Shown: positions 1 to 64,000 of the stretch, piece after piece
How positions within the stretch are numbered: position 1 is the first letter of the stretch
Layout of the letters: every line of letters begins with the position of its first letter
Assembly (NCBI GenBank): GCA_001247695.2
Contig: LGRX02035311.1
Location: forward strand, 1 to 64,000
Source: Cymbomonas tetramitiformis
Lineage: Eukaryota > Chlorophyta > Pyramimonadophyceae > Pyramimonadales > Pyramimonadaceae
Reading direction: 5' to 3'
DNA length: 64,000 nt
Program-made: the position numbers and the translations under genes
The notes under the pieces: generated by a model
What the model was told of the DNA's origin: nothing
The model's input: only the letters and a program-made list of their open reading frames with translations
Databases searched by the model: none

Positions 1-8
1 CCCCCAAC

Positions 9-24
9 ACACACACACACACAT
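9..24. repeat. (AC)n microsatellite
   Basis: A short run of alternating A and C near the window edge. No coding signal is visible around it. Confidence 0.9.
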
Positions 25-206
25 CGACCTACAGGTCGACCCCCGCGCTAAAATTGTATAATACAAAATAGAAAATTCGAATTCTGAATTCTGAATTCTG
101 AAATGGAAAATGGGAAGTGAAAAATGTAAAATTAAAAATCAACCATTACACGTGCAGCTATCCATCGTCATGTCATACTGAATCGCTTGCGGTGACTGCA
201 TCACTA

Positions 207-538
207 ATGATCGTGCACCTTCTGTGCGTCGCGCATATCCCTCGTGAAATTAAATACTGTGCACCTTCTGTGCGTCGCGTGCGTGTCAGTCCATACATCG
301 TGTTCATCGGTCGCTTATGATCGTGCACCTTCTGTGTGTCGCGCATATCCCCTCGTGATATTAAATATTCTGCACGCTTCCGTGCGTCGCGCGCTTGTCA
401 GTTATACATCGTGTTCATCGGTCGGTTTATGATCGTGCACCTTATGTGCGTCGCGCATATCCCTCGTGATATTAAATATTGTGCACCTTCTGTGCGTCGC
501 GCGCGTGTCAGTTATACATCGTGTTCATCGGTCGCTTC
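207..538. repeat. 111-bp tandem repeat, three units
   Basis: Three head-to-tail units begin at about 207, 317 and 429, each starting ATGATCGTGCACCTT and ending near GTTCATCGGTCG. Units differ by scattered substitutions and 1-2 bp indels. Because the period is close to a multiple of three, the repeat produces several open frames rich in repeated His/Arg/Cys words. I regard these as artefacts of the repeat rather than genes. Confidence 0.85.
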
Positions 539-1170
539 ATACTCATACTGCGATTCCGCTTCATCGTTCGCGATGGAAACGATGCATGCCACGTCATACA
601 TCTTCATCGGTCGCGGGTTTCATTCCTTTCGGACGGTGCACACATATCGGACGGGCAACGCGAGACCAATAATTGTCGTTCCGACGTGGCGCGCTCAGAT
701 GGTCGCATTATCAGCATGCACAAGCTGCACATCGGGTCCACCATGCCACGACGTCGGGGTGGCGTCGCGGTTTCAGACACGCGACTGCGGTGGCGAGGTG
801 GTGATGCCATCGTTAGCGTCTGGCGATCGTCAGATGGCAATTTCCACTGCGCCACCCGTTGGGATTCGCGCTTTGCTGCTGCTGCTGCTGATTGACAGAA
901 TGACAGTACTGTATGAATGACAGTATGAATGACAGTATGAATGAATGAATGAATGAATGTCAGTTTACGAACAGGACCACTAGGTCTGTAGACCTAGGGA
1001 ATTTGGTTTGGGTGAAGATTATAAAGGTCAGAGGTAGGTAAGGTAAAGGTAATTTGGTCCGGTTCCAAATCATAAGGAGAGGGTAGGGGCAGAGGTATTT
1101 GGACGGGTTCTAAAACATAAAGAGCAGGGGGTCACTTGAGCTGCGCACCCAAGTTATGGGAGACATTTCT
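539..1170. other. Non-coding stretch with GAAT/GACAGTAT simple repeat
   Basis: About 895-957 holds GACAGTAT and then GAAT repeats. The remainder is unique sequence without a convincing gene. The overlapping ORFs on both strands show no domain or consistent coding bias. Confidence 0.6.
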
Positions 1171-1469
1171 GAATGAACATTGCCCCGAGATATGACTCGA
1201 TTTCGGATGTCCCAGCTTTAGTGGGACAAGTTGTAAGATTCGTTCTTCACACAAACACACATGTTGTGCGCAACGAGCCCGAATGCAGATCATATATGTT
1301 ACACTGGCAGTATATGCACCTTGTACTATTTAAAATGCTTAGGCCATATAACGACGAACGCTCTGAATTGGAAGAAGTCACTCCTTCCAATTTTTTTATT
1401 TTTTTGTTTTTGGTTTGAAATGCTTCCAAAATGATCATGAGTGACCGGAATGTCGTTGGTTCATCGCCG

Positions 1470-1690
1470 GGTGCCCCGTACGGTAGAGCTGCCCAACTTA
1501 AACTGGTCCGTTCATTTTTAACAGTGGCAATTTTCCGAATCCGACAGTCCATATACGATTCCAGAGATCAAAATACGATACATTCCTTTGTTGCTCCCCA
1601 GGAATCTCTTCGGACCTTCCGATGTTCCCGATCTGAAAACATTGGACGGCTCAACTTTAGTTGGGCACCCCTACCGTACGGCCGTGTGTC
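1470..1690. repeat. Imperfect fold-back (MITE-like) sequence
   Basis: The stretch at about 1470-1513 (containing GTACGGTAGAGCTGCCCAAC) is the imperfect reverse complement of 1642-1686 (containing GTTGGGCACCCCTACCGTAC). The arms are about 40 bp and the element about 220 bp. This looks like a small inverted-repeat element. No target duplication was established, so the class is unknown. Confidence 0.55.
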
Positions 1691-1699
1691 GCTTGAGTC

Positions 1700-1756
1700 C
1701 GCACTAGTCGCGTGACTAGTGCGAAGTCAGATCGCACTAGTGATGTGACTAGTGCG
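1700..1756. repeat. Two consecutive ACTAGTGCG hairpins
   Basis: Hairpin 1 has arms CGCACTAGTC (1700-1709) and GACTAGTGCG (1714-1723) around a 4-nt loop. Hairpin 2 has arms CGCACTAGT (1733-1741) and ACTAGTGCG (1748-1756) around 6 nt. Both stems are perfect and share the same 9-bp core, so the four half-sites alternate in orientation. Function unknown. Confidence 0.75.
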
Positions 1757-2149
1757 TCGTAAGAATTCTGAAAACCCCGCCTCGTACGATGAGAAAAACT
1801 TCCAAAATTATAACCACCCTATTTTTCGGGCATGATATGTTTAAAATAATGTAAAAACCATCAAAACAATGACCTTCAAAAAATCTTCCAATTCAAAGTG
1901 CGTCTTCCAATTAAGAGTGATCGTCGTTATATCAATGGCTCCGGCGCATGGTAGATTATCAATGTTACACTGGCAGTATATAGCACTGAATTCATACATT
2001 ATTGTGCGAGAACAAAGCACCTTCGCATTCTGGCGACGACGGATTCGCAGGTGCTGTGCAGTGGTATATGATGCGGCGAGCAGCAGCGGACCTCCGTGCG
2101 CATATATGAGAAATGTAGATGCGTGCACGTGATCGATGTACATATGCGC

Positions 2150-3690
2150 ACACTATTCTGTCGTTCGGTAAGCACTTGAACCTTCTATGTAGCATCTGCA
2201 TGCGTCAATGATTCGCATAAGTAGTAAGCCGCCAGCTTGCGCGTAATCGTCGCATGGGTATATGTGCACACACACCACGCGTCGATCGATGACGCTGTTG
2301 AGTCCGCGCAATGATATTCACTCGATCAAACTGCCGCACATAGTGTTTATCATTCCACACTGATGGGTAGAGATTTCTGCGCGTGTGTTGTAGTATCCAT
2401 GATTGCGGACGAGAAATTAAACTATTTCGCGGCCATGCGTGCATGATGGAGTGACGAGTATTCGTCAGATTCTACAGGCTCAAATAACTGATGTTTGGAT
2501 ATGCCATTCATCACGATCGAACCATCAGTAACATGTTGTATAATCCGGCATCGCCGAATCCGCGTATCGATTATATGAACGGCACACGCCGCATGCAGTA
2601 GGTACAATATTCTCCACGACCTATTAAAGGCTGTGTAGGTAGCGTCGTCAAGGTGGATGAAACTGCAGAATAATATCACCACGTCTTAATAAGTTCTCAT
2701 GCATGCTGCGTGCACCGTTTACGTTCTGCGCCAATTTCGACTGCTAGGTGACACCGCGATATTTGGACCCCCCCCCGCAGCGCGACCTGGCTTTCGTGGT
2801 GTACCGCGCGCGCATTAGATGCGACGTGCGTGTGTGTGTTGAATGCATGCGGGGTTTATGTCGCGCAGGGATATACGCAATAAGACCGCGTTTTCACACC
2901 TCAATTGGCTCGAATACGGCACATCATGCCCGATCTTGCAGTTGAAGACCCACCCGTCACAGTCTACAAGAAAAAACGCATCGTAGACAAAGTTGTGAAG
3001 TCGCTTCTTAAACGCCGATTAAATGCGCCTGTCGCCGACCCAGAGGAACACTTGGCGTGTAGTTGCGGCACACTATGTTGCAGTTGCTGCGCCGGATGGT
3101 GCGATCGTATATGTTGTTGCAGAATGGCAACGACGCCGCCGCCCATAACGTGCACGTACACGAACGGCACAGAACACGTATTGCTGCCCGCGTTTCAAAA
3201 ATATTGTGGCATCGCCAGGCACACACGAGTCCAATTGTGGCCCTCTGCAAAACGCTGCAGCATTGGTGACATATTGAAGGTGCTGCTCGCATTGCGCGTT
3301 GCAAGGCCCGTTTAGTTCTAATCAATCAGCAGTATACAGTATGGATCACCGCACATGTATATATATATATATATATTCACGGTGGCGCAAATACATATGC
3401 TGATGATCCTGGTCACGACTAGGACATCGTGATAATAATACGTGGTGGTGTGTGCGGGTGTGTGTGTGTGTGTGTGGGTGGGTGGGTGGGTGGGTGAGTG
3501 TTCTCTCTCACACGCGCGCGCATGATGTAAGTATATTATACACTCCGATGCTGCAAAATGAAATGGGGGGGTGCACAATCCATTTTCTGTCAGCTACTGC
3601 CGTCATGTGTTTCGTTCCATACAGGTAATAGTCGTCATGTGTGGCGGTGCTGACTATATTGTGTAGGAAGAATCTATCACGACGGATGAT
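2150..3690. other. Gene-poor stretch with microsatellites
   Basis: Contains a poly-C run near 2767, a (TA)n run near 3357-3375, and a GT-rich then GGTG-rich run at about 3446-3497. Nothing here carries a recognisable domain apart from the doubtful Cys-rich ORF listed separately. Confidence 0.6.
2905..3315 (+). CDS. Doubtful small Cys-rich protein
   Basis: An open frame of 136 codons. An inner Met at about residue 8 could also start it. It has a basic stretch (residues 20-40, Lys/Arg-rich) followed by a cluster of ten cysteines in about 25 residues (CSCGTLCCSCC and CDRICCC). I do not recognise a family. The GC-rich setting can keep frames open by chance and no splice or promoter signals support it, so it may be spurious. 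Confidence 0.2.
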   Translation: MARIRHIMPDLAVEDPPVTVYKKKRIVDKVVKSLLKRRLNAPVADPEEHLACSCGTLCCSCCAGWCDRICCCRMATTPPPITCTYTNGTEHVLLPAFQKYCGIARHTRVQLWPSAKRCSIGDILKVLLALRVARPV

Positions 3691-3695
3691 GCGGC

Positions 3696-6600
3696 GTGCT
3701 GCTTCTTGAATCTCGATCATGGATACTCGCCCGGTTGGTGATGTTGTATAGTGGCTATGGAAGCGTTACAATGCCAAATCCTGAAATGCACCATATTTCG
3801 GTGGGCAGGATGTCCACCAAACAAATATTACCGCTCTTAGTGCTAGGAATGTCATTTGATGTGCCGCTACACTACTGTCATTCGTTGTCACACCTTGTGG
3901 GTATGTTTATACATGTATGTGGGCATCGCATGTTCCGACAGATACGCCGAGGGTGGAAAACAGTGTTAGGCGAATCACATGGCAGCCTTGTCGACCAATC
4001 AATCAGTGTCGCTTGTCGGAACAACTTCCGGCAGTATGGCATCCATTCCTCTGATGACAATCATGCAATTCATATCCGAATATCTTTTCCAATCAAGTCT
4101 TCGGGGTCGACGTCGGCTCCGTTGCCATCGTCGGCATTTCATCGGAATAGTGATAATGAGGCAACTGCTGATTCCACTAACACGTGTAAGCAACCGCCAC
4201 TTGGCATCAACAAAGACCCATCTAGTGGCAACCATGTGACTTCAACGATACACACGAATTCAACGTCAAATGACGAATCCCACAGGTCATCAGCACGCCC
4301 GCTTGGTGTGACTGCGCGAGCGGTCTATACGGCTGCTACTGCTGCTGCTCCAAGTTGGACTAGGAAAGCTACAGCATCGACAATGCACATATCTGCAAAC
4401 ACAGGAGCAGCAGTATCTTCCTCATCAGCCACTAGCGAGCCGGTATCTCCTCCCGATGGCGTGTTATCTACAGACACTACGCCAACGGCTGCAGAAACAC
4501 TGCTAGCATCATCGATAGGAACGATGAGAGACGCTATATCGTTATCATATGACGCCGACGATGAAGTAGATGAAGATGAAGAATCATCCAGTCACATCAT
4601 CAAAGCCAACGAGCACCACACCAGTGGTATCAACGATGTCAATGCGCAGCTTCAACATGGCGGGGAAACACACACTTCTTCCGCATTGCCTTCGCTGCCA
4701 GCATCATGCCGCATTAAGAGCGCACACACACTTAAACCGGCCTTGGTGTATTTCCATGGGGGGGGGTTTTGCTTTGGCAGCATTCATACCCATCACGCAC
4801 TTTGCACTGTTCTATCAAATGGCGCTGACTGTGCAGTGGTATCGGTTGAGTATCGATTGGCCCCAGAACACAAATTTCCAGCTGGGTTAGACGATGCAGA
4901 AGGTGAGTTTATAAATATATGCTCAACGAATATCACAGGCTAACTGACACGTGCATTGCTGTACGATGTAGTCACACTATTTTTCGTGTCATCGCCACAT
5001 CGTGTTCATGCCTGCACAATTATGCTTGCAGTACGCATGAAGTAGATATTGTATACTGCATAGCATGGAGTATGGTGATGCCCTCAGTGCGGTGAACTGT
5101 TACATACCAATGTATGCACATGCAATGTGGGGAAGACGATCATTTGCAGTGTGGGTCGCTTTATTGCTGATCACGGTTATATTGTGGTGTATTGATCATA
5201 CATTTCTGATAGTGCCAATATAAGTTCAAATACAAATGGCTTCGACACATGTGTCCATAAGACTAATTTTACGTGTGAAAGGACTGCTCGGATGATGTAC
5301 CTGCAGATTCAATGATTAATCTACTGTGTGAGAGTGCTTGTTGGATGGCTTGCGTGCCGTGATGTGACAGAGGCGTACATGTGGATACTGGACAATGCAC
5401 ACGAGCTAGGAATCGGTACTGAAACATTCACGCGATACCCACGAGAATGATGGACTGTGTTCAGTTATTGCACGCCATGCAGCTCCACATCGAGTTATGA
5501 TGGACGTGTTATATTGCATGCATTGAAGGCGTGCACGTTCTGAACATACATCTTGATGGTTCTTCAATCCCTTTGATCCATATTTTTGTATACACTCTGC
5601 CACACCGTCTAATTGACCCCAACGCGTAAACCACCAGGGCTTTGAAGACTTCAGGCGTTTTATCCATGCATATCGTTTACTCCCTGTTGTGTGTGTATAT
5701 ACATGTATATTATTTTGTATACTCTCTGTCACACCATGTAAGGCATCCACTAAAACACCAGGGCTTTGAAGACTTCAGGAGTTTTATCCATGCATATCGT
5801 TTACTCCCTGTTGTGTGTGTATATACATGTATATTATTTTGTATACTCTCTGTCACACCATGTAAGGGATCAAAGTGTGTAAAACAGAGGCATCCACTAA
5901 AACAACAGGCCCTGGGAGACTTCAGGACGGTATCGCCACCGCAAAAGGAAGATACGCCTACATATTCCGACAATACATAGGATAGATTATTACGTCCCAA
6001 ACAATCTCAAGAGATGCAACAAGTGGGCACACCTCAGTTCTTGAGTTACACTCGATCCTTGTTGTTGAAAGATGAAGTAGTCGTATATATATATGTATAC
6101 AGTCGGAGTCCCAAGTTCTGTGATAGAGAAAAAAAGAAAGAGAGAGAGAGCGCGCATGATAATATAATTTGGCACGTTATATTCAGTATACTGGTATACT
6201 TCTGGTATATTTACTCATGTGGTAGTAAGGACTATCTTGACCTGGACCTTCAAGTTTTGCGTGTGATTGAAAGCTTTTGAGGTGTGCCCACTTGCCAATT
6301 GTTTTGAGATCTTTGGGGCCTCATCTAGCCTTGCATATTTGTCGGATATATTTCTTATCCCCTCCATGGTGGCTACTACTATCCTGATGTGTTCCAGAGC
6401 CTGCTCTGATGTGGGTTTCCCTATGTTAGTGCTGTGAACCGGTTATGATATATGTGCATGTTGCGTGTGTGGTTGTTATGGCCAAACTTTGTGGCTGCTG
6501 CACACTATGCTGTGTATGCGTGCATGACGCCATAGGCAAACACGATTATGGTCCTGTCATTTGCTGTGTATCGTACACTGATTCTTTGTCGTAAGCATCC

Positions 6601-7858
6601 TGGCATCACAGATGCTACGCGAGTGGCCGTTGGTGGGGACAGTGCGGGCGGAAACATTGCAACTGTACTCTGCCTACGTGCCTGCGCCAATTACGACATC
6701 CCTATGCCTAAGGTGCGGCCGTGTTTCAATCATATTCCGACCAAACACCATTCATCGAGCACAACCTCATCCACCATATCTACATACATACACACGTGCC
6801 AGAGCCTCGATCATACACCAAGTGCAGCAGCCTCAGTCGTACACTAACCACGTCTACGACTATTTATACACCAAGCGCAGCCTCAACCACACACTCGTGA
6901 GCGCTGCCTCGGACACATGCTGATTATAGTGAGACCGTCATGCATGATCACAACGGCAACTGGCATGCATGCAGATTGCAGCTTGGCGACTACCAACCAA
7001 AATTTATAGTCCGATCAACATCCCAAAGAACGAAGGCACGCAGTCAGAAACAAGTTGGGTAATGAAAAGCTGTCAAGCATCGAGATATATCATACAACTC
7101 CACGTGCAGGACACCTGGCATGCCGAAGCGTCAGCCCGGCCATCACCCCATAAGCATAAAAATCAGCATGCAGGTCTAGGGCAGAGCAATGACAAGATAT
7201 CAGCCACATGAAATGACGAGACACAACAAAAGTCCGAAGGCAAGTTGCAGCATGCAGCAAATTGTGTGCCTTCGACTAGCACCCCCACACCAACACACAT
7301 GGTGACAAAACTCGAAGACGTGTGGCTGGCACCCGCCGATCAGGAAGCATCGGTAGAGCGCACAGTTGTATTCACGATGTGACGAAAATAAAAGCCCAGT
7401 GTTCGATAAGTCTAGTTTGCGGTGACAAACAGGCACAGCTATTGCTATACCCTGTGACCGACATCACCCAACGAACGCGCTCAGAAACCGAGATCAGCAA
7501 ACTGGATTTGGTGCTCACCAGCGAACACATCAACGTTCTAAAGACCCTTTACTGTAATGGGCCGGAAGATTTTGCCTTGCCAGCGGTGTCGCCTCTCCTG
7601 GCAGGTGATGTATCAAGAATGCCTCACAGCATCGTGGTCACGGCTGGATTTGACGTGCTGCGCGACCAAGGTGTCGCATACGCAAATAAGCTCAAAGCGG
7701 CCGGAGTGGACGTCATCCACCGGCACTATGATTCATTTGTGCACGGCTTTGCTAACATCGGCATCATCAAGGTATGGTGCAACGCGCATCACCAATCACT
7801 GCCCATACGTAAGCATGCAGTTGCCGCTCTGATAGCGGCAAATCCGATGGAGATTTAG
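3696..7858 (+). CDS. Alpha/beta-hydrolase, hormone-sensitive-lipase-type carboxylesterase (multi-exon)
   Basis: A serine esterase of the HSL/arylacetamide-deacetylase family, which hydrolyses ester bonds in small or lipid substrates. Supported exons are 3696-4902, about 6564-6712 and 7433-7858. Exon 1 carries the oxyanion-hole block YFHGGGF and the EYRLAPEHKFPAGLDDAE block. Exon 2 carries the nucleophile elbow GGDSAGGN. Exon 3 carries the Asp block (AGFDVLRDQG) and the His block (FVHGF), so the full Ser-Asp-His triad is present. Donors are GTGAGT at 4903 and GTGCGG at 6713. Acceptor AACAG at 7432 joins MPK to AQLLLYP in frame. The start is uncertain because several Met lie near the front. A Ser/Thr-rich, acidic low-complexity insert of about 200 residues separates the N-terminal strand-like IRISFP from YFHGGGF, which is unusual. 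A further small intron (GTATGG at about 7771) is possible before the C-terminus. Confidence 0.8.
4903..6563 (+). other. Intron 1 of the esterase gene, with tandem duplication
   Basis: Runs from a good donor (GTGAGT) after DDAE to the exon that starts in AVYRTLILCRKHPG. No AG acceptor gives the right phase: a phase-1 join would fall at 6564 after TTTG. Either the acceptor is non-canonical, a small exon is missing, or this copy is damaged. The intron contains a roughly 120-bp tandem duplication (about 5629-5900) around GGGCTTTGAAGACTTCAGG, and a GA-rich run near 6128. Confidence 0.6.
5629..5900. repeat. About 120-bp tandem duplication inside the intron
   Basis: Two nearly identical units each contain CCAGGGCTTTGAAGACTTC, CATGCATATCGTTTACTCCC and CTCTCTGTCACACCATGTAA. 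A partial earlier unit lies at about 5560-5600 on the left. Confidence 0.8.
6713..7432 (+). other. Intron 2 of the esterase gene
   Basis: GT-AG intron of 720 bp, phase 0, between MPK and AQLLLYP. Nothing else coding is evident inside it. Confidence 0.75.
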
Positions 7859-10810
7859 TGAGTAGTGCACAATGCCATACTTAAGATGGGGTGCCCGGTT
7901 TAGGTTGCACCCGTCACTGTTTACAATTTCCGACATGGTACCATCATCATCGACTGTCACAGTTGTTTTTAATCACTGGTCGATTTTTGATCTGGCATCT
8001 AGAGCCTCTGAAACGTGCATGCATATTTCGCCAGAACCGAGATAGAACACAAGTTCGGGTTGAGAAAATACTGCTGCGGGTTTGTTTCACCTCCGGCCAC
8101 TGCTAGATATTCAGTGCTTATTCCCGTAGGATATTAGGGGAACAGTCAGAAATATTACCCATCGTGTTGACGTTGTGAATCTTTGTTTCCAGTGCCTCAC
8201 TTGAAGCGCTGGAGAAGGCAGCTCTCACTTGAGCCTCATCTCACATACAAGAACACGTGAGGTGTTGCAGTACCCCTCATCTTCGATGGTTACAAACAAT
8301 ATACAGTTGTAGAGCTTCGTGTTACTTGTAAAACATTTATGACAAAAACTTGTATTCGCGCACGTAATTAAACCACGTGTAAGTACCATTTTGCTTCGTG
8401 ATCACACGCCAAATGACGGTCCGATCAAATTGAAAAGCTCTCGCGATGCAAGCCCGCGCAAGCCTAGGTATTCCCGACCAGCGTCGCTCACATACATTTA
8501 GAATATATGTATAATACACTGTCAATGTTAAACATTTGAAGGCGTCATGTGATGTGGGAATCAATTGGAAAACAGAGATCTGCGCCAGATCTGGACCAAT
8601 TTTAACCTAATCAGACTTTCCTTAATGGTTTGCCGGAGGGAATGTGGGGGGAAAAGTTTTGTACGCCACTTCCCTACCGGGCTGGCTAAACGACGCGCCG
8701 ACTTTTCCGGTGCAGCACAGTGAACGAAGCACCCGCCTTTTTGTTGGGTGTGGGCGGAGAAGTCTCTACACCGATATGTATGCGAGCTACTGGAGATAAT
8801 TATATTATATCAACGGTGCTCATTACCATTGTACACTACTCAGATTGAGGCAAGGACCTCGGGCTGAAGCGAGAATTTGCCGACCTTGCAATCTGTATTA
8901 ACTTTCAGAACGATTATCTTTCAGTGTGTTGGATCTGGGGGCTCTAGCTTTTGAACTCCGTCAGCGAGTGGTTAAATCTAGAGTAAAATTTTGAATGCAA
9001 TCTCAACCCCCTCCTGCCTTGTCCCTGCCTACAACCCAACCTCATGCCCCACACCTTGCTGGCCACCAAAGCACGCGTTGTGTTCATTTCAATCTCGGGT
9101 TGGGGAGGGTGGTTAAACGCGTGTTACACCTCCAGGAGGTTCAAGCCGCCATGTTGGAGATCTGCGCGGACTTGCAGCATGCACTTTCTATTACCGCCGA
9201 CGACCCAGTAGCCAATTAACTCAATTCCAAGCGGATATTGCAGATCGTCTCACTTGACTGGCCTCAGCATAATGTATCGGTGGCGCCAGCTTGGGTGGAA
9301 TTGGAGCTACAGCTCCATTTCTTAGCAAAGGCAAATCATATTACACACAGATCAGTAGACTCAGCATATATTGGATTACATGGGTTTAGGGGTCTGAATT
9401 CCAGCGCGAAGATTTCCTGCAATATACTGGTGGATCTCGTCCTGTCATGGCTGAAATGGCTTACTTTACAATGTGATCATATGATATATAATGGTTTGTT
9501 TGTCAACACACTGGGTGCCTGCTTTCACTTCCTAGAATCTAACCACTTCTGTGTACTGTAGTCTACGCTGCTACCCAGCCAAGATTCTTCGTTGCCTGCC
9601 CAGCCAGCGAGATGTAATCAATTTCAAATATGAACTTGAATTGCATTGTGCTGCCTTGTAAGTGTTATCTCAATTCGTTGTCCTGCAAATGATACACGGA
9701 AACAACGTGCGCACCCTTTCGATTTGCAGGACCAGCCTCTCCGCGGTCATGGTAACGACAGTCAGGAAGCAGGCATGCTTGTTCAGCGATAATTACACAA
9801 ACCGTGCGCTGAGTCAAGCTCATTAACTGAAGATGCTCCCACCAAGACTCTATTTTGGAATTAAAGCGCAAAACTGTACTAGGGAGTGTGCATATGCATG
9901 GTTGCCACCGAACACCAATTCCTTTGACCCGACCTTCCATAATTTGCATTGCGTCTTCCAGTTAAACACGTAACTAGCGCTAAATGATGCTGCGAGACAA
10001 CTCAGGAAGCAGCTATGAGAAGGATATCTGGACACAGTGGATCCTGAATCTATGATGTGGCATATGCAAAGTTTGCTTGATATGTGAGACTTAGGATCTG
10101 CTACGCATCGGTCACAAAGCAGCAGGGGCGAGGTTACAACAGCCCTAACTTTTTGCACCCAGATAAGTCTTAAGCAGTGATAACAACCTGACCACTCCAT
10201 CGGTGATAAGTTGTGTACCGAGCAGACCATGGAGTATGGACGAACAATCAAATGGCGCACATGTCACTCCCTTAAGTAACTACCCGGAGACATCAAGGGG
10301 TACCGGGGCACGATAAGGGGCTGTGTGTGAAGCCTTGATTGCTCACACACCAGATAGAAGGGTGCTATCTGATTTGGTTTGTAGTGATAAGCCAGAGTTT
10401 TAACCGAATTTGATTTTATTGTTCATACTCAAAACTGGTTTGTTCAACTGGGAAAGACATTAAAGCTAAGTACTGCCACACATCCAGAGATGCTACACAC
10501 CACTAATATCATGGCATTTGTATTGCAATGTGAGCAACCCCTCAAGGCATTTCACTGCAGCACGTGCGCACCATGTTCGTCAGGTGCACCACAAGGACTG
10601 TTCTGCAAGCATAACGTGTCTGCAGCTCCAACCGGACGTGATATATCTTGCAGGAAACCGGGATAATTATACTTGAGCAACAAGCTGCTGCGCCGTCTTT
10701 AGGAGCACCGCCTCTGGGTTGTATGCGTCTAATAATTGGCTGCAATCCAGCACATAGTGAAGATCTCTTTTGATCCATGGCTAGCGTAAAGTGACTACTA
10801 TCCAAATTCA

Positions 10811-10830
10811 TGGTCCTCCCACAAGGACCA
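10811..10830. repeat. Hairpin repeat TGGTCCT..AGGACCA, copy 1
   Basis: Twenty bases with perfect 7-bp arms around CCCACA, identical to the core of the copies at 11008 and 11831. Confidence 0.85.
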
Positions 10831-11007
10831 ACGCGCGATGACTATTATGAGTGCCACATGGATCTTTGAGGCGTATACGTGCTTTTGGCATCATATTTAT
10901 GAGTCAATTGAATAATTTCCCCTACAGGATCGTCCACGCGTGTGCTAGAGGGGCGTGCTTAAAGGGTGCGCTTTTGATATGTTTTTATCGAAATCGTCGA
11001 AAAAAAG

Positions 11008-11029
11008 ATGGTCCTCCCACAAGGACCAT
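11008..11029. repeat. Hairpin repeat TGGTCCT..AGGACCA, copy 2
   Basis: Same 20-bp core as copy 1, extended by one base pair on each side (ATGGTCCT and AGGACCAT arms). Confidence 0.85.
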
Positions 11030-11800
11030 AGTCTTTAAGCGTCCTAGCGGTTGCATGGTGCGCGGTGTTGGCCGCTCATGGTCGCACACCTTGAGTTTAT
11101 GACCAAATATGAAAACTTAGTTGGATAGTCCACACTCTAGTCGCCATCTGAGCTCTCGTTTACCGTGGCGGGTGATCACTCCCGAGTGAAATAAGGATTT
11201 TGTGATTTTTGCACTTCTAATTTTCACTTCGCGTCAAGCTAACGAGTGCACATCGCTCACATACTTGCCCATATGGATAATGTTAAGCTTTTAAAGAATC
11301 ATTTTATGGATATACTTCAAAAGTTTAAGCACCATACGCTCCTACCACACTGTGAATGCACTCTAGCGGGCATCGTGGATAATGAGTCATGTTTGCACCG
11401 ATTATCCCATTCCGGCTAAAAAAACGGCTAAAAAGGTTTATGGTTGTCAATAAGCATTAGAGATGGCCAATATATGCATTCCAACATGACGTATTACCCA
11501 AATATGACGAGGCCATGTGTATAGGATCGATATGATCGCATGGACGCAGGTGTAGCCTGCATACACTATTCCCAAAAATTATTGAAGATATCGTATATTT
11601 TGGTGCCTTTTTGAATTTTCAAAAAAATGCAATCTGAAAAAATTGAGGGTGCTTGTCGCAAATGCGAACGCCGTGGATATATTGGGTGGATCCAGGCCGG
11701 ACCAAGCATCGAAGTAATTAATATATGTCCCGTTGATACTAAAAATCATTGGGCGCGCCTTCTAGATCCAAACCAATGCCCAATTAAATTCTTGCGACAT

Positions 11801-11850
11801 TGGTCCTTGTGGGAGGACCATAATCGATTATGGTCCTCCCACAAGGACCA
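11801..11850. repeat. Perfect 50-bp palindrome built from two opposed hairpin repeats
   Basis: Copy 3 (11801-11820, reversed) and copy 4 (11831-11850) face one another across TAATCGATTA. The whole 50 bp equals its own reverse complement, centred on ATCGAT. Perfect palindromes of this length are unstable in most genomes, which suggests it is recent or selected. Confidence 0.9.
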
Positions 11851-12577
11851 TGGGATAGTAGCCAAAAGGGTAAAGTTTCACATTGAAGTGTACTGTATTT
11901 GCATTCAGTTATCTTGGATGTCGACTTCGTTGAAATTGATTCTGGCGCCAAGCTAAACATGCATGCACAAAATCCTGATTGAGCTACGAAGTAGTGCACA
12001 AGGAGTCGTCATGTTCGCATCTCAAAAATTACTATTCCGAGCCTGTGGTTTTATATTGTCTACTGACTGTACAATTCCCGCTACCCGGGCGTCATCGCAT
12101 CCGTCTTAACCCAACTTGAATCGCGTATGGCTGGCATTCATCCCACGAACATGTGTGCGCGAAAGTAATTGAAACCCTACCTGGCAGCTATGTTCACATA
12201 CTTGTTCATAAGCCCAAGTTTGAAGCCGTAATTAAATGACCTGACAAGCACACAAATGTGTCCTCTCCCCTCCCCAACACTCTATGCATAGCTATCCAGG
12301 ATACAAAAGCCTTCTTGCCTGCATCAGCGGCACGCATTATAAATGCAGGCTGTGTTATCATGGATGTCATGCGATGCACACCTTTCAGATAGCCTATGTC
12401 GCAAATATATGGCACGCGGCTTTTCAAACGAGGAAAAAACACAGATGAGAAACTGAAGAGTACTTCGGTATTCTTTGCTCCGTATGCAGAATTCTCCCAC
12501 TCGAGTTGAAGGCAAAACTTGAACTCTGGCTGTACGCTGACATCCCAACGTTACATGCAATGTTTTAAAATCATCAG

Positions 12578-12630
12578 TAAGATACTCACTTAACCATATA
12601 ACAAGACGGAGATTGCATGTTCCAAGTCCA
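12578..12630 (+). repeat. Dispersed repeat, copy 1
   Basis: About 50 bp beginning TAAGATACTCACTTAACC, repeated with few changes at 14100-14152, just past the tRNA-like duplication. Confidence 0.75.
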
Positions 12631-13576
12631 CGCCATTCACGTCTGTCAGCAGTAATTATATATGTGCTACCAAACACGTTTAACAACGGCACGGATGCAT
12701 CACACAATGCAGATATAACCCCCCTCTATGCGCCTACTGTTTTCAACTGTCCACTACCGTTCGAACATCTCCCATTAGTGTTACCACAGCTCCCACGTTG
12801 TCTTCATCGAACTCTACCAGCTTCACAAACGTCCTAAAAATAACTGCGAAAATCTCCGAATTAAAAAGTAACGTAGCCAACTTACTTAATTTCTTCGCTT
12901 CGACTACCTTAATCACCTCGCCGTAAGTCTTCCAAATTGACGCCAGCCGTCGCGTCAAGGAAAACTCGCCGGCGGTGAAGCGGAAAATAACCAGCAAACA
13001 AAATCACAAATAAGTAAACGTTACGATGTATTTACCTGCCGATAGCACAACATCACCTCAGCAATTCCAGTAGCACGACGTGCATCACCACCGGCTCGAT
13101 TCTGGAATGACTGAAGTTGACGACGTCCATGCTCTGGACTCTCTCGATGCTCCAGTCCTCACCACTCTTCCCACTCGTCGACCCCCAGACTCCCGAGCAC
13201 CAGCGGCACCTTTCCAACAGCCAACGTAAAAAAACGCGTCGCGTCAGTCACGTCCTCAAGATAGTCGAATGACGTACCAACGAAAATGAACAGTCAAAAT
13301 CAGCTCAAGCCCTAACTACAAAAACCATCCCCAGCAAATCAAAGGCCTGCTCGGCTTCAAAGAGGCTCCATACAGAGTACCCAACAAATTGGAATCGTGT
13401 CGCAAGTAGTGCAAGACTGCGTTAACAGAATATGTTGTCACGCCCGGCTTGCCTCACCCCCTTCGATATGACAATCCATCAACCGCGGTCCGCAACAACG
13501 CATCCAGGCGTATACAACCACAGCAAATTGCGAGCCGGTGCCTCTTTTGAGCCCCTTCTCCTCAATACTCAGTTCG

Positions 13577-13767
13577 TTTCTTGAGAATTTATTTTCCCAC
13601 TTAGTTTTATTTCTTTTTCGGGAAAGGTGCTCAGCGGGAATCGAACCCAGGTCTCTCGTTTACATCTCGAGTATGTTACCACTACACTACGGCCACTTGT
13701 GATGTTAATTATCCCCCCCCCATTTATATACATTTTTCTATATAATTAAATTATATAGACGATCTGG
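13577..13767. repeat. Tandem duplication unit 1 (with tRNA-like sequence)
   Basis: A roughly 190-bp unit running from TTCTTGAGAATTTATT to GACGATCTGG, repeated at 13857-14057 with indels. Each unit holds a tRNA-like sequence followed by poly-C and an AT-rich ATAATTAAATTATA palindrome. Confidence 0.8.
13626..13694 (-). pseudogene. tRNA-like sequence, degenerate copy (TGT at anticodon position)
   Basis: On the minus strand an A-box-like TAGTGTAGTGG and a B box GGTTCGATTCC are spaced as in a tRNA gene, with D-, anticodon- and T-stems recognisable. Aligned on the conserved arms, the anticodon triplet is TGT (Thr), but position 33 is A where T is almost universal. The 5' acceptor strand has lost bases compared with the second copy, so the acceptor stem does not pair. 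Probably a tRNA pseudogene or tRNA-derived repeat. Confidence 0.5.
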
Positions 13768-13856
13768 TACCTCCGCCGAACGAGCCCCATTGATCTTTAG
13801 TCGACGTCGTGGGTTTTCGTGCTGAACACGTCCCGAGCTGCGTCGCAACTTAAGTT

Positions 13857-14057
13857 CTTTTCTTAGGAATTTATTCATTTTCCCCACTTAGTTTTATTTC
13901 TTTTTCGGAAAAGGCGCTCAGCGGGAATCGAACCCAGGTCTCTCGTTTACATGTCGAGTATGTTACCACTACACTACTGCGCCACTTGTGATGTTAATTA
14001 TTCCCCCCCCCCATTTATATACATGTTTTATATAATTAAATTATAAAGACGATCTGG
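13857..14057. repeat. Tandem duplication unit 2 (with tRNA-like sequence)
   Basis: Second copy of the unit at 13577-13767. It is slightly longer and keeps the better tRNA-like fold. Confidence 0.8.
13913..13983 (-). tRNA. tRNA-like gene, possibly tRNA-Thr(TGT)
   Basis: 71 nt on the minus strand with acceptor strands GGCGC/GCGCC, a D-arm, a CTCGA/ACGAG anticodon stem (last pair A-A), a 7-nt loop CATGTAA and a T-arm with TTCGATT. Internal promoter boxes A and B are intact. The anticodon reads TGT by alignment to canonical arms. Oddities are A instead of T at position 33, an A-A mismatch closing the loop, and two mismatches low in the acceptor stem. It could be a working but divergent tRNA, or a tRNA-derived repeat. 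Confidence 0.5.
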
Positions 14058-14099
14058 CGATTCTTCGAGGTGGCGCGAGAACACCAACAATCAACAGGC

Positions 14100-14152
14100 T
14101 TAAGATACTCACTTAACCATATAACAAGACGGAGATTTCATGTTCCTGGTCC
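14100..14152 (+). repeat. Dispersed repeat, copy 2
   Basis: Near-identical to 12578-12630 over about 45 bp, diverging after GGAGATT. Confidence 0.75.
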
Positions 14153-14778
14153 AAAACATATTAGAGTCCAAAAGACGTCCATGACATGCTTAAGACAACC
14201 CATACACGTCCGGAGCATATTCGGGCTCGTACGTAGAACGTCCATAACACGCCCGCGCGTTAGGAGTGTCATGCAGACATTAACTTTGCTCCCCCACTAC
14301 ACAGGGGGTCCGGAGAAAATGCCATAAGAACAGGTCATCCCACCACAATTTGTGCATGACGACAACAGCTCTCGGAAACACGTAGCCACATTGTTCAACT
14401 CTTCCTGCTGACATTGTCCTAATTAGTGACGGCAAATAAAAAATGTAAGGAATCTGTTGTAACATCCGATGAAACCTTCTAATTCCTTCTGCTTGAAGTT
14501 CAAGTGTTTGAAAAATTCGGAATATCCCATGTAAGTTTTGAATTACAAGCGGGGCCCAATTAATAAAAAAGCACTTGTTCTCCATCAGAAATATGCCACA
14601 AATCCCATTTTTAAGGTTCTGTCAGAAGGGTAGGTACCCCACCATATTGGTTAGCTAGTATCTCATTAAGTATGTACAAGTTCTATGTATACTATGGTCT
14701 GTTTCAAGTCCGCAACACTACCTATTATTCGGTAGTGCATTTGCGCAAGTGCAGATGTCACACGTGTTAGTTAACTAT
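14153..14778. other. Intergenic stretch downstream of the repeat-protein gene
   Basis: No ORF with a recognisable feature. This is probably the 3' flank of the minus-strand gene that ends at 14779. Confidence 0.5.
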
Positions 14779-17475
14779 CTATTCATCGAGGCCGTGAACA
14801 AACTCGACATCCTCGGGCACATAGCTTATGGGGGTGGTGGATTTCTCGGATGCGGAGAGGCAGCTGGGGCAGAAGGTTCCATACATTTCTTCCTCAAAAA
14901 CAGTCCAGGTGTATGCTGCTGGTGTTGGGTCAGCATTGCCGGCAGCATCGACTGCGTACACCTTCAGCGTGTGCAGACCTTGTGAAATGCCAGTGAAGCT
15001 AACCATATCACCAGGGGCCTCCATGTATCCCTGGCCATCCACTTGGTACATGAAAACGCATCCTTCCTCCTGGCAAGCAAAGTTGAACACGCTTTCATCT
15101 TCAAAGTACATAGGGGTGGGGGGTCCGGCAACCACAACGGTCTCAGGTGGACCGTAGTCTACCACCCAGGAGCACATGGCCTCCTCACCAGTGATACCAG
15201 CCATATCAGTGGACTTGGCGTACAGCGTGTAGGAGCCTTCCACCAACGACTCCAGCATGATGGCGAAAGTGTCGTCGGGGCAGCCGTGGCAGGGCACCAT
15301 GGGGGAACCAGGGGTGCTGTACGGAGCCGAGCCAAGCTTGTACTGGGTGCCAGAAGACTTCACACTGGAATCGGCAACCATACCGTACACGGTCATGGTG
15401 TCAGAGTTGGAGGGGGATGTGGGGCAGTCGAGGGTAGTGGTCGGAGCAGTCGTATCCACGGTGAAGCTGACAGTGATAGGAGTAGGATCGGCGCAACCGT
15501 TGGAAGCAATTGCACGAGCAGTTATTGTGTGGTGGCCGTCCGCCAAGCCCTTGACGCCGAACTTGGGGAAGTGCACTCCCTTCTTGTAAGAGCCGTCATT
15601 GATTTTGTACTCGTAGGTGAAAGTTGAAGGCGAGTGGTTATCGACGATGGCAGAAATCGTGAACACGGGGGTGGAAGAGGCCACGACACTACCAGATGCC
15701 GCATTAGAGAGGGTGAGCATGGTGTTAATGGGCTCCACGGTAAAAGAGGAGGTAAGAGTGTCACCTACGTTACCGAGGGGATCAACGGATTTCACGCCAA
15801 AAGAGTGGCTTGTACCAGAGCAGGAGGCGACGTAGAAAGTCTCGTCGGGAAAGGTCTGGGTGGTTGCGGTGTTAGCAGTGACGAAAACGCCACCGTCCAC
15901 CTGGTACTTGTAGAAGCTGCCGCTCTCGCTGGACGAATAGGCGAAAGTACCTTTCGTGGAAGTGACCAGCTCAGTCTCAGCCCAAGTACCGCCGGTGGTA
16001 AAGGAGGTCATGGGCTTTATGGTATCCACAGTCCAAGTGAACACGTTAATGTTGCTGGAGGTACCGTACATGTCGTGTGCCTTGACACCGAAGGTGTTGG
16101 TGCCGTCAGGGAGATCATCGAGGTCCGCATACGTGTGGCCACCAGTTGACTTGTATTCTCCGCTGTTAAGAGAGTAGGAGAAGGTGCAACCGGAGGTCTT
16201 CTCGAAAGTCTCGACAGTCCAACAGTAGATACTCTCGTAAACCTCAGCGTTTCCGGCGGCATCAGTTGCGAGAACGGAAAGGCAGTGAGGGCCAGCGCCC
16301 TGAGCAGCAAGGGTCAGAGGGTTAGCCGCGGCGGCGTAGGCGCCGTTGTCCACCTTATACTGGTAGGTGCACTGCGCACTCGTGCTAACGTCGTCGGTGG
16401 CCGAAAGCGTGAAGGTGTAAGTGGGTTCGGTGAGTGGAGACGGGTCGTAATCCATAGCGGGAGTGATGGTAGATACGGGAGGAGTGACGTCTGCCACGGC
16501 ACCTGGTATGCACCGCATCCAACGCCCCGTTTAAGCGAGGCTTACAAAATAAGGGTACCTGAGGACACCTTGGCACGAATAGACCGGGCAGCACACTTTT
16601 CACACGCAGGATATTCTTGTAGTGAAGGGTGATGTGGAATACACCTGTGACTGAGACCCCCTTCTATCTCGAGCAGCGGCTCTGATCGTACAGCCATTGC
16701 CTTGATGGGGTGAAAACGTATGTTACTACGATGCACGTTGGTACCATTTCTTTTATGGGGGCACAATACGCAGTGTCCCCTACTGAAGCAGATATCAGAA
16801 GATACGCCTGCCTGAAACAACTCGAAGGTATACTAGCGATCAGCGTTCACCAAGTTCTAGGCAAGGGATAGCCTGACAAAAGCAGCAGTCCGGTGGAAGA
16901 AAATAAGTTGAGACGCCCTGAATATAGCTGTGGATATAGGTGCTATGCACACTTCGACTTGAAGTGGAACGGGAGTTGATGTAGGACCGGAGGTGGCGCA
17001 ACGAGGCTCCGAAAGACACCGACAAGTACAGCACTGGCACCGTCCATGTAGGGTTGGTTTGCATCGAAGCAACAAACTCAACGTGCGCAGGTGAAACGTA
17101 GCGAGTATCTGAAAGATTGCCTTGAAGACTGATACTGACTGTGACGGGGGGCCTTCAAGAAAGGAAAGATGGCTTCGAGGGAACTTAGATAATGTAGAAA
17201 TACGTGAACTCTTGGTTTACGAACCACAATGTTGCTAAAATTCCACTGCTAAAATGTCGAAAGCCTTCTCTTGACACCTTGGTGATAATAGCAGAGCGAT
17301 TCACCAGCCAAAGCAGGAAGAAACGTGCCAGGAAAGTGAAGACTGCTTTGACGAAAAAAACCAGACCAACCACAATGCCGTGCAACAGGAAGGAACCACT
17401 TCCTCTCAGTTCCTAATAACACGGACCTGTGGCGACAATGGCGATGAACGCGAGGACAAACATCTTTGCAGACAT
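14779..17475 (-). CDS. Secreted protein with six Ig-like/cadherin-like repeats (two exons)
   Basis: Exon 1 (17475-17427) encodes the hydrophobic start MSAKMFVLAFIAIVATG. Donor GTCCGT and acceptor ACCAG at 16503 join it in frame to exon 2 (16502-14779), giving a signal peptide that would be cut near GAVA/DVTPP. The mature chain of about 570 residues is six repeats of 60-100 residues. Most open with a TxAPxT or xxPP-type segment, contain YxYKVDxGxY or YQVDGG, then a Gx(H/S)xxxVxAxDxxGN block, and close on FTWTVD or FTVE. This is the layout of bacterial-type Ig-like repeats found in adhesins and large surface proteins. Cysteines recur in pairs. The tail (about 40 residues) is acidic with CPSC and has no membrane anchor. 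Role inferred: extracellular or cell-surface structural or binding protein. The intron holds no other clear gene. Confidence 0.75.
16503..17426 (-). other. Intron of the repeat-protein gene
   Basis: 924 bp, GT-AG, phase 1. The join restores GGT (Gly) and runs directly into AVADVTPP, which is the main argument that both exons belong together. Confidence 0.7.
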
Positions 17476-17821
17476 CTTGGCTGCTCACGTGCGGGTAACC
17501 TGTTTACTGTTCCACTCTGTGCTTCTTCAGTGATTTGGCCGTTCCTCTCTTCCTGTCTGTTGAATCTGTGAGTGCTGGAGGCGGAGTACGAAACCGAATA
17601 ACCTAAAAGGATCGCCGCTATCATATCTAACCGTTTACGTAAAATAAGATCGACGGTGCATGAATCCATGATACAAATATTGACACGCCGTTCTGTTTGT
17701 AATATATGAGAAAAATTCGAGAATGCTTCCACATACACATTGAACGCTCCTATTGGACTCTGCTGAGGCATCCAGGCTGTCAAAAGTATGAGAAATCGAA
17801 CTGTCATATCCTTGTCATTGT

Positions 17822-17888
17822 CATGCCATGCCATGCCATGCCACATGCCACATGCCACATGCCACGCCATGCCATGCCATGCCACATG
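17822..17888. repeat. CATGC-type minisatellite
   Basis: Head-to-tail CCATG pentamers alternate with CCACATG heptamers. The same CATGG/CCATG word returns in a cluster at about 37020-37050. Confidence 0.9.
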
Positions 17889-18039
17889 TCATATCAGGTA
17901 GATCAAATTGAAATATTTCTTATTTGTGTTGTTCTTGACCTGCGTTTGTGTGAGATGCTTCATGTTCTTGTTGGGCTGCAGTCTTCCTGCACACGACAGC
18001 GACAGCTCGACAACCACAACGCCAACCACAAGCGAAGGC

Positions 18040-18067
18040 AAGGGGAATAAACTAGTTTATTCCCCTT
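18040..18067. repeat. Perfect 28-bp palindrome
   Basis: AAGGGGAATAAACT followed by its exact reverse complement, centred on CTAG. Imperfect pairing continues outward (GCGAAGGC on the left, TTCGCTTGC on the right). Confidence 0.85.
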
Positions 18068-18403
18068 CGCTTGCGACAGCGACAAGGCTCCCTGGCTATG
18101 GCTCAAGGGTCGTGCGATGGTCACAGCGACAGCGGACAGGGGCAACGTCCAACGACATCCGACAAGTCGCAAAAGCGCGGGCAGTGGCAGCGGCAGTGCC
18201 AGTGGGCACGGACCCAAGCGCCCAACCACCAATCAGAGTACCGGATACCGCTACCGTTGTTCATTGATTTTTTATTTAAAATATTACAGTTAGAGTCTAG
18301 TATTCAAAATTGAAAATTGAAAATTGAAAATACGATTGGTGGCGAGTTGCAGTTGGTGACCGACAACTTTCGCAGGTCAGAGGTTTCAGGTTTTCCGATC
18401 GCG

Positions 18404-18408
18404 ATTCT
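18404..18408. repeat. Target-site duplication of element A (left)
   Basis: ATTCT, identical to 27843-27847 on the far side of the element. Confidence 0.9.
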
Positions 18409-18623
18409 TGCTGGATTTGACACTGTGACACCCGAAACTGTCACATGTCACTTCCTATAGCAGGCTAGGTGACCGTCACCAGTAGTAGTGAAACACCCGT
18501 TAGGAATTTATGTATGCATCCCTTTTATCAATCGCACTTCGTTATCGTTCTGACTCCGGAAAATCTTCAACTCAGGGTTTATATCAACTATTAGATATAT
18601 TCACCGGACCTATATATCTAACA
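18409..18623 (+). repeat. 5' LTR of element A
   Basis: 215 bp, TG...CA termini. Followed by GGTTTGGCCCCAC, a primer-binding-site-like stretch shared with elements C and the fragment at 29261. Confidence 0.9.
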
Positions 18624-18708
18624 GGTTTGGCCCCACTTGCGCTTTGTTTAGCCACTGCGAGATTGCCACTATGAGTGGCTAAGCTTGGACGCCTGGGATG
18701 GAGTGAGG
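18624..18708 (+). promoter_or_regulatory. Primer-site-like stretch and hairpin of element A
   Basis: Begins GGTTTGGCCCCACTT directly after the LTR, then has an inverted repeat TTAGCCACT / AGTGGCTAA (9-bp stem, about 18-nt loop). The same order occurs in elements C and 29261, suggesting a priming or packaging signal. Function is inferred. Confidence 0.55.
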
Positions 18709-18885
18709 TGCTGGAATTGGCACAGTGACATGTTCGTACTGTCACGTGTCATCGTATCCGGTGTGTCATCTTCGGTGACTCTGCTTGTGTCAGTCTAAGT
18801 ATTTATTCCCGTATGTTATCGATTCTTGAGTTCGTTCTATCTCGCCGGGAGCGTTCTCCCCGTGGCTGCTGTGCTGTTTCCAACA
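18709..18885 (+). repeat. 5' LTR of element B
   Basis: 177 bp. A related but diverged LTR in the opposite orientation lies at 58000-58176. Confidence 0.9.
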
Positions 18886-19700
18886 GGCAGTGGAAGCGTG
18901 GTGGGCCCATAACCTGGTATAGCGATATTAAAGCTTGCACTGTAAAATGTCAAAGCAGTGAGGCAGGGTTTCTCGGTTCGGCTAAGTCGGATTAAACTGG
19001 GAGATACACAGTTTTAAGCTGGCGGACGGACCGTGACACACGAGCGGAGGTAAACAGCAGGCACTGCAAGTGACATCCGAGCAGGCGAGGGGTGACACAG
19101 GGCACCACTGACCTCTCCCCTTATGGGGGGTGAAAGTCAGTGTTCCCATGACCCACTTTACGCTTGCGTATTGTGATTTTTAGCATAAATTTTATTTCGT
19201 ATTCGCTCTATCTTTATTCAGATGAGCTCAGCCATCTTTGTCGCGGCCTACGGAATCTGATTTTCGCTTTAGCTTGGACGGTCCGGCAGTTACGGGTAAT
19301 TACGGCAGAGTGGTATCGGCATTTATTTTGTTCGCGTTCGCTTTCTTTCACGGATCCTTTTTCCGCGATGGCTCTCGAGAATGTTTTGTCCGATGGGGAG
19401 CTTCTTGCTCTTTTGTTATCGTGCGACGAGAAATTGGAGAAGGTTTCAGTCTACAAACGCGCTCAGCTCATTTCCTTGTGCCTAGCCCAAGCTAGAGCGC
19501 TCGCTCATTTTCGTAGTGCTTCTCAGATTTTACCGCAGCCTCCAACGTCTTTCGAGCCGATTATTTTGAATCTCATTGTTTCAGGGGACGCAGCAGTTGG
19601 TGGTGCTGCGTCCGATTCTTCTTTGATTCCGGCCGTGACTTTCTGTGAGAAGGGCGTTGGCAATGGGTCCACGATTTTGGGCACCCGATCTGTTTCGTCA

Positions 19701-19705
19701 CAGAT
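19701..19705. repeat. Target-site duplication of element C (left)
   Basis: CAGAT, repeated at 23237-23241. Confidence 0.85.
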
Positions 19706-19962
19706 TACCGGAATATCCTAGTTCACTAGATATCAGAGGGTCCCGAACTGTATGGATAAACTCTCTACTAAGATAATAAACCCTAAGCTAGATATACCCG
19801 GAACGGTCTCGCAACGGTCTCGGATACTAGCCTACCTGTGACACAGCGTGTGTCACAGCACGAACCTATAGATCAGTCAGCAGTCCAGTGTTGGTCCTAG
19901 GGGTCTGTCATAGGGGCCTGCACCGGGACTCCCAGTCAGGGCTGCCTATACAGATTCCAGCA
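19706..19962 (-). repeat. 3' LTR of element C
   Basis: On the minus strand this copy follows the internal region. A CACCACCC...GGGTGGTG hairpin at 19963-19987 abuts it. Confidence 0.85.
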
Positions 19963-19987
19963 CACCACCCCAGCACTGTGGGTGGTG
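19963..19987 (-). promoter_or_regulatory. GGTGG hairpin abutting the 3' LTR of element C
   Basis: Inverted repeat CACCACCC / GGGTGGTG directly beside the LTR, where a polypurine tract is normally expected. Elements A, B and D have the same type of hairpin in the same place. Confidence 0.5.
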
Positions 19988-20282
19988 ACTGTCTAGGAGA
20001 GTCAGAATGTTAAGATAAGTTAGGGTAGGAGCTAGGGTGACAAACCTAACTGCTAATTCAACTGTGCAATTCTGATACACAAATTGAAACCCTCTAGCCG
20101 GCACAAGTGCAGAAACATACAGGCATATAGGTCCTGCTAAACTACTGAAAGGCACGGCGCCAGCAAGTCAGATTAACGGATATAAGGAGTCAAAGTAAAA
20201 GCCAATTGAAGACCATGTTGAGGTCAAAGCACATCTCAGCACACCACCAGAAGGTGGTGCACTGCCAGAACCAGGAATAAAA

Positions 20283-22829
20283 CTACTCGGGGTCAAAGAT
20301 CAGAGGAGCACCGTCACCACAATGTTCACCGTAGCATCCCGCAGCACTGCCTCCCAGCGGGTCAGGCGGCAGTAGCACTGCCGCAGCACCCAGGGAGTGC
20401 AGCACCGCATCCAGTGTGACGGGGTCTAGCTCGGAGATACCAGAGTAGACGCAGAGATCTCCCCTGCACAGCACAGGCTGCGGTGCAGCCCGACCCGATA
20501 CCTGCACAGAGCTGAGGTCATTGGCCGCCGTGTAGGCGGCGGTCCCCACTCCCATGACGGAAAGCAATAGAACGAAGCAAAGTAAAAACGGCATCCCCCA
20601 CAAGCCAGTGTGAGCGGGGAACCCCCACGGAGGCTTCCCACAGCCGTAGCTGCGGGGAGCACCGTCATGCCAGTCACCCAGAGCACCACCAGAGCCAGGT
20701 GCTCGGGGTGCAGGTGCAGATGAGAGATTAGCTGAGACGCCCGAAGCCTCCGGCTTTACCGTGAATGTACCGTCGGCAAGGTCTTCATAGTCGTCGGTGT
20801 TGTAACCCGTGAGGTCAATGGGCTGGACGGCGGCGTGGTTGACAGTCTGAACGAATCCAGCAAACTCACCGGCCGCGTCCGCTGTGGTGGTCACCCGCGC
20901 CGATTGAAGTGGCGCGGGCTTCACATCTTCTCCCTGCGAGACAGGCATAGCAGGGGCCGGCACGGCGGATGCCGATGCCGCCGCACCACCTGCCGGAACC
21001 TGCTCCTCCGGTGTGGCCACCGCTGCGGCGGGCACGCACACCAGAGCCGAAGCCCCCTGCCCGTTACCGGCAGGAGGCGGGAAAGATGCGTGGGTGTAAT
21101 GCACCTGCGGGTTGGCCGCGGAGTGAACCTCCGCGGCAAGATCGTCGAGCCTGCGGAGAATGTCGTCTCCCTCGGAATCCGGCTGCTGCTCCACGGTGAA
21201 GCCGTAGGCGGACACGTCAATGCCGCCCACCGCTCCCGCACAAAGCACCGCGGGCGGCCCGTACGCGGCCGCCGCACGCGCGAAGGACTCCGCCCCGTCA
21301 TCCGCCGCCTGCTGGAACAATGCACACATGGCGAGCGCGTGCACCCCCTCTGCGTCCTCCTCGTCGATGGGAACGCAAAATGCCGCGGCAGAGGTGGGCG
21401 GGTGTTGGCGCCCGCCCAACGGGCAGTCGCGGTAAAAGTGATACGCCTCACCTTTGCCCGCCTTCTTGCACCTACCGCAGAACGGCTTTGCCCGTTGATC
21501 GTCACGGTCGAACCCCACTGGTGGGGCCTTGTGGGTCCCCATACGGAATCCCCGCGGCTGCTGCCCCCGCTGCTGCTGCTGCCGCTGCTGCACCCGCTCC
21601 CGCTGTTGACGCACAACCGGAGCGGCTTCACCTTGCTGCCGCTGAACGAGCTCCTTGAGCTCCGTGATCTTCTGGAGAAGGGCGTCGTACTCGCTGCTGG
21701 AAAGGTGTGCGGAGACGCCATCCGCGCCCGAAGCCACCTTCCCCCCGCCCGTCTGTGCCCAAGCCTGGTAAATTTCCACAACCATGGAACGGAGCGAAAC
21801 CAGTGACACATGAGCCAAGTCAGCGGTCATGGGATAGCGGACCTTCACCGCAGCGTAGAAGGTCGGGTCGAGTCGGGTGTAGAGGCTCAATTTCCTCGTG
21901 GCCTCGGTCGGCGTCCAGTCGGAAGCTCGGTTATCCCGCACCAAACGTTGTTCCTTGGCCAAGATCGGCTGCGGGTCAACGTTTGCAGGATAACGTAACG
22001 CGGCGTGCTCCTCCTGCTGCGACTCTCGTAGCGCCACCGGAACACAACCCTTGATGATGTCGACAAGGGCTCGCCTTCCATCTCGGTCAGTTGAAGAATC
22101 GGTACCAGTGAGCCAGACGTAGGCGTTGCTGTGCTTCTCCACCACGAGAGCCAGAACGTCGTACAAGAGGCCATTCACCTTGTTGACCACTGGAGCCAGA
22201 GGGTCGTCGAGGTCAAAGGCACACAGTTCCAGTCCGGCCGACTGAAACTCCGTACGCAGCTGCACCACCAGGTCGGACAGAAGGCCAGCGTCGTCCGTAC
22301 CGCGGAAATGATGTTTCTTGTCACCAAGAATATCCTCACGGATACTCTTGGCCCAAGCCCGATGGAGTCGCGCTTTGTAGATCTCGTCGACGAGCTTGGA
22401 CTGCTCCTGCAGGTAACGCCTGACGGCCACGTCCTCGTCTACGTTTGATGCAGGGTTGGGGGTAGGAACAAAAGGCGTGGCCGCTGTTGGTGTGTTCCGC
22501 ACCCCGTCGATCAACCTCAAAGAGGCATCGATGTCACTGTCCCTCGTGAGGGACTTCTTAGATCTTGTCGTCATTCCCATTTCTAGAAACGCCTGAGGGG
22601 AGGCGGTACGCTGTAACACGTTTGGGCAGGGTCGCGGAGAAAATGTGACGTCACAGACACGGAAAGAGCGGTCGGGCCATGCTAGCGAGGGGCGAAGGAA
22701 GATGTCGTCGAAGTCAAAGGTGCCAAGGTCACCAGCCCAAAATACGGCAGCAGGCAGGATCAGAGCGAGCAGAAAACCGTGAATAATGAACATTGCGACG
22801 ACGAAACCCAATCCAAGCCGGCACCCCAT
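20283..22829 (-). CDS. Gag-like protein of element C with zinc knuckle and membrane segment
   Basis: 848 codons if the first Met is used. A start at 22580 (MGMTTRSKK) would match element A's Gag better and would drop an N-terminal hydrophobic stretch (residues 8-35). The middle (about residues 110-380) is a helical Gag-like region similar in layout to element A. A Gln/Arg-rich linker leads to an atypical CCHC knuckle (CGRCKKAGKG, then H and RDC) at about residues 448-466. A Pro/Ala-rich acidic stretch follows, then a hydrophobic segment PFLLCFVLLLSVMGVG (about 743-760) and an ectodomain-like tail with paired cysteines. It would bind and package RNA. The C-terminal membrane segment is odd for a Gag and may target membranes. 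Confidence 0.7.
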   Translation of the reverse strand: MGCRLGLGFVVAMFIIHGFLLALILPAAVFWAGDLGTFDFDDIFLRPSLAWPDRSFRVCDVTFSPRPCPNVLQRTASPQAFLEMGMTTRSKKSLTRDSDIDASLRLIDGVRNTPTAATPFVPTPNPASNVDEDVAVRRYLQEQSKLVDEIYKARLHRAWAKSIREDILGDKKHHFRGTDDAGLLSDLVVQLRTEFQSAGLELCAFDLDDPLAPVVNKVNGLLYDVLALVVEKHSNAYVWLTGTDSSTDRDGRRALVDIIKGCVPVALRESQQEEHAALRYPANVDPQPILAKEQRLVRDNRASDWTPTEATRKLSLYTRLDPTFYAAVKVRYPMTADLAHVSLVSLRSMVVEIYQAWAQTGGGKVASGADGVSAHLSSSEYDALLQKITELKELVQRQQGEAAPVVRQQRERVQQRQQQQRGQQPRGFRMGTHKAPPVGFDRDDQRAKPFCGRCKKAGKGEAYHFYRDCPLGGRQHPPTSAAAFCVPIDEEDAEGVHALAMCALFQQAADDGAESFARAAAAYGPPAVLCAGAVGGIDVSAYGFTVEQQPDSEGDDILRRLDDLAAEVHSAANPQVHYTHASFPPPAGNGQGASALVCVPAAAVATPEEQVPAGGAAASASAVPAPAMPVSQGEDVKPAPLQSARVTTTADAAGEFAGFVQTVNHAAVQPIDLTGYNTDDYEDLADGTFTVKPEASGVSANLSSAPAPRAPGSGGALGDWHDGAPRSYGCGKPPWGFPAHTGLWGMPFLLCFVLLLSVMGVGTAAYTAANDLSSVQVSGRAAPQPVLCRGDLCVYSGISELDPVTLDAVLHSLGAAAVLLPPDPLGGSAAGCYGEHCGDGAPLIFDPE

Positions 22830-22981
22830 AGCTGCGGCTCAAGTCGCTCACCGCAAGCCGCTCATCTCATAATTCTCCACAAACGCCCAAACGCGCTAAC
22901 GCGCACCACCTCTCCGAGCGGCCGTTTAGCCAATCATGGCCAAACTAGCAAGTGGAATAAAGCGTGGATGGGGCCACGACC

Positions 22982-23236
22982 TACCGGAATATCCTAGTTC
23001 ACTAGATATCAGAGGGTCCCGAACTGTATGGATAAACTGTCATAAGATAATAAACCCTAAGCTAGATATACCCGGAACGGTCTCGCAACGGTCTCGGATA
23101 CTAGCCTACCTGTGACACAGCGTGTGTCACAGCACGAACCTATAGATCAGTCAGCGGTCCAGTGTTGGTCCTAGGGGTCTGTCATAGGGGCCTGCACCGG
23201 GACTCCCAGTCAGGGCTGCCTATACAGATTCCAGCA
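22982..23236 (-). repeat. 5' LTR of element C
   Basis: 255 bp. On the minus strand it is followed by GGTCGTGGCCCCATCCACGC, the primer-site-like stretch, and by TTGGCCATGATTGGCTAA, matching the leader of the 29261 fragment. Confidence 0.9.
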
Positions 23237-23241
23237 CAGAT
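23237..23241. repeat. Target-site duplication of element C (right)
   Basis: CAGAT, matching 19701-19705. Confidence 0.85.
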
Positions 23242-24274
23242 AACGACCACGAGACCCGCGACTGGCTCCTCCAGTACGCGCAGGCTCACACGACAGGCTC
23301 CTCCTGTTCGTGTAGAGCGTCATTACTTTCATTCCGTGGATTCTGCTTCTGGTTCCATCGACACATCTGAACAGCTAGACATTCACGCAGTGTTTGAGAG
23401 TGGTGAGAGCGAGGACGAATCGGAGTACCCTCCCGGGTATTACGATGAGTCTGACGACGATTGTGAGGAGTTTGATGGCCACTTGGCCTCTCCGCAATTT
23501 TGCCCTTCACAGTTGGCACAGGCTCCTGCCTTGGGCACAGGTTCCCAAGGGGAGTCTCATGGCGGTGTTTTGGACGTTGCAGCAGCCGATTTTTTTCCGC
23601 CAACATTTATTTCAACTGGAAATGCTTCGCTCTCTTCGGAGCACGTTGATCCGGTGAACGATGACAACAACGAGTTCTACCCCTACTCTTCCGACGATCA
23701 CGGGGAGCACGACTCTGGTGGTGCTTACGAGGACGATGCTGACCCCTCCGATTACGATTTTGGAGACCACCACGACTCTGGGTCTGGTGGTGCTAGCAGC
23801 GAATCTTACTGTGGTTATTCTTCTGGGTCTTCTTAATTTCTAAACGGACAGGCAGAGCATTCTTTTTCTGATGTTTCGACCACTAGCTGACGCGTTTGTG
23901 ATCTGATGTTTCTTTTTAGAGTATTGACCACTAGCGGGCAGCTGTTATTTCATTTCCGCGAGCCCTCTTCTAGAGATGTGTGATTCCTCCCGACTGGCCG
24001 CGCACACTCAACAGCTAAACCGACAGGCAATTTTCTTCCATGATTCATCTACTTTCGTGAGCAGACAGGCGGCATCTTGGATTGCTGCTGACCACTAGCC
24101 GGCAGAGATTTAGCCCAGAAGTCTTTCCAACATGAGATGAGCACCTAGCAGTATTTTATTCGGCATCCTCTGTTCAATTCTTTAACCTTGCGATCTTTCT
24201 AGCTACAAGACTTAACATTCTCATTAGATGTGAACTCTAGTAGCTAGGGTGGTGACTTTCACAAGCTGTAGATT

Positions 24275-24290
24275 CACCTCAGATGAGGTG
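24275..24290 (+). promoter_or_regulatory. CACCTC/GAGGTG hairpin before the 3' LTR of element B
   Basis: Perfect 6-bp arms around AGAT, ending three bases before the LTR. Equivalent to the hairpins of A, C and D. Confidence 0.5.
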
Positions 24291-24293
24291 GTG

Positions 24294-24467
24294 TGCTGGA
24301 ATTGGCACAGTGACATGTTCGTACTGTCACGTGTCATATCCGGTGTGTCATCTTCGGTGACTCTGCTTGTGTCAATCTAAGTATTTATTCCCGTATGTTA
24401 TCGATTCTTGAGTTCGTTCTATCTCGCCGGGAGCGTTCTCCCCGTGGCTGCTGTGCTGTTTCCAACA
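24294..24467 (+). repeat. 3' LTR of element B
   Basis: 174 bp, followed by the TGAGG duplication at 24468-24472. Confidence 0.9.
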
Positions 24468-25612
24468 TGAGGCGCTCCGCGCGTGAGAGTGCCGGCAGTC
24501 ACGGGTATGGCCTAAATTTTATGGGTTGATTTACGGCACGCCGCAGCGCTTGGGGAGCATTTTTCTTACGAGATTTAACGTTGGACTGGTTTACGTTTTC
24601 TGGTTGGGTCCCACACCGTTGCGTATCGGCCGCCTACTCCACACGACTCCCCGGAATCATTTGGTCTCTCACGGCTGCTGTATCGGCGACCCGCGCGTTT
24701 CTTGGCCGCCCACGACTGCCACACCTCTCACGTTTCATTGCCTCACTCCACCCCTTCAGTCCTTTTCATCATGGTTGCTTCCACTCGAGCCACAGCTAGC
24801 ATGGCAAATCGCCGACGCGCATTATCCACGATTTTTGATTCAGAGGTTGCGAGACACGCGAACGCTCCAGCCACACCGCCGGCAGCACAGCCGGCTGCCA
24901 ATTCAATAGGGACTGCGTTCCTGGCTTCGGTACGTACCCTTCAGAGGGAGCACTTCGACATGAAGGTGTCGAAGTCCGTTCGTCAGAAGTTGTTCGAGGA
25001 CAAGAACGGGAGATTTTCCGGGGCGGAGGTCCACGCGTCCACACTCTTCGCCAAGATGGTCTCTGCGTTGCAGACAGCTTTCGTCACGGAGGACGTGGGC
25101 TTTGCTCCCCTTTTCTTGTTGGACAATGCTACACTGTGCACTCCCCATCCGCGTGGAAGCCAACGACTTGCTTTTCTCCACGCTCGAGCTGATGGTTGAC
25201 CCCTCGTCACCCGCAGCGGACTGGATGGACTCCTCGCACTCCAGCTTTCCGACCGACGGTAAGCGTGTCCTGCTTGAGTTTGCCCGCCGCATGATCCCGA
25301 CGGGTGACCCCTTTCAGGGGCAAGCAGACATGTTGGGCATTCGTATTTCTGCGGGCGTGGACCCCCATGACGCGATCGGGGATTTCAACGCCGCGCTGAA
25401 AGCTGCGAGGACGAGGGCCACACTCCTAGACGCGGACGTCAAGGCCCTCTTCATCAAGGCGCTGGACACCGTCTTCTACCACCCGGTGGTGTCCCGTCTC
25501 CTTCTTCACGATCAACGAGCCGCCCATGACCTTCTCACCATCCAGCAATGGGTGCGTGAATGCTACGCCGCGCACGTGAAGGCGGGGACCGCCACTCCAT
25601 CTGCCCACAGGT

Positions 25613-25620
25613 ATTCACAT
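25613..25620. repeat. 8-bp target duplication of MITE 1 (left)
   Basis: ATTCACAT, repeated at 25891-25898. Confidence 0.9.
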
Positions 25621-25890
25621 CAGGGCATTGTATCGGTTGCAGAATTGCTTATCGATCGATTTCGATATTTAATGATTCTAATCGATTATCGGCGATATCG
25701 ATACATATCGATATCTCAAAATTATATACGCTTTATAATATACAACACATAACACTTTGAATTCCGAAGCGAAGCGATACCGATATATCGATTAAATGTG
25801 CGCAAAATGGATATCGATTGAGACTTATATGCCAATATGTACCGATATATCGATATATCCGAATATCGGCACAACCGATACAATGCCTTG
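25621..25890. mobile_element. hAT-type MITE 1
   Basis: 270 bp with terminal inverted repeats CAGGGCATTGTATCGGTTG and its complement (one mismatch), flanked by the 8-bp duplication ATTCACAT. An 8-bp duplication and CARGG termini are hallmarks of the hAT superfamily. The interior is AT-rich and full of ATCGAT words, and codes for nothing. Confidence 0.9.
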
Positions 25891-27608
25891 ATTCACATGG
25901 GACGCATTTCATGGAGAGGATCGACGGCGACGCCGATGGTCCGGGTGAGCTCGCCGACCTACGCACCATGGTCTTGGACTTGAAGAGACAACTAGCCGCA
26001 TTTGTCGCACCCGACCGGTCCGAGCCGTCCCCGCGCGGGTACACTCCCCGCGCGGACAAGCCGGACCGCCGCATGAAAAACAGGTTCGCGGCCGAGCCCC
26101 TCCTCAAAGGCGGAAATTGGTCGCATTCGGTCTCCAAGAAGGTGGCCTTCCATCGCGACACCGGTGCGACCATCCCCTACTGCCAGAACCAGGTGTGCGC
26201 GAAGGGGAAGGCGCGGCATTGGCACCGCGACTGCCCACACGGGGGCAGGAACGGAATTTCGGCTTACGCGTTCGCTGAGGAGGCCGAGAACTCGGTGTTG
26301 GCGACCAAGTTCCAGCACGCCATCGACCACGACGACGCTGAGGAGTTCGACGCCCTTTGCATGCTCGCGGGCGGCAAGCCGGACATCTTCGCCGACCTCT
26401 CCGCGTGCTCTTTCTGCGAGGAGGACGGTGAGGCGTTGGTGTACGCCATCACTGAGTTCACGGACTTGGCACGCAGCGTTGGGACATCTACTTTCAACGT
26501 CAACACCTTCACCGCCAACATGCCGGTGGTGTCGGAGCCGGCCAAGCACTCTCCCGCCGCGTCGGTTGAGTCGGACGAGGAGCGGACCGGCCCGCCCAAC
26601 CCCGTGTGCCCGCCCGTCACCCGCACGTTCGCTGACTTCATCGCGAGCACGGGATTCACGGTGGGGGCGCCCGACGAGCCGTCCGTGAATATGAACATGC
26701 TCTGACTCCGCTGTCGAGGTGCCGGAGAGCGGCGTTGGCTACGAGCCAGAGGCGCACGCATCGGGTGACTCCGACGACGAGGGCGCTCCGATTGAGCATG
26801 CGCCGCCACGGTATGGCTGTGGGAGGAGCATTCCCGGTTTGGGTCGCTCTTTCTTAACTTCTTCCTTGGTGTGCGCACTCTTTATCATTTGTGCTGCCGC
26901 CGCGCCACCCGCACCGCGTCCGGTGTCGGTGGTGCTAATAATGCGCACGCATGCGCGGCTCCACCGGTCGGTGGTGCTGCATGGGCTGCCTCGGCAGTCC
27001 CAACTACGGCGACTGCGCCGCCTGCTCCTTTCCATGGCATGCTGGGCGACGCGGTGGGTGGTGCAGTGCCAGATGCTATACCGCCGCGGAGACAGGCGCG
27101 GTATCGAGAGCTACGACAGGGATTTCGCTTCTACGGCTTTCTCCCGCTACCGCCAGAGCTCGTGGATCCCGATCCGCCGGTTCCCTCTTCACCACCTTAC
27201 TCGCCGCCGCCGTACTCGTCCGAGGACGAGGCACCGAGCTTTGAGGGCTCGGCAACTGACTTTGATGATTCATTGATTTCTTCCACGCATGATTTACCAC
27301 TGGCCCCGGAGGCCGGCAACTACTGCACCCTCACACTGCTCCGAGCTGGCCGACCAGTTTCTAGCACTCACAGTGGCTGAGGATTGCTTTCACCGTGCCT
27401 GCCTAGAGATTAGCTCGTGATTAGCTTTCTAGATGTGCAGAAGAGCTCCTTTAATTTGAGCTGCGTTTTTAGGGTTTTAGCACTGACAATGTATCTGGCA
27501 AACTTTGCTGTGAGCTGGGACCGCCCTGACCAAGAGTACAGGCCCCCACTAGTGCTGTTGTTTCCTCCTGAAGATGAGTAGGGACGGTGTGTTACTAGTT
27601 TCACCGGT

Positions 27609-27629
27609 CACCACCCTTGCTAGGTGGTG
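27609..27629 (+). promoter_or_regulatory. CCACC/GGTGG hairpin before the 3' LTR of element A
   Basis: CACCACC CTTGCTA GGTGGTG directly touches the LTR start at 27630. Confidence 0.5.
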
Positions 27630-27842
27630 TGCTGGATTTGACACTGTGACACCCGAAACTGTCACATGTCACTTCCTATAGTAGGCTAGGTGACCGTCAC
27701 CAGTAGTAGTGAAACACCCGTTAGGTATTTATGTATGCCTCCCTTTTATCAATCGCACTTTTATCGTTCTGACTCCGGAAAACCCTCAACTCAGGGTTTA
27801 TATCAACTATTAGATATATTCACCGGACCTATATATCTAACA
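27630..27842 (+). repeat. 3' LTR of element A
   Basis: 213 bp, near-identical to 18409-18623, followed by ATTCT at 27843-27847. Confidence 0.9.
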
Positions 27843-27847
27843 ATTCT

Positions 27848-29260
27848 CGACAGCGGACAGAGACACCAGAGCAACGGAAAGTAGCTCGTTTATATCAAGG
27901 GTCGTTACCATCGATTGTACCAAAAGTTGTCGCGATTCTGGACACCCGCGTTCTTGAGCTGCGTGGGTTTTGCACTAGGGTTGAGCGTGGGTGGCGTTGT
28001 GGACGTGGTTGGAAGTTCTGATGGTGCGTAACTGCGTGTTGTTTGAGGCAAGGAAATTTTAAGTATCATGGAGAGGTCGGATATCTCAGTTACGAGCTAT
28101 CCTTCCAGAAAAACATAAACAACACTCTCAAACTGGAAACTCACGGCGGCCCGCGTGCCGTGCGCCCGATCCCCGGCACGAGCGACTCTGGTTGTGAATT
28201 GCCACGTCCTGCCACGAGACATGGTGTGTGCTTCCCAAGCGGGCAGGTCTGAACTCACAGTAAGACCTATGGTAGAAACTGCGTGAAAAACGTGTTTGGG
28301 GCAAACACTTCACCAAAAAGGCATGGGTCAGGTTGCGGGCTTCAAGTCAGCGCACCGTCGGCCGTGAATTTCCATGGCGAGCCACTCGAGTCCGTGTGGG
28401 GATTCAAAGTGGACTAGACCTGCGCGAGTTAAATTCACAATGGAAAGCGCAAAAGCAAACGTGGGGGAAAACGTTTAGCAACCTTTTCAGCCAAAGGCAT
28501 TGGCCACGTTTCGACGTCCCGCGTCAGCGCAAATACGGCCGTGAATTCCTACGCGCTGCCTCACACGCCAGCTTGGCCGCTCGGAACGGGGAAGGCCTGC
28601 GGTGTGCGAATTCATTAAGTGAACTTGACTCACATTCGGCCTGTGGAACCGGAAACTGTTGCGCATGAACGCGCACACTGCCTAGCGCACTCGCTGCTGG
28701 TTGACTCCTCGTGCGGTGTGAATTCAGAGCCAACACAGCTTCGAGTGGTTTCGGCGTTGCGCATTCACAAGGAAAAGTGTCAACCTACAACGTTTCTAAG
28801 ACCTATTTCCTATTCGTAAACGGTCTTAGGTCTGTCGAGGATCTCTACGGTCGCGGAAGGTAACGTATCCGTTTGGGAACGCGCAACGGAAAACATTATA
28901 AGCGCAGACGCGCTTTCTGCGTGGATTCACTTCGTGAGCGCGCGTTCCTAGTCGCGTTTCCGGAGTTCGAATTCACATTCAGGCGGTGAAATGTAAAACA
29001 AGCAACCAAACAAGCAAACGCGGGCAATTCACAAGTGAAACAAGCGCGCGGGCACGACTTCGGCGTCTATAGCGCAGAGTGGCGTGCGGACACTCTGAGG
29101 ATCCAAACCAGACTCTTAAAAACTGCAAGTGACAAAGATTCACAGTATATACAACTATATATCATAGTTAATACCGAGCGTCTAGAAGAAAATATCACTG
29201 TACGGCAGAATGGTTTTGAAAGGTTCGGATGCCTTTGCGAAAGCAGAAGCTAGCTAAATA
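27848..29260. other. Non-coding stretch with diverged internal repeats
   Basis: Weakly repeated modules contain GGCCGTGAATTCC and CGTCAGCGC-like words (for example around 28330-28390 and 28500-28560), as in an old tandem array. No supported gene. Confidence 0.45.
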
Positions 29261-29432
29261 TGCTGGACGTGACACCCTGACTGTCATTCCTATAGTTAGG
29301 GTGTATGACTGTCACCGGTCCCGGAACCCTAGACCCCGATCATATAACGGGAAGACTTCGTTATATTGGACCCCGCTATCTATTCTGATCATCTGACTCA
29401 CCGAATATACAGTCCAGCTGATATATTCAGCA
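29261..29432 (+). repeat. LTR fragment related to element A
   Basis: Starts TGCTGGACGTGACACCC and ends ATATTCAGCA, followed by GTTTGGTCCCACGCAC and TTGGCCATGATTGGCTAA as in A and C. No second copy was found downstream, so this is a 5' LTR plus leader of a truncated element. Confidence 0.65.
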
Positions 29433-30312
29433 AGTTTGGTCCCACGCACTCTTAATCTTACACTGCGACGTTGGCCATGATTGGCTAAACACCGGCGCTT
29501 GAGATGGGGTGAGGACCCGCGTTAGAGAGGTTTTCGGTATGGTCACGGGGGACTAGATATCCAGTACTGCCCCCTGTATGGCATTCCTCGATGCATGTGA
29601 CAGATGACTGCATTATTCGGCTCGAGACCGCGAGTCACAGCGATAGAGACCGCGAGCCACGTGTTAGAGTACTCGAGCATTACCGCAGCCGTACTCGTAC
29701 AGCCTTTCACAGGTCACGTAGCATAAGCTACTTAGACTCTCTTACTCTTAGATGTTGTATCTTTTACAGACATATATCACATGTTTCAGCCTCATATTTT
29801 TTCTTACAACGATAGTTATAAAACACGGATATACAGAATAGTATACCATGTATGTGTTTCAAACTATCGATTAGGTTATGATTTACCACCGCGCACCACT
29901 GCTTTTTCTGATCTCACGCCCGAATTCAAATTAGCCGCGAAACGCGTCTTTAACTGGCAGTCAGCAAAATTATTTGATGATTGCCTTTTGCGGTTGAACT
30001 AACACTCCGCAGGTCAACCCGGCGTTCATTTTACATTGCTTTTACCTTTTATGATTGGGAATTCTTTTACGATTGCCCTCTCGGCCTTTCATCAAAGTTC
30101 AATGTGAAAGCGCGTTCTTAATTATCACATCGCTCTGCCAAATTTGAGGGACGCCTTAGATTTTAGGTTCATTACGAGCAATTACGGCGGAAGTGCTGGC
30201 CAGTTTTTTGAAAATTGCTAAAACTTAACAAAAATCTTCATCTACAACCCTACGAGAACGACAAGCGCAACATCGTCACCTCCTCCAACCTCAACGGTCT
30301 GGAAGGTCTACC
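29433..30312. other. Leader remnant and unassigned sequence
   Basis: The first about 90 bp match element A's leader. Beyond that nothing is recognised. Confidence 0.4.
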
Positions 30313-30540
30313 ATGTCGTCGTTCACACCTACAACCACACCGGGATCCCAACCACCAACTGAAGAGCGTAACCCACAAGCTCAACGACGTTTATTCACTT
30401 CACGTCAACCTCTTGCGACATCTCCAACGCTCGAAGAAATCTCCATCACGACCAACGCCCTTCTCCAAGATGTACATGCGCTCACAGCCACCGTCGCTGA
30501 GCTCTCCACCACCCTCGCCTCGCTTGCCCTACAAATTTAG
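30313..30540 (+). CDS. Doubtful 75-residue ORF with heptad-like C-terminus
   Basis: Ser/Thr/Pro-rich start, then a hydrophobic heptad pattern (LEEISITTNALLQDVHALTATVAE read in parts) typical of a short coiled coil. It ends just before a GTACC-rich block. Could be a retroelement Gag fragment or first exon. No family is recognised. Confidence 0.25.
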   Translation: MSSFTPTTTPGSQPPTEERNPQAQRRLFTSRQPLATSPTLEEISITTNALLQDVHALTATVAELSTTLASLALQI

Positions 30541-31165
30541 GACACCTGTACCCGACATGTACCCGGCATGTACCCACCATGTACTTGGACAACGTACATA
30601 TGTACCTGCCCACTCCCCACTTGGGGCCCAAAACTCAGTGAAAATCGGAGTTGTAAAAAAATGCAATATTTTCACATATATGTCAAGGCCATAAGTGACT
30701 AAGACATCCTTGACAAGTTTCGATGCAAACTATTGAGTTATACCTTCATAAATGGACACCCGAAAAACAGAACTGGCGTGTACCTACGTGTACCCACGTG
30801 TACCCGTCGACGGGTACACATGTAAGAAATAGGTGCATGCGGCGTGCATGTGTACGCAATCAAATTCGTACACATGTACCCAGCATGCACCAGGCGGGTA
30901 CATGTAGGTACATGCCGGGTACATGGTTCCTCGTACACATGCACCCAACGTGTACCATATAGTACATGCTGAGTACATGCTGGGTACATGGTTCCTCGTA
31001 CACATGTACCAGACATGTACCAAATGGCATACTAGTGCATGCTGGGTACATGTGAACGCACCCCTTTAGTACGACTTGGGTACATAGTCACCCCACGCGT
31101 GTTATATATGGCGTGCACGTGTACCGATAATGTACCATGTGTCAATTTAACAATTCACCATAACA
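30541..31165. repeat. GTACC-rich repeat block 1
   Basis: Dozens of variants of GGTACATGTG and CATGTACC in both orientations, so every frame on both strands is full of MYPACT/GTCVRG words. Similar blocks lie at 31595-31810, 32145-32297, 35815-36120, 36290-36440 and 61885-62990. Confidence 0.85.
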
Positions 31166-31561
31166 AAAACGATCATTATATACAATTACATTTACCTATA
31201 TATGTTTATGTATCATGCCTCATTGTCACTGGGATTCTCATCTCGGACAATCTGCTCAAAGAAGTCGGCTAGCGGATCCAAGACCACCGAGGTTTCCATG
31301 CAAGGATGCTTTCGAGTCACCACTTGAGAAGCAATCTCCTCGGCAAGCATAAACGGTTCTTTTCGATCGAATTCAGTGGCCGGATTCTCTGGGTCCAATA
31401 CGTAGAAGCAGTTTGAAACACTATCCGCTCCTATGATGGAATGCCTCGCACGCAAAGCGGCCGTTAAAGCTTTAGTTGGCTTCTTGAGCCACGAAACCTT
31501 GACAAACACGTACGGTCTTCCTCCAAGCTCCACTCGATAGATGTCATCCACCCGGCCGAAC

Positions 31562-31811
31562 CTGGAATATAAGCATCCCACCCTCCCGACATCAACACGT
31601 ATGTACCATCACATCGATATCAAATCAGTCTCGCACCGCTCGGCTCGTGCATGTTCGGCCTGCACACTACTGTACACTGGTACATGTGTACCCGGGACGT
31701 ACGTACCCAGCATAAAGCCATGACGGGTACACATGTACCCACGCGTTCCCATGTTAGGTGTGTATGTACCGAGGGTGTACGGGTACTGGTGGTACATGAT
31801 TGTGTACTCAC
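31562..31811 (-). other. GTACC-rich intron of the transposase-like gene
   Basis: 250 bp bounded by a canonical donor and acceptor, and largely made of TGTACC variants. Confidence 0.6.
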
Positions 31812-32099
31812 CGGTCTGTTTGTTCCTTTGTTTGCTCGCGACCTTTCGTCCTCACCCTCTCGACGTAAAAGGATCGGAAGTAACATTGCACTGTCTTGAA
31901 CTTTTTGTCCATGGATGCGGTCCGGAACTTCATCGTACCCACTTGCACTCGATTGAACTTGCGGCATCGAGGAGGGCAACCTTCGAGTAGAGCGCGTGCA
32001 TGCTCTGTGTATTGTCTTCCCAACCATGGGATGGGGTCCTGGTCGATGTGCACCTTGTACTTGGCGGTCTTCGGTGCCTTTGACCGGAAGGTGCGGTTT

Positions 32100-32297
32100 C
32101 TGTAAACAACACATGGCGCCTAAGCACTACGGAAATGCTGGGGACATATGTACCGCGCGTGCACTATATTACGGGTGCAGGCCGGGTACGCCTGCACTTT
32201 GGCAGCAGTAGAAATGTGTGCGAGCGGAGTGCATACGTACTGACCTATCATACATGCTTGGTACATGTGCACCCGCAATGCTCGGCATGCGAGTTAC
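32100..32297 (-). other. Second GTACC-containing intron of the transposase-like gene
   Basis: 198 bp, GT-AG, phase 2. Contains several TGTAC words, though less densely than the next intron. Confidence 0.6.
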
Positions 32298-33042
32298 CTG
32301 CATATGAGATGGTTGTAGTTCTCCACGAGTTCCTCGAGATTTATGTAGTGCTGGATATTGTTCCTCATCCACTTGGTCAGCTGCTGTTGCTCGAGGTCGG
32401 TGAGATTGTGGGTTTCCCCCACGTTGTTGACGCCAACCGTACAAACCGGGTCCACGGTGATGACCTTCGTGTGGAACGGGATTGGCACCTCTTGGCGTAA
32501 TGCCATGAGAAGTCCACGCACGAACCGTATCACATGTCCTGTCTGCCGATGCCGTTCATGATGCTCTGTATTGGAAACGCGTTGTTCTTCACCCATCTCC
32601 CGATCTTCATGTTTAGTCCCCAGTTCCTGGCTTGTATTTCTATTCTTCGTCGTATCATCCGCATCAGCAGCTTGCCCTTCGTTGGAGCGCCTTCTCTTAT
32701 TGTGGTTGCCGCTTGCTCTGGTTTCCTTGTTCTGACAAGCATGGGTCTGCCATTACGGTTAATCAGTCTGGGTAGTTTGTATCCGTAGGACGGCTGGGTG
32801 CTCCACGCTGCTGCATTTTTTTGTTGTAGTTCGTTTTCTTCTGTATCTGCGGCCGCTCGTCCTCCCGTTGCGTTCATCTCAGCTTGTCTCCCTCCTACGA
32901 TCTCGTGTTGTTCCTCCCGGTTTTAGTGTTACAATCAGCATGACGAGCAGTGGAGTTATGGTAATCGCAGCCTTTTGTAGCTGTCCGGTCACTTCTCGTT
33001 GTGGCCATTCCGGGTCTCGCCCCAATGTTTGTGGTGTTATCA

Positions 33043-33242
33043 GGTTTATGGTTACAGCGTTACATCACCCTAAATTCGTGTATGTAACGCCCTAATCCCA
33101 TTCCATTGGCGGTTCCCATTTTTGGTATGTTGTCCCGTACTTGTGTAAAAACTTTGGGGTGTTTCGGTGTTTTTTTCCGATTTCTTTTTATTTTTACGTA
33201 GAGCATTTTTAGGAATTCGCTTGTGGTCGAATGTTGGTAGTT
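33043..33242. repeat. Direct repeat E, left arm (interrupted)
   Basis: From GGTTTATGGTTACAGCG to GTTGGTAG. Matches 35297-35500. The match resumes on the far side of element D at about 35034-35062, showing that D inserted into this arm. Confidence 0.75.
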
Positions 33243-33480
33243 TGTCACGGGGAAGCCGATTTCCCCCCCACTGTATGGGGGCCTGCTTCTCCTTGTTTCA
33301 CCCCTCGCCCTGAGTGCCTGTCATTTTGTCATCTGCCACCGCTCCGACCGTTCCGCACCGCACTCGATAAAACACCTAAGTATTTTATCTTATGCAGTTT
33401 TTAGACCGACTGGATCACCACCTGTGTTTCCTGTGTTTCAGCGATATATATCCCTTATATATATATCACTCCTTTCATCA
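33243..33480 (+). repeat. 5' LTR of element D
   Basis: About 238 bp. Followed by GGTTATGGGCCAGACC, a primer-site-like start similar to the other elements. Confidence 0.8.
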
Positions 33481-33580
33481 GGTTATGGGCCAGACCACTT
33501 CTGTGGTGGTTCATTTGTCGTTTCTTTGACTCGCTTCGGCCTGACCGCCGATTCTAACTCCGTCAACTCCGTCATTTTTT

Positions 33581-33870
33581 TTTATCCGTCTTCGTGGGCT
33601 ACTCCGTCAATCTCCGTCTTTGCCCACTTCCGTCCGTAGCTGCCTACCGTCTGTGATTGGTGGTCTACGGTACGATCCGTCATCGGCCTTCATCCGTCTT
33701 TTGTTTTTACCGTCACTTTGGCCGACTTTTTTATCCGTCTTCGTGGGCTACTCCGTCAATCTCCGTCTTTGCCCACTTCCGTCCGTAGCTGCCTACCGTC
33801 TGTGATTGGTTGTCTACGATCCGTCATCGGCCTTCATCCGTCTTTTCTTTTTTACCGTCGCTTTGGCCGA
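33581..33870. repeat. About 149-bp tandem repeat in element D
   Basis: Two units begin at 33581 and 33730 (TTTATCCGTCTTCGTGGGC, then CTGCCTACCGTCTGTGATTGG). Confidence 0.8.
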
Positions 33871-34106
33871 CTACTCCATCCCCAACGTCCTTCGACACTC
33901 TGACCAGCAGCGCCTCTGCTGCCGGATAACCGCTTTACCGTACGGCGTTTTTGACGTCACCACCGTATTCCTCGTCAAAAACTGCCCCAAATTGACCTTT
34001 CGATCGTTCGATTCGCTTAATTCTACGCGAAGATACCTTTTCGCTTGGGAACCCTATCTTGGGGTTCGCAGAATTCTGCAGACTGCTGCAGAGTTCTGCA
34101 GCTGTC

Positions 34107-34622
34107 ATGTCCACAAAACGTCAGCGTGCACGTATGGCCGCTGTTCGTTCAGCGTTGCTCTCTCTCCGAGTGCATCGACATCCTTTTACCGCTGGTTATG
34201 TTCTGGTGGTGCCTGGTGGTGCTTGCGCACCAGGCACCAATCACAACGACAACATCCTGGACGACAACGACGAGACCAATGACTTCCACGACTTCGTCTC
34301 GCCACTTCCCTCACCTTCGCCTTATGCCCCCAGTGGTCGCCATCTGGTGGTGTCTGGTGGTGCTATCACGACCGCTTCCCCCCTCTCCAGCATCCCTTTC
34401 GAGTTCCTCCCCATGACCTCGATCACGTTCCCTCACCGCATTTTCCACCTTCCACCTCCATATCCCCTCTTCAGCGACGCATTCGCTCTGGTGGTGCCAC
34501 GGGCCGCTTTTGACTTTGGCACCGCGTGGGCATTGGCTGATTCGTCGTTTTCGTGGCGCTCGAGGACTTCTGCAATCGAGAACTCCGCCGCCGCCATTCC
34601 ACAATCACGTCGCGGCTTGTAG
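34107..34622 (+). CDS. Short ORF of element D
   Basis: 172 codons from MSTKRQRARMAAVRSALL. The start is basic, an Asn/Asp-rich stretch follows (NDNILDDNDETND), then a Pro/Ser/Phe-rich body. Three GGTGGTGC words encode repeated VVPGGA/VVSGGA motifs, also seen in the proteins of elements A and B. No enzyme domain. Likely a reduced Gag-like protein. An upstream in-frame Met at 34059 adds a weak leader. Confidence 0.45.
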   Translation: MSTKRQRARMAAVRSALLSLRVHRHPFTAGYVLVVPGGACAPGTNHNDNILDDNDETNDFHDFVSPLPSPSPYAPSGRHLVVSGGAITTASPLSSIPFEFLPMTSITFPHRIFHLPPPYPLFSDAFALVVPRAAFDFGTAWALADSSFSWRSRTSAIENSAAAIPQSRRGL

Positions 34623-34764
34623 ATGCTTGCCCTTAGGTACTAGGATTTTAGGCAGCGCCCCATGCACGGATGTGCTTCTAGTTGGGTTGAGAAAGGCCCC
34701 TTAGGCCTAAACATTCTAGTAACATTGGGTTAGGATTTAGGGTTTGCCTGCTTCGGGATGACCA

Positions 34765-34783
34765 CTCACACCTTCGGGGTGAG
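34765..34783 (+). promoter_or_regulatory. Hairpin before the 3' LTR of element D
   Basis: CTCACACC TTC GGGGTGAG, one mismatch, four bases from the LTR. Confidence 0.45.
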
Positions 34784-34787
34784 GTGG

Positions 34788-35033
34788 TGTCACGGGGAAG
34801 CCGATTTCCCCCCCACTGTATGGGGGCCTGCTTCTCCTTGTTTCACCCCTCGCCCTGATTGCCTGTCATTTTGTCATCTGCCACCGCTCCGACCGTTCCG
34901 CACCGCACTCGATAAAACACCTAAGTATTTTATCTTATGCACTTTTTAGACCGACCGGATCACCACCTGTGTTTCCTGTGTTTCAGCGATATATATCCCT
35001 TATATATATATATATATATCACTTCTTTCATCA
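34788..35033 (+). repeat. 3' LTR of element D
   Basis: About 246 bp. Longer than the 5' copy because of an expanded (TA)n run. Confidence 0.8.
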
Positions 35034-35296
35034 GTTTGCTCCAGTATTTTGTGTGTCCCTTCTCCCTGCTCTCCTGAGCCATTCCCTGAAGTTTCCCAAC
35101 GTCTTTCCCGTCATGTTGTGCCGTGCGCGTGCATTTGCGTCCCTTGTTCTTAGGGTTATTTTAGGGTTCGCCTTTGTACTACAGTAGTTCCGTTTTAAGT
35201 GGGTGGGTGGTAGTGTGTCATTTGGTTGGTTGGGGTGCTTATTTTGGGCCTGTCGTGTCCATCTCGGGTGTCGCTGTAGTGTTTTCGCTGTTGTCG

Positions 35297-35525
35297 GGTT
35301 TATGGTTACAGCGTTACATTGCCCTACATCCCTATATGTAATGCCCCTAATATCATTTCCTTGGCGGGCCTCATTTTTTGTATGTCGTCCCCTAGTTGTG
35401 CAAAAGTTTTGGGGTGTTTCGGTGTGTTTTCCAAAAGTTTTTACTTTTACGTAGAGCATTTTTGGGAATTCGCTTGTGGTCGAGTGTCGGCAGTTCGCCC
35501 TCATACTTTGTGTATCGTAAGGATT
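35297..35525. repeat. Direct repeat E, right arm
   Basis: Uninterrupted counterpart of 33043-33242 plus 35034-35062. The arms are diverged (roughly 80% by eye). They may be old LTRs or a tandem duplication. Only about 230 bp separate them once D is removed. Confidence 0.65.
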
Positions 35526-35814
35526 TTCCGGCAGGGCAGACAGCCAAGGCCACGCGGAAGATGCACGATCATCACAACGTCCTTGGCGATAAAATAATCT
35601 CTCCGCTACATCGCATCCCACGTCCCCGGAACGTTCTCCCTCCCAAAATTCGGACTCCCATGCGGAGCTATTTGTTATGGTTGATTGTAATAAAGTCGCG
35701 TCCACGTGAAGGCGGCGGCCACGTGCACGTGGTCCCCCAGCCACGACCCAGTGGTTTAGGTCGGATTGTTGAGGTACACGACGCTCGCCACGCACGTTCC
35801 TGCGAAGCACAGTC

Positions 35815-36120
35815 AGTCGGTACATTATCGGTACACATGCACCCGGGAATAATCACAATGGTACGACGTGGGTACAGGTGTACCGCGTGTGTACGGTGAA
35901 TGCGGACACATGCTCCCACTAAGGCATGCATTCCCACACGACGCGCCCACGCAAAATAAAAATTTTGCAGGGCCTCCGGCGCACATTGTGACCATAAGCA
36001 AGAATTTCCGGCATATTTCGTTTCACCTTCCTGCGTAAGTGTCCGGTACGTATGTACCGACGTCACACCGGCCATGTACCAACTGAGAAACGGCAAGGTG
36101 CACGTGTACCCGGAGTGCAC
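35815..36120. repeat. GTACC-rich repeats, block 2
   Basis: Scattered GGTACATG/TGTACC variants in two clusters (about 35818-35900 and 36047-36120). Confidence 0.65.
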
Positions 36121-36148
36121 GCATTACTTTATGAAGGGAAGAACGCAC

Positions 36149-36271
36149 CTTGCATCGACATCGTCGGTGTCGTGAACGGGTCGTTGTCGACCGTGTTGTC
36201 GCCAGGCATGCGCCGGGGCCGGGCGAAGATACCGAGGGCGTCCCCGACGCTCCTGCCCATGTCGCATGGAT
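36149..36271 (-). other. Exon-like island between GTACC-rich blocks
   Basis: A 123-bp GC-rich segment with acceptor TATGCAG at 36272 and donor GTGCGT at 36148 on the minus strand. It is open in one frame as PCDMGRSVGDALGIF followed by ARPRRMPGDNTVDND and MSMQ. It is probably an exon of a minus-strand gene, perhaps part of the same transposase family. Neighbouring exons were not identified with confidence. Confidence 0.4.
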
Positions 36272-36439
36272 CTGCATACGGGAAGACATTGCGGGTACAC
36301 GCGTACCGAACATGTATTAGTAGGTTGACATACCGGGTACGTGTGCACCCGACGCGCTATCACCGTACGTGCTCGGTACATAGGGACCTTATCAGTACGC
36401 AAATGATGTACCCTGCATGTACCCGAATGTAGTTGATGA

Positions 36440-36612
36440 GTACATATGTTATTTCTGCACCCCAGTTTGGCTTCATTCTTGTACTTTTGTGTACTTGCTC
36501 GCGGCGGATCTTGGGTACACTTAGGGTATACATGAACCACCCCGTTCCCAAAATCCGCCGCGAGCAAGTACACAAAAAACACCAAACTGGGGTGCAGAAA
36601 TAACATATGTAC
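36440..36612. mobile_element. Fold-back element with about 70-bp inverted arms
   Basis: The left arm from GTACATATGTTATTTCTGC through CTTGCTCGCGGCGGAT is mirrored on the right (ATCCGCCGCGAGCAAG through GCAGAAATAACATATGTAC), with a small indel region in each arm and about 35 bp in the centre. No clear target duplication. The GAGCAAGTACAC word recurs near 62809. Confidence 0.75.
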
Positions 36613-37025
36613 TCAGGCTTGGTAGATGCAAGTGCATGCGAGTACAATTTACACTTTTCCCGACAGCTTCAGGTACAACCCAGGCGCACGTGTACCCAAG
36701 CGAACATCACCAAAACGCAAAAAAGTCACCAAAATCCCCCAAAACAAGTTGGCCTCATTTTAAAGCGCACGACGAGCGCAAAAATAATCGAGTGCACGAC
36801 GAGCCCGAAAAACATTTTAGTTGCACGAAAAATGGGCAAACGTGTTGCACAAAAAAAAAGGAACAGAGAAAGAAAATCGTACCTCAATTAGGATGACCGC
36901 CCGAGTAGAGCGGTGGGGTGAAATAAACGATGACGATCGCGATCGATACGTGACCTGCGTGCCTGCGATCCCCAACCCGCGAGCGCGAGCGTCATGCGGT
37001 GGATTATTCCATCTCCAATCGTCCG

Positions 37026-37050
37026 ATGGCATGGCATGGCATGGCATGGC
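37026..37050. repeat. (GGCAT)n repeat
   Basis: Five GGCAT pentamers, the complement of the CCATG minisatellite at 17822. Confidence 0.85.
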
Positions 37051-37363
37051 CCACGTTTCGCAGAATTCGTCATCGTCATCGTTATCGTCGATCGTGCTCG
37101 CGTGACGAGGACGTGCTGTGACTTCTCACGCCCCCCAACGCGCAACGGGAAGTGAAGGTGTCCACTGTGTCCACAGTAGGCATTTTTACAGAATACTGTA
37201 AAAGTTCAAACTCACCGCTACAGCCGTCAGCGCTTCACATTTCACCGTCCAGCAGTGTGCAGCAGCGTGTGGTGGCCTCGCCAGCGGGTTGCATGTTATG
37301 ATATTTCTCATTCTTGCTCGCTGCAATATGTCACAGGTTTGTTGTCAGGGTTATGACCGATGA

Positions 37364-37460
37364 CATATGTGTCATACATGTCATACGTGTCATACATGTC
37401 ATACACAGCATGCCATACCATGTCATGTCTTGTCATGTCATGTCGTGTCATGCCATATAT
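37364..37460. repeat. GTCATACATGTCAT-type minisatellite
   Basis: Alternating GTCATAC and ATGTC words that decay into CATGTCATGTC. Confidence 0.8.
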
Positions 37461-40400
37461 TATAATGACACACAGTCGTCAGTACGGTCGACTATGACAT
37501 GTACAGTCATACCATCTGTCACCCACTCACCTTGAGTGACACCTGTCATCGAGAGGCCAGGTATTGGCATCGAGATGGCAAAGCAAGATTAGTCTTGAAA
37601 AACCGAAGTGTTCTGAGAAGACTCATCTTCGCTTCAAGCATGAATTGACCAAGCATGCGGGTATCACATGGCTTATTCGATCAGCCGATACTGTTGTTCA
37701 CCCAATGCCTCGGGTTCACAACCCAATTGTGGTAGCACCTGAGAGGTGCGGGGCATTGGCGTAAATGAGGTAGCATTGAGCTACAGCGGCACTTCTGGAG
37801 AAGCGTCTGCACTCATACCCACACATACGCTGCGCGAGCTGTTAACGTTCAATAATAGCCGCGCCATATATCATATTTCATATCGCTTACATAGCGATCC
37901 CTAAGATTGGCATTCTTCTAATCGTCCACGCGACGAACGAGAACCTAAGTGTGCAGTGCAGCAAATAGAGATATACTGTATTTTGTGTTTGCAACAGGTT
38001 GGCGGATCGCATATACATACAAGCGCCCGCAGACGCACATATAAGACATATATCGCATAACTACACTCGCTGCGGAATAAACAGCGGACGGAGTGCACGG
38101 AAATTACCGTCGCAACACATACGCTCGCATAATCACCGTCAGAGTATAACAGCGCGACAAGGTGTGCATACAGCATACAATTCGCATACATACGCTGCTA
38201 TCATTCGCAAAATTGTACGATATGTGACAAACTGACGCGCGGATGAACAAATCGTCATCAGTGTATGTTCCGTACGCGAAAAGGCATTCGTATCATATGC
38301 CGTACATACCTGCGACAGAGACATGTTCACCATTCGCAGCGCGCACAACAGCGACTTTGATAAACCGCTATTCGCACTAATTTTCAGTGCAGTGCACGCA
38401 TCAAAATCTCGTCATTTCAAATGGTTGCAAAAATCACTCGTCTACGCGCGCATGATGATTTTGCTTGACAGGATATATACATACACCTGCTAGATTCATC
38501 ATGATCAGATGATGCGCGATGATGGTATATATATGCAGCATGCTACTTAATATCTGTGATGCTTGCACATAAGAGATGATGATCATTCACTGGCAGATTT
38601 ACATACAAGTTTGCAATCACATGTGTGTTCACCATATGCTGTGTGTGTAACCACACACACACACACACACACATATAAGACGACATCAGATAAATATGGA
38701 CGCTGTACAATCACATGTGTGTGTACTATACATAAGTGTGTGTAAGCACATATCACGCACACTTGCAGCATATACTATCATTCAGTATATACCAAGTGCA
38801 TGCAGCAAGATTTTCCATGCATCATTATACCATGCAACTATATCATGCAGTCTGATTCCACTGTATTATACATTGACATATGCATACATATATGCAGCCA
38901 ACTTGATCACGATAGCAGTTGGCATGTATAGTCATGTAGAACAGTGCATCAGATGTTGCAATAGATATCACATAGCATACCTGCTGTGCATGATAAACTA
39001 TAAACGAACCCACTTGGAAGAAGGTGCCAATCATGATCTTAAGACAGTAATTAGCTCAATATACCCTGCTGACGTAGGATTTGGGATGGGTATATTGTTC
39101 TACTGTTGATCAATGAAAGGAATGCTCACCAGACCCATGTGTGAAATAAACCAAGCAACTCATCATTCACAGATGAGATATGCAGGATTACATATATTAA
39201 TAACCAAGTTGATATATATCATGTTAGCTACATGCTGTTATTGGTATACAGATCATCTTATGTGATAGATCAATTTGGTATAGTGTATTAAATCAGTAAA
39301 TACCTATACACACACACACATAGTGTACTCAATCAGGAAGTACCTATGTAGTGACATATGTATTGTTACAATCACTGACATCATTGTGTATAATGACATT
39401 ACACTGACTCCTAAGTGTAATGATCAAGTCACTGGTATCATTATGTACATTGAAATTACACTGACTCCTAAGTGTAATAATCAAGTATTATATCAATACA
39501 TTATACATAGATACCATCCAACAAACACATGTGCGTGTTGGATGTCAAGTGATGGCGATAGATATGGGACAGGATCACACAACCTGCTGAAGGGCTGGAT
39601 GGAGATATCTCCAGACCCGAAGGCAGTATACAGTGCTCAAATAACAGTTGGTCACTGTTGAGCACTGTCCACGCGTCCCTCACTATTGCTGGAGCAACAA
39701 CAACTTCTACATTGCATTCTGACAATTGATACAGTATTGATCAGTTCAATTGCATGTAACTCTTTCAGATCAGTAATTAGATTGACATCTGATAGAGGTT
39801 GTTATGGACAACACACACACACACATGTGTGTGTGTGTGTGTGACACTGCTTTGATTTATTTATCAAGCTTTGTCCAGATCTACTTGGAATCTGAAGATA
39901 TCGTTTGATACTCTTTCAGTAAGTAGATGATAGGTTACTGACAAGTTATCACTTAAGTGACAGCACTTAAAGTTGATACACCTAATATATATCATTGGGT
40001 TTTGGTCCACTGTCCATGAGGTTTCAATCAGCAAAACCCATGTATGTGTGTAATCACACATGTTGACCATCACATATCTTCACTAAAAAGCCATGAAAAA
40101 CATCATGTGCAAAAGTGAGATAAGTTACACGAGTTCTGTAAGTTGCACATCACACACACACCGCTATATATATATATACTGTAAGTATATATATAAGTGG
40201 CCAGAAATGGTGAAAATGGGTAAAATCCCATTGCGGGAGATTTCAAAATTGAAATTCGGACTCCATTTTTTCACGGATTATCATTTTATACCTATTAAGG
40301 TACCTGAAAAACATTATGTGCACAGTCATATCTCATGTAACACCCTAAATATCTTGTGTGTAACACCTAGGGGTGTACATAGTTGCTGTAACTAAATACG

Positions 40401-40800
40401 CGAAAAACTCACACGTATGATTTCAAAATGAAAATTTGGGTTTCATTTTTTTCGCTACTCCATTTATTCAGCTATTGATAAATATGCCCAAAATAGTACA
40501 GCACTTGTAACACCCTGTAACACCCTGAAAATCACGTGTACAGTTACAGGGGTGTAACATACCTCCTAAATACCACGTGATATACAATGACATATTAAAT
40601 GCAGTTTTGCTTCAATTACTTCAAAAAATGTTCATAGTGCTTTAATTTGACATAATTTAGTGTTACTGATACCATATAACACCCTAATGTCACTGTAGGT
40701 GATAAGGGTCACTGTAACCTTATACACCCTAATATGCCACTATATAATAGCAACACACTCTGTGTTTGGCATTTATGTCATGCTGAAATCAGCACAGTTA
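37461..40800. other. AT-rich microsatellite region without genes
   Basis: Contains (AC)n at about 38653-38672, an (AC)n(GT)n palindromic run at about 39811-39842, an approximately 62-bp tandem duplication at 39388-39487 (CACTGACTCCTAAGTGTAAT) and GTAACACCCT words from 40330 to 40735. ORFs have no coding character. Confidence 0.6.
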
Positions 40801-40812
40801 TGACAATATTTC

Positions 40813-40878
40813 GGGCAACAACCCAAGAACTGTAGGGCAACAACCCAAGAACTGTAGGGCAACAACCCTAGAACTGTA
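40813..40878. repeat. 22-bp tandem repeat, three units
   Basis: GGGCAACAACCCAAGAACTGTA repeated at 40813, 40835 and 40857. The last unit has one change. Confidence 0.95.
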
Positions 40879-41572
40879 TTAGCTGTATAAGTTCCTTAAA
40901 GGACATCATGCTAAATATATGAGGTATTAAGGCAACTGACAACTGCCTGTGGAGTTCACACTTCCTTGAGGGGGGAAGAAGGTGGAACCATATAAAGGAA
41001 AAAGGAAAAAAGACTCAATTATAACGTTGAGTGGGCTTTTATAGGGCGCCGTGCCCTCTCAGCCTATTACCACTATTAAGTTATCTCCTATTCAATACTG
41101 CACACTTTTGCAAAGCAAGGAACTCGGTCGGCAAAGATGTGTTGTGGCCCCGAACCCTGAAGCTGACGGCAGAGCTAAACAGTTACCCACTCCGCAGTGG
41201 CACAGGTTATTGTTCTTATGCGGTGCAGGAACTTTAAACAGACAGGGGCTTAGTCAGCAATCTACTTGAGGAACAGGCTTGCAAGTGGTGGCTAGGCTTG
41301 TGGGATCCTAAGCAGTCCTCGACTGATCGGGTTCTTAGGATTATGGGTAAGCCGTCCCCCGCGGTCCCACGGGTCCTCTGGATCCTCTCACCGCGAATTC
41401 AACACAATACGGCCGCTGGAAAAACCTTCGTGGGAAAAGCGGCGCGATCTAGGTGCTGGCACAATATTATCCTGCGATTGTCAAGGCGTGAGTCCCTCAA
41501 GTGAGCTTGTCGCGATGCCCTTTCTACAGTTAATACTGTGTCTGATTGTAGTGTCTCCACTGCCTGGCAAAA

Positions 41573-42346
41573 TTATCGGTCATATACTTTAAACATGGAT
41601 CGCCCCTCAGGGCTAAGAGATGTCGAACGCTGCACAGATTCCGTGATTTGCTTTTCCACTGCTGGCACTGACTCTGAGCGCTTTCCCTTTCTCCATGTAA
41701 ACAATCTTTTTGCCTTGGGGTTCTTGCGATTTCCTTTGTCACCAGTGCTACCTTTTGCCCTTTTCCTCCCTGTGGACATAGGTACTAGGTCCACTAAGGA
41801 TGATGTGGTGGCTGGTGTTTTTGGTTCAGTCTTCCCAGACTCTGCAGGAGATGCGCAAGTGTTCCACAAATTATCTGAGCTCTGTTTCTTCGAGGGAGTT
41901 TGCACGCTGGATGTTGTTTTGTCTGTTGGCTCGATGTCACTCTTATCAGACTGCTTTTCTCTGCGTGTTTCTCGGAGATTTTTACGCCTTATCGTTCTCG
42001 CACTAGGGCCCTTAGTATCCTTGGTTCCCAGATGCGCTGCGCACTCAGATTCATGACTTTCCTTGTTCGAGATTAAAGCGCGCCTTGCTGTGGTTACTGT
42101 GGCGCGCGCCTTCGTATCCAGCAGCTGTACAGCTTCGAGTAGATTTCTTGTGACAACCTGTGAGTCGGAAAGCTGAGAGAGGGATTGCGAACCAGCTGCC
42201 CCCTGCGAGAGCGCGGTAAAATTCCCTTTCGCCAAACTCAACGTGCGTAGTGCTGCTGTGGCACAGCTCACAATTTGTCGTAGGTGGATTTCCACGCTCA
42301 CAAGAAGCGGATCAGACGGCTGTTTTTTGCGACCGGATTTTGCCAT
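41573..42346 (-). CDS. Basic protein of unknown function
   Basis: 257 codons on the minus strand from MAKSGRKKQPSDPLL. The N-terminal third looks helical (VEIHLRQIVSCATAALRTLSL). The remainder is Lys/Arg/Ser/Thr-rich, with segments such as RTIRRKNLRETRREKQSDK, resembling the disordered basic tail of a nucleic-acid-binding protein. No zinc finger or enzyme motif. It could be a retroelement ORF1/Gag-like protein or a host gene. The AT-rich flank at about 42540-42620 could hold its promoter. Confidence 0.4.
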   Translation of the reverse strand: MAKSGRKKQPSDPLLVSVEIHLRQIVSCATAALRTLSLAKGNFTALSQGAAGSQSLSQLSDSQVVTRNLLEAVQLLDTKARATVTTARRALISNKESHESECAAHLGTKDTKGPSARTIRRKNLRETRREKQSDKSDIEPTDKTTSSVQTPSKKQSSDNLWNTCASPAESGKTEPKTPATTSSLVDLVPMSTGRKRAKGSTGDKGNRKNPKAKRLFTWRKGKRSESVPAVEKQITESVQRSTSLSPEGRSMFKVYDR

Positions 42347-42678
42347 ACTGATGAGCCTCTACTCGTCTCGAAACGCGTGTCAAAATACTCCTCAGAAATA
42401 CAGTAATAATACCATACAAAAGAAAAAAATTGCCACTCATTATCATAAAAATTATCGCGATAATAAAATCATAAAGGCGGCTGGCATTTTTCCAGAGAGG
42501 TGCGTGCGTTGACCGGTCGGCGGAAAAGTGTGGAACCATATATATACATCACCTCATTATTATGTACAGAAATAATAATACATGTACAATATATAGATAT
42601 ATATATATCATATTATATATCACACACACACACACACAGCCAGTTGAAGGTATTTTGGTGTTGTGTTTTGTCTTATAG

Positions 42679-43700
42679 ATGGCAGAAGAACCAGATGTAC
42701 CAGCTATTAATCCAGATCCATCCACCTGGTTCTTATTTGATATCTTAGGCTCATATGATGCCTTCAGTCGGTTTAAGATACCTAAATGGCTTACTGGTTA
42801 CGCTGATACCCAGACCAGATTTGATGAGATTGGGCATTTTGACAACATCAGTCGTATGAAACCCGGCATGAGTAGATACAGAGACCCAGAGACAGAACCA
42901 CAGGAGCCACGCGAAGATTATACAGAGGATCGTGCTCCACCGGTATTCACAGACCCTGATGATGGTCCAGTACCAGCACCAGCTCCATCTGCACTTGTTC
43001 CAAAGGTGAAAATGACTCCACCTAAGGAATTCAAGGTCGGACAGGATGCTGAGATTTGGTTGGAAACAGTAGACAGATACTTCGAGTTTACCTATCCAGG
43101 TGTGCCAGATAAAGATCTTATTACAGTCTTCCTCACACTCATTCGGAACAATGACAGACATTATTTTCAGGTCGTGGCCAAAAAGCCACATGCCACGTAT
43201 GAAAATATATCAGAAATACATTCCTCAGTCAGTTTGGTAATCCACATAAAAGATCAGTTGCCAAAAAGCATCTTATGGCACTGAATCAGGGAAACCAGAC
43301 CTTTTCAGATTATCTCCGCACGTTCACATCACTGGCTGCATTAGCATCAGTTGATCTGGATGATGCTTTGATAAAGGACAGATTCATCAGCAATATGGAA
43401 TCAGATCTTCGCAAACAGTTCCATCTGAGATTCCTTACGGAAGATGAAAGGAATAACCTGTCGTGGGCCCAGACCACACAGGTTCTGCTCGATTTGAATT
43501 TCGTAGTTCATTCGAAGCAATCAGAAACCCTTCACTATAGGGGGCAGAAGGAACAGTCAGGAGGCCCAGTCAGAAAAGACAAGGACAAAGGCCGTGGCAA
43601 AAAGCCATATGACAGATCCAATCGGAATTGGAATCAGAATCAGAATGGCAATCAGAATCAAAATGCCAATCAGAATTCCCAGAGGAATAAAGGGAAAGGA
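42679..43700 (+). pseudogene. gag: Gypsy-type gag, copy 1 (frameshifted and truncated)
   Basis: Starts MAEEPDVPAINPDPSTW at 42679 after TTTGTCTTATAG. The conserved Gag core is visible (FKVGQDAEIWLETVDRYFEF, YLRTFTSLAAL and DRFISNMESDLRKQF). A frameshift near 43200-43270 splits it into two frames. The C-terminal Asn/Gln/Lys linker breaks off at about 43700, where the LINE begins, so the zinc knuckle and all of pol are missing. A second copy of the same family, about 90% alike by eye over the overlap, starts at 58177. Confidence 0.75.
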
Positions 43701-44267
43701 GGAAAAGAACGTCTCAGCGTCCGAAGGGCGCGAGCACTGGAAAAAAATGTTTTTTCGCGCATATTATTTATGATAATTTTTTAGGTTTGAGTAGACGTTT
43801 TTCCTAGAATTTTGTCGACCAGAAGGTATTTTTCGACCCCTGTTTTGCTTCTTATAGTGAAATATGGTGTCCTTTGCTTCAAACCCTAAAACTTGCGGTA
43901 TGATCTTGCTTTAGCTTGTATGTTTTCTTGATATGTGATATGAAATTTCAGTACCCAGCGACCTGAGTTTTTTACGAAGGTCCTGGGGAAAGAGCAACAA
44001 AACGCCTGGAGAAGCTGGAGAGCCTTGAGCTCTCCAGTGAGGAACCAAAACCGTAAAGCGCAACATTACGCATAACTGAAAGAACAAAAGAGTAACAACA
44101 TCAGAACTATAACGAGCTTGATTTTCGCGTTTTTGATAACTTCACACAGGAGAATTATGAACGAAGAAGGACCCACAGATATGGACTCTTTCACTCAGCC
44201 AGAAACCATTCAGCAGAAATATGACTTTATGAGGAGTATGAATTCAGACGTGATCCGCGACAGTGAT

Positions 44268-44275
44268 AAGTGGAG
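44268..44275. repeat. 8-bp target duplication of MITE 2 (left)
   Basis: AAGTGGAG, repeated at 45292-45299. Confidence 0.9.
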
Positions 44276-45291
44276 CAAGGCATGGAATCGGTTGGAACAA
44301 GCAGTATCGATAGTTTTTGATTATTCCAAATTTTCAATTGATTAATAGTAATATCCTAAATTGTCCTATCAATAAATTGTGATAAAAGAAGTCAGCTATC
44401 GATTGATTGTGATTTTTACATTATATTATCAATTGATTGCAATTCTAGCAAATGCACATCAATTGATAGTGATTCCTACCGAGGCAATATCAATTGATAT
44501 GATACCCCAAAATTTCTACCGAGGCTATATCAACCAAGGCTCGGTATCGTGATTTTTTGAACTTATCAAATAACGATGAATAAGTCAAATTTTATAATCG
44601 AACGATAACGATAATTTTTCGAACCTATCGACTGAGAACGATAACGATACCTATCGATAACATTCATGATTACCAATTGCGCCCTAATGGGTATCAGATT
44701 TTGGGTTTTACCAATCCTATCACAACAAACAATATATCATTGTGTTCGTCTATGAATGAGCTGTATCCACGTTTACCCATCTTGATTCACACAGGCAGTC
44801 GATAGTTCGTCAATAGTCCTGACACTCCGTCACACTGTAAATTGAGGTCCTCAATGCTACCAAATCGAGTCGAGAGCCTCCAACACACCCCCCGCCTCCA
44901 ATCTGAGGATGGGTGTCATTTGCATGTTTATTGGTTCATCTCAAACACACTTCAGCGAACCCAAATTAGAGACGAATGAAAAGCCTAGAACTCAAGAATG
45001 AAGGATCGGTTAGGGAGTTATATATTGCATATCGATGTGTGATTGCGTGTCACGTGCAAATATCAATCGATTCTGATATGTCCCACGGTCACGATCAATT
45101 GATTGTGATAATGCAAATCGAGAATCGATCGATGGTGATAATTCGGATTAGGCATCAATCGATTGTAATTCTCGGAGGTGGGTATCAATTGATTGTAATA
45201 TTTTGATTGTGCATCAAATAGGCATCAATTGATTCTGATATTCTGATATATCGATGGTATCAGAATATCAAACAATCGATTCCATGCCTTG
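44276..45291. mobile_element. hAT-type non-autonomous element (MITE 2)
   Basis: 1016 bp with inverted ends CAAGGCATGGAATCGGTTG / complement (one mismatch) and an 8-bp duplication AAGTGGAG. Termini resemble MITE 1 (CARGGCAT..ATCGGTTG). The interior is rich in ATCAATTGAT words and has no transposase. Confidence 0.9.
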
Positions 45292-47132
45292 AAGTGGAGC
45301 GCTAAACTGGACCAAGACACAGTTTCATCTCTCATCTATGCCACTTTCCTTGCGAAAGCAGACGCAGTCTTCGCAGCACGAAACATTCCGATAAATCACA
45401 AGAAGTTTTTCGGAAACATCGAAAGGCCATCCACTATGTGCACTTTCCTGTGGAACATTTTCAGACACGCGACAAATATGTGCTCAGTGAAAGGAAACGA
45501 AGTTGTCATTGAGTCAGCAGCAGCAACCACAAACGTCGAGAAACTAATCAAGTACACTAGGAACACAGTTCAGAGGGAAAACATCAGAAACATCGTTGAA
45601 ACACTCCTGGAATATGACCTGTACTTTCCCACACTGGAGTCAGTTCAGATACAAGTAGACGAACGCATTGCAAAACAGGCATCGGAGCAAACACAGCAGT
45701 CCCCCTCAGCCTCTGGACTTGCAGAAATCGACCTGGGTGCACGCGAGGGAGCACAAGCCGAAGGTGACCAAAACGAGGACACCTGGGAAGAAAGAGAAGA
45801 AGCAGGCGAGTACGACGGAATCGACGGTCTGACTGGACAACGAGAAGTGTCGCTAGTCAGCCACGAAGAGGAAGCGGAATTCGACTTCGCATCTCTTCAA
45901 ACAGCAGTGGACTACTCTGAGACGGTGAAGAAAACCGAAACCGAAATCGAAGGCCACGAAGGTGACTTGGAGAACGAAGACTTCCTTCAGACGCTGAAGA
46001 TCACGAGGCACAACGTCCAGAACTCTGCGCGCTTCACTGGACGCGAGCTTAGCGAAGTAAGAAGGCAGTGCGAGGAGACCCTGACCAGGAAGCATCTCGA
46101 CGTTGGCTCATTGGCGGTTGACGGTCTGACGCGAAAGGTGGACGCATCGGGTGTTGCTAAGGTAAAAACCTCCCTCTCACTTCACGTAAAAAAGCATTCA
46201 CACAGATACCGCTCTTGCATTAAGCTCCATTGTTCTTTTAAAGCTCGCATCTCTACAAACATTACGAAACCGCGCATTCTAACTAGAGTTAATACGCAGA
46301 CTCCCTTCATCAAAGTTCAGCTAAAGAGCGAGGAAGAAGCGACTGCAATCCTCGAGCTGGGAATTCTTCTGGTGGACGGACAGCGCTTTAACATCACGCC
46401 TAAATCTTCCAGACTGACTCGATTTAACCTGTTCCTGCGTGCTTCCGCTCCCAATCTTCAGGTCTCAACGGATAACATAGTCTCATTCCTGCTCACGACT
46501 CCATTTTCAAGCTTTGTTAAGCGGGTGGTCTTCCAACAGACATTCACAGAACATCCAGGAAAGGGCAGAGGATCACGGCTGGTCAGAAGGATCTACGCAG
46601 TACTCAGGCCCCCAGTTGCAGCAGCACCGGAACCGGCAGTACCGGACATTCAAAATCCGGAGCACGCAGTTTACTTCATTCCACTTCAGTACATCTACAA
46701 CCCTGTTGGAGTTGTCCTGATTACCCAGTGCAGTGCCCACGAGTGTTTCAAGTGTGCCCCATCTCCCAAAAGGTTCGGTCATTGTTCCAAGAACTGTATG
46801 GACAGCGGGAAAGGTAAGGGAAAGGGGAAAGGATCTGGTAAAGGAAAAGGATCAGGAGGAGGAGGCCCCCCAGGATTCCCACCAGGAGGCCCTCCAGGAC
46901 CGCCGAGTACCCCCACAAAAAACTCAGCCAACTGGGAAGCAGCAAAAGCTAAAGCATTAAAGAGAAAGCTCACCCCCTCAGCTCTCAGCCCTGCCCACAA
47001 GATCCCCGCAGGAGGCAGCCAAAGACAACCCCTGACACAGGAAGGTGACGGAGGAATTAATCTTGCTGAAGGTAGATACTGAGAAATTGGACTGTTAAAC
47101 CTGTTTCTTCTCTCTGAACACTCTCTCAGACT

Positions 47133-48620
47133 TTGTGCTTTCAAGCATCTGATATGCAAGTGACCCTCACTAGCATCCCTAAAACCAGAAGAGTCAATCT
47201 CTTCCTTGCTCTGCTCATTGTGACCCACCGGCCAGCAGTAAATTTAAGTATGCACAGCACATATTTACACTCCTGCTCTTGCTTTGCTTTTCCCTTTACA
47301 ACTGCTGTTCACTCCCCACAGTTTGTCTCACCACACAATACATATTTCCCTCGACTTCAAAAGCTCAATCTTGAACCAGAGCACAGGCATACAGATAGCT
47401 CAAAGTTCACTCTCAAACTTGCATTATATAGACACCTTCATCATAGGGACCCTCCCGTGTGCGGCACACCGTCACTAAATAAATACAAAGCACACACCTG
47501 GCATAATAATAACCTGCCGCTTGATAAACACTTATGCAGTGAATACAGTTCCTCACATAGCTCACCCTCCGAGGCACCCGAACCAACAAACTTATATGAA
47601 AACCTGCACCGGTTGTCAAACACCAAAATATTAATAAATAACCACACACGGTTCCTAGCAAACTTAAGAGGACGGGAAACCAAAGCAGGAAACACTTCAC
47701 AATATGCAGGCAACTTAACACGGCATACTGTTAACTCAATGCATTATACAGAAAGTTTAATAATACTTACACGATGCCTGGAAAACAACATGCGGTCAAC
47801 AAATAACACAAATAAACCCATATGCTTTCCGAAGCGGGTTGTTACAAACCTGAAGCGGGTCACGGTAAACTTAGCTCGGTGTTTAAACAACTTAGAACTG
47901 AATGCAATACACCGTAATAGTACTGATAAAATAATCTTACGAGAGGCTCGGGGGCACGGACACATGTTTTTAGGGGAAAAGGCGGCTGTAAGCACAAAAA
48001 TAATGGGAAACCCTAACCTCTTGAGTCGACACCTAGTGAATACGGGACGGGTGGAAGTGCGTAGAAGTAAAATGGGGCGAAAATATTTCACACAATGCTT
48101 ATATATGACAAAAAGGGTTAGTGGGGAAAAAATAAAGGCAACCGGACAACCTTGGACCGGAAGCGAATTGCATGAGGCACAATTCGTTAAAAATCGAAAA
48201 TTTGCAAAAATGAGCCTAGAACCAAAAAATTTCAGGGAAGGGACCCGAGGACATATACGAAACCATGTGCGAAAGAGGAATGCCCAAATAAACGGTATGG
48301 TAGCTGAGGGGAGGCAACAAGTGGGTGTAACGCGTAACACGGAGAGCACAATAATGTTCAGAAACCACGGGAGCGGGGGAAGCGAGGTGCGCACTGGTCT
48401 TATAAAAGACACGCGGAGTGTAGTCAAGCGGGCTACAGATAAACCAATACGGTGCTCGGAAATAATACAGCGATATATTGCAAATCTAACGCGGTGGAAG
48501 AAAAACTTAAAAAAGTATACCTTCAATCTGGTATGGACCGAAAGGGCTGTTAACTCAACACAATATATGTATCTTATAGTAAGCCTAGCATGGTTTGAAA
48601 TATATTTTAAATGGAAATAA
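47133..48620 (+). CDS. Middle ORF of the LINE, unknown function
   Basis: 495 codons between ORF1 and ORF2. It overlaps the ORF2 start by 10 nt (ATGGAAATAA contains both the ORF2 ATG and this ORF's TAA). The first about 190 residues are Ser/His/Pro-rich. The rest is rich in Arg, Lys and Asn with repeated NLxR/NxTR patterns, suggesting RNA binding. The opposite strand also has a long ORF over part of it, so some of the openness may reflect composition. If translated, the overlap would fit termination-reinitiation into ORF2. Confidence 0.4.
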   Translation: MCFQASDMQVTLTSIPKTRRVNLFLALLIVTHRPAVNLSMHSTYLHSCSCFAFPFTTAVHSPQFVSPHNTYFPRLQKLNLEPEHRHTDSSKFTLKLALYRHLHHRDPPVCGTPSLNKYKAHTWHNNNLPLDKHLCSEYSSSHSSPSEAPEPTNLYENLHRLSNTKILINNHTRFLANLRGRETKAGNTSQYAGNLTRHTVNSMHYTESLIILTRCLENNMRSTNNTNKPICFPKRVVTNLKRVTVNLARCLNNLELNAIHRNSTDKIILREARGHGHMFLGEKAAVSTKIMGNPNLLSRHLVNTGRVEVRRSKMGRKYFTQCLYMTKRVSGEKIKATGQPWTGSELHEAQFVKNRKFAKMSLEPKNFREGTRGHIRNHVRKRNAQINGMVAEGRQQVGVTRNTESTIMFRNHGSGGSEVRTGLIKDTRSVVKRATDKPIRCSEIIQRYIANLTRWKKNLKKYTFNLVWTERAVNSTQYMYLIVSLAWFEIYFKWK

Positions 48621-51600
48621 AAATAGATAAAGCTATAAGCGGCAGCATAATTATGACATATTACATAATGAGACACCTCTTGAGATGTGAGGAAAATATT
48701 ATTAAAACACGAGCGGAAATGCAAACAACCACTTACGGGCCCACTATCATGCTTCTTCATATAATGGCGGAACTCAGCAGAATGAAGTTGAACCCTAAAA
48801 AATATTTCCCGGGACCCAGAGTCATAATACACCTAGCCCACAAGAGACCTAAGGCTTGCAAAGGGATAAGTAAGAGCGCCTTGAAATACATGATTCAAAA
48901 CCCCAAAACGGCATGGCTTTGGGAGAGAACACGGACTCAAACTGCAAAGAAACCCAAAATGAATTTACCTTCAAGAATAATGAAATATAAAACCCACCAC
49001 AAGAAGGATAACGATACTAAACAATATAATATTTCGGAACCCGAGCAGCTGTTAAGCGGTGGAGCAAGCACCGAAGATAACGCAGTAGTTGAAACCACAA
49101 TGGCCACGGAATCACTCCTTTCAGAAAAGGGGTGGTTAAATGCAACTCATGTTGGTGATGCAATGAAAATACGGGACCCGAGTACCATAGCCCCTATGGA
49201 CCTTACAGACATGATGCTCAAAATGACAGGGGAGGACCAAAAACTCACACAACTCATTAATAGCAGACTCAAGAAATATGGCCACACACAAATAGGCGTG
49301 TGTGACAATATACATTGGCGTCTTATAATGATTCGCTCATCATCACCTGGGAAAATAGAAGCTTACATATATGATCCCTTTGGAGATAAAGCTGAAAGAG
49401 AAACCATTAATATGATTGAGGCAGCACTCAAAACCTGGTTAAAAAATTTCATAACCATTACTGAATATAATGAATTCACAACTACCACTAGCAAGGAAAC
49501 ATTTCAAACAGATACATACAACTGTGGCACATGGGTAGCAAAAACTGCCTTCAGATGGGCACAATGGAACAGAGGCTTGCACCAGACCTCATTTTTTGAA
49601 TACCTAAAATCTGATTTATATATTGGGGAGTATGGCAACAAAACGATGCAAAAGGAAATACATAAATACCGATTAGAAATGAGGGAAGAAATAGGGCTGC
49701 AGGTAAAGAATACCCGTAACACACTGGAGCTCAAACACTTTGAGCACGCTGGAAATGACGCCGCAATCAGCGGCCCTAATATGACCTTACCTCCCCACCA
49801 CATCCTCACACGCAGAGGTGCCACAACCAAAAAGCAGATAGAAACTCTGATAGAAACCTTCAGACTGAAATGGAAGACACACACCACTAATGAAACAATA
49901 GTTTCAGAAGCCATCGAATCGCATAGGAAATATCATCACACCTCGAACACGGATAACACCAACATTCAAATTCATCTTCTTGTGGCTAAGGACATATGGT
50001 CAACTGCAGTCCACATCATTCCAGAAAAACAGATTATTCACTGTGAGTTTGATATCCCTAACAATAAACACCAGAAAGACATTTCCACACTTTTTCCTCA
50101 AGACCTGAGGGTGCACCGCATAACCCTGAAAATGGGAGTACACCCGAATAACATGGGGGTTTTCAATTTTACACTAGCCCACAAAGTCTATCACATCCTG
50201 CACAACACTAAATTCTTCTCAGCAGCACAATTGAACAGAGACCTACTATACGAACTTGAAAACCTAAACATTAGAATTCTACCACAAACGGGCAGAGAAG
50301 CCAGGATAATCAAACACGAAAATAACAAAGCCATTTCGACCATACGACAATCACTGAGAACTCACCTTCCGAAAATTGATGCACATCCAACAAAGCCAAA
50401 TTCTGAGCACAAAGACTGTAAGTCCATTCACACTGCTTATAATCACCTCATCTCAGGCAAAGGAAGGCCTTCCTGTGAACCCCACACATATGGATACCGC
50501 AGGAAACACTCTCATAAACAAAAGAGAATAATCCGTAAAACCAAATGCACAAACAAAATCTTTGATATCGAGAACATTTATGACGCAGATGGCAGATGCA
50601 TACTACAAAAAGCAAAACATAAAAACGCCATGAGACAGTCAGAAGAAATAGACCGACTCACTAAACTACAACTAGCACAACACTCTAACAATTTGATTAT
50701 AATGGGTATGAATATGAGAGGCCTCCGACACCACAAAGAAGATAAAGACAGTTTAATCAAGTTAGAAACAATCTGCAATCTTTTAATCGACGGACGGGCT
50801 GATATAATATGTATATCAGAAACCAAGGTAAATACTGAAAACCTTGCATTAATCAAAACCCTAATGACACAAAAAGGAATCCAATTTCGCACGTCTCATG
50901 TAAATGAGAGAGCTTCCATTGGTTCCATGATCCTATGGAATCCGAAGAGTTTGCCACTATCCACCTCGGTCACCACAATCGATGGAGATGCAAAGAGAGC
51001 AGTAATGACCAAATTTTCAGGAAATAATGGTTTTGAGCTCTACATAGCCAGCGGTTATATGAATGATGCTACACTAGTAGAGGAACAAGTGGAATTATAT
51101 GACACACTTACTGACTGGGCAGGTAGGTCAGGAAATAATCCAAAAAAGGCCTACGTAGAGATAGGTGACAAAAACTGCACCATTACCCCAAATCAGCGGG
51201 TGTCAGGTGGAAATTACATGTCGTATCAAGAACATGTCGAAAAGAATAAGCATCTTTTAACCTATTTCAACAATGACAGATGCTCACTCAATGAACTGAT
51301 AATGGACCGAAATCCAAACACGGAAATTTTCACACATGTCATATCCAAAAACTCAAAAGCAAAACTCACCCATATCATGGCCAACACAGCTATGGCAGAA
51401 ATGACCGTTAAAACAGGATGGACGGAGGAAAACCCTTATATCATCTCCGACCACGGGATAGTATGGGCTGAATTTAAGCTCCCTAAAATCGACACCAAAC
51501 CGCAGATTTCCACCGATACAACTTTGCCAACACCTAGATTTAATGGTGCCAAGGAAACCACACATGATGAGTACCCAGGGTACCCAATTAGAATGACAAA

Positions 51601-54600
51601 CAAAAATAAGGGTACAAAAAGGAAAATAAACAGGAAAGATATTGTAGGACTTCTCGAAGCAAACGGATACAGCACAAACGAACTTGTGCACGCGTGCATC
51701 AATAAAAACAAAGCTAGAACCGCTATCAGCACCATTAAGGGTGACACCACTGATCTTGATCTTAAACGGGATAATATCGACGGCAGCCCCATTACAGTGA
51801 GTAAGCTCATAGCTAAAAATAAAGAGGCAGACAATATAGAACAATGTCTAAAATGGCACAACAAACCCAAGGAATGGTGGATTCACCTTAATAGCCCATG
51901 GCATGCAGCTCACCTACTCTCTAGAGGAAAGGGGATGCCGGAAGGTGGTCTCAACTTAGGCCATAACGACAAAGATAACATCTGGCATATAGGTTCGCCT
52001 CACCTTTTAAATAAGAAAGATGTTAATGCCTATCTCAAACGACACCTGTCATTCAGCTCACTGGAAGTTAAGAAAATCACGAAATCCAACACAGATGAGC
52101 ACATGACCAGCTGGAATATTCTCCTACAACCCCATATGCCTGCTAAATTCTGGAACCTGTACGGATCTGAGATGCATTCGGAAAAAATAGATTGCACCGC
52201 CCATTTATTCCAATACGCTACAGGCTGGGTGTCTTACACTGAAAGACTACATAACACACTCGAAATGGAAAATGGATCGGAAGCAACTAGAAACGGCGGC
52301 ACTGGCCTCAAGGAAATGCACCCTGACGCGACATGGGATACCCTGCACAAATTGGCACATCAGGCGGCAAGTGACGCCTTTGGCACCAAGAATCTGAACA
52401 TAGCTGGGAGGTCTGAAAAACCATCAGCAGTATCTAACTATATATACAAATGGCTAAACACAGTACGCCGCATCATCAAATATTTGGACACGAGAACTCA
52501 TGCAAGCAACATTCCTAAGCAAGCCAAAAAGGCTGCCCGCACGCTACCTTTTGCCTCGCTCAAACCCAAACACAATGAAACGGCAGCCACATGGGGATCA
52601 CGTCTGCATGAAAATTATGTAATAATCAGAAATGCTTTTCAGAAAAGCAGAGACACTGACATTGAACGACGCAATCTCCGAGAAAAGGAAGCCTTGCAGC
52701 ATCTTTTCTCAACTAACCTTTCGAGGTTTCTAGACACAGTCATGGGAAAGATGAAACCTACTGAAAAAGGTGCAGCCGCTACCCCAGGTAGTGATGGAAA
52801 GATACCTGAGACAAAGACAGAAAGACTAAACACAACACTAGATGAATACAAAAATAAAAAACTATTTTCTACTAACCCGAATGAGCCAGATGAACTCCCA
52901 CAGTGGCTCACTGACATTCTAAAGGACAGCCCCAAAATCCCCGATACGGCCGCTGCTAGACTACTGACAGAAATCACGCACAAAGAACTCCAACAAGCAT
53001 ACTCGGACTGTGGTATCTCCACAGCACCAGGACCCTCAGGAATGAGATACTCGCAGTGGATCAAGGGCCCAGAAAATTTTCAAGAGGTTACTGTCTCACT
53101 TTTTAACCACATTCTTATAACTGGGAAATTTCCAAAGAGTGCAAAATCTGGAGTCATCCTTCCAATCCCTAAAAATCCCTCTGCACCATGTACAATAGAT
53201 AACTCTAGACCCCTCACAATGTTGGAAACGGGTCTTAAACTATTTAACACAATAATTGCTAACCGTCTCAAAACAATACTTAACACTCACCCCATTCTCT
53301 TTCCCATTCAAGATGCGTTTCTTCCGAATAAAAACATAGATGACTCACTTCAAATTCTGAATGAAGTAATTTCGGATGCCAATAGATACGACAAAGACCT
53401 TCACGTAGTTTACCTGGACCTCAAACAAGCATTTGACAGAGCTGAATTCTGGATGAGCAATTTAGCGCTGAGAAAGCTGGGACTCCCATCACAAATAATC
53501 AACATCATCTCAGACATTACCAATGATGCTTCTAGAATGGTACTCACTGAAGAAGGCCTCACGGATGAATGGTCCCTAGAATGTGGAGTCCCTCAGGGAG
53601 AAGTTTTGAGCCCACTTAGGTTTGTAGCCATTATGGACATTCTGGCAATTTGGTTAGCAAAAAGAGCAAACGGTGTAAACCCGACAGGATCCACATATGG
53701 ATATGAACTGAACTCGGAACGCCATAGACCAGACAAACCAGGAAATAATGTTATTCCTCCCTCCCAAAACCTATTAGAAAAGGACACCACTTTAAATATC
53801 TTTGCACGGTTCTTTTGTGATGACATCATTCTCGTGGGGAAAACTAAAGACGAAGTTCAAGACATGCTAGGTGTAGTTAATGAATTTATGAGCTTCATTG
53901 GTATTCCCATCAATGTTAAGAAATCCAAATACTCTTACAGAAAGCGCATTAAACCTCAGGGCAAAACAGTAACGCGATATGACCCGTCCGATGATTTACT
54001 CATCTCAGGGGGTCACCTGGAGCCCAATACAAATGACCCAAGTCCTTCCATTGATTCGAAATGGATACCCCCTGAGTCACCAGAATTCCTCGATTTCTCC
54101 AACAGCAAAGAGGTAAACAGATATCTCGGAGTATGGTTTGCACTAAATGGGGAATGGGACAAACAGGCGGAAATCCTTATCGACAGACTTAAATCTACTC
54201 TCACATCCATCCAACTGCAACACATGACTCTACACCAGCTAAGATATGTTATAAATGCGGTTGTAGTTCCGAGGATGGCATACCCCCTTAAAGTTACCTC
54301 AGCAATTGCCAACTCCTCAAAGAATGTCGCAATTGAATTAGACAAAATGATAGCTTCGTTTATAATTAAATATCTGGGCTGCCCAGTTGACACCAATCAC
54401 CAAATAATCTGGACAGCAGTCTGCCAAGGCGGGTACGGTATCGATAGTGTCTTTGATGTTGTAACCGCGTCGTGTATCACCGAAACTATGAACACCCTGT
54501 GTTCTGCGGATGAACACGAATATTGGCAACACAACCACACGGACCGTATCACTGATCCCCACCTCATCTCACTATACCGTAGAAATAGCAATCTATGGCT

Positions 54601-57600
54601 TAAAATAATAATTCAAAACATGAACAACGAAATGGGTAAAAATGTTATATCGGGTTTCCCCTTATCGCACTATGCAACCTACAGCCATACTAAAGACAAA
54701 CGTTTTAACTGGTTTAGGCGTACAGGTCACATTATGGCAAAACTTGGATACGCTATTGACTCTAAAAATTACCCTGAAAATGAAGCGGGTGAAAATACAT
54801 TAATCACCACCCTTCCCAGACAACTCTACATGTCGAGGAATGTTACCTCCGCAATACAAAAATACAACCTCAAGCACACAGGTTCCTTTCTAACTCCTTG
54901 CGGTGGAATGTTAAAAAACTGGCAAGAAAGTAAATGTTTTTTCAGGCTGAATGGCAGTAGACCCCCTGGATGGCTAACCGAAATCGAAAAGGAAATGCTT
55001 CAAAACCCCGTAGATTTGGACCCACAGGCCAGATATGTCAAAAAACAATATAGAGACAACATAGTACCCCCCGACACGGGTGAATTTCATTGGAAAGGGA
55101 ATGGTGACCGAAATTCCATCTCTCTTATTCACATTACCAATATTGACTTAGAGGCCATGTCAATACAATATACAGAATACAGTAACAATGCCATAAACCC
55201 TAATGTCTTTGTCAGAATCAAAGGTACCAACAGTCTTCAATACGACTTTGAATATAGCATCACCAATGACGGTTGCATCCTAATTCCAGCAGGTTCTATT
55301 TTTGAATACAATGACCATATGGACCCGCCCTCTTCTGTCCTTGCTACAGTTAGTGATATCAACTCACACTATGATTACATCTCAGACAGACAGTATGAAA
55401 CCATTATTGCCAGAATGAAAAACAAGACTGCGGAGGAAGAAAGTGAATACAGCTGCCCCAGCGACTCGGAAGAAGAATCCACCTCCAACGCCGAAAAGAG
55501 CAAACAAATGGAAGACTATGATATGGCAAGCGATGGTTCCCTTTTTGCTGGAAAGAAAACAGCATGCAGTGGGGCAGCATATGCTATAAAAAACTTTGAC
55601 AACGGGATGCCACTTGTACGGAAGATGAATATCCCCCCCTCAAGAACTTTCTCCGCACAGGGGCTCCTTATCAAGGAGGATATCCAAAACCCGAGTAGCA
55701 CATCTGCTGAAATTGCGGGACTGCGATTTCTACTCACAGAACAAAAAGAGAAACTCCTCAAATCTATTACTCCAATGGTACATGCCATTGACTCTATGGC
55801 AGCAATATCTGCGGTAACAAAGGATGGCAGGTCCATGAGTGCTCGGGACAAACTACGTGAAGCTAATCGCAGAGATGTGCAGGCTGTTCGCCTACTGCTA
55901 GAAGAACTTGGCTTCTACAGTGAAGGAGACCACAGTAAAATCATCCTTAAATGGATCAGGGGTCACAATAATGACAAAGTCCATGACAGAGTGGACCGTA
56001 CTGCTAAAAGAGCCTCATTCAGAGGGGGCTGTTTTGACATTTCTCGCTACGACCCTGCCGAGGAACTACCCTTCTCATTATTCTTTTTTGAGGTCCCTAT
56101 TTTAGGCGATATACGTAGTCACATCAGAAGAATTCAACGACTCTCACACTATCATAGTTGGAGAACCCTACAGTCCCAAGGGAAGCATCTGAGAATGCTC
56201 AACGAGAATAACACCGCCCCCACCAAAGATATTTCCAAAATGACACCTAAAGCTTTCACCGCTTCTAGAAGTAGAGAACTCCTGGGTCTTCAAGCCTCTC
56301 CTGCACGCTTATTTAAACTGGGGAAAATCGGGTCCGAAAACTGCCCCTACTGCCAACAGAATACAAAATGCACCTTCGAACACATCCAACTTGAATGCCC
56401 AGGACATAATGATAGTTTATATAATCTTAGAACAACCCAAGATATCGAACTAAGGAAAATCATCGCTGAAGAAATCTCAGAAAAACCTAAACTACTAAAC
56501 CCTGGAAAGGGTACCACATACATCAGAACACAACCATCGAAACTTTTTCCACTTGCTGACCTAAGACAGGAAATGAATGAGGAATTATACTTACACGCTC
56601 TCCCGGAAGCTAGCATGTACCGTCCATCAAGTTCAAAAAAGAATACCATTGCCGTGACCGCAAAGCCTGAAGTGGACCATGTTAAGGGAACAATTAAATA
56701 TCCCGAACTCCAATATGTTCAAAAGAAAGAGTTTTGGAAACTTTTGGCTTGGCACCGCCTTTCCAACAAAGCAGTCCCATGCTCACTTGCGGAGTACTCG
56801 AATAGGGCACACGATATCCATGAAGCCCTCAATGCATGTAAGTTTGAATCGGGAGACCCTAAAAACTGCTATGCAATAAGAAGAAGCCTCTTAGATATTT
56901 TGGTGGATGACAGAAACCTTGACAAAAACGGCTGTGAACTTTTCTCCAACCCACTAAATGCCCACCCTAGAATTTACTCGAGAAGATGCATACCCACCAC
57001 TAGAATGAAAAAAGCCCTCAGGCCCTTCTGTTATCATGGGAAAATCGGTTTTGATGGCCTCGCTTGGGATGCCTACGTGGACCCGTTAACAGGCATTGGC
57101 AGAATAGTTTACGGAAATCCCCCCTTTGATGGAAAGGATAAGGGCAAATCTTCGGCGGTTATGACTACCTTGGAAATGGGACATAAAGCGGCCAACACTG
57201 TACCCGGATTTTCAGGAACATGGATTCTTCCACTGTCTCCCAAAAACCAAAAAAGATGGTTTGATAAAGGATTTAAACTTGTTTTCAGATTCCCGCATAA
57301 CACTATTCCATTTATCCCACATGGTTATTGGACGGGTGATGACCCCTACGTCCTCCCAGGTGGCGGATGCTATAAGGATGATTTCTCGGATGTCGTTATC
57401 ATAGCTATAGACAGTGCACCCAGCGATACTCAACCAGCCTTTGACTGGAGGCCTACACAGAAAAAGATTGCTAGATGGTTCCTCAATGTCCTCCCTAAGT
57501 CCAGAGTCACGGAGAGGAGACTAGAATACACTGGAGTTAGCCCTGATATTTGGAATGAAGTTCTGAACGAAAGGGACAACGTACTCCCTTCTTCGTTGTG

Positions 57601-57997
57601 CCCATGGCCCACCCAAGACCCCCCCTATCATCAGAATGGTGCTGAGCATTATTATGGCGGTCACCATGACACGACAATCACCAACGTAGCTTCTAAGCCC
57701 TTCATTAGCACCGTGAAATGGCCCACAGCACTTACACTCATGGGGTACCTCCCTCCTCTTTTCGGTACTGTCCTCAACACGATAGGTGTTCCCCGTGGCA
57801 AGATTAAACCTCTCCTTAAAAAACTTTCAAGAATCTGTAGGCAACACACCAGAAATAGGCGAGACTTGTTTCTGTTAAACACCCCCACCACCTTGAACAC
57901 TGACCCGCATACAGTTGACATCCTGGGCAATGAGACCATGACTGAAACAGAAGCTGTGCAAAAAACAAATGACTTTCTTCAAACCCTCCTGCAATAA
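48611..57997 (+). CDS. LINE ORF2 polyprotein: C48 protease, APE endonuclease, RT, RNase H, CCHC, PCIF1-like methyltransferase
   Basis: 3128 residues, uninterrupted. C48/Ulp1-like cysteine protease at about 173-320 with GWLNATHVGDAM, His235 (NIHWRL), Asp255 (YDPFGD), Gln299 and Cys305 (QTDTYNCG). APE-type nuclease at about 695-960 with MNMRGLR, SETK (Glu737), GDKN (Asp853, Asn855) and SDH (Asp947, His948). Reverse transcriptase at about 1450-1790 with YLDLKQAFD (Asp1603) and FCDD (Asp1737/1738; Cys replaces the usual Ala). RNase H at about 2303-2470 with Asp2308, Glu2367, Asp2394 and Asp2462. Zinc finger C2578-C2581-H2591-C2596. C-terminal domain at about 2740-2960 with CELFSNPLN, GNPPFDGK (Asn2836-Phe2839) and WILPLSPKNQKRWF, resembling the PCIF1/CAPAM m6Am methyltransferase. 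The start overlaps the middle ORF. It would cut, copy and insert the element by target-primed reverse transcription. The protease and methyltransferase roles are inferred. Confidence 0.85.
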   Translation: MEIKIDKAISGSIIMTYYIMRHLLRCEENIIKTRAEMQTTTYGPTIMLLHIMAELSRMKLNPKKYFPGPRVIIHLAHKRPKACKGISKSALKYMIQNPKTAWLWERTRTQTAKKPKMNLPSRIMKYKTHHKKDNDTKQYNISEPEQLLSGGASTEDNAVVETTMATESLLSEKGWLNATHVGDAMKIRDPSTIAPMDLTDMMLKMTGEDQKLTQLINSRLKKYGHTQIGVCDNIHWRLIMIRSSSPGKIEAYIYDPFGDKAERETINMIEAALKTWLKNFITITEYNEFTTTTSKETFQTDTYNCGTWVAKTAFRWAQWNRGLHQTSFFEYLKSDLYIGEYGNKTMQKEIHKYRLEMREEIGLQVKNTRNTLELKHFEHAGNDAAISGPNMTLPPHHILTRRGATTKKQIETLIETFRLKWKTHTTNETIVSEAIESHRKYHHTSNTDNTNIQIHLLVAKDIWSTAVHIIPEKQIIHCEFDIPNNKHQKDISTLFPQDLRVHRITLKMGVHPNNMGVFNFTLAHKVYHILHNTKFFSAAQLNRDLLYELENLNIRILPQTGREARIIKHENNKAISTIRQSLRTHLPKIDAHPTKPNSEHKDCKSIHTAYNHLISGKGRPSCEPHTYGYRRKHSHKQKRIIRKTKCTNKIFDIENIYDADGRCILQKAKHKNAMRQSEEIDRLTKLQLAQHSNNLIIMGMNMRGLRHHKEDKDSLIKLETICNLLIDGRADIICISETKVNTENLALIKTLMTQKGIQFRTSHVNERASIGSMILWNPKSLPLSTSVTTIDGDAKRAVMTKFSGNNGFELYIASGYMNDATLVEEQVELYDTLTDWAGRSGNNPKKAYVEIGDKNCTITPNQRVSGGNYMSYQEHVEKNKHLLTYFNNDRCSLNELIMDRNPNTEIFTHVISKNSKAKLTHIMANTAMAEMTVKTGWTEENPYIISDHGIVWAEFKLPKIDTKPQISTDTTLPTPRFNGAKETTHDEYPGYPIRMTNKNKGTKRKINRKDIVGLLEANGYSTNELVHACINKNKARTAISTIKGDTTDLDLKRDNIDGSPITVSKLIAKNKEADNIEQCLKWHNKPKEWWIHLNSPWHAAHLLSRGKGMPEGGLNLGHNDKDNIWHIGSPHLLNKKDVNAYLKRHLSFSSLEVKKITKSNTDEHMTSWNILLQPHMPAKFWNLYGSEMHSEKIDCTAHLFQYATGWVSYTERLHNTLEMENGSEATRNGGTGLKEMHPDATWDTLHKLAHQAASDAFGTKNLNIAGRSEKPSAVSNYIYKWLNTVRRIIKYLDTRTHASNIPKQAKKAARTLPFASLKPKHNETAATWGSRLHENYVIIRNAFQKSRDTDIERRNLREKEALQHLFSTNLSRFLDTVMGKMKPTEKGAAATPGSDGKIPETKTERLNTTLDEYKNKKLFSTNPNEPDELPQWLTDILKDSPKIPDTAAARLLTEITHKELQQAYSDCGISTAPGPSGMRYSQWIKGPENFQEVTVSLFNHILITGKFPKSAKSGVILPIPKNPSAPCTIDNSRPLTMLETGLKLFNTIIANRLKTILNTHPILFPIQDAFLPNKNIDDSLQILNEVISDANRYDKDLHVVYLDLKQAFDRAEFWMSNLALRKLGLPSQIINIISDITNDASRMVLTEEGLTDEWSLECGVPQGEVLSPLRFVAIMDILAIWLAKRANGVNPTGSTYGYELNSERHRPDKPGNNVIPPSQNLLEKDTTLNIFARFFCDDIILVGKTKDEVQDMLGVVNEFMSFIGIPINVKKSKYSYRKRIKPQGKTVTRYDPSDDLLISGGHLEPNTNDPSPSIDSKWIPPESPEFLDFSNSKEVNRYLGVWFALNGEWDKQAEILIDRLKSTLTSIQLQHMTLHQLRYVINAVVVPRMAYPLKVTSAIANSSKNVAIELDKMIASFIIKYLGCPVDTNHQIIWTAVCQGGYGIDSVFDVVTASCITETMNTLCSADEHEYWQHNHTDRITDPHLISLYRRNSNLWLKIIIQNMNNEMGKNVISGFPLSHYATYSHTKDKRFNWFRRTGHIMAKLGYAIDSKNYPENEAGENTLITTLPRQLYMSRNVTSAIQKYNLKHTGSFLTPCGGMLKNWQESKCFFRLNGSRPPGWLTEIEKEMLQNPVDLDPQARYVKKQYRDNIVPPDTGEFHWKGNGDRNSISLIHITNIDLEAMSIQYTEYSNNAINPNVFVRIKGTNSLQYDFEYSITNDGCILIPAGSIFEYNDHMDPPSSVLATVSDINSHYDYISDRQYETIIARMKNKTAEEESEYSCPSDSEEESTSNAEKSKQMEDYDMASDGSLFAGKKTACSGAAYAIKNFDNGMPLVRKMNIPPSRTFSAQGLLIKEDIQNPSSTSAEIAGLRFLLTEQKEKLLKSITPMVHAIDSMAAISAVTKDGRSMSARDKLREANRRDVQAVRLLLEELGFYSEGDHSKIILKWIRGHNNDKVHDRVDRTAKRASFRGGCFDISRYDPAEELPFSLFFFEVPILGDIRSHIRRIQRLSHYHSWRTLQSQGKHLRMLNENNTAPTKDISKMTPKAFTASRSRELLGLQASPARLFKLGKIGSENCPYCQQNTKCTFEHIQLECPGHNDSLYNLRTTQDIELRKIIAEEISEKPKLLNPGKGTTYIRTQPSKLFPLADLRQEMNEELYLHALPEASMYRPSSSKKNTIAVTAKPEVDHVKGTIKYPELQYVQKKEFWKLLAWHRLSNKAVPCSLAEYSNRAHDIHEALNACKFESGDPKNCYAIRRSLLDILVDDRNLDKNGCELFSNPLNAHPRIYSRRCIPTTRMKKALRPFCYHGKIGFDGLAWDAYVDPLTGIGRIVYGNPPFDGKDKGKSSAVMTTLEMGHKAANTVPGFSGTWILPLSPKNQKRWFDKGFKLVFRFPHNTIPFIPHGYWTGDDPYVLPGGGCYKDDFSDVVIIAIDSAPSDTQPAFDWRPTQKKIARWFLNVLPKSRVTERRLEYTGVSPDIWNEVLNERDNVLPSSLCPWPTQDPPYHQNGAEHYYGGHHDTTITNVASKPFISTVKWPTALTLMGYLPPLFGTVLNTIGVPRGKIKPLLKKLSRICRQHTRNRRDLFLLNTPTTLNTDPHTVDILGNETMTETEAVQKTNDFLQTLLQ

Positions 57998-57999
57998 TT

Positions 58000-58176
58000 T
58001 GCTGGAAACAGCAGCTCAGGCAGTGAGGACCCGCTGCCGACGGTGAAACAACGGATGACTAAACTCGGATATACAAACGATATATACCCGAGATGAGTGA
58101 CACAGGCTGACCACCGAAGATGACATACAGGAATGACACTAGACTGTACGAACTAGTCGTAGTGCCAATTCCAGCA
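58000..58176 (-). repeat. Solo LTR related to element B, reversed
   Basis: On the minus strand it starts TGCTGGAATTGGCACTACG and ends GCTGTTTCCAGCA, matching element B's LTR over its length with many changes. The flanks (TAATT left, ACAAT right) do not match, so there is no target duplication. It joins the LINE 3' end directly to gypsy gag copy 2. Confidence 0.8.
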
Positions 58177-58180
58177 ACAA

Positions 58181-58825
58181 TTCCATCTTAGATTCCTTAC
58201 GGAAGATGAAAGAAATAACCTGTCGTGGGCACAAACCACACAGGTTCTGCTCGATTTGAATTATGTAGTTCATTCGAAGCAGGCAGAGACCCTACATTAT
58301 AGGGGACAGAAGGAACAGTCAGGAGGTCCGGTCAAAAGGGAAAAGGATGATCGTCGTGGCAAAAAGTCATTTGACCGTGGCAATCAGAATCGTGCCAATC
58401 AGAATCAGGCCAACCAGAATTCCCAAAATAATAAAGGGAAAGGCAAAGGCAAAGGCAAGGGAAAAGGAAAAGGAAAAGGATCGCCATCATCTCCTTCCCA
58501 GTCTTGTCAGCGTTGTGGTCGTACAGGTCACATAAAAAAGGATTGCTTTTCCACAAGAACAACATATGGAAAATCCGTACAAGGCAATCCTCCAGCTCCT
58601 AATCCTAGTTACAATCAGAACAGAGGACAGCAGCAGCAGAATAATCAGGGTGGTAAAAGTGAGTCTAACAAACTCCTAAAAACAGCCAACACCCTGGTTA
58701 AGGAGCTCCAGAATCAGCAGAGCATCAATGCAGCAGTTGCAACTCCAGCTCCAGCATCAGCTCCAGCTCCTCAGGGAAACTCTCCGGGTACTGCACAAGT
58801 ACCAGTGATGAGGATTCCCCGATAG
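58181..58825 (+). pseudogene. gag: Gypsy gag C-terminal part, copy 2
   Basis: Resumes the Gag core (FLTEDERNNLSWAQTTQVLL in an upstream extension of the frame), then an Asn/Gln/Lys linker, a long (GK)n stretch and a standard zinc knuckle CQRCGRTGHIKKDC (C-X2-C-X4-H-X4-C). It ends RIPR at 58825. The protease follows in another frame, either by programmed shift or by mutation. Confidence 0.75.
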
Positions 58826-58914
58826 ATCAGCTTGAACATGCCACTGAAGCAAGTGGCCGGGTTGAGAGTATCTCAGAAGAAGTCCTATCCAGTCTGACAC
58901 TTCAGTTCCAGCAG

Positions 58915-59607
58915 ATGGATACTCCCTCAGAACACATCGCACAGATGCAGTCACAGACAGCACAGCTGAAATCACAGAAGAAGCTGTTGTTGTACAAAGG
59001 GAAAGTATATGGACAAAGTACTCACATTTTGGTAGATCCAGGAGCTACATCGTCATTTATCGACAGACAGTTCGCTTCTCAGCTTGGTATATCACCAACA
59101 GACTCATCATCATTCTCAGTGGGGTTGGCTGGAGGAAGCCAATTACCCTGTACATCCTATCTTCCCAATGCTACATTCACGCTGGGTAAGTATAAGGATA
59201 CAGAAGATTTCTACATCATTGATATGAAACCCTTCACAGTCATCCTGGGACAGGATTGGTTGGAAAGAAGAAATCCACACATAGACTTCCACTCCAAGAA
59301 TATGACGATCACCAGGAAACACTCATCAGGTTCCAGTGTTCGTACAGTTATATCCAGAGTTGAACAGACTCCAGATTCAGATGACCTTCCTGAAATGGAA
59401 TTGGTCAGTGCCACCACTATGAGAAAGCACCTACGACGTATACGATCCAGTGGGTCTGCTGAAGAAGCCGTAGCTTATCGCTTTTTTCTCTCAGAGGTCG
59501 ATGGTGAACTAGTCATGGCAGCAGCAGACTCAGACACCACTATGGAAGACCCAAAAGTCACAGCAGCACGTGATCTAGTCAGAGAAGACTTTTCAGATAT
59601 TTTCTAG
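58915..59607 (+). pseudogene. Gypsy aspartic protease
   Basis: Pepsin-like retroviral-type protease with active-site motif VDPGATSSFID, then FTVILGQDWLERRNPHID, which matches the conserved GxDWL region. It ends at a TAG codon (59605-59607) after SDIF, where the gypsy frame should continue EDLPAGHRPERF toward RT. It would normally cut the Gag-Pol polyprotein. Confidence 0.75.
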
Positions 59608-59723
59608 GAGGATCTTCCAGCTGGCCACAGGCCAGAACGGTTTGAAGGTGGATATCATCGCATCAACATTGAACCTGGGCACGCAAGCCATCATCACAGC
59701 CAGTTCGTACCATTCCAGTACCT

Positions 59724-61395
59724 ATGATGGAGGAGCTCAAACGACAAATCATCAAATATGTCGAACTGGGTATCCTTCGTCCGTCATCATCACCATATGG
59801 ATGTCCAATCATTTTCGCTCCTAAGCCAGGGGGGAAGTGGAGGATGTGCTGTGATTATCGAGCCCTTAATAACATCACTATAAAGGACACGTATCCACTG
59901 CCACCTCACGATACTCTTCTTGAACAGCTTAAAGGTGCACGATGGTTTAGCAGATTTGACTTCAATCAGTTCTTCCATCAGATTCCTATAAACCCATATG
60001 ACATTCACAAAACAGCAATACGCACCAGATACGGTTCCTATGAGTGGACAGTAATGCCTTTCGGGTTAACTAACGCTCCTGCGACCGCTCTCCGTGTTGG
60101 AAATCGAGCATTCTTTGACTTCATCGATCAGTTTTTGGTCATTTTCATGGATGACACCATAGTGTACAGTCCAGATTTTGACAGCCACGTGAAGCATGTT
60201 CGACAGTTCTTACAGCGCTGCAGAGATCATCAGTTCTACATCAGGCCTTCTAAGGTTGAGTTGTTCGTCAGATCCATCGATTTTATCGGACACCATATCT
60301 CTGAGGCAGGCCTATCCATCATCGAAGACAGAATCCGTGCAGTCATGGCTATCCAGCCTCCAGTGTCGTATGGTCCAACCGTTGGTAAACAGCCTCTACG
60401 CCGTATGGCTAAAGATGGCAAGTCATCCCTTCGGTCATTCTTGGGCATGGTCGGCCAGTTTAGGAGATTCATACCAAAGTTCTCCAAGATTGCCGAGCCG
60501 CTCAATCGTCTCCTTAAAGATAATGCAGAGTTTGTCTGGGAATCTGAGCAGCAGCAGGCATTTGATAATCTCAAAAGTGCCATCTGCCATGCTCCAGTAC
60601 TACAACTTCCAGATCAGAAACTGCCATCTATTATGGAGGTCGATGGATCAGGCACACACGTTGGTCAAGTGGTATTACAGGATCAAGGAAAAGGTATGAA
60701 GCCATGTGGCTATCACAGCGTCACTCTTTCTGATACACAGAGACGCTGGCCTATTCCTGAGATCGAGCTATTTGCCATTGTGGAGGGCTTCCGATTCTTT
60801 CGCCACATCTTGCTGGGAGCTCCTGAGACTATTGTTCGCTCAGATCATCAGCCACTGGTTTATTTCCAGTCTAAATCCACATTAAGCCCCAAACAGGCGA
60901 GGTGGTTGGATGAGCTCTCCGAGTACAACTTCCGAATATAGCACATTTCTGGCGAGAAGAATAAGGTTGCAGATGCACTCACCCGTATTTCTACACTCTT
61001 TGAACTCACTGATTGTCTGAAACATATAGACGTCAGCGAGGTTCCAGTCATTGACATACCGTCTACAGATTCTACATTCATTGCTCTTATATCTGCATCA
61101 TCAGCTCATCAGCTTCACGACATTATTATATCTCAGTATGATCGTGACACATTTGCACAGACTATATTATCTAAGCTGGCATCATCGACATCATCACAGT
61201 CAGTCAGCAATTTCGAGCTCATTCAGGGGTTGATCTATCGCAAGACCATATATGGCAGACAGCTTTACATTCCACCTACTGCCAAAGTTCCTACAGATGA
61301 CGGTGAGATCACACAGCTTCGCCACATTCTACTTCATGAGTGCCACTCAGCCACTATTTCTGGTCATGTAGGCAAAAATCGCATGCTCCATCTAT
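59724..61395 (+). pseudogene. pol: Gypsy reverse transcriptase, RNase H and integrase start
   Basis: RT motifs: LRPSSSPYG, WRMCCDYRALN, FSRFDFNQFFHQI, MPFGLTNAPA, and the catalytic FMDDTIVYS. RNase H follows (MEVDGSG, EIELFAIVEG, RSDHQPLVYF). A TAG at 60939-60941 interrupts just before HISGEKNKVADALTR. The integrase zinc-binding block begins (HECHSATISGHVGKNRM) and breaks off near 61395. A frameshift between 59690 and 59724 separates it from the protease. Confidence 0.8.
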
Positions 61396-61400
61396 TGCGT

Positions 61401-61971
61401 ATCTCGCGTTCACATTCGCGCTTCTTTGAGGTTGCTAGGTTGCTAGTTATGTTTTGCACAAGGGAATCTTTAATGCGTTTTCCGCTTTTTACTAAGTGTT
61501 GGTTCTTTCCTTTACTTTTCAGATCGGCTGTTTTGGAGAAACCCTAAATGGAGAAAATCGACCACTTCGAGTACTTCATGAGCTTCAAGCTTCCCTTCGA
61601 GCGTGCTAGGTTGATAGATTGTTTACAATCGTAGTGTTGGAACTAGAAATCGTACGAATAGAACGTTATTTTGCGTATTGGTAGGATAGAGATGAGTAGT
61701 CCCAATTGTATCCCATCGTGCCAAGCTAGCTACACTATCGTATTAATATGATTGTATTAAACATGCTCGAGTGTTCCATGCGTATGCGTGATGTGCTAGC
61801 CTTCTCATAGCATACGCATTGTGAACACACTTTATGTAAGTAGCACACATTTTCGCAATCCTCTAGTGATATTGTGCATATAGATAGGCCTCGTACACGC
61901 GCACCAGAGCTGTACCCACCATTGCGTGCATGTGTACCCTTTTCGAGTACACATGCACCTATAGCGTACTC
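61401..61971. other. Unassigned sequence after the gypsy remnant
   Basis: Includes TTACTTTTCAG followed by GATCGGCTG and a tiny ORF starting MEKIDHFEYFMSF at 61548, which could be a short exon. Otherwise unrecognised. Confidence 0.35.
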
Positions 61972-62214
61972 CAGGGCTCTATATCGGTTTGATTTTTCAG
62001 TATCGATATAATCCGATATCCGAAAAACGGTATCGATAATCGGCACAATCGATAAATAATCGATTGTTTGGGCATTTACACACATTTTGTTACAACTTAA
62101 TTATGGAACACCGAAACCTAAACAATCGATAGTTTGATATTGCAATCCGATAATCGGCGATAAATACGATATATCGATAGTATCGGTTATCGGAAATATC
62201 GATATAGAGCCTTG
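61972..62214. mobile_element. hAT-type MITE 3
   Basis: 243 bp with inverted ends CAGGGCTCTATATCG / complement (one mismatch) and an 8-bp duplication GCGTACTC at 61964-61971 and 62215-62222. The interior is ATCGAT-rich like MITE 1. It lies inside a GTACC-rich block. Confidence 0.9.
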
Positions 62215-62990
62215 GCGTACTCATGCATACGTACGTACATATTGGGTACATATGTATGGGAGGCTCGTACACGCTTGGTACATGTGTACTAATAATGCAC
62301 CGATAGACACGTGCATATGGGGTACGTATGCACCAGTCATGTTAGTATCAATAAGTACATATGTACCTGGTCTGCGTACATGCGTACCCGGCATGTACCT
62401 CACTCAAATGTACATGCGGGGTGCATATGCACCAGTCATGTTAATATCAATAAGTACGTATGCACCTGGCTTACGTACATATGTACCTGACCTGCGTACA
62501 CGCATACCCGGCATGTACCTGATGCGCGGGTACATGTTGGGTACGTGCGCACCAGCCAGGCATGTTTATATCAATAAGTACATATGTACCTGGCCTAAGT
62601 ACATATGTGCCCACATTGTACCCCGGGTGTCCCAACGGTAACATCCAACGGTAACATCCAACGATAACCTGAGTACATATGCGGTACACATGTACCCGTC
62701 TATGCGTACATGCCGGGTACATGCGCAGGCGGCATAAGGTACATAAATAGACGCATGTACCCGTCGTGTACCCGGTCGTGGGTACATGCCGGGTACGCAT
62801 GCCGCGCCGCGAGCAAGTACACGTCGGGTACAAGGCAGAGTACACGTGTACCCGACATGTACCAAACCCCGTTTTTTTACTGTTTTGGTACACGTCGGGT
62901 ACACGTTGGGTACACGTCGGGTACACGTTGGGTACACGTGGGGTACACGTCCCGGGTACATGTCGGGTACATATGCACTGGGGTTTCCAA
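62215..62990. repeat. GTACC-rich repeat block 3
   Basis: Dense GGTACATGTG/CATGTACC variants, becoming regular GGGTACACGT repeats at 62888-62945. It ends at TTCCAAAATTTGTAG, an acceptor-like sequence before an open frame. Confidence 0.85.
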
Positions 62991-63000
62991 AATTTGTAGG

Positions 63001-63732
63001 GTTAGATCTGCATTTCAACGCTCAGCTGCCCAGACCGACGAGATCTACGGGAATTACGTCACGAAGGAGGAACTCGGCGACATTAATAAACTCAACGAGA
63101 TTGTCATCAACGACCTCATCAAAGTACGAGATGAATGCAACGACGCCACCTTACTGGCTCGCACTCTGGCGAGTAGAACTACTTCATCTTCGACGCCATC
63201 TTCAGTCGTCATTACTTCTGACAAGATGGTTGACACCACGAAGGAATTGGAAACTATTCCATCAGAAGTAACGCCATTGGAACATCGAGATGGCCAAGTA
63301 CTTCCCCCAACAAGGATCAAGCACATCATGGACGACAACACCAGCGCCTACAACACGCGCTCCACTACCCCTGACGTCGCTCCACTTCTGAAACAGCTGA
63401 AGACCGCCTACTACGCCCTCACCGATATCCACGAGCGTCAGCAACAACGAGATCTTCAATTGAACTTTCTCACCACGGGCGGCGACATTGTCTTCAAGAG
63501 ATTCTGTGACGCCATGACCCGTGTCCTCACCGCCACTCGACCTGGCCACGCCCCAGCACTACTTAATCTTCAACGCCGACTGAAGGACGAAGCCTACGAC
63601 GGTATCTCCGATGGTCTTCTGGCTCAACTTCTGCTTGGGGCTACTGCAATTGGGACAACACAATTGCATAACTATCATGATATGTTTCATATGCTCAACA
63701 TTGAGCTTTTGAAAAATCAATTTATATGTTAA
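63001..63732 (+). CDS. Unidentified acidic/helical protein, possibly 3' exon
   Basis: About 243 codons starting right after the acceptor-like TTTGTAG. The frame upstream is GTACC repeat and I exclude it. Helical segments (ELGDINKLNEIVINDLIKV) are separated by a Ser/Thr-rich linker. The C-terminal half (LLKQLKTAYYALTDIHERQ and RRLKDEAYDGISDGLLAQL) looks folded. No catalytic motif. It may be a retroelement Gag-like protein or a host gene whose earlier exons lie beyond the repeats. Confidence 0.35.
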   Translation, partial: VRSAFQRSAAQTDEIYGNYVTKEELGDINKLNEIVINDLIKVRDECNDATLLARTLASRTTSSSTPSSVVITSDKMVDTTKELETIPSEVTPLEHRDGQVLPPTRIKHIMDDNTSAYNTRSTTPDVAPLLKQLKTAYYALTDIHERQQQRDLQLNFLTTGGDIVFKRFCDAMTRVLTATRPGHAPALLNLQRRLKDEAYDGISDGLLAQLLLGATAIGTTQLHNYHDMFHMLNIELLKNQFIC

Positions 63733-64000
63733 GTAAAAGATAACATCATTTGGGCCCATTCCGGATAACACATATCACCTATCACCAGGTTATTCATATT
63801 ATGTAAGAGCACAAAAAACATTTTATGCCGCTTGAATCAAAAATGTTTTTCTGGGTGTAGGGTAACGCTGAAGCCATTTTGAGAGTATATATAATAATTC
63901 CACCTCGTATCAAGGCCCAATTATCATTATTATGGAGTTATAGTTGCGATAAGAATGCGGCCCAGGTGGCTCTTAGTCCAAATGCTATTGGTAAAAAATC

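Follow-up and report, generated by a model that had tools for sequence, protein, structure and literature searches.

A LINE polyprotein of Cymbomonas tetramitiformis with a putative PCIF1/CAPAM-related methyltransferase tail

Retrotransposons with captured methyltransferases – cytosine DNMTs and Dam-like enzymes – are already known (PMC5890265, PMC6338049). SymbioLINE-Dnmt and SymbioDIRS-Dnmt3 combine a LINE or a DIRS with a captured methyltransferase under purifying selection; the enzyme is a cytosine DNMT, which in SymbioLINE-Dnmt is encoded for the most part in an ORF preceding that of the RT (PMC5890265). Adenine-N6 methylases also occur in retrotransposons, as the Dam-like enzymes of DIRS elements (PMC5890265, PMC6338049). 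NeSL and Trichinella Utopia LINEs have a Ulp1-like protease N-terminal to the RT, oomycete Utopia has an RNase H, NeSL and Utopia use a restriction-like endonuclease, and Dualen/RandI LINEs have APE and RNase H, to which Dualen adds an RLE (PMC4640811). The main text of that NeSL/Utopia paper does not contain the word 'methyltransferase'.

Here, we describe an APE-type LINE of the chlorophyte Cymbomonas tetramitiformis, in which the ORF2 polyprotein ends in a domain that, judging from structure models and a bridging LINE family, is very probably related to PCIF1/CAPAM (PF12237), the cap-specific m6Am methyltransferase. The two share a methyltransferase fold, predicted for the tail, and an E-x-F-[AS] block followed by NPPF, but unlike PCIF1/CAPAM the element appears to have the methyltransferase part only, inside a LINE polyprotein, and neither a WW domain nor a helical cap-binding domain was detected in it. 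Like NeSL and Trichinella Utopia, the element has the protease N-terminal to the RT; like oomycete Utopia and Dualen/RandI it has RNase H, the latter together with APE; unlike NeSL/Utopia it has APE and the methyltransferase tail (PMC4640811). The cytosine DNMTs of SymbioLINE-Dnmt and SymbioDIRS-Dnmt3 are structurally unrelated enzymes. The Dam-like DIRS differ both in class and in enzyme, which is bacterial Dam-like rather than PCIF1-like, and Pfam searches of P0001, P0005 and P0007 with E values up to 1 gave neither a tyrosine recombinase nor a Dam match. To our knowledge, Dualen has no PCIF1-like domain. Full-text searches of open-access papers listed no report of a LINE with such a domain, and priority is not established.

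The window – the whole 64,000-nucleotide stretch analysed – contains the following features.

43710..58000, + strand: LINE element, family A copy; 5' junction common to copies L013 and L015
44157..47082, + strand: ORF1, interrupted by an insert in the window; 722 aa in copy L015
44276..45291, no strand assigned: 1016-bp insert within ORF1; absent from L015
47133..48620, + strand: open frame upstream of ORF2; its stop overlaps the ORF2 start (ATGGAAATAA, 48611-48620)
48611..57997, + strand: ORF2 polyprotein, 3128 aa, a single uninterrupted frame
49268..49579, + strand: C48/Ulp1-type cysteine protease, residues about 220-323 (HW...YD...QTDTYNCG)
50708..51505, + strand: APE-type endonuclease, residues about 700-965; PF03372 0.0053, below cut-off
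53165..53959, + strand: reverse transcriptase, residues 1519-1783; PF00078 (RVT_1) 7.6e-22
55508..56035, + strand: RNase H, residues about 2300-2475; motifs, with weak PF00075 in relatives
56342..56398, + strand: CCHC-like zinc finger, from C2578, 3' of RNase H; zf-RVT weak in relatives
56723..57565, + strand: putative PCIF1-like adenine-methyltransferase domain, residues 2705-2985
56936..56959, + strand: ELFSNPLN block, ELFSN at residue 2776; counterpart of PCIF1 ECFASPLN
57116..57127, + strand: NPPF motif, residue 2836

The element is an APE-type LINE with two overlapping ORFs and a (TTA)n 3' tail. The 3' UTR and (TTA)n tail are common to all eight other copy ends, and a second set of copies has the same end and (TTA)n in 8/8, one copy belonging to both sets. 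Short target duplications were seen by eye in two of the six copies printed, and an LTR check of the two ends of the element found no long direct repeat there. The window copy breaks at its 3' side at 58000, as seen against L002-L008, and because its similarity ends there it lacks the roughly 400-nt 3' UTR of other copies. The insert in ORF1 has 15-bp inverted ends (CAAGGCATGGAATCG) and an 8-bp flanking duplication (AAGTGGAG), with the ends read by eye, and is presumably hAT-like. Copy L010 has a single ORF1 of 1476 aa that reaches the same overlap with the ORF2 start. In the own-genome assembly (851.7 Mb, 25745 contigs) the 88 scored copies are 99-100% identical, with the full frame present in 15, and the window family is recently active. 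As to the host, a dinoflagellate spliced-leader pattern had 0 exact matches; the peridinin-chlorophyll protein profile PF02429 likewise had none, but neither did its control, which leaves that result uninformative. A self-cleaving 5' ribozyme, had one been present, would have argued against a capped transcript; no match was found at the window 5' end, and copy L012 gave three ribozyme matches, all far below gathering scores.

ORF2 encodes, in order, a C48-type protease, APE nuclease, RT, RNase H, zinc finger, and the methyltransferase-like domain (ELFSNPLN ... GNPPF). RVT_1 is the only Pfam match above cut-off in the window protein itself, and the RT, with FCDD at residues 1735-1738, also matches R2 and LINE-1 structures (2e-23 to 3e-16). 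Protease (PF02902, Peptidase_C48), RNase H and methyltransferase have no Pfam match above cut-off in the window protein; these calls are made from motifs and relatives. The H-D-Q-C order of C48/Ulp1 is present (H235, D255, Q299, C305), and the protease matches that of L039, a member of a different LINE family in the same genome (phmmer iE 2.7e-10, BLAST 2.2e-9). APE motif residues are E737/D853/H948, and those of RNase H are D2308/E2367/D2394/H2452/D2462, with D-E-D-H-D unchanged across P0001-P0003; we take all these protease, APE, RT and RNase H residues to have the catalytic roles familiar from their families. P0005, a 3571-aa polyprotein with the same tail, has Peptidase_C48 (1.6e-6), Exo_endo_phos (3.5e-8) and RVT_1 (4e-26), each above cut-off. 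The five-enzyme LINE polyprotein of the preliminary description is supported by motifs, the RVT_1 match, and the relatives P0005 and L039, both with matches above Pfam cut-offs.

A search for the same tail elsewhere, proposed in that description, recovered eight further polyproteins in public data, whose tails share 31-37% identity with that of the window; in the alignment P0005 starts about ten residues short and P0007 is shorter, reflecting motif-based trimming. ELFSN and NPP[FY] are invariant in all nine polyproteins (window included; NPPY in two), and within the genome ELFSNPLN and NPPF are invariant in 14/14 same-length full copies (window included) and in 12/12 further copies. Because of this invariance across polyproteins and own-genome copies, the motif pair is not a chance occurrence. 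Phage families gave no match for the nine tails, viral contigs no relative of either the tail or PCIF1, and GTDB contigs no relative. The window-family domain is under purifying selection, with dN/dS of 0.053 across the window copy and 13 others (of the 14 copies fetched, L017, 3129 aa, was left out for length), a sample restricted to intact frames and so biased against disabled copies. For the corresponding domain of the L039 family, referred to here as family B, dN/dS is 0.058 over 95 codons; the confidence intervals of the domains overlap, and pairs are not independent, as copies share ancestry.

Direct sequence comparison with PCIF1 is weak or negative. The PF12237 profile search suggested in the preliminary description stayed below cut-off: signal of any kind appeared in just two of nine tails, the best window-family tail reaching E 0.029 and 14.4 bits against a cut-off of 31.1, and Pfam searches of the whole window protein and of its tail gave no PCIF1 match. 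A profile search of PDB sequences from the tails did not recover PCIF1. With hhalign, the tail profile scored Prob 1.3 against two PCIF1 sequences, and P 0.065 with co-linear alignment against 12 vertebrate sequences; in the shuffle control of the direct comparison 11/300 shuffles were equally high. Adding family B to PCIF1 gave P 0.0053, and after column trimming a score of 17.1 that 77/400 shuffles equalled; we do not lean on this result because the outcome varies with column choice. The protein search for PCIF1 yielded only vertebrate sequences among the 120 matches listed of 793, and protist PCIF1s are for this reason missing from the profiles.

Family B provides a bridge. In L039, RVT_1, Exo_endo_phos, RNase_H and PCIF1_WW lie in one frame, all above Pfam cut-offs, with PCIF1_WW at 6.7e-20 and 71.8 bits. 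Its domain matches the window-family domain better than any of 600 shuffles, and this comparison of the two LINE families alone is the only profile comparison to survive its shuffle control. One genome holds two layouts: in the window family the domain follows RNase H, and in the L039 family it is flanked by a second protease and RNase H. The family B motif is NPEY rather than NPPF in all 14 copies sampled, so at least one LINE retains the domain without the canonical motif.

Two AlphaFold models of the tail, of moderate confidence (mean pLDDT 61.0 and 63.6), predict a class I methyltransferase fold, and a second structural aligner ranks all six solved PCIF1/CAPAM entries first in both; for the second model their lead over Dim1/KsgA is 0.2 to 1.4 Z, partly a tie. 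Structural alignments with PCIF1 have 8-16% identity, and model residues 1-60 align with the part of PCIF1 immediately preceding the methyltransferase core. With the first model, the best 50 of 898 Foldseek rows show class I methyltransferases of a general kind, such as KsgA and Erm (best E 9.6e-4), and do not include PCIF1. Within the polyprotein there is no Pfam match to a WW domain, and the helical cap-binding domain of PCIF1 was not detected by searches that lacked a dedicated profile. The preliminary description would have given up its PCIF1-like proposal had there been neither a profile match nor a methyltransferase fold; such a fold is predicted, and the proposal is backed by the two models and by a bridge family above the Pfam PCIF1 cut-off. 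The resemblance at NPPF could otherwise be fortuitous and the tail an unrelated domain, as the absence of any window-family member above the PF12237 cut-off, the PDB profile search and the negative trimmed-profile control might suggest, but the fold, the bridge family and the co-linear order of the two blocks (ELFSNPLN in the tail, ECFASPLN in PCIF1, each followed by NPPF) make this highly improbable.

On balance, we favor the interpretation that this is an APE-type LINE with a PCIF1/CAPAM-related ORF2 tail that would N6-methylate the element's own RNA. The tail is probably an active N6-adenine methyltransferase; that its substrate is the element's own RNA is conceivable at slightly less than even weight, and that the target is the cap-adjacent adenosine in particular is doubtful. 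LINEs show cis preference, and the polyprotein would stay with its own mRNA, the tail N6-methylating an adenosine, possibly the cap-adjacent one. The C48-type protease may free domains or trim SUMO-like tags, and APE, RT and RNase H would then perform target-primed reverse transcription.

An active adenine methyltransferase might, instead of the mRNA cap, modify the RNA:DNA hybrid or the newly made cDNA where the element inserts, for example marking new copies or affecting their silencing. We regard this as rather unlikely, even though RNA:DNA hybrids are made by the very protein in which the domain follows RNase H, Dam-like adenine methylases are present in DIRS elements (PMC5890265), and the cap-binding helical domain was not detected. 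A role as a binding module, tethering cap or RNA for cis preference or translation rather than catalyzing, would fit the low dN/dS of family B despite NPEY in 14/14 copies – the fold being kept without the canonical motif – and a Drosophila Pcif1 that the title of a cited reference calls catalytic-dead; it is improbable, as a pure binder would not need the NPP[FY] found in 9/9 polyproteins and the NPPF in 26/26 own-genome copies. Action in trans, with RNAs of the host or of viruses as substrates and effects on host translation or defence, is less probable again: cellular mRNAs are the normal PCIF1 targets (PMC10544176) and accessory domains of retrotransposons have been proposed in antiviral defence (PMC6338049), but nothing among our results points to host targets, and the host seems to own a PCIF1, from an exon-like stretch in L065.

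Returning to methylation of the element's own RNA, we tentatively suggest that LINEs long ago captured a eukaryotic mRNA-cap m6A methyltransferase for use on their own RNA, with NPPF kept in the window family and replaced by NPEY in the L039 family, where the domain is perhaps a cap or RNA tether. If a relative of an mRNA-cap writer does function in LINEs, a retrotransposon might be the editor of its own epitranscriptome, and the presence of a PCIF1 relative in a LINE raises the prospect of a genomic parasite that marks nucleic acid for its own benefit. Were the cap-methyltransferase reading true, self-carried cap editing would let the element mark itself, whether to aid translation, to gain stability or to escape sensing. 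Whether a genomic parasite installs m6Am, or m6A on hybrid or cDNA, and with what gain, becomes a testable question, for which near-identical young copies and a sister family with an altered motif offer a natural contrast.

Positions 48611-57997 hold a single uninterrupted open frame of 3128 aa, confirming the frame reported there in the preliminary description. Reverse transcriptase is its sole domain above the Pfam cut-offs, so the remaining domain assignments were tested via relatives. Other polyproteins with the same C-terminal methyltransferase-like tail, suggested as worth seeking, do exist: a search with the window tail recovered two polyproteins, P0002 and P0003, and one with the P0003 tail recovered P0003 again and six more (P0004-P0009), with RVT_1 present in all eight. 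Peptidase_C48, Exo_endo_phos and RVT_1 are all above Pfam cut-offs within one of these proteins (P0005), and when three of the proteins are aligned, neither the zinc-finger cysteines nor any of the five RNase H residues (D-E-D-H-D) varies. Retrotransposons are known to have captured methyltransferases of the DNMT and Dam-like types (sections of PMC5890265 and PMC6338049), and Ulp1-like proteases are known in NeSL and Utopia LINEs (sections of PMC4640811); no report of a Ulp1-like protease, APE and PCIF1-like domain in one LINE was found among the listed results of full-text searches of open-access papers.

In the genome that the window comes from (851.7 Mb in 25745 contigs), 88 tail matches were scored from 5329 first-look candidates, all 99-100% identical, and 15 of the 88, the window included, have a frame of 3128-3129 codons. 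A common 3' UTR of ~400 nt ending in (TTA)n, with divergence beyond, is present at 8/8 other copy ends (seven loci) and at 8/8 of a second set (one copy is in both); the window copy diverges from the others at 58000, and the 5' end of its element is at 43710. A shared 3' end followed by divergence is the usual product of target-primed reverse transcription, and the window element is a LINE. Other window features are:

14782-16518, minus strand: frame of 579 aa with a match to models of bacterial Ig-like domains (Big_13, 4.5e-13)
42679-43709 and 58163-61547: fragments of LTR retrotransposons on either side of the LINE
44276-45291: 1016-bp insert in ORF1, absent from family copy L015, bounded by 15-bp inverted ends and flanked by an 8-bp duplication

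The Ig-like match is unusual for eukaryotic DNA. The right LTR-retrotransposon piece encodes an aspartyl protease, RT and RNase H, and the left is gag-like and known solely from 215 bp that recur, at 86% identity, in the right piece; the two are too diverged to be a target duplication made by the young LINE. The 1016-bp insert looks like a non-autonomous hAT element by its inverted ends and 8-bp duplication, and it splits the window ORF1, so that ORF2 is intact and the whole copy is not.

The ORF1-side stop and ORF2 start overlap in ATGGAAATAA (48611-48620), which suggests coupled termination-reinitiation, and a single 1476-aa ORF1 reaches into this overlap in copy L010. Among the family copies L009-L016, at least three different ORF1/5' modules lie upstream of nearly identical ORF2, as if the 5' halves had been exchanged through recombination or template switching. 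In L009, L010, L011 and L012 the first ~30 nt of the element include a short, perfectly paired hairpin (GTTCGCC..GGCGAAC), after which comes CTGAAAATGT, and no Rfam family scores above its gathering score in this region of L012.

PF12237 has 151 matches in the same genome (2094 candidates, 150 scored); almost all score ~77 bits, where the cut-off is 31.1. Among those listed, twelve are within frames of 3529-3533 codons, including:

G000:C9077:8900-18800, minus strand: L039, a copy of a second LINE family

The single L039 frame contains RVT_1 (3.5e-30), PCIF1_WW (6.7e-20), RNase_H (1.7e-16) and Exo_endo_phos (2.6e-15) together with two C48-like protease stretches, both matched by the window-protein protease (BLAST 2.2e-9, 8.9e-8). 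The order is protease-APE-RT-protease-PCIF1-RNase H, with PCIF1_WW following the second protease and preceding RNase H, and RT identity to the window protein is about 21%. The L039 and window-family domains align with an hhalign P of 4.7e-4 and a score of 33.1, which none of 600 column shuffles reached (best 26.3), and they share the stretch F-[IL]-P-x-x-[HY]-W. Agreement from plain BLAST is weak, at 0.042 with the window and 0.003 with P0003. With PCIF1 itself added to the bridge profile of the L039 family, P was 0.0053, but the trimmed control failed, with 77/400 shuffles as high. The chain of relation therefore runs from window tail to L039 to PCIF1, and the PCIF1-like tail of the preliminary description is linked to PCIF1 through L039, not directly. 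Elsewhere in the genome, locus L065 (G000:C9884:400-1300, frame 148-423, plus strand) reads YCSAFQDVDGPFGSRG...GSFEANPPF, with 29/54 identities to human PCIF1 versus 17/54 to the L039 domain, and is likely an exon of the host's own PCIF1.

In a set of 14 same-length full copies that counts the window copy, the methyltransferase has a dN/dS of 0.053, compared with 0.077 for APE, 0.110 for RT, 0.128 for RNase H and 0.238 for the protease, with overlapping bootstrap intervals; dN/dS is lowest (0.034) between RNase H and methyltransferase, and non-synonymous variation touches only 3 of the 285 methyltransferase codons. For the domain of the L039 family, dN/dS is 0.058 (14 copies, 95 codons, dS 0.257), and the methyltransferase-like domains of both families are maintained. 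NPEY replaces NPPF in 14/14 sampled copies of the L039 family, and because the domain is kept there without the canonical motif, a putative tethering role must be considered in that family.

PCIF1 binds the cap via a helical domain, which is not evident in the window protein, and is reported to be active on hybrids and DNA too (both from sections of PMC10544176). Together these make it a serious alternative that the predicted methyltransferase would act on an RNA:DNA hybrid or cDNA and not on the mRNA cap. For modification of the element's own transcript, the LINE protein would stay with its own mRNA, and its predicted adenine methyltransferase would modify that RNA; for a cis-acting LINE protein, its own RNA would be the simplest substrate of such an enzyme.
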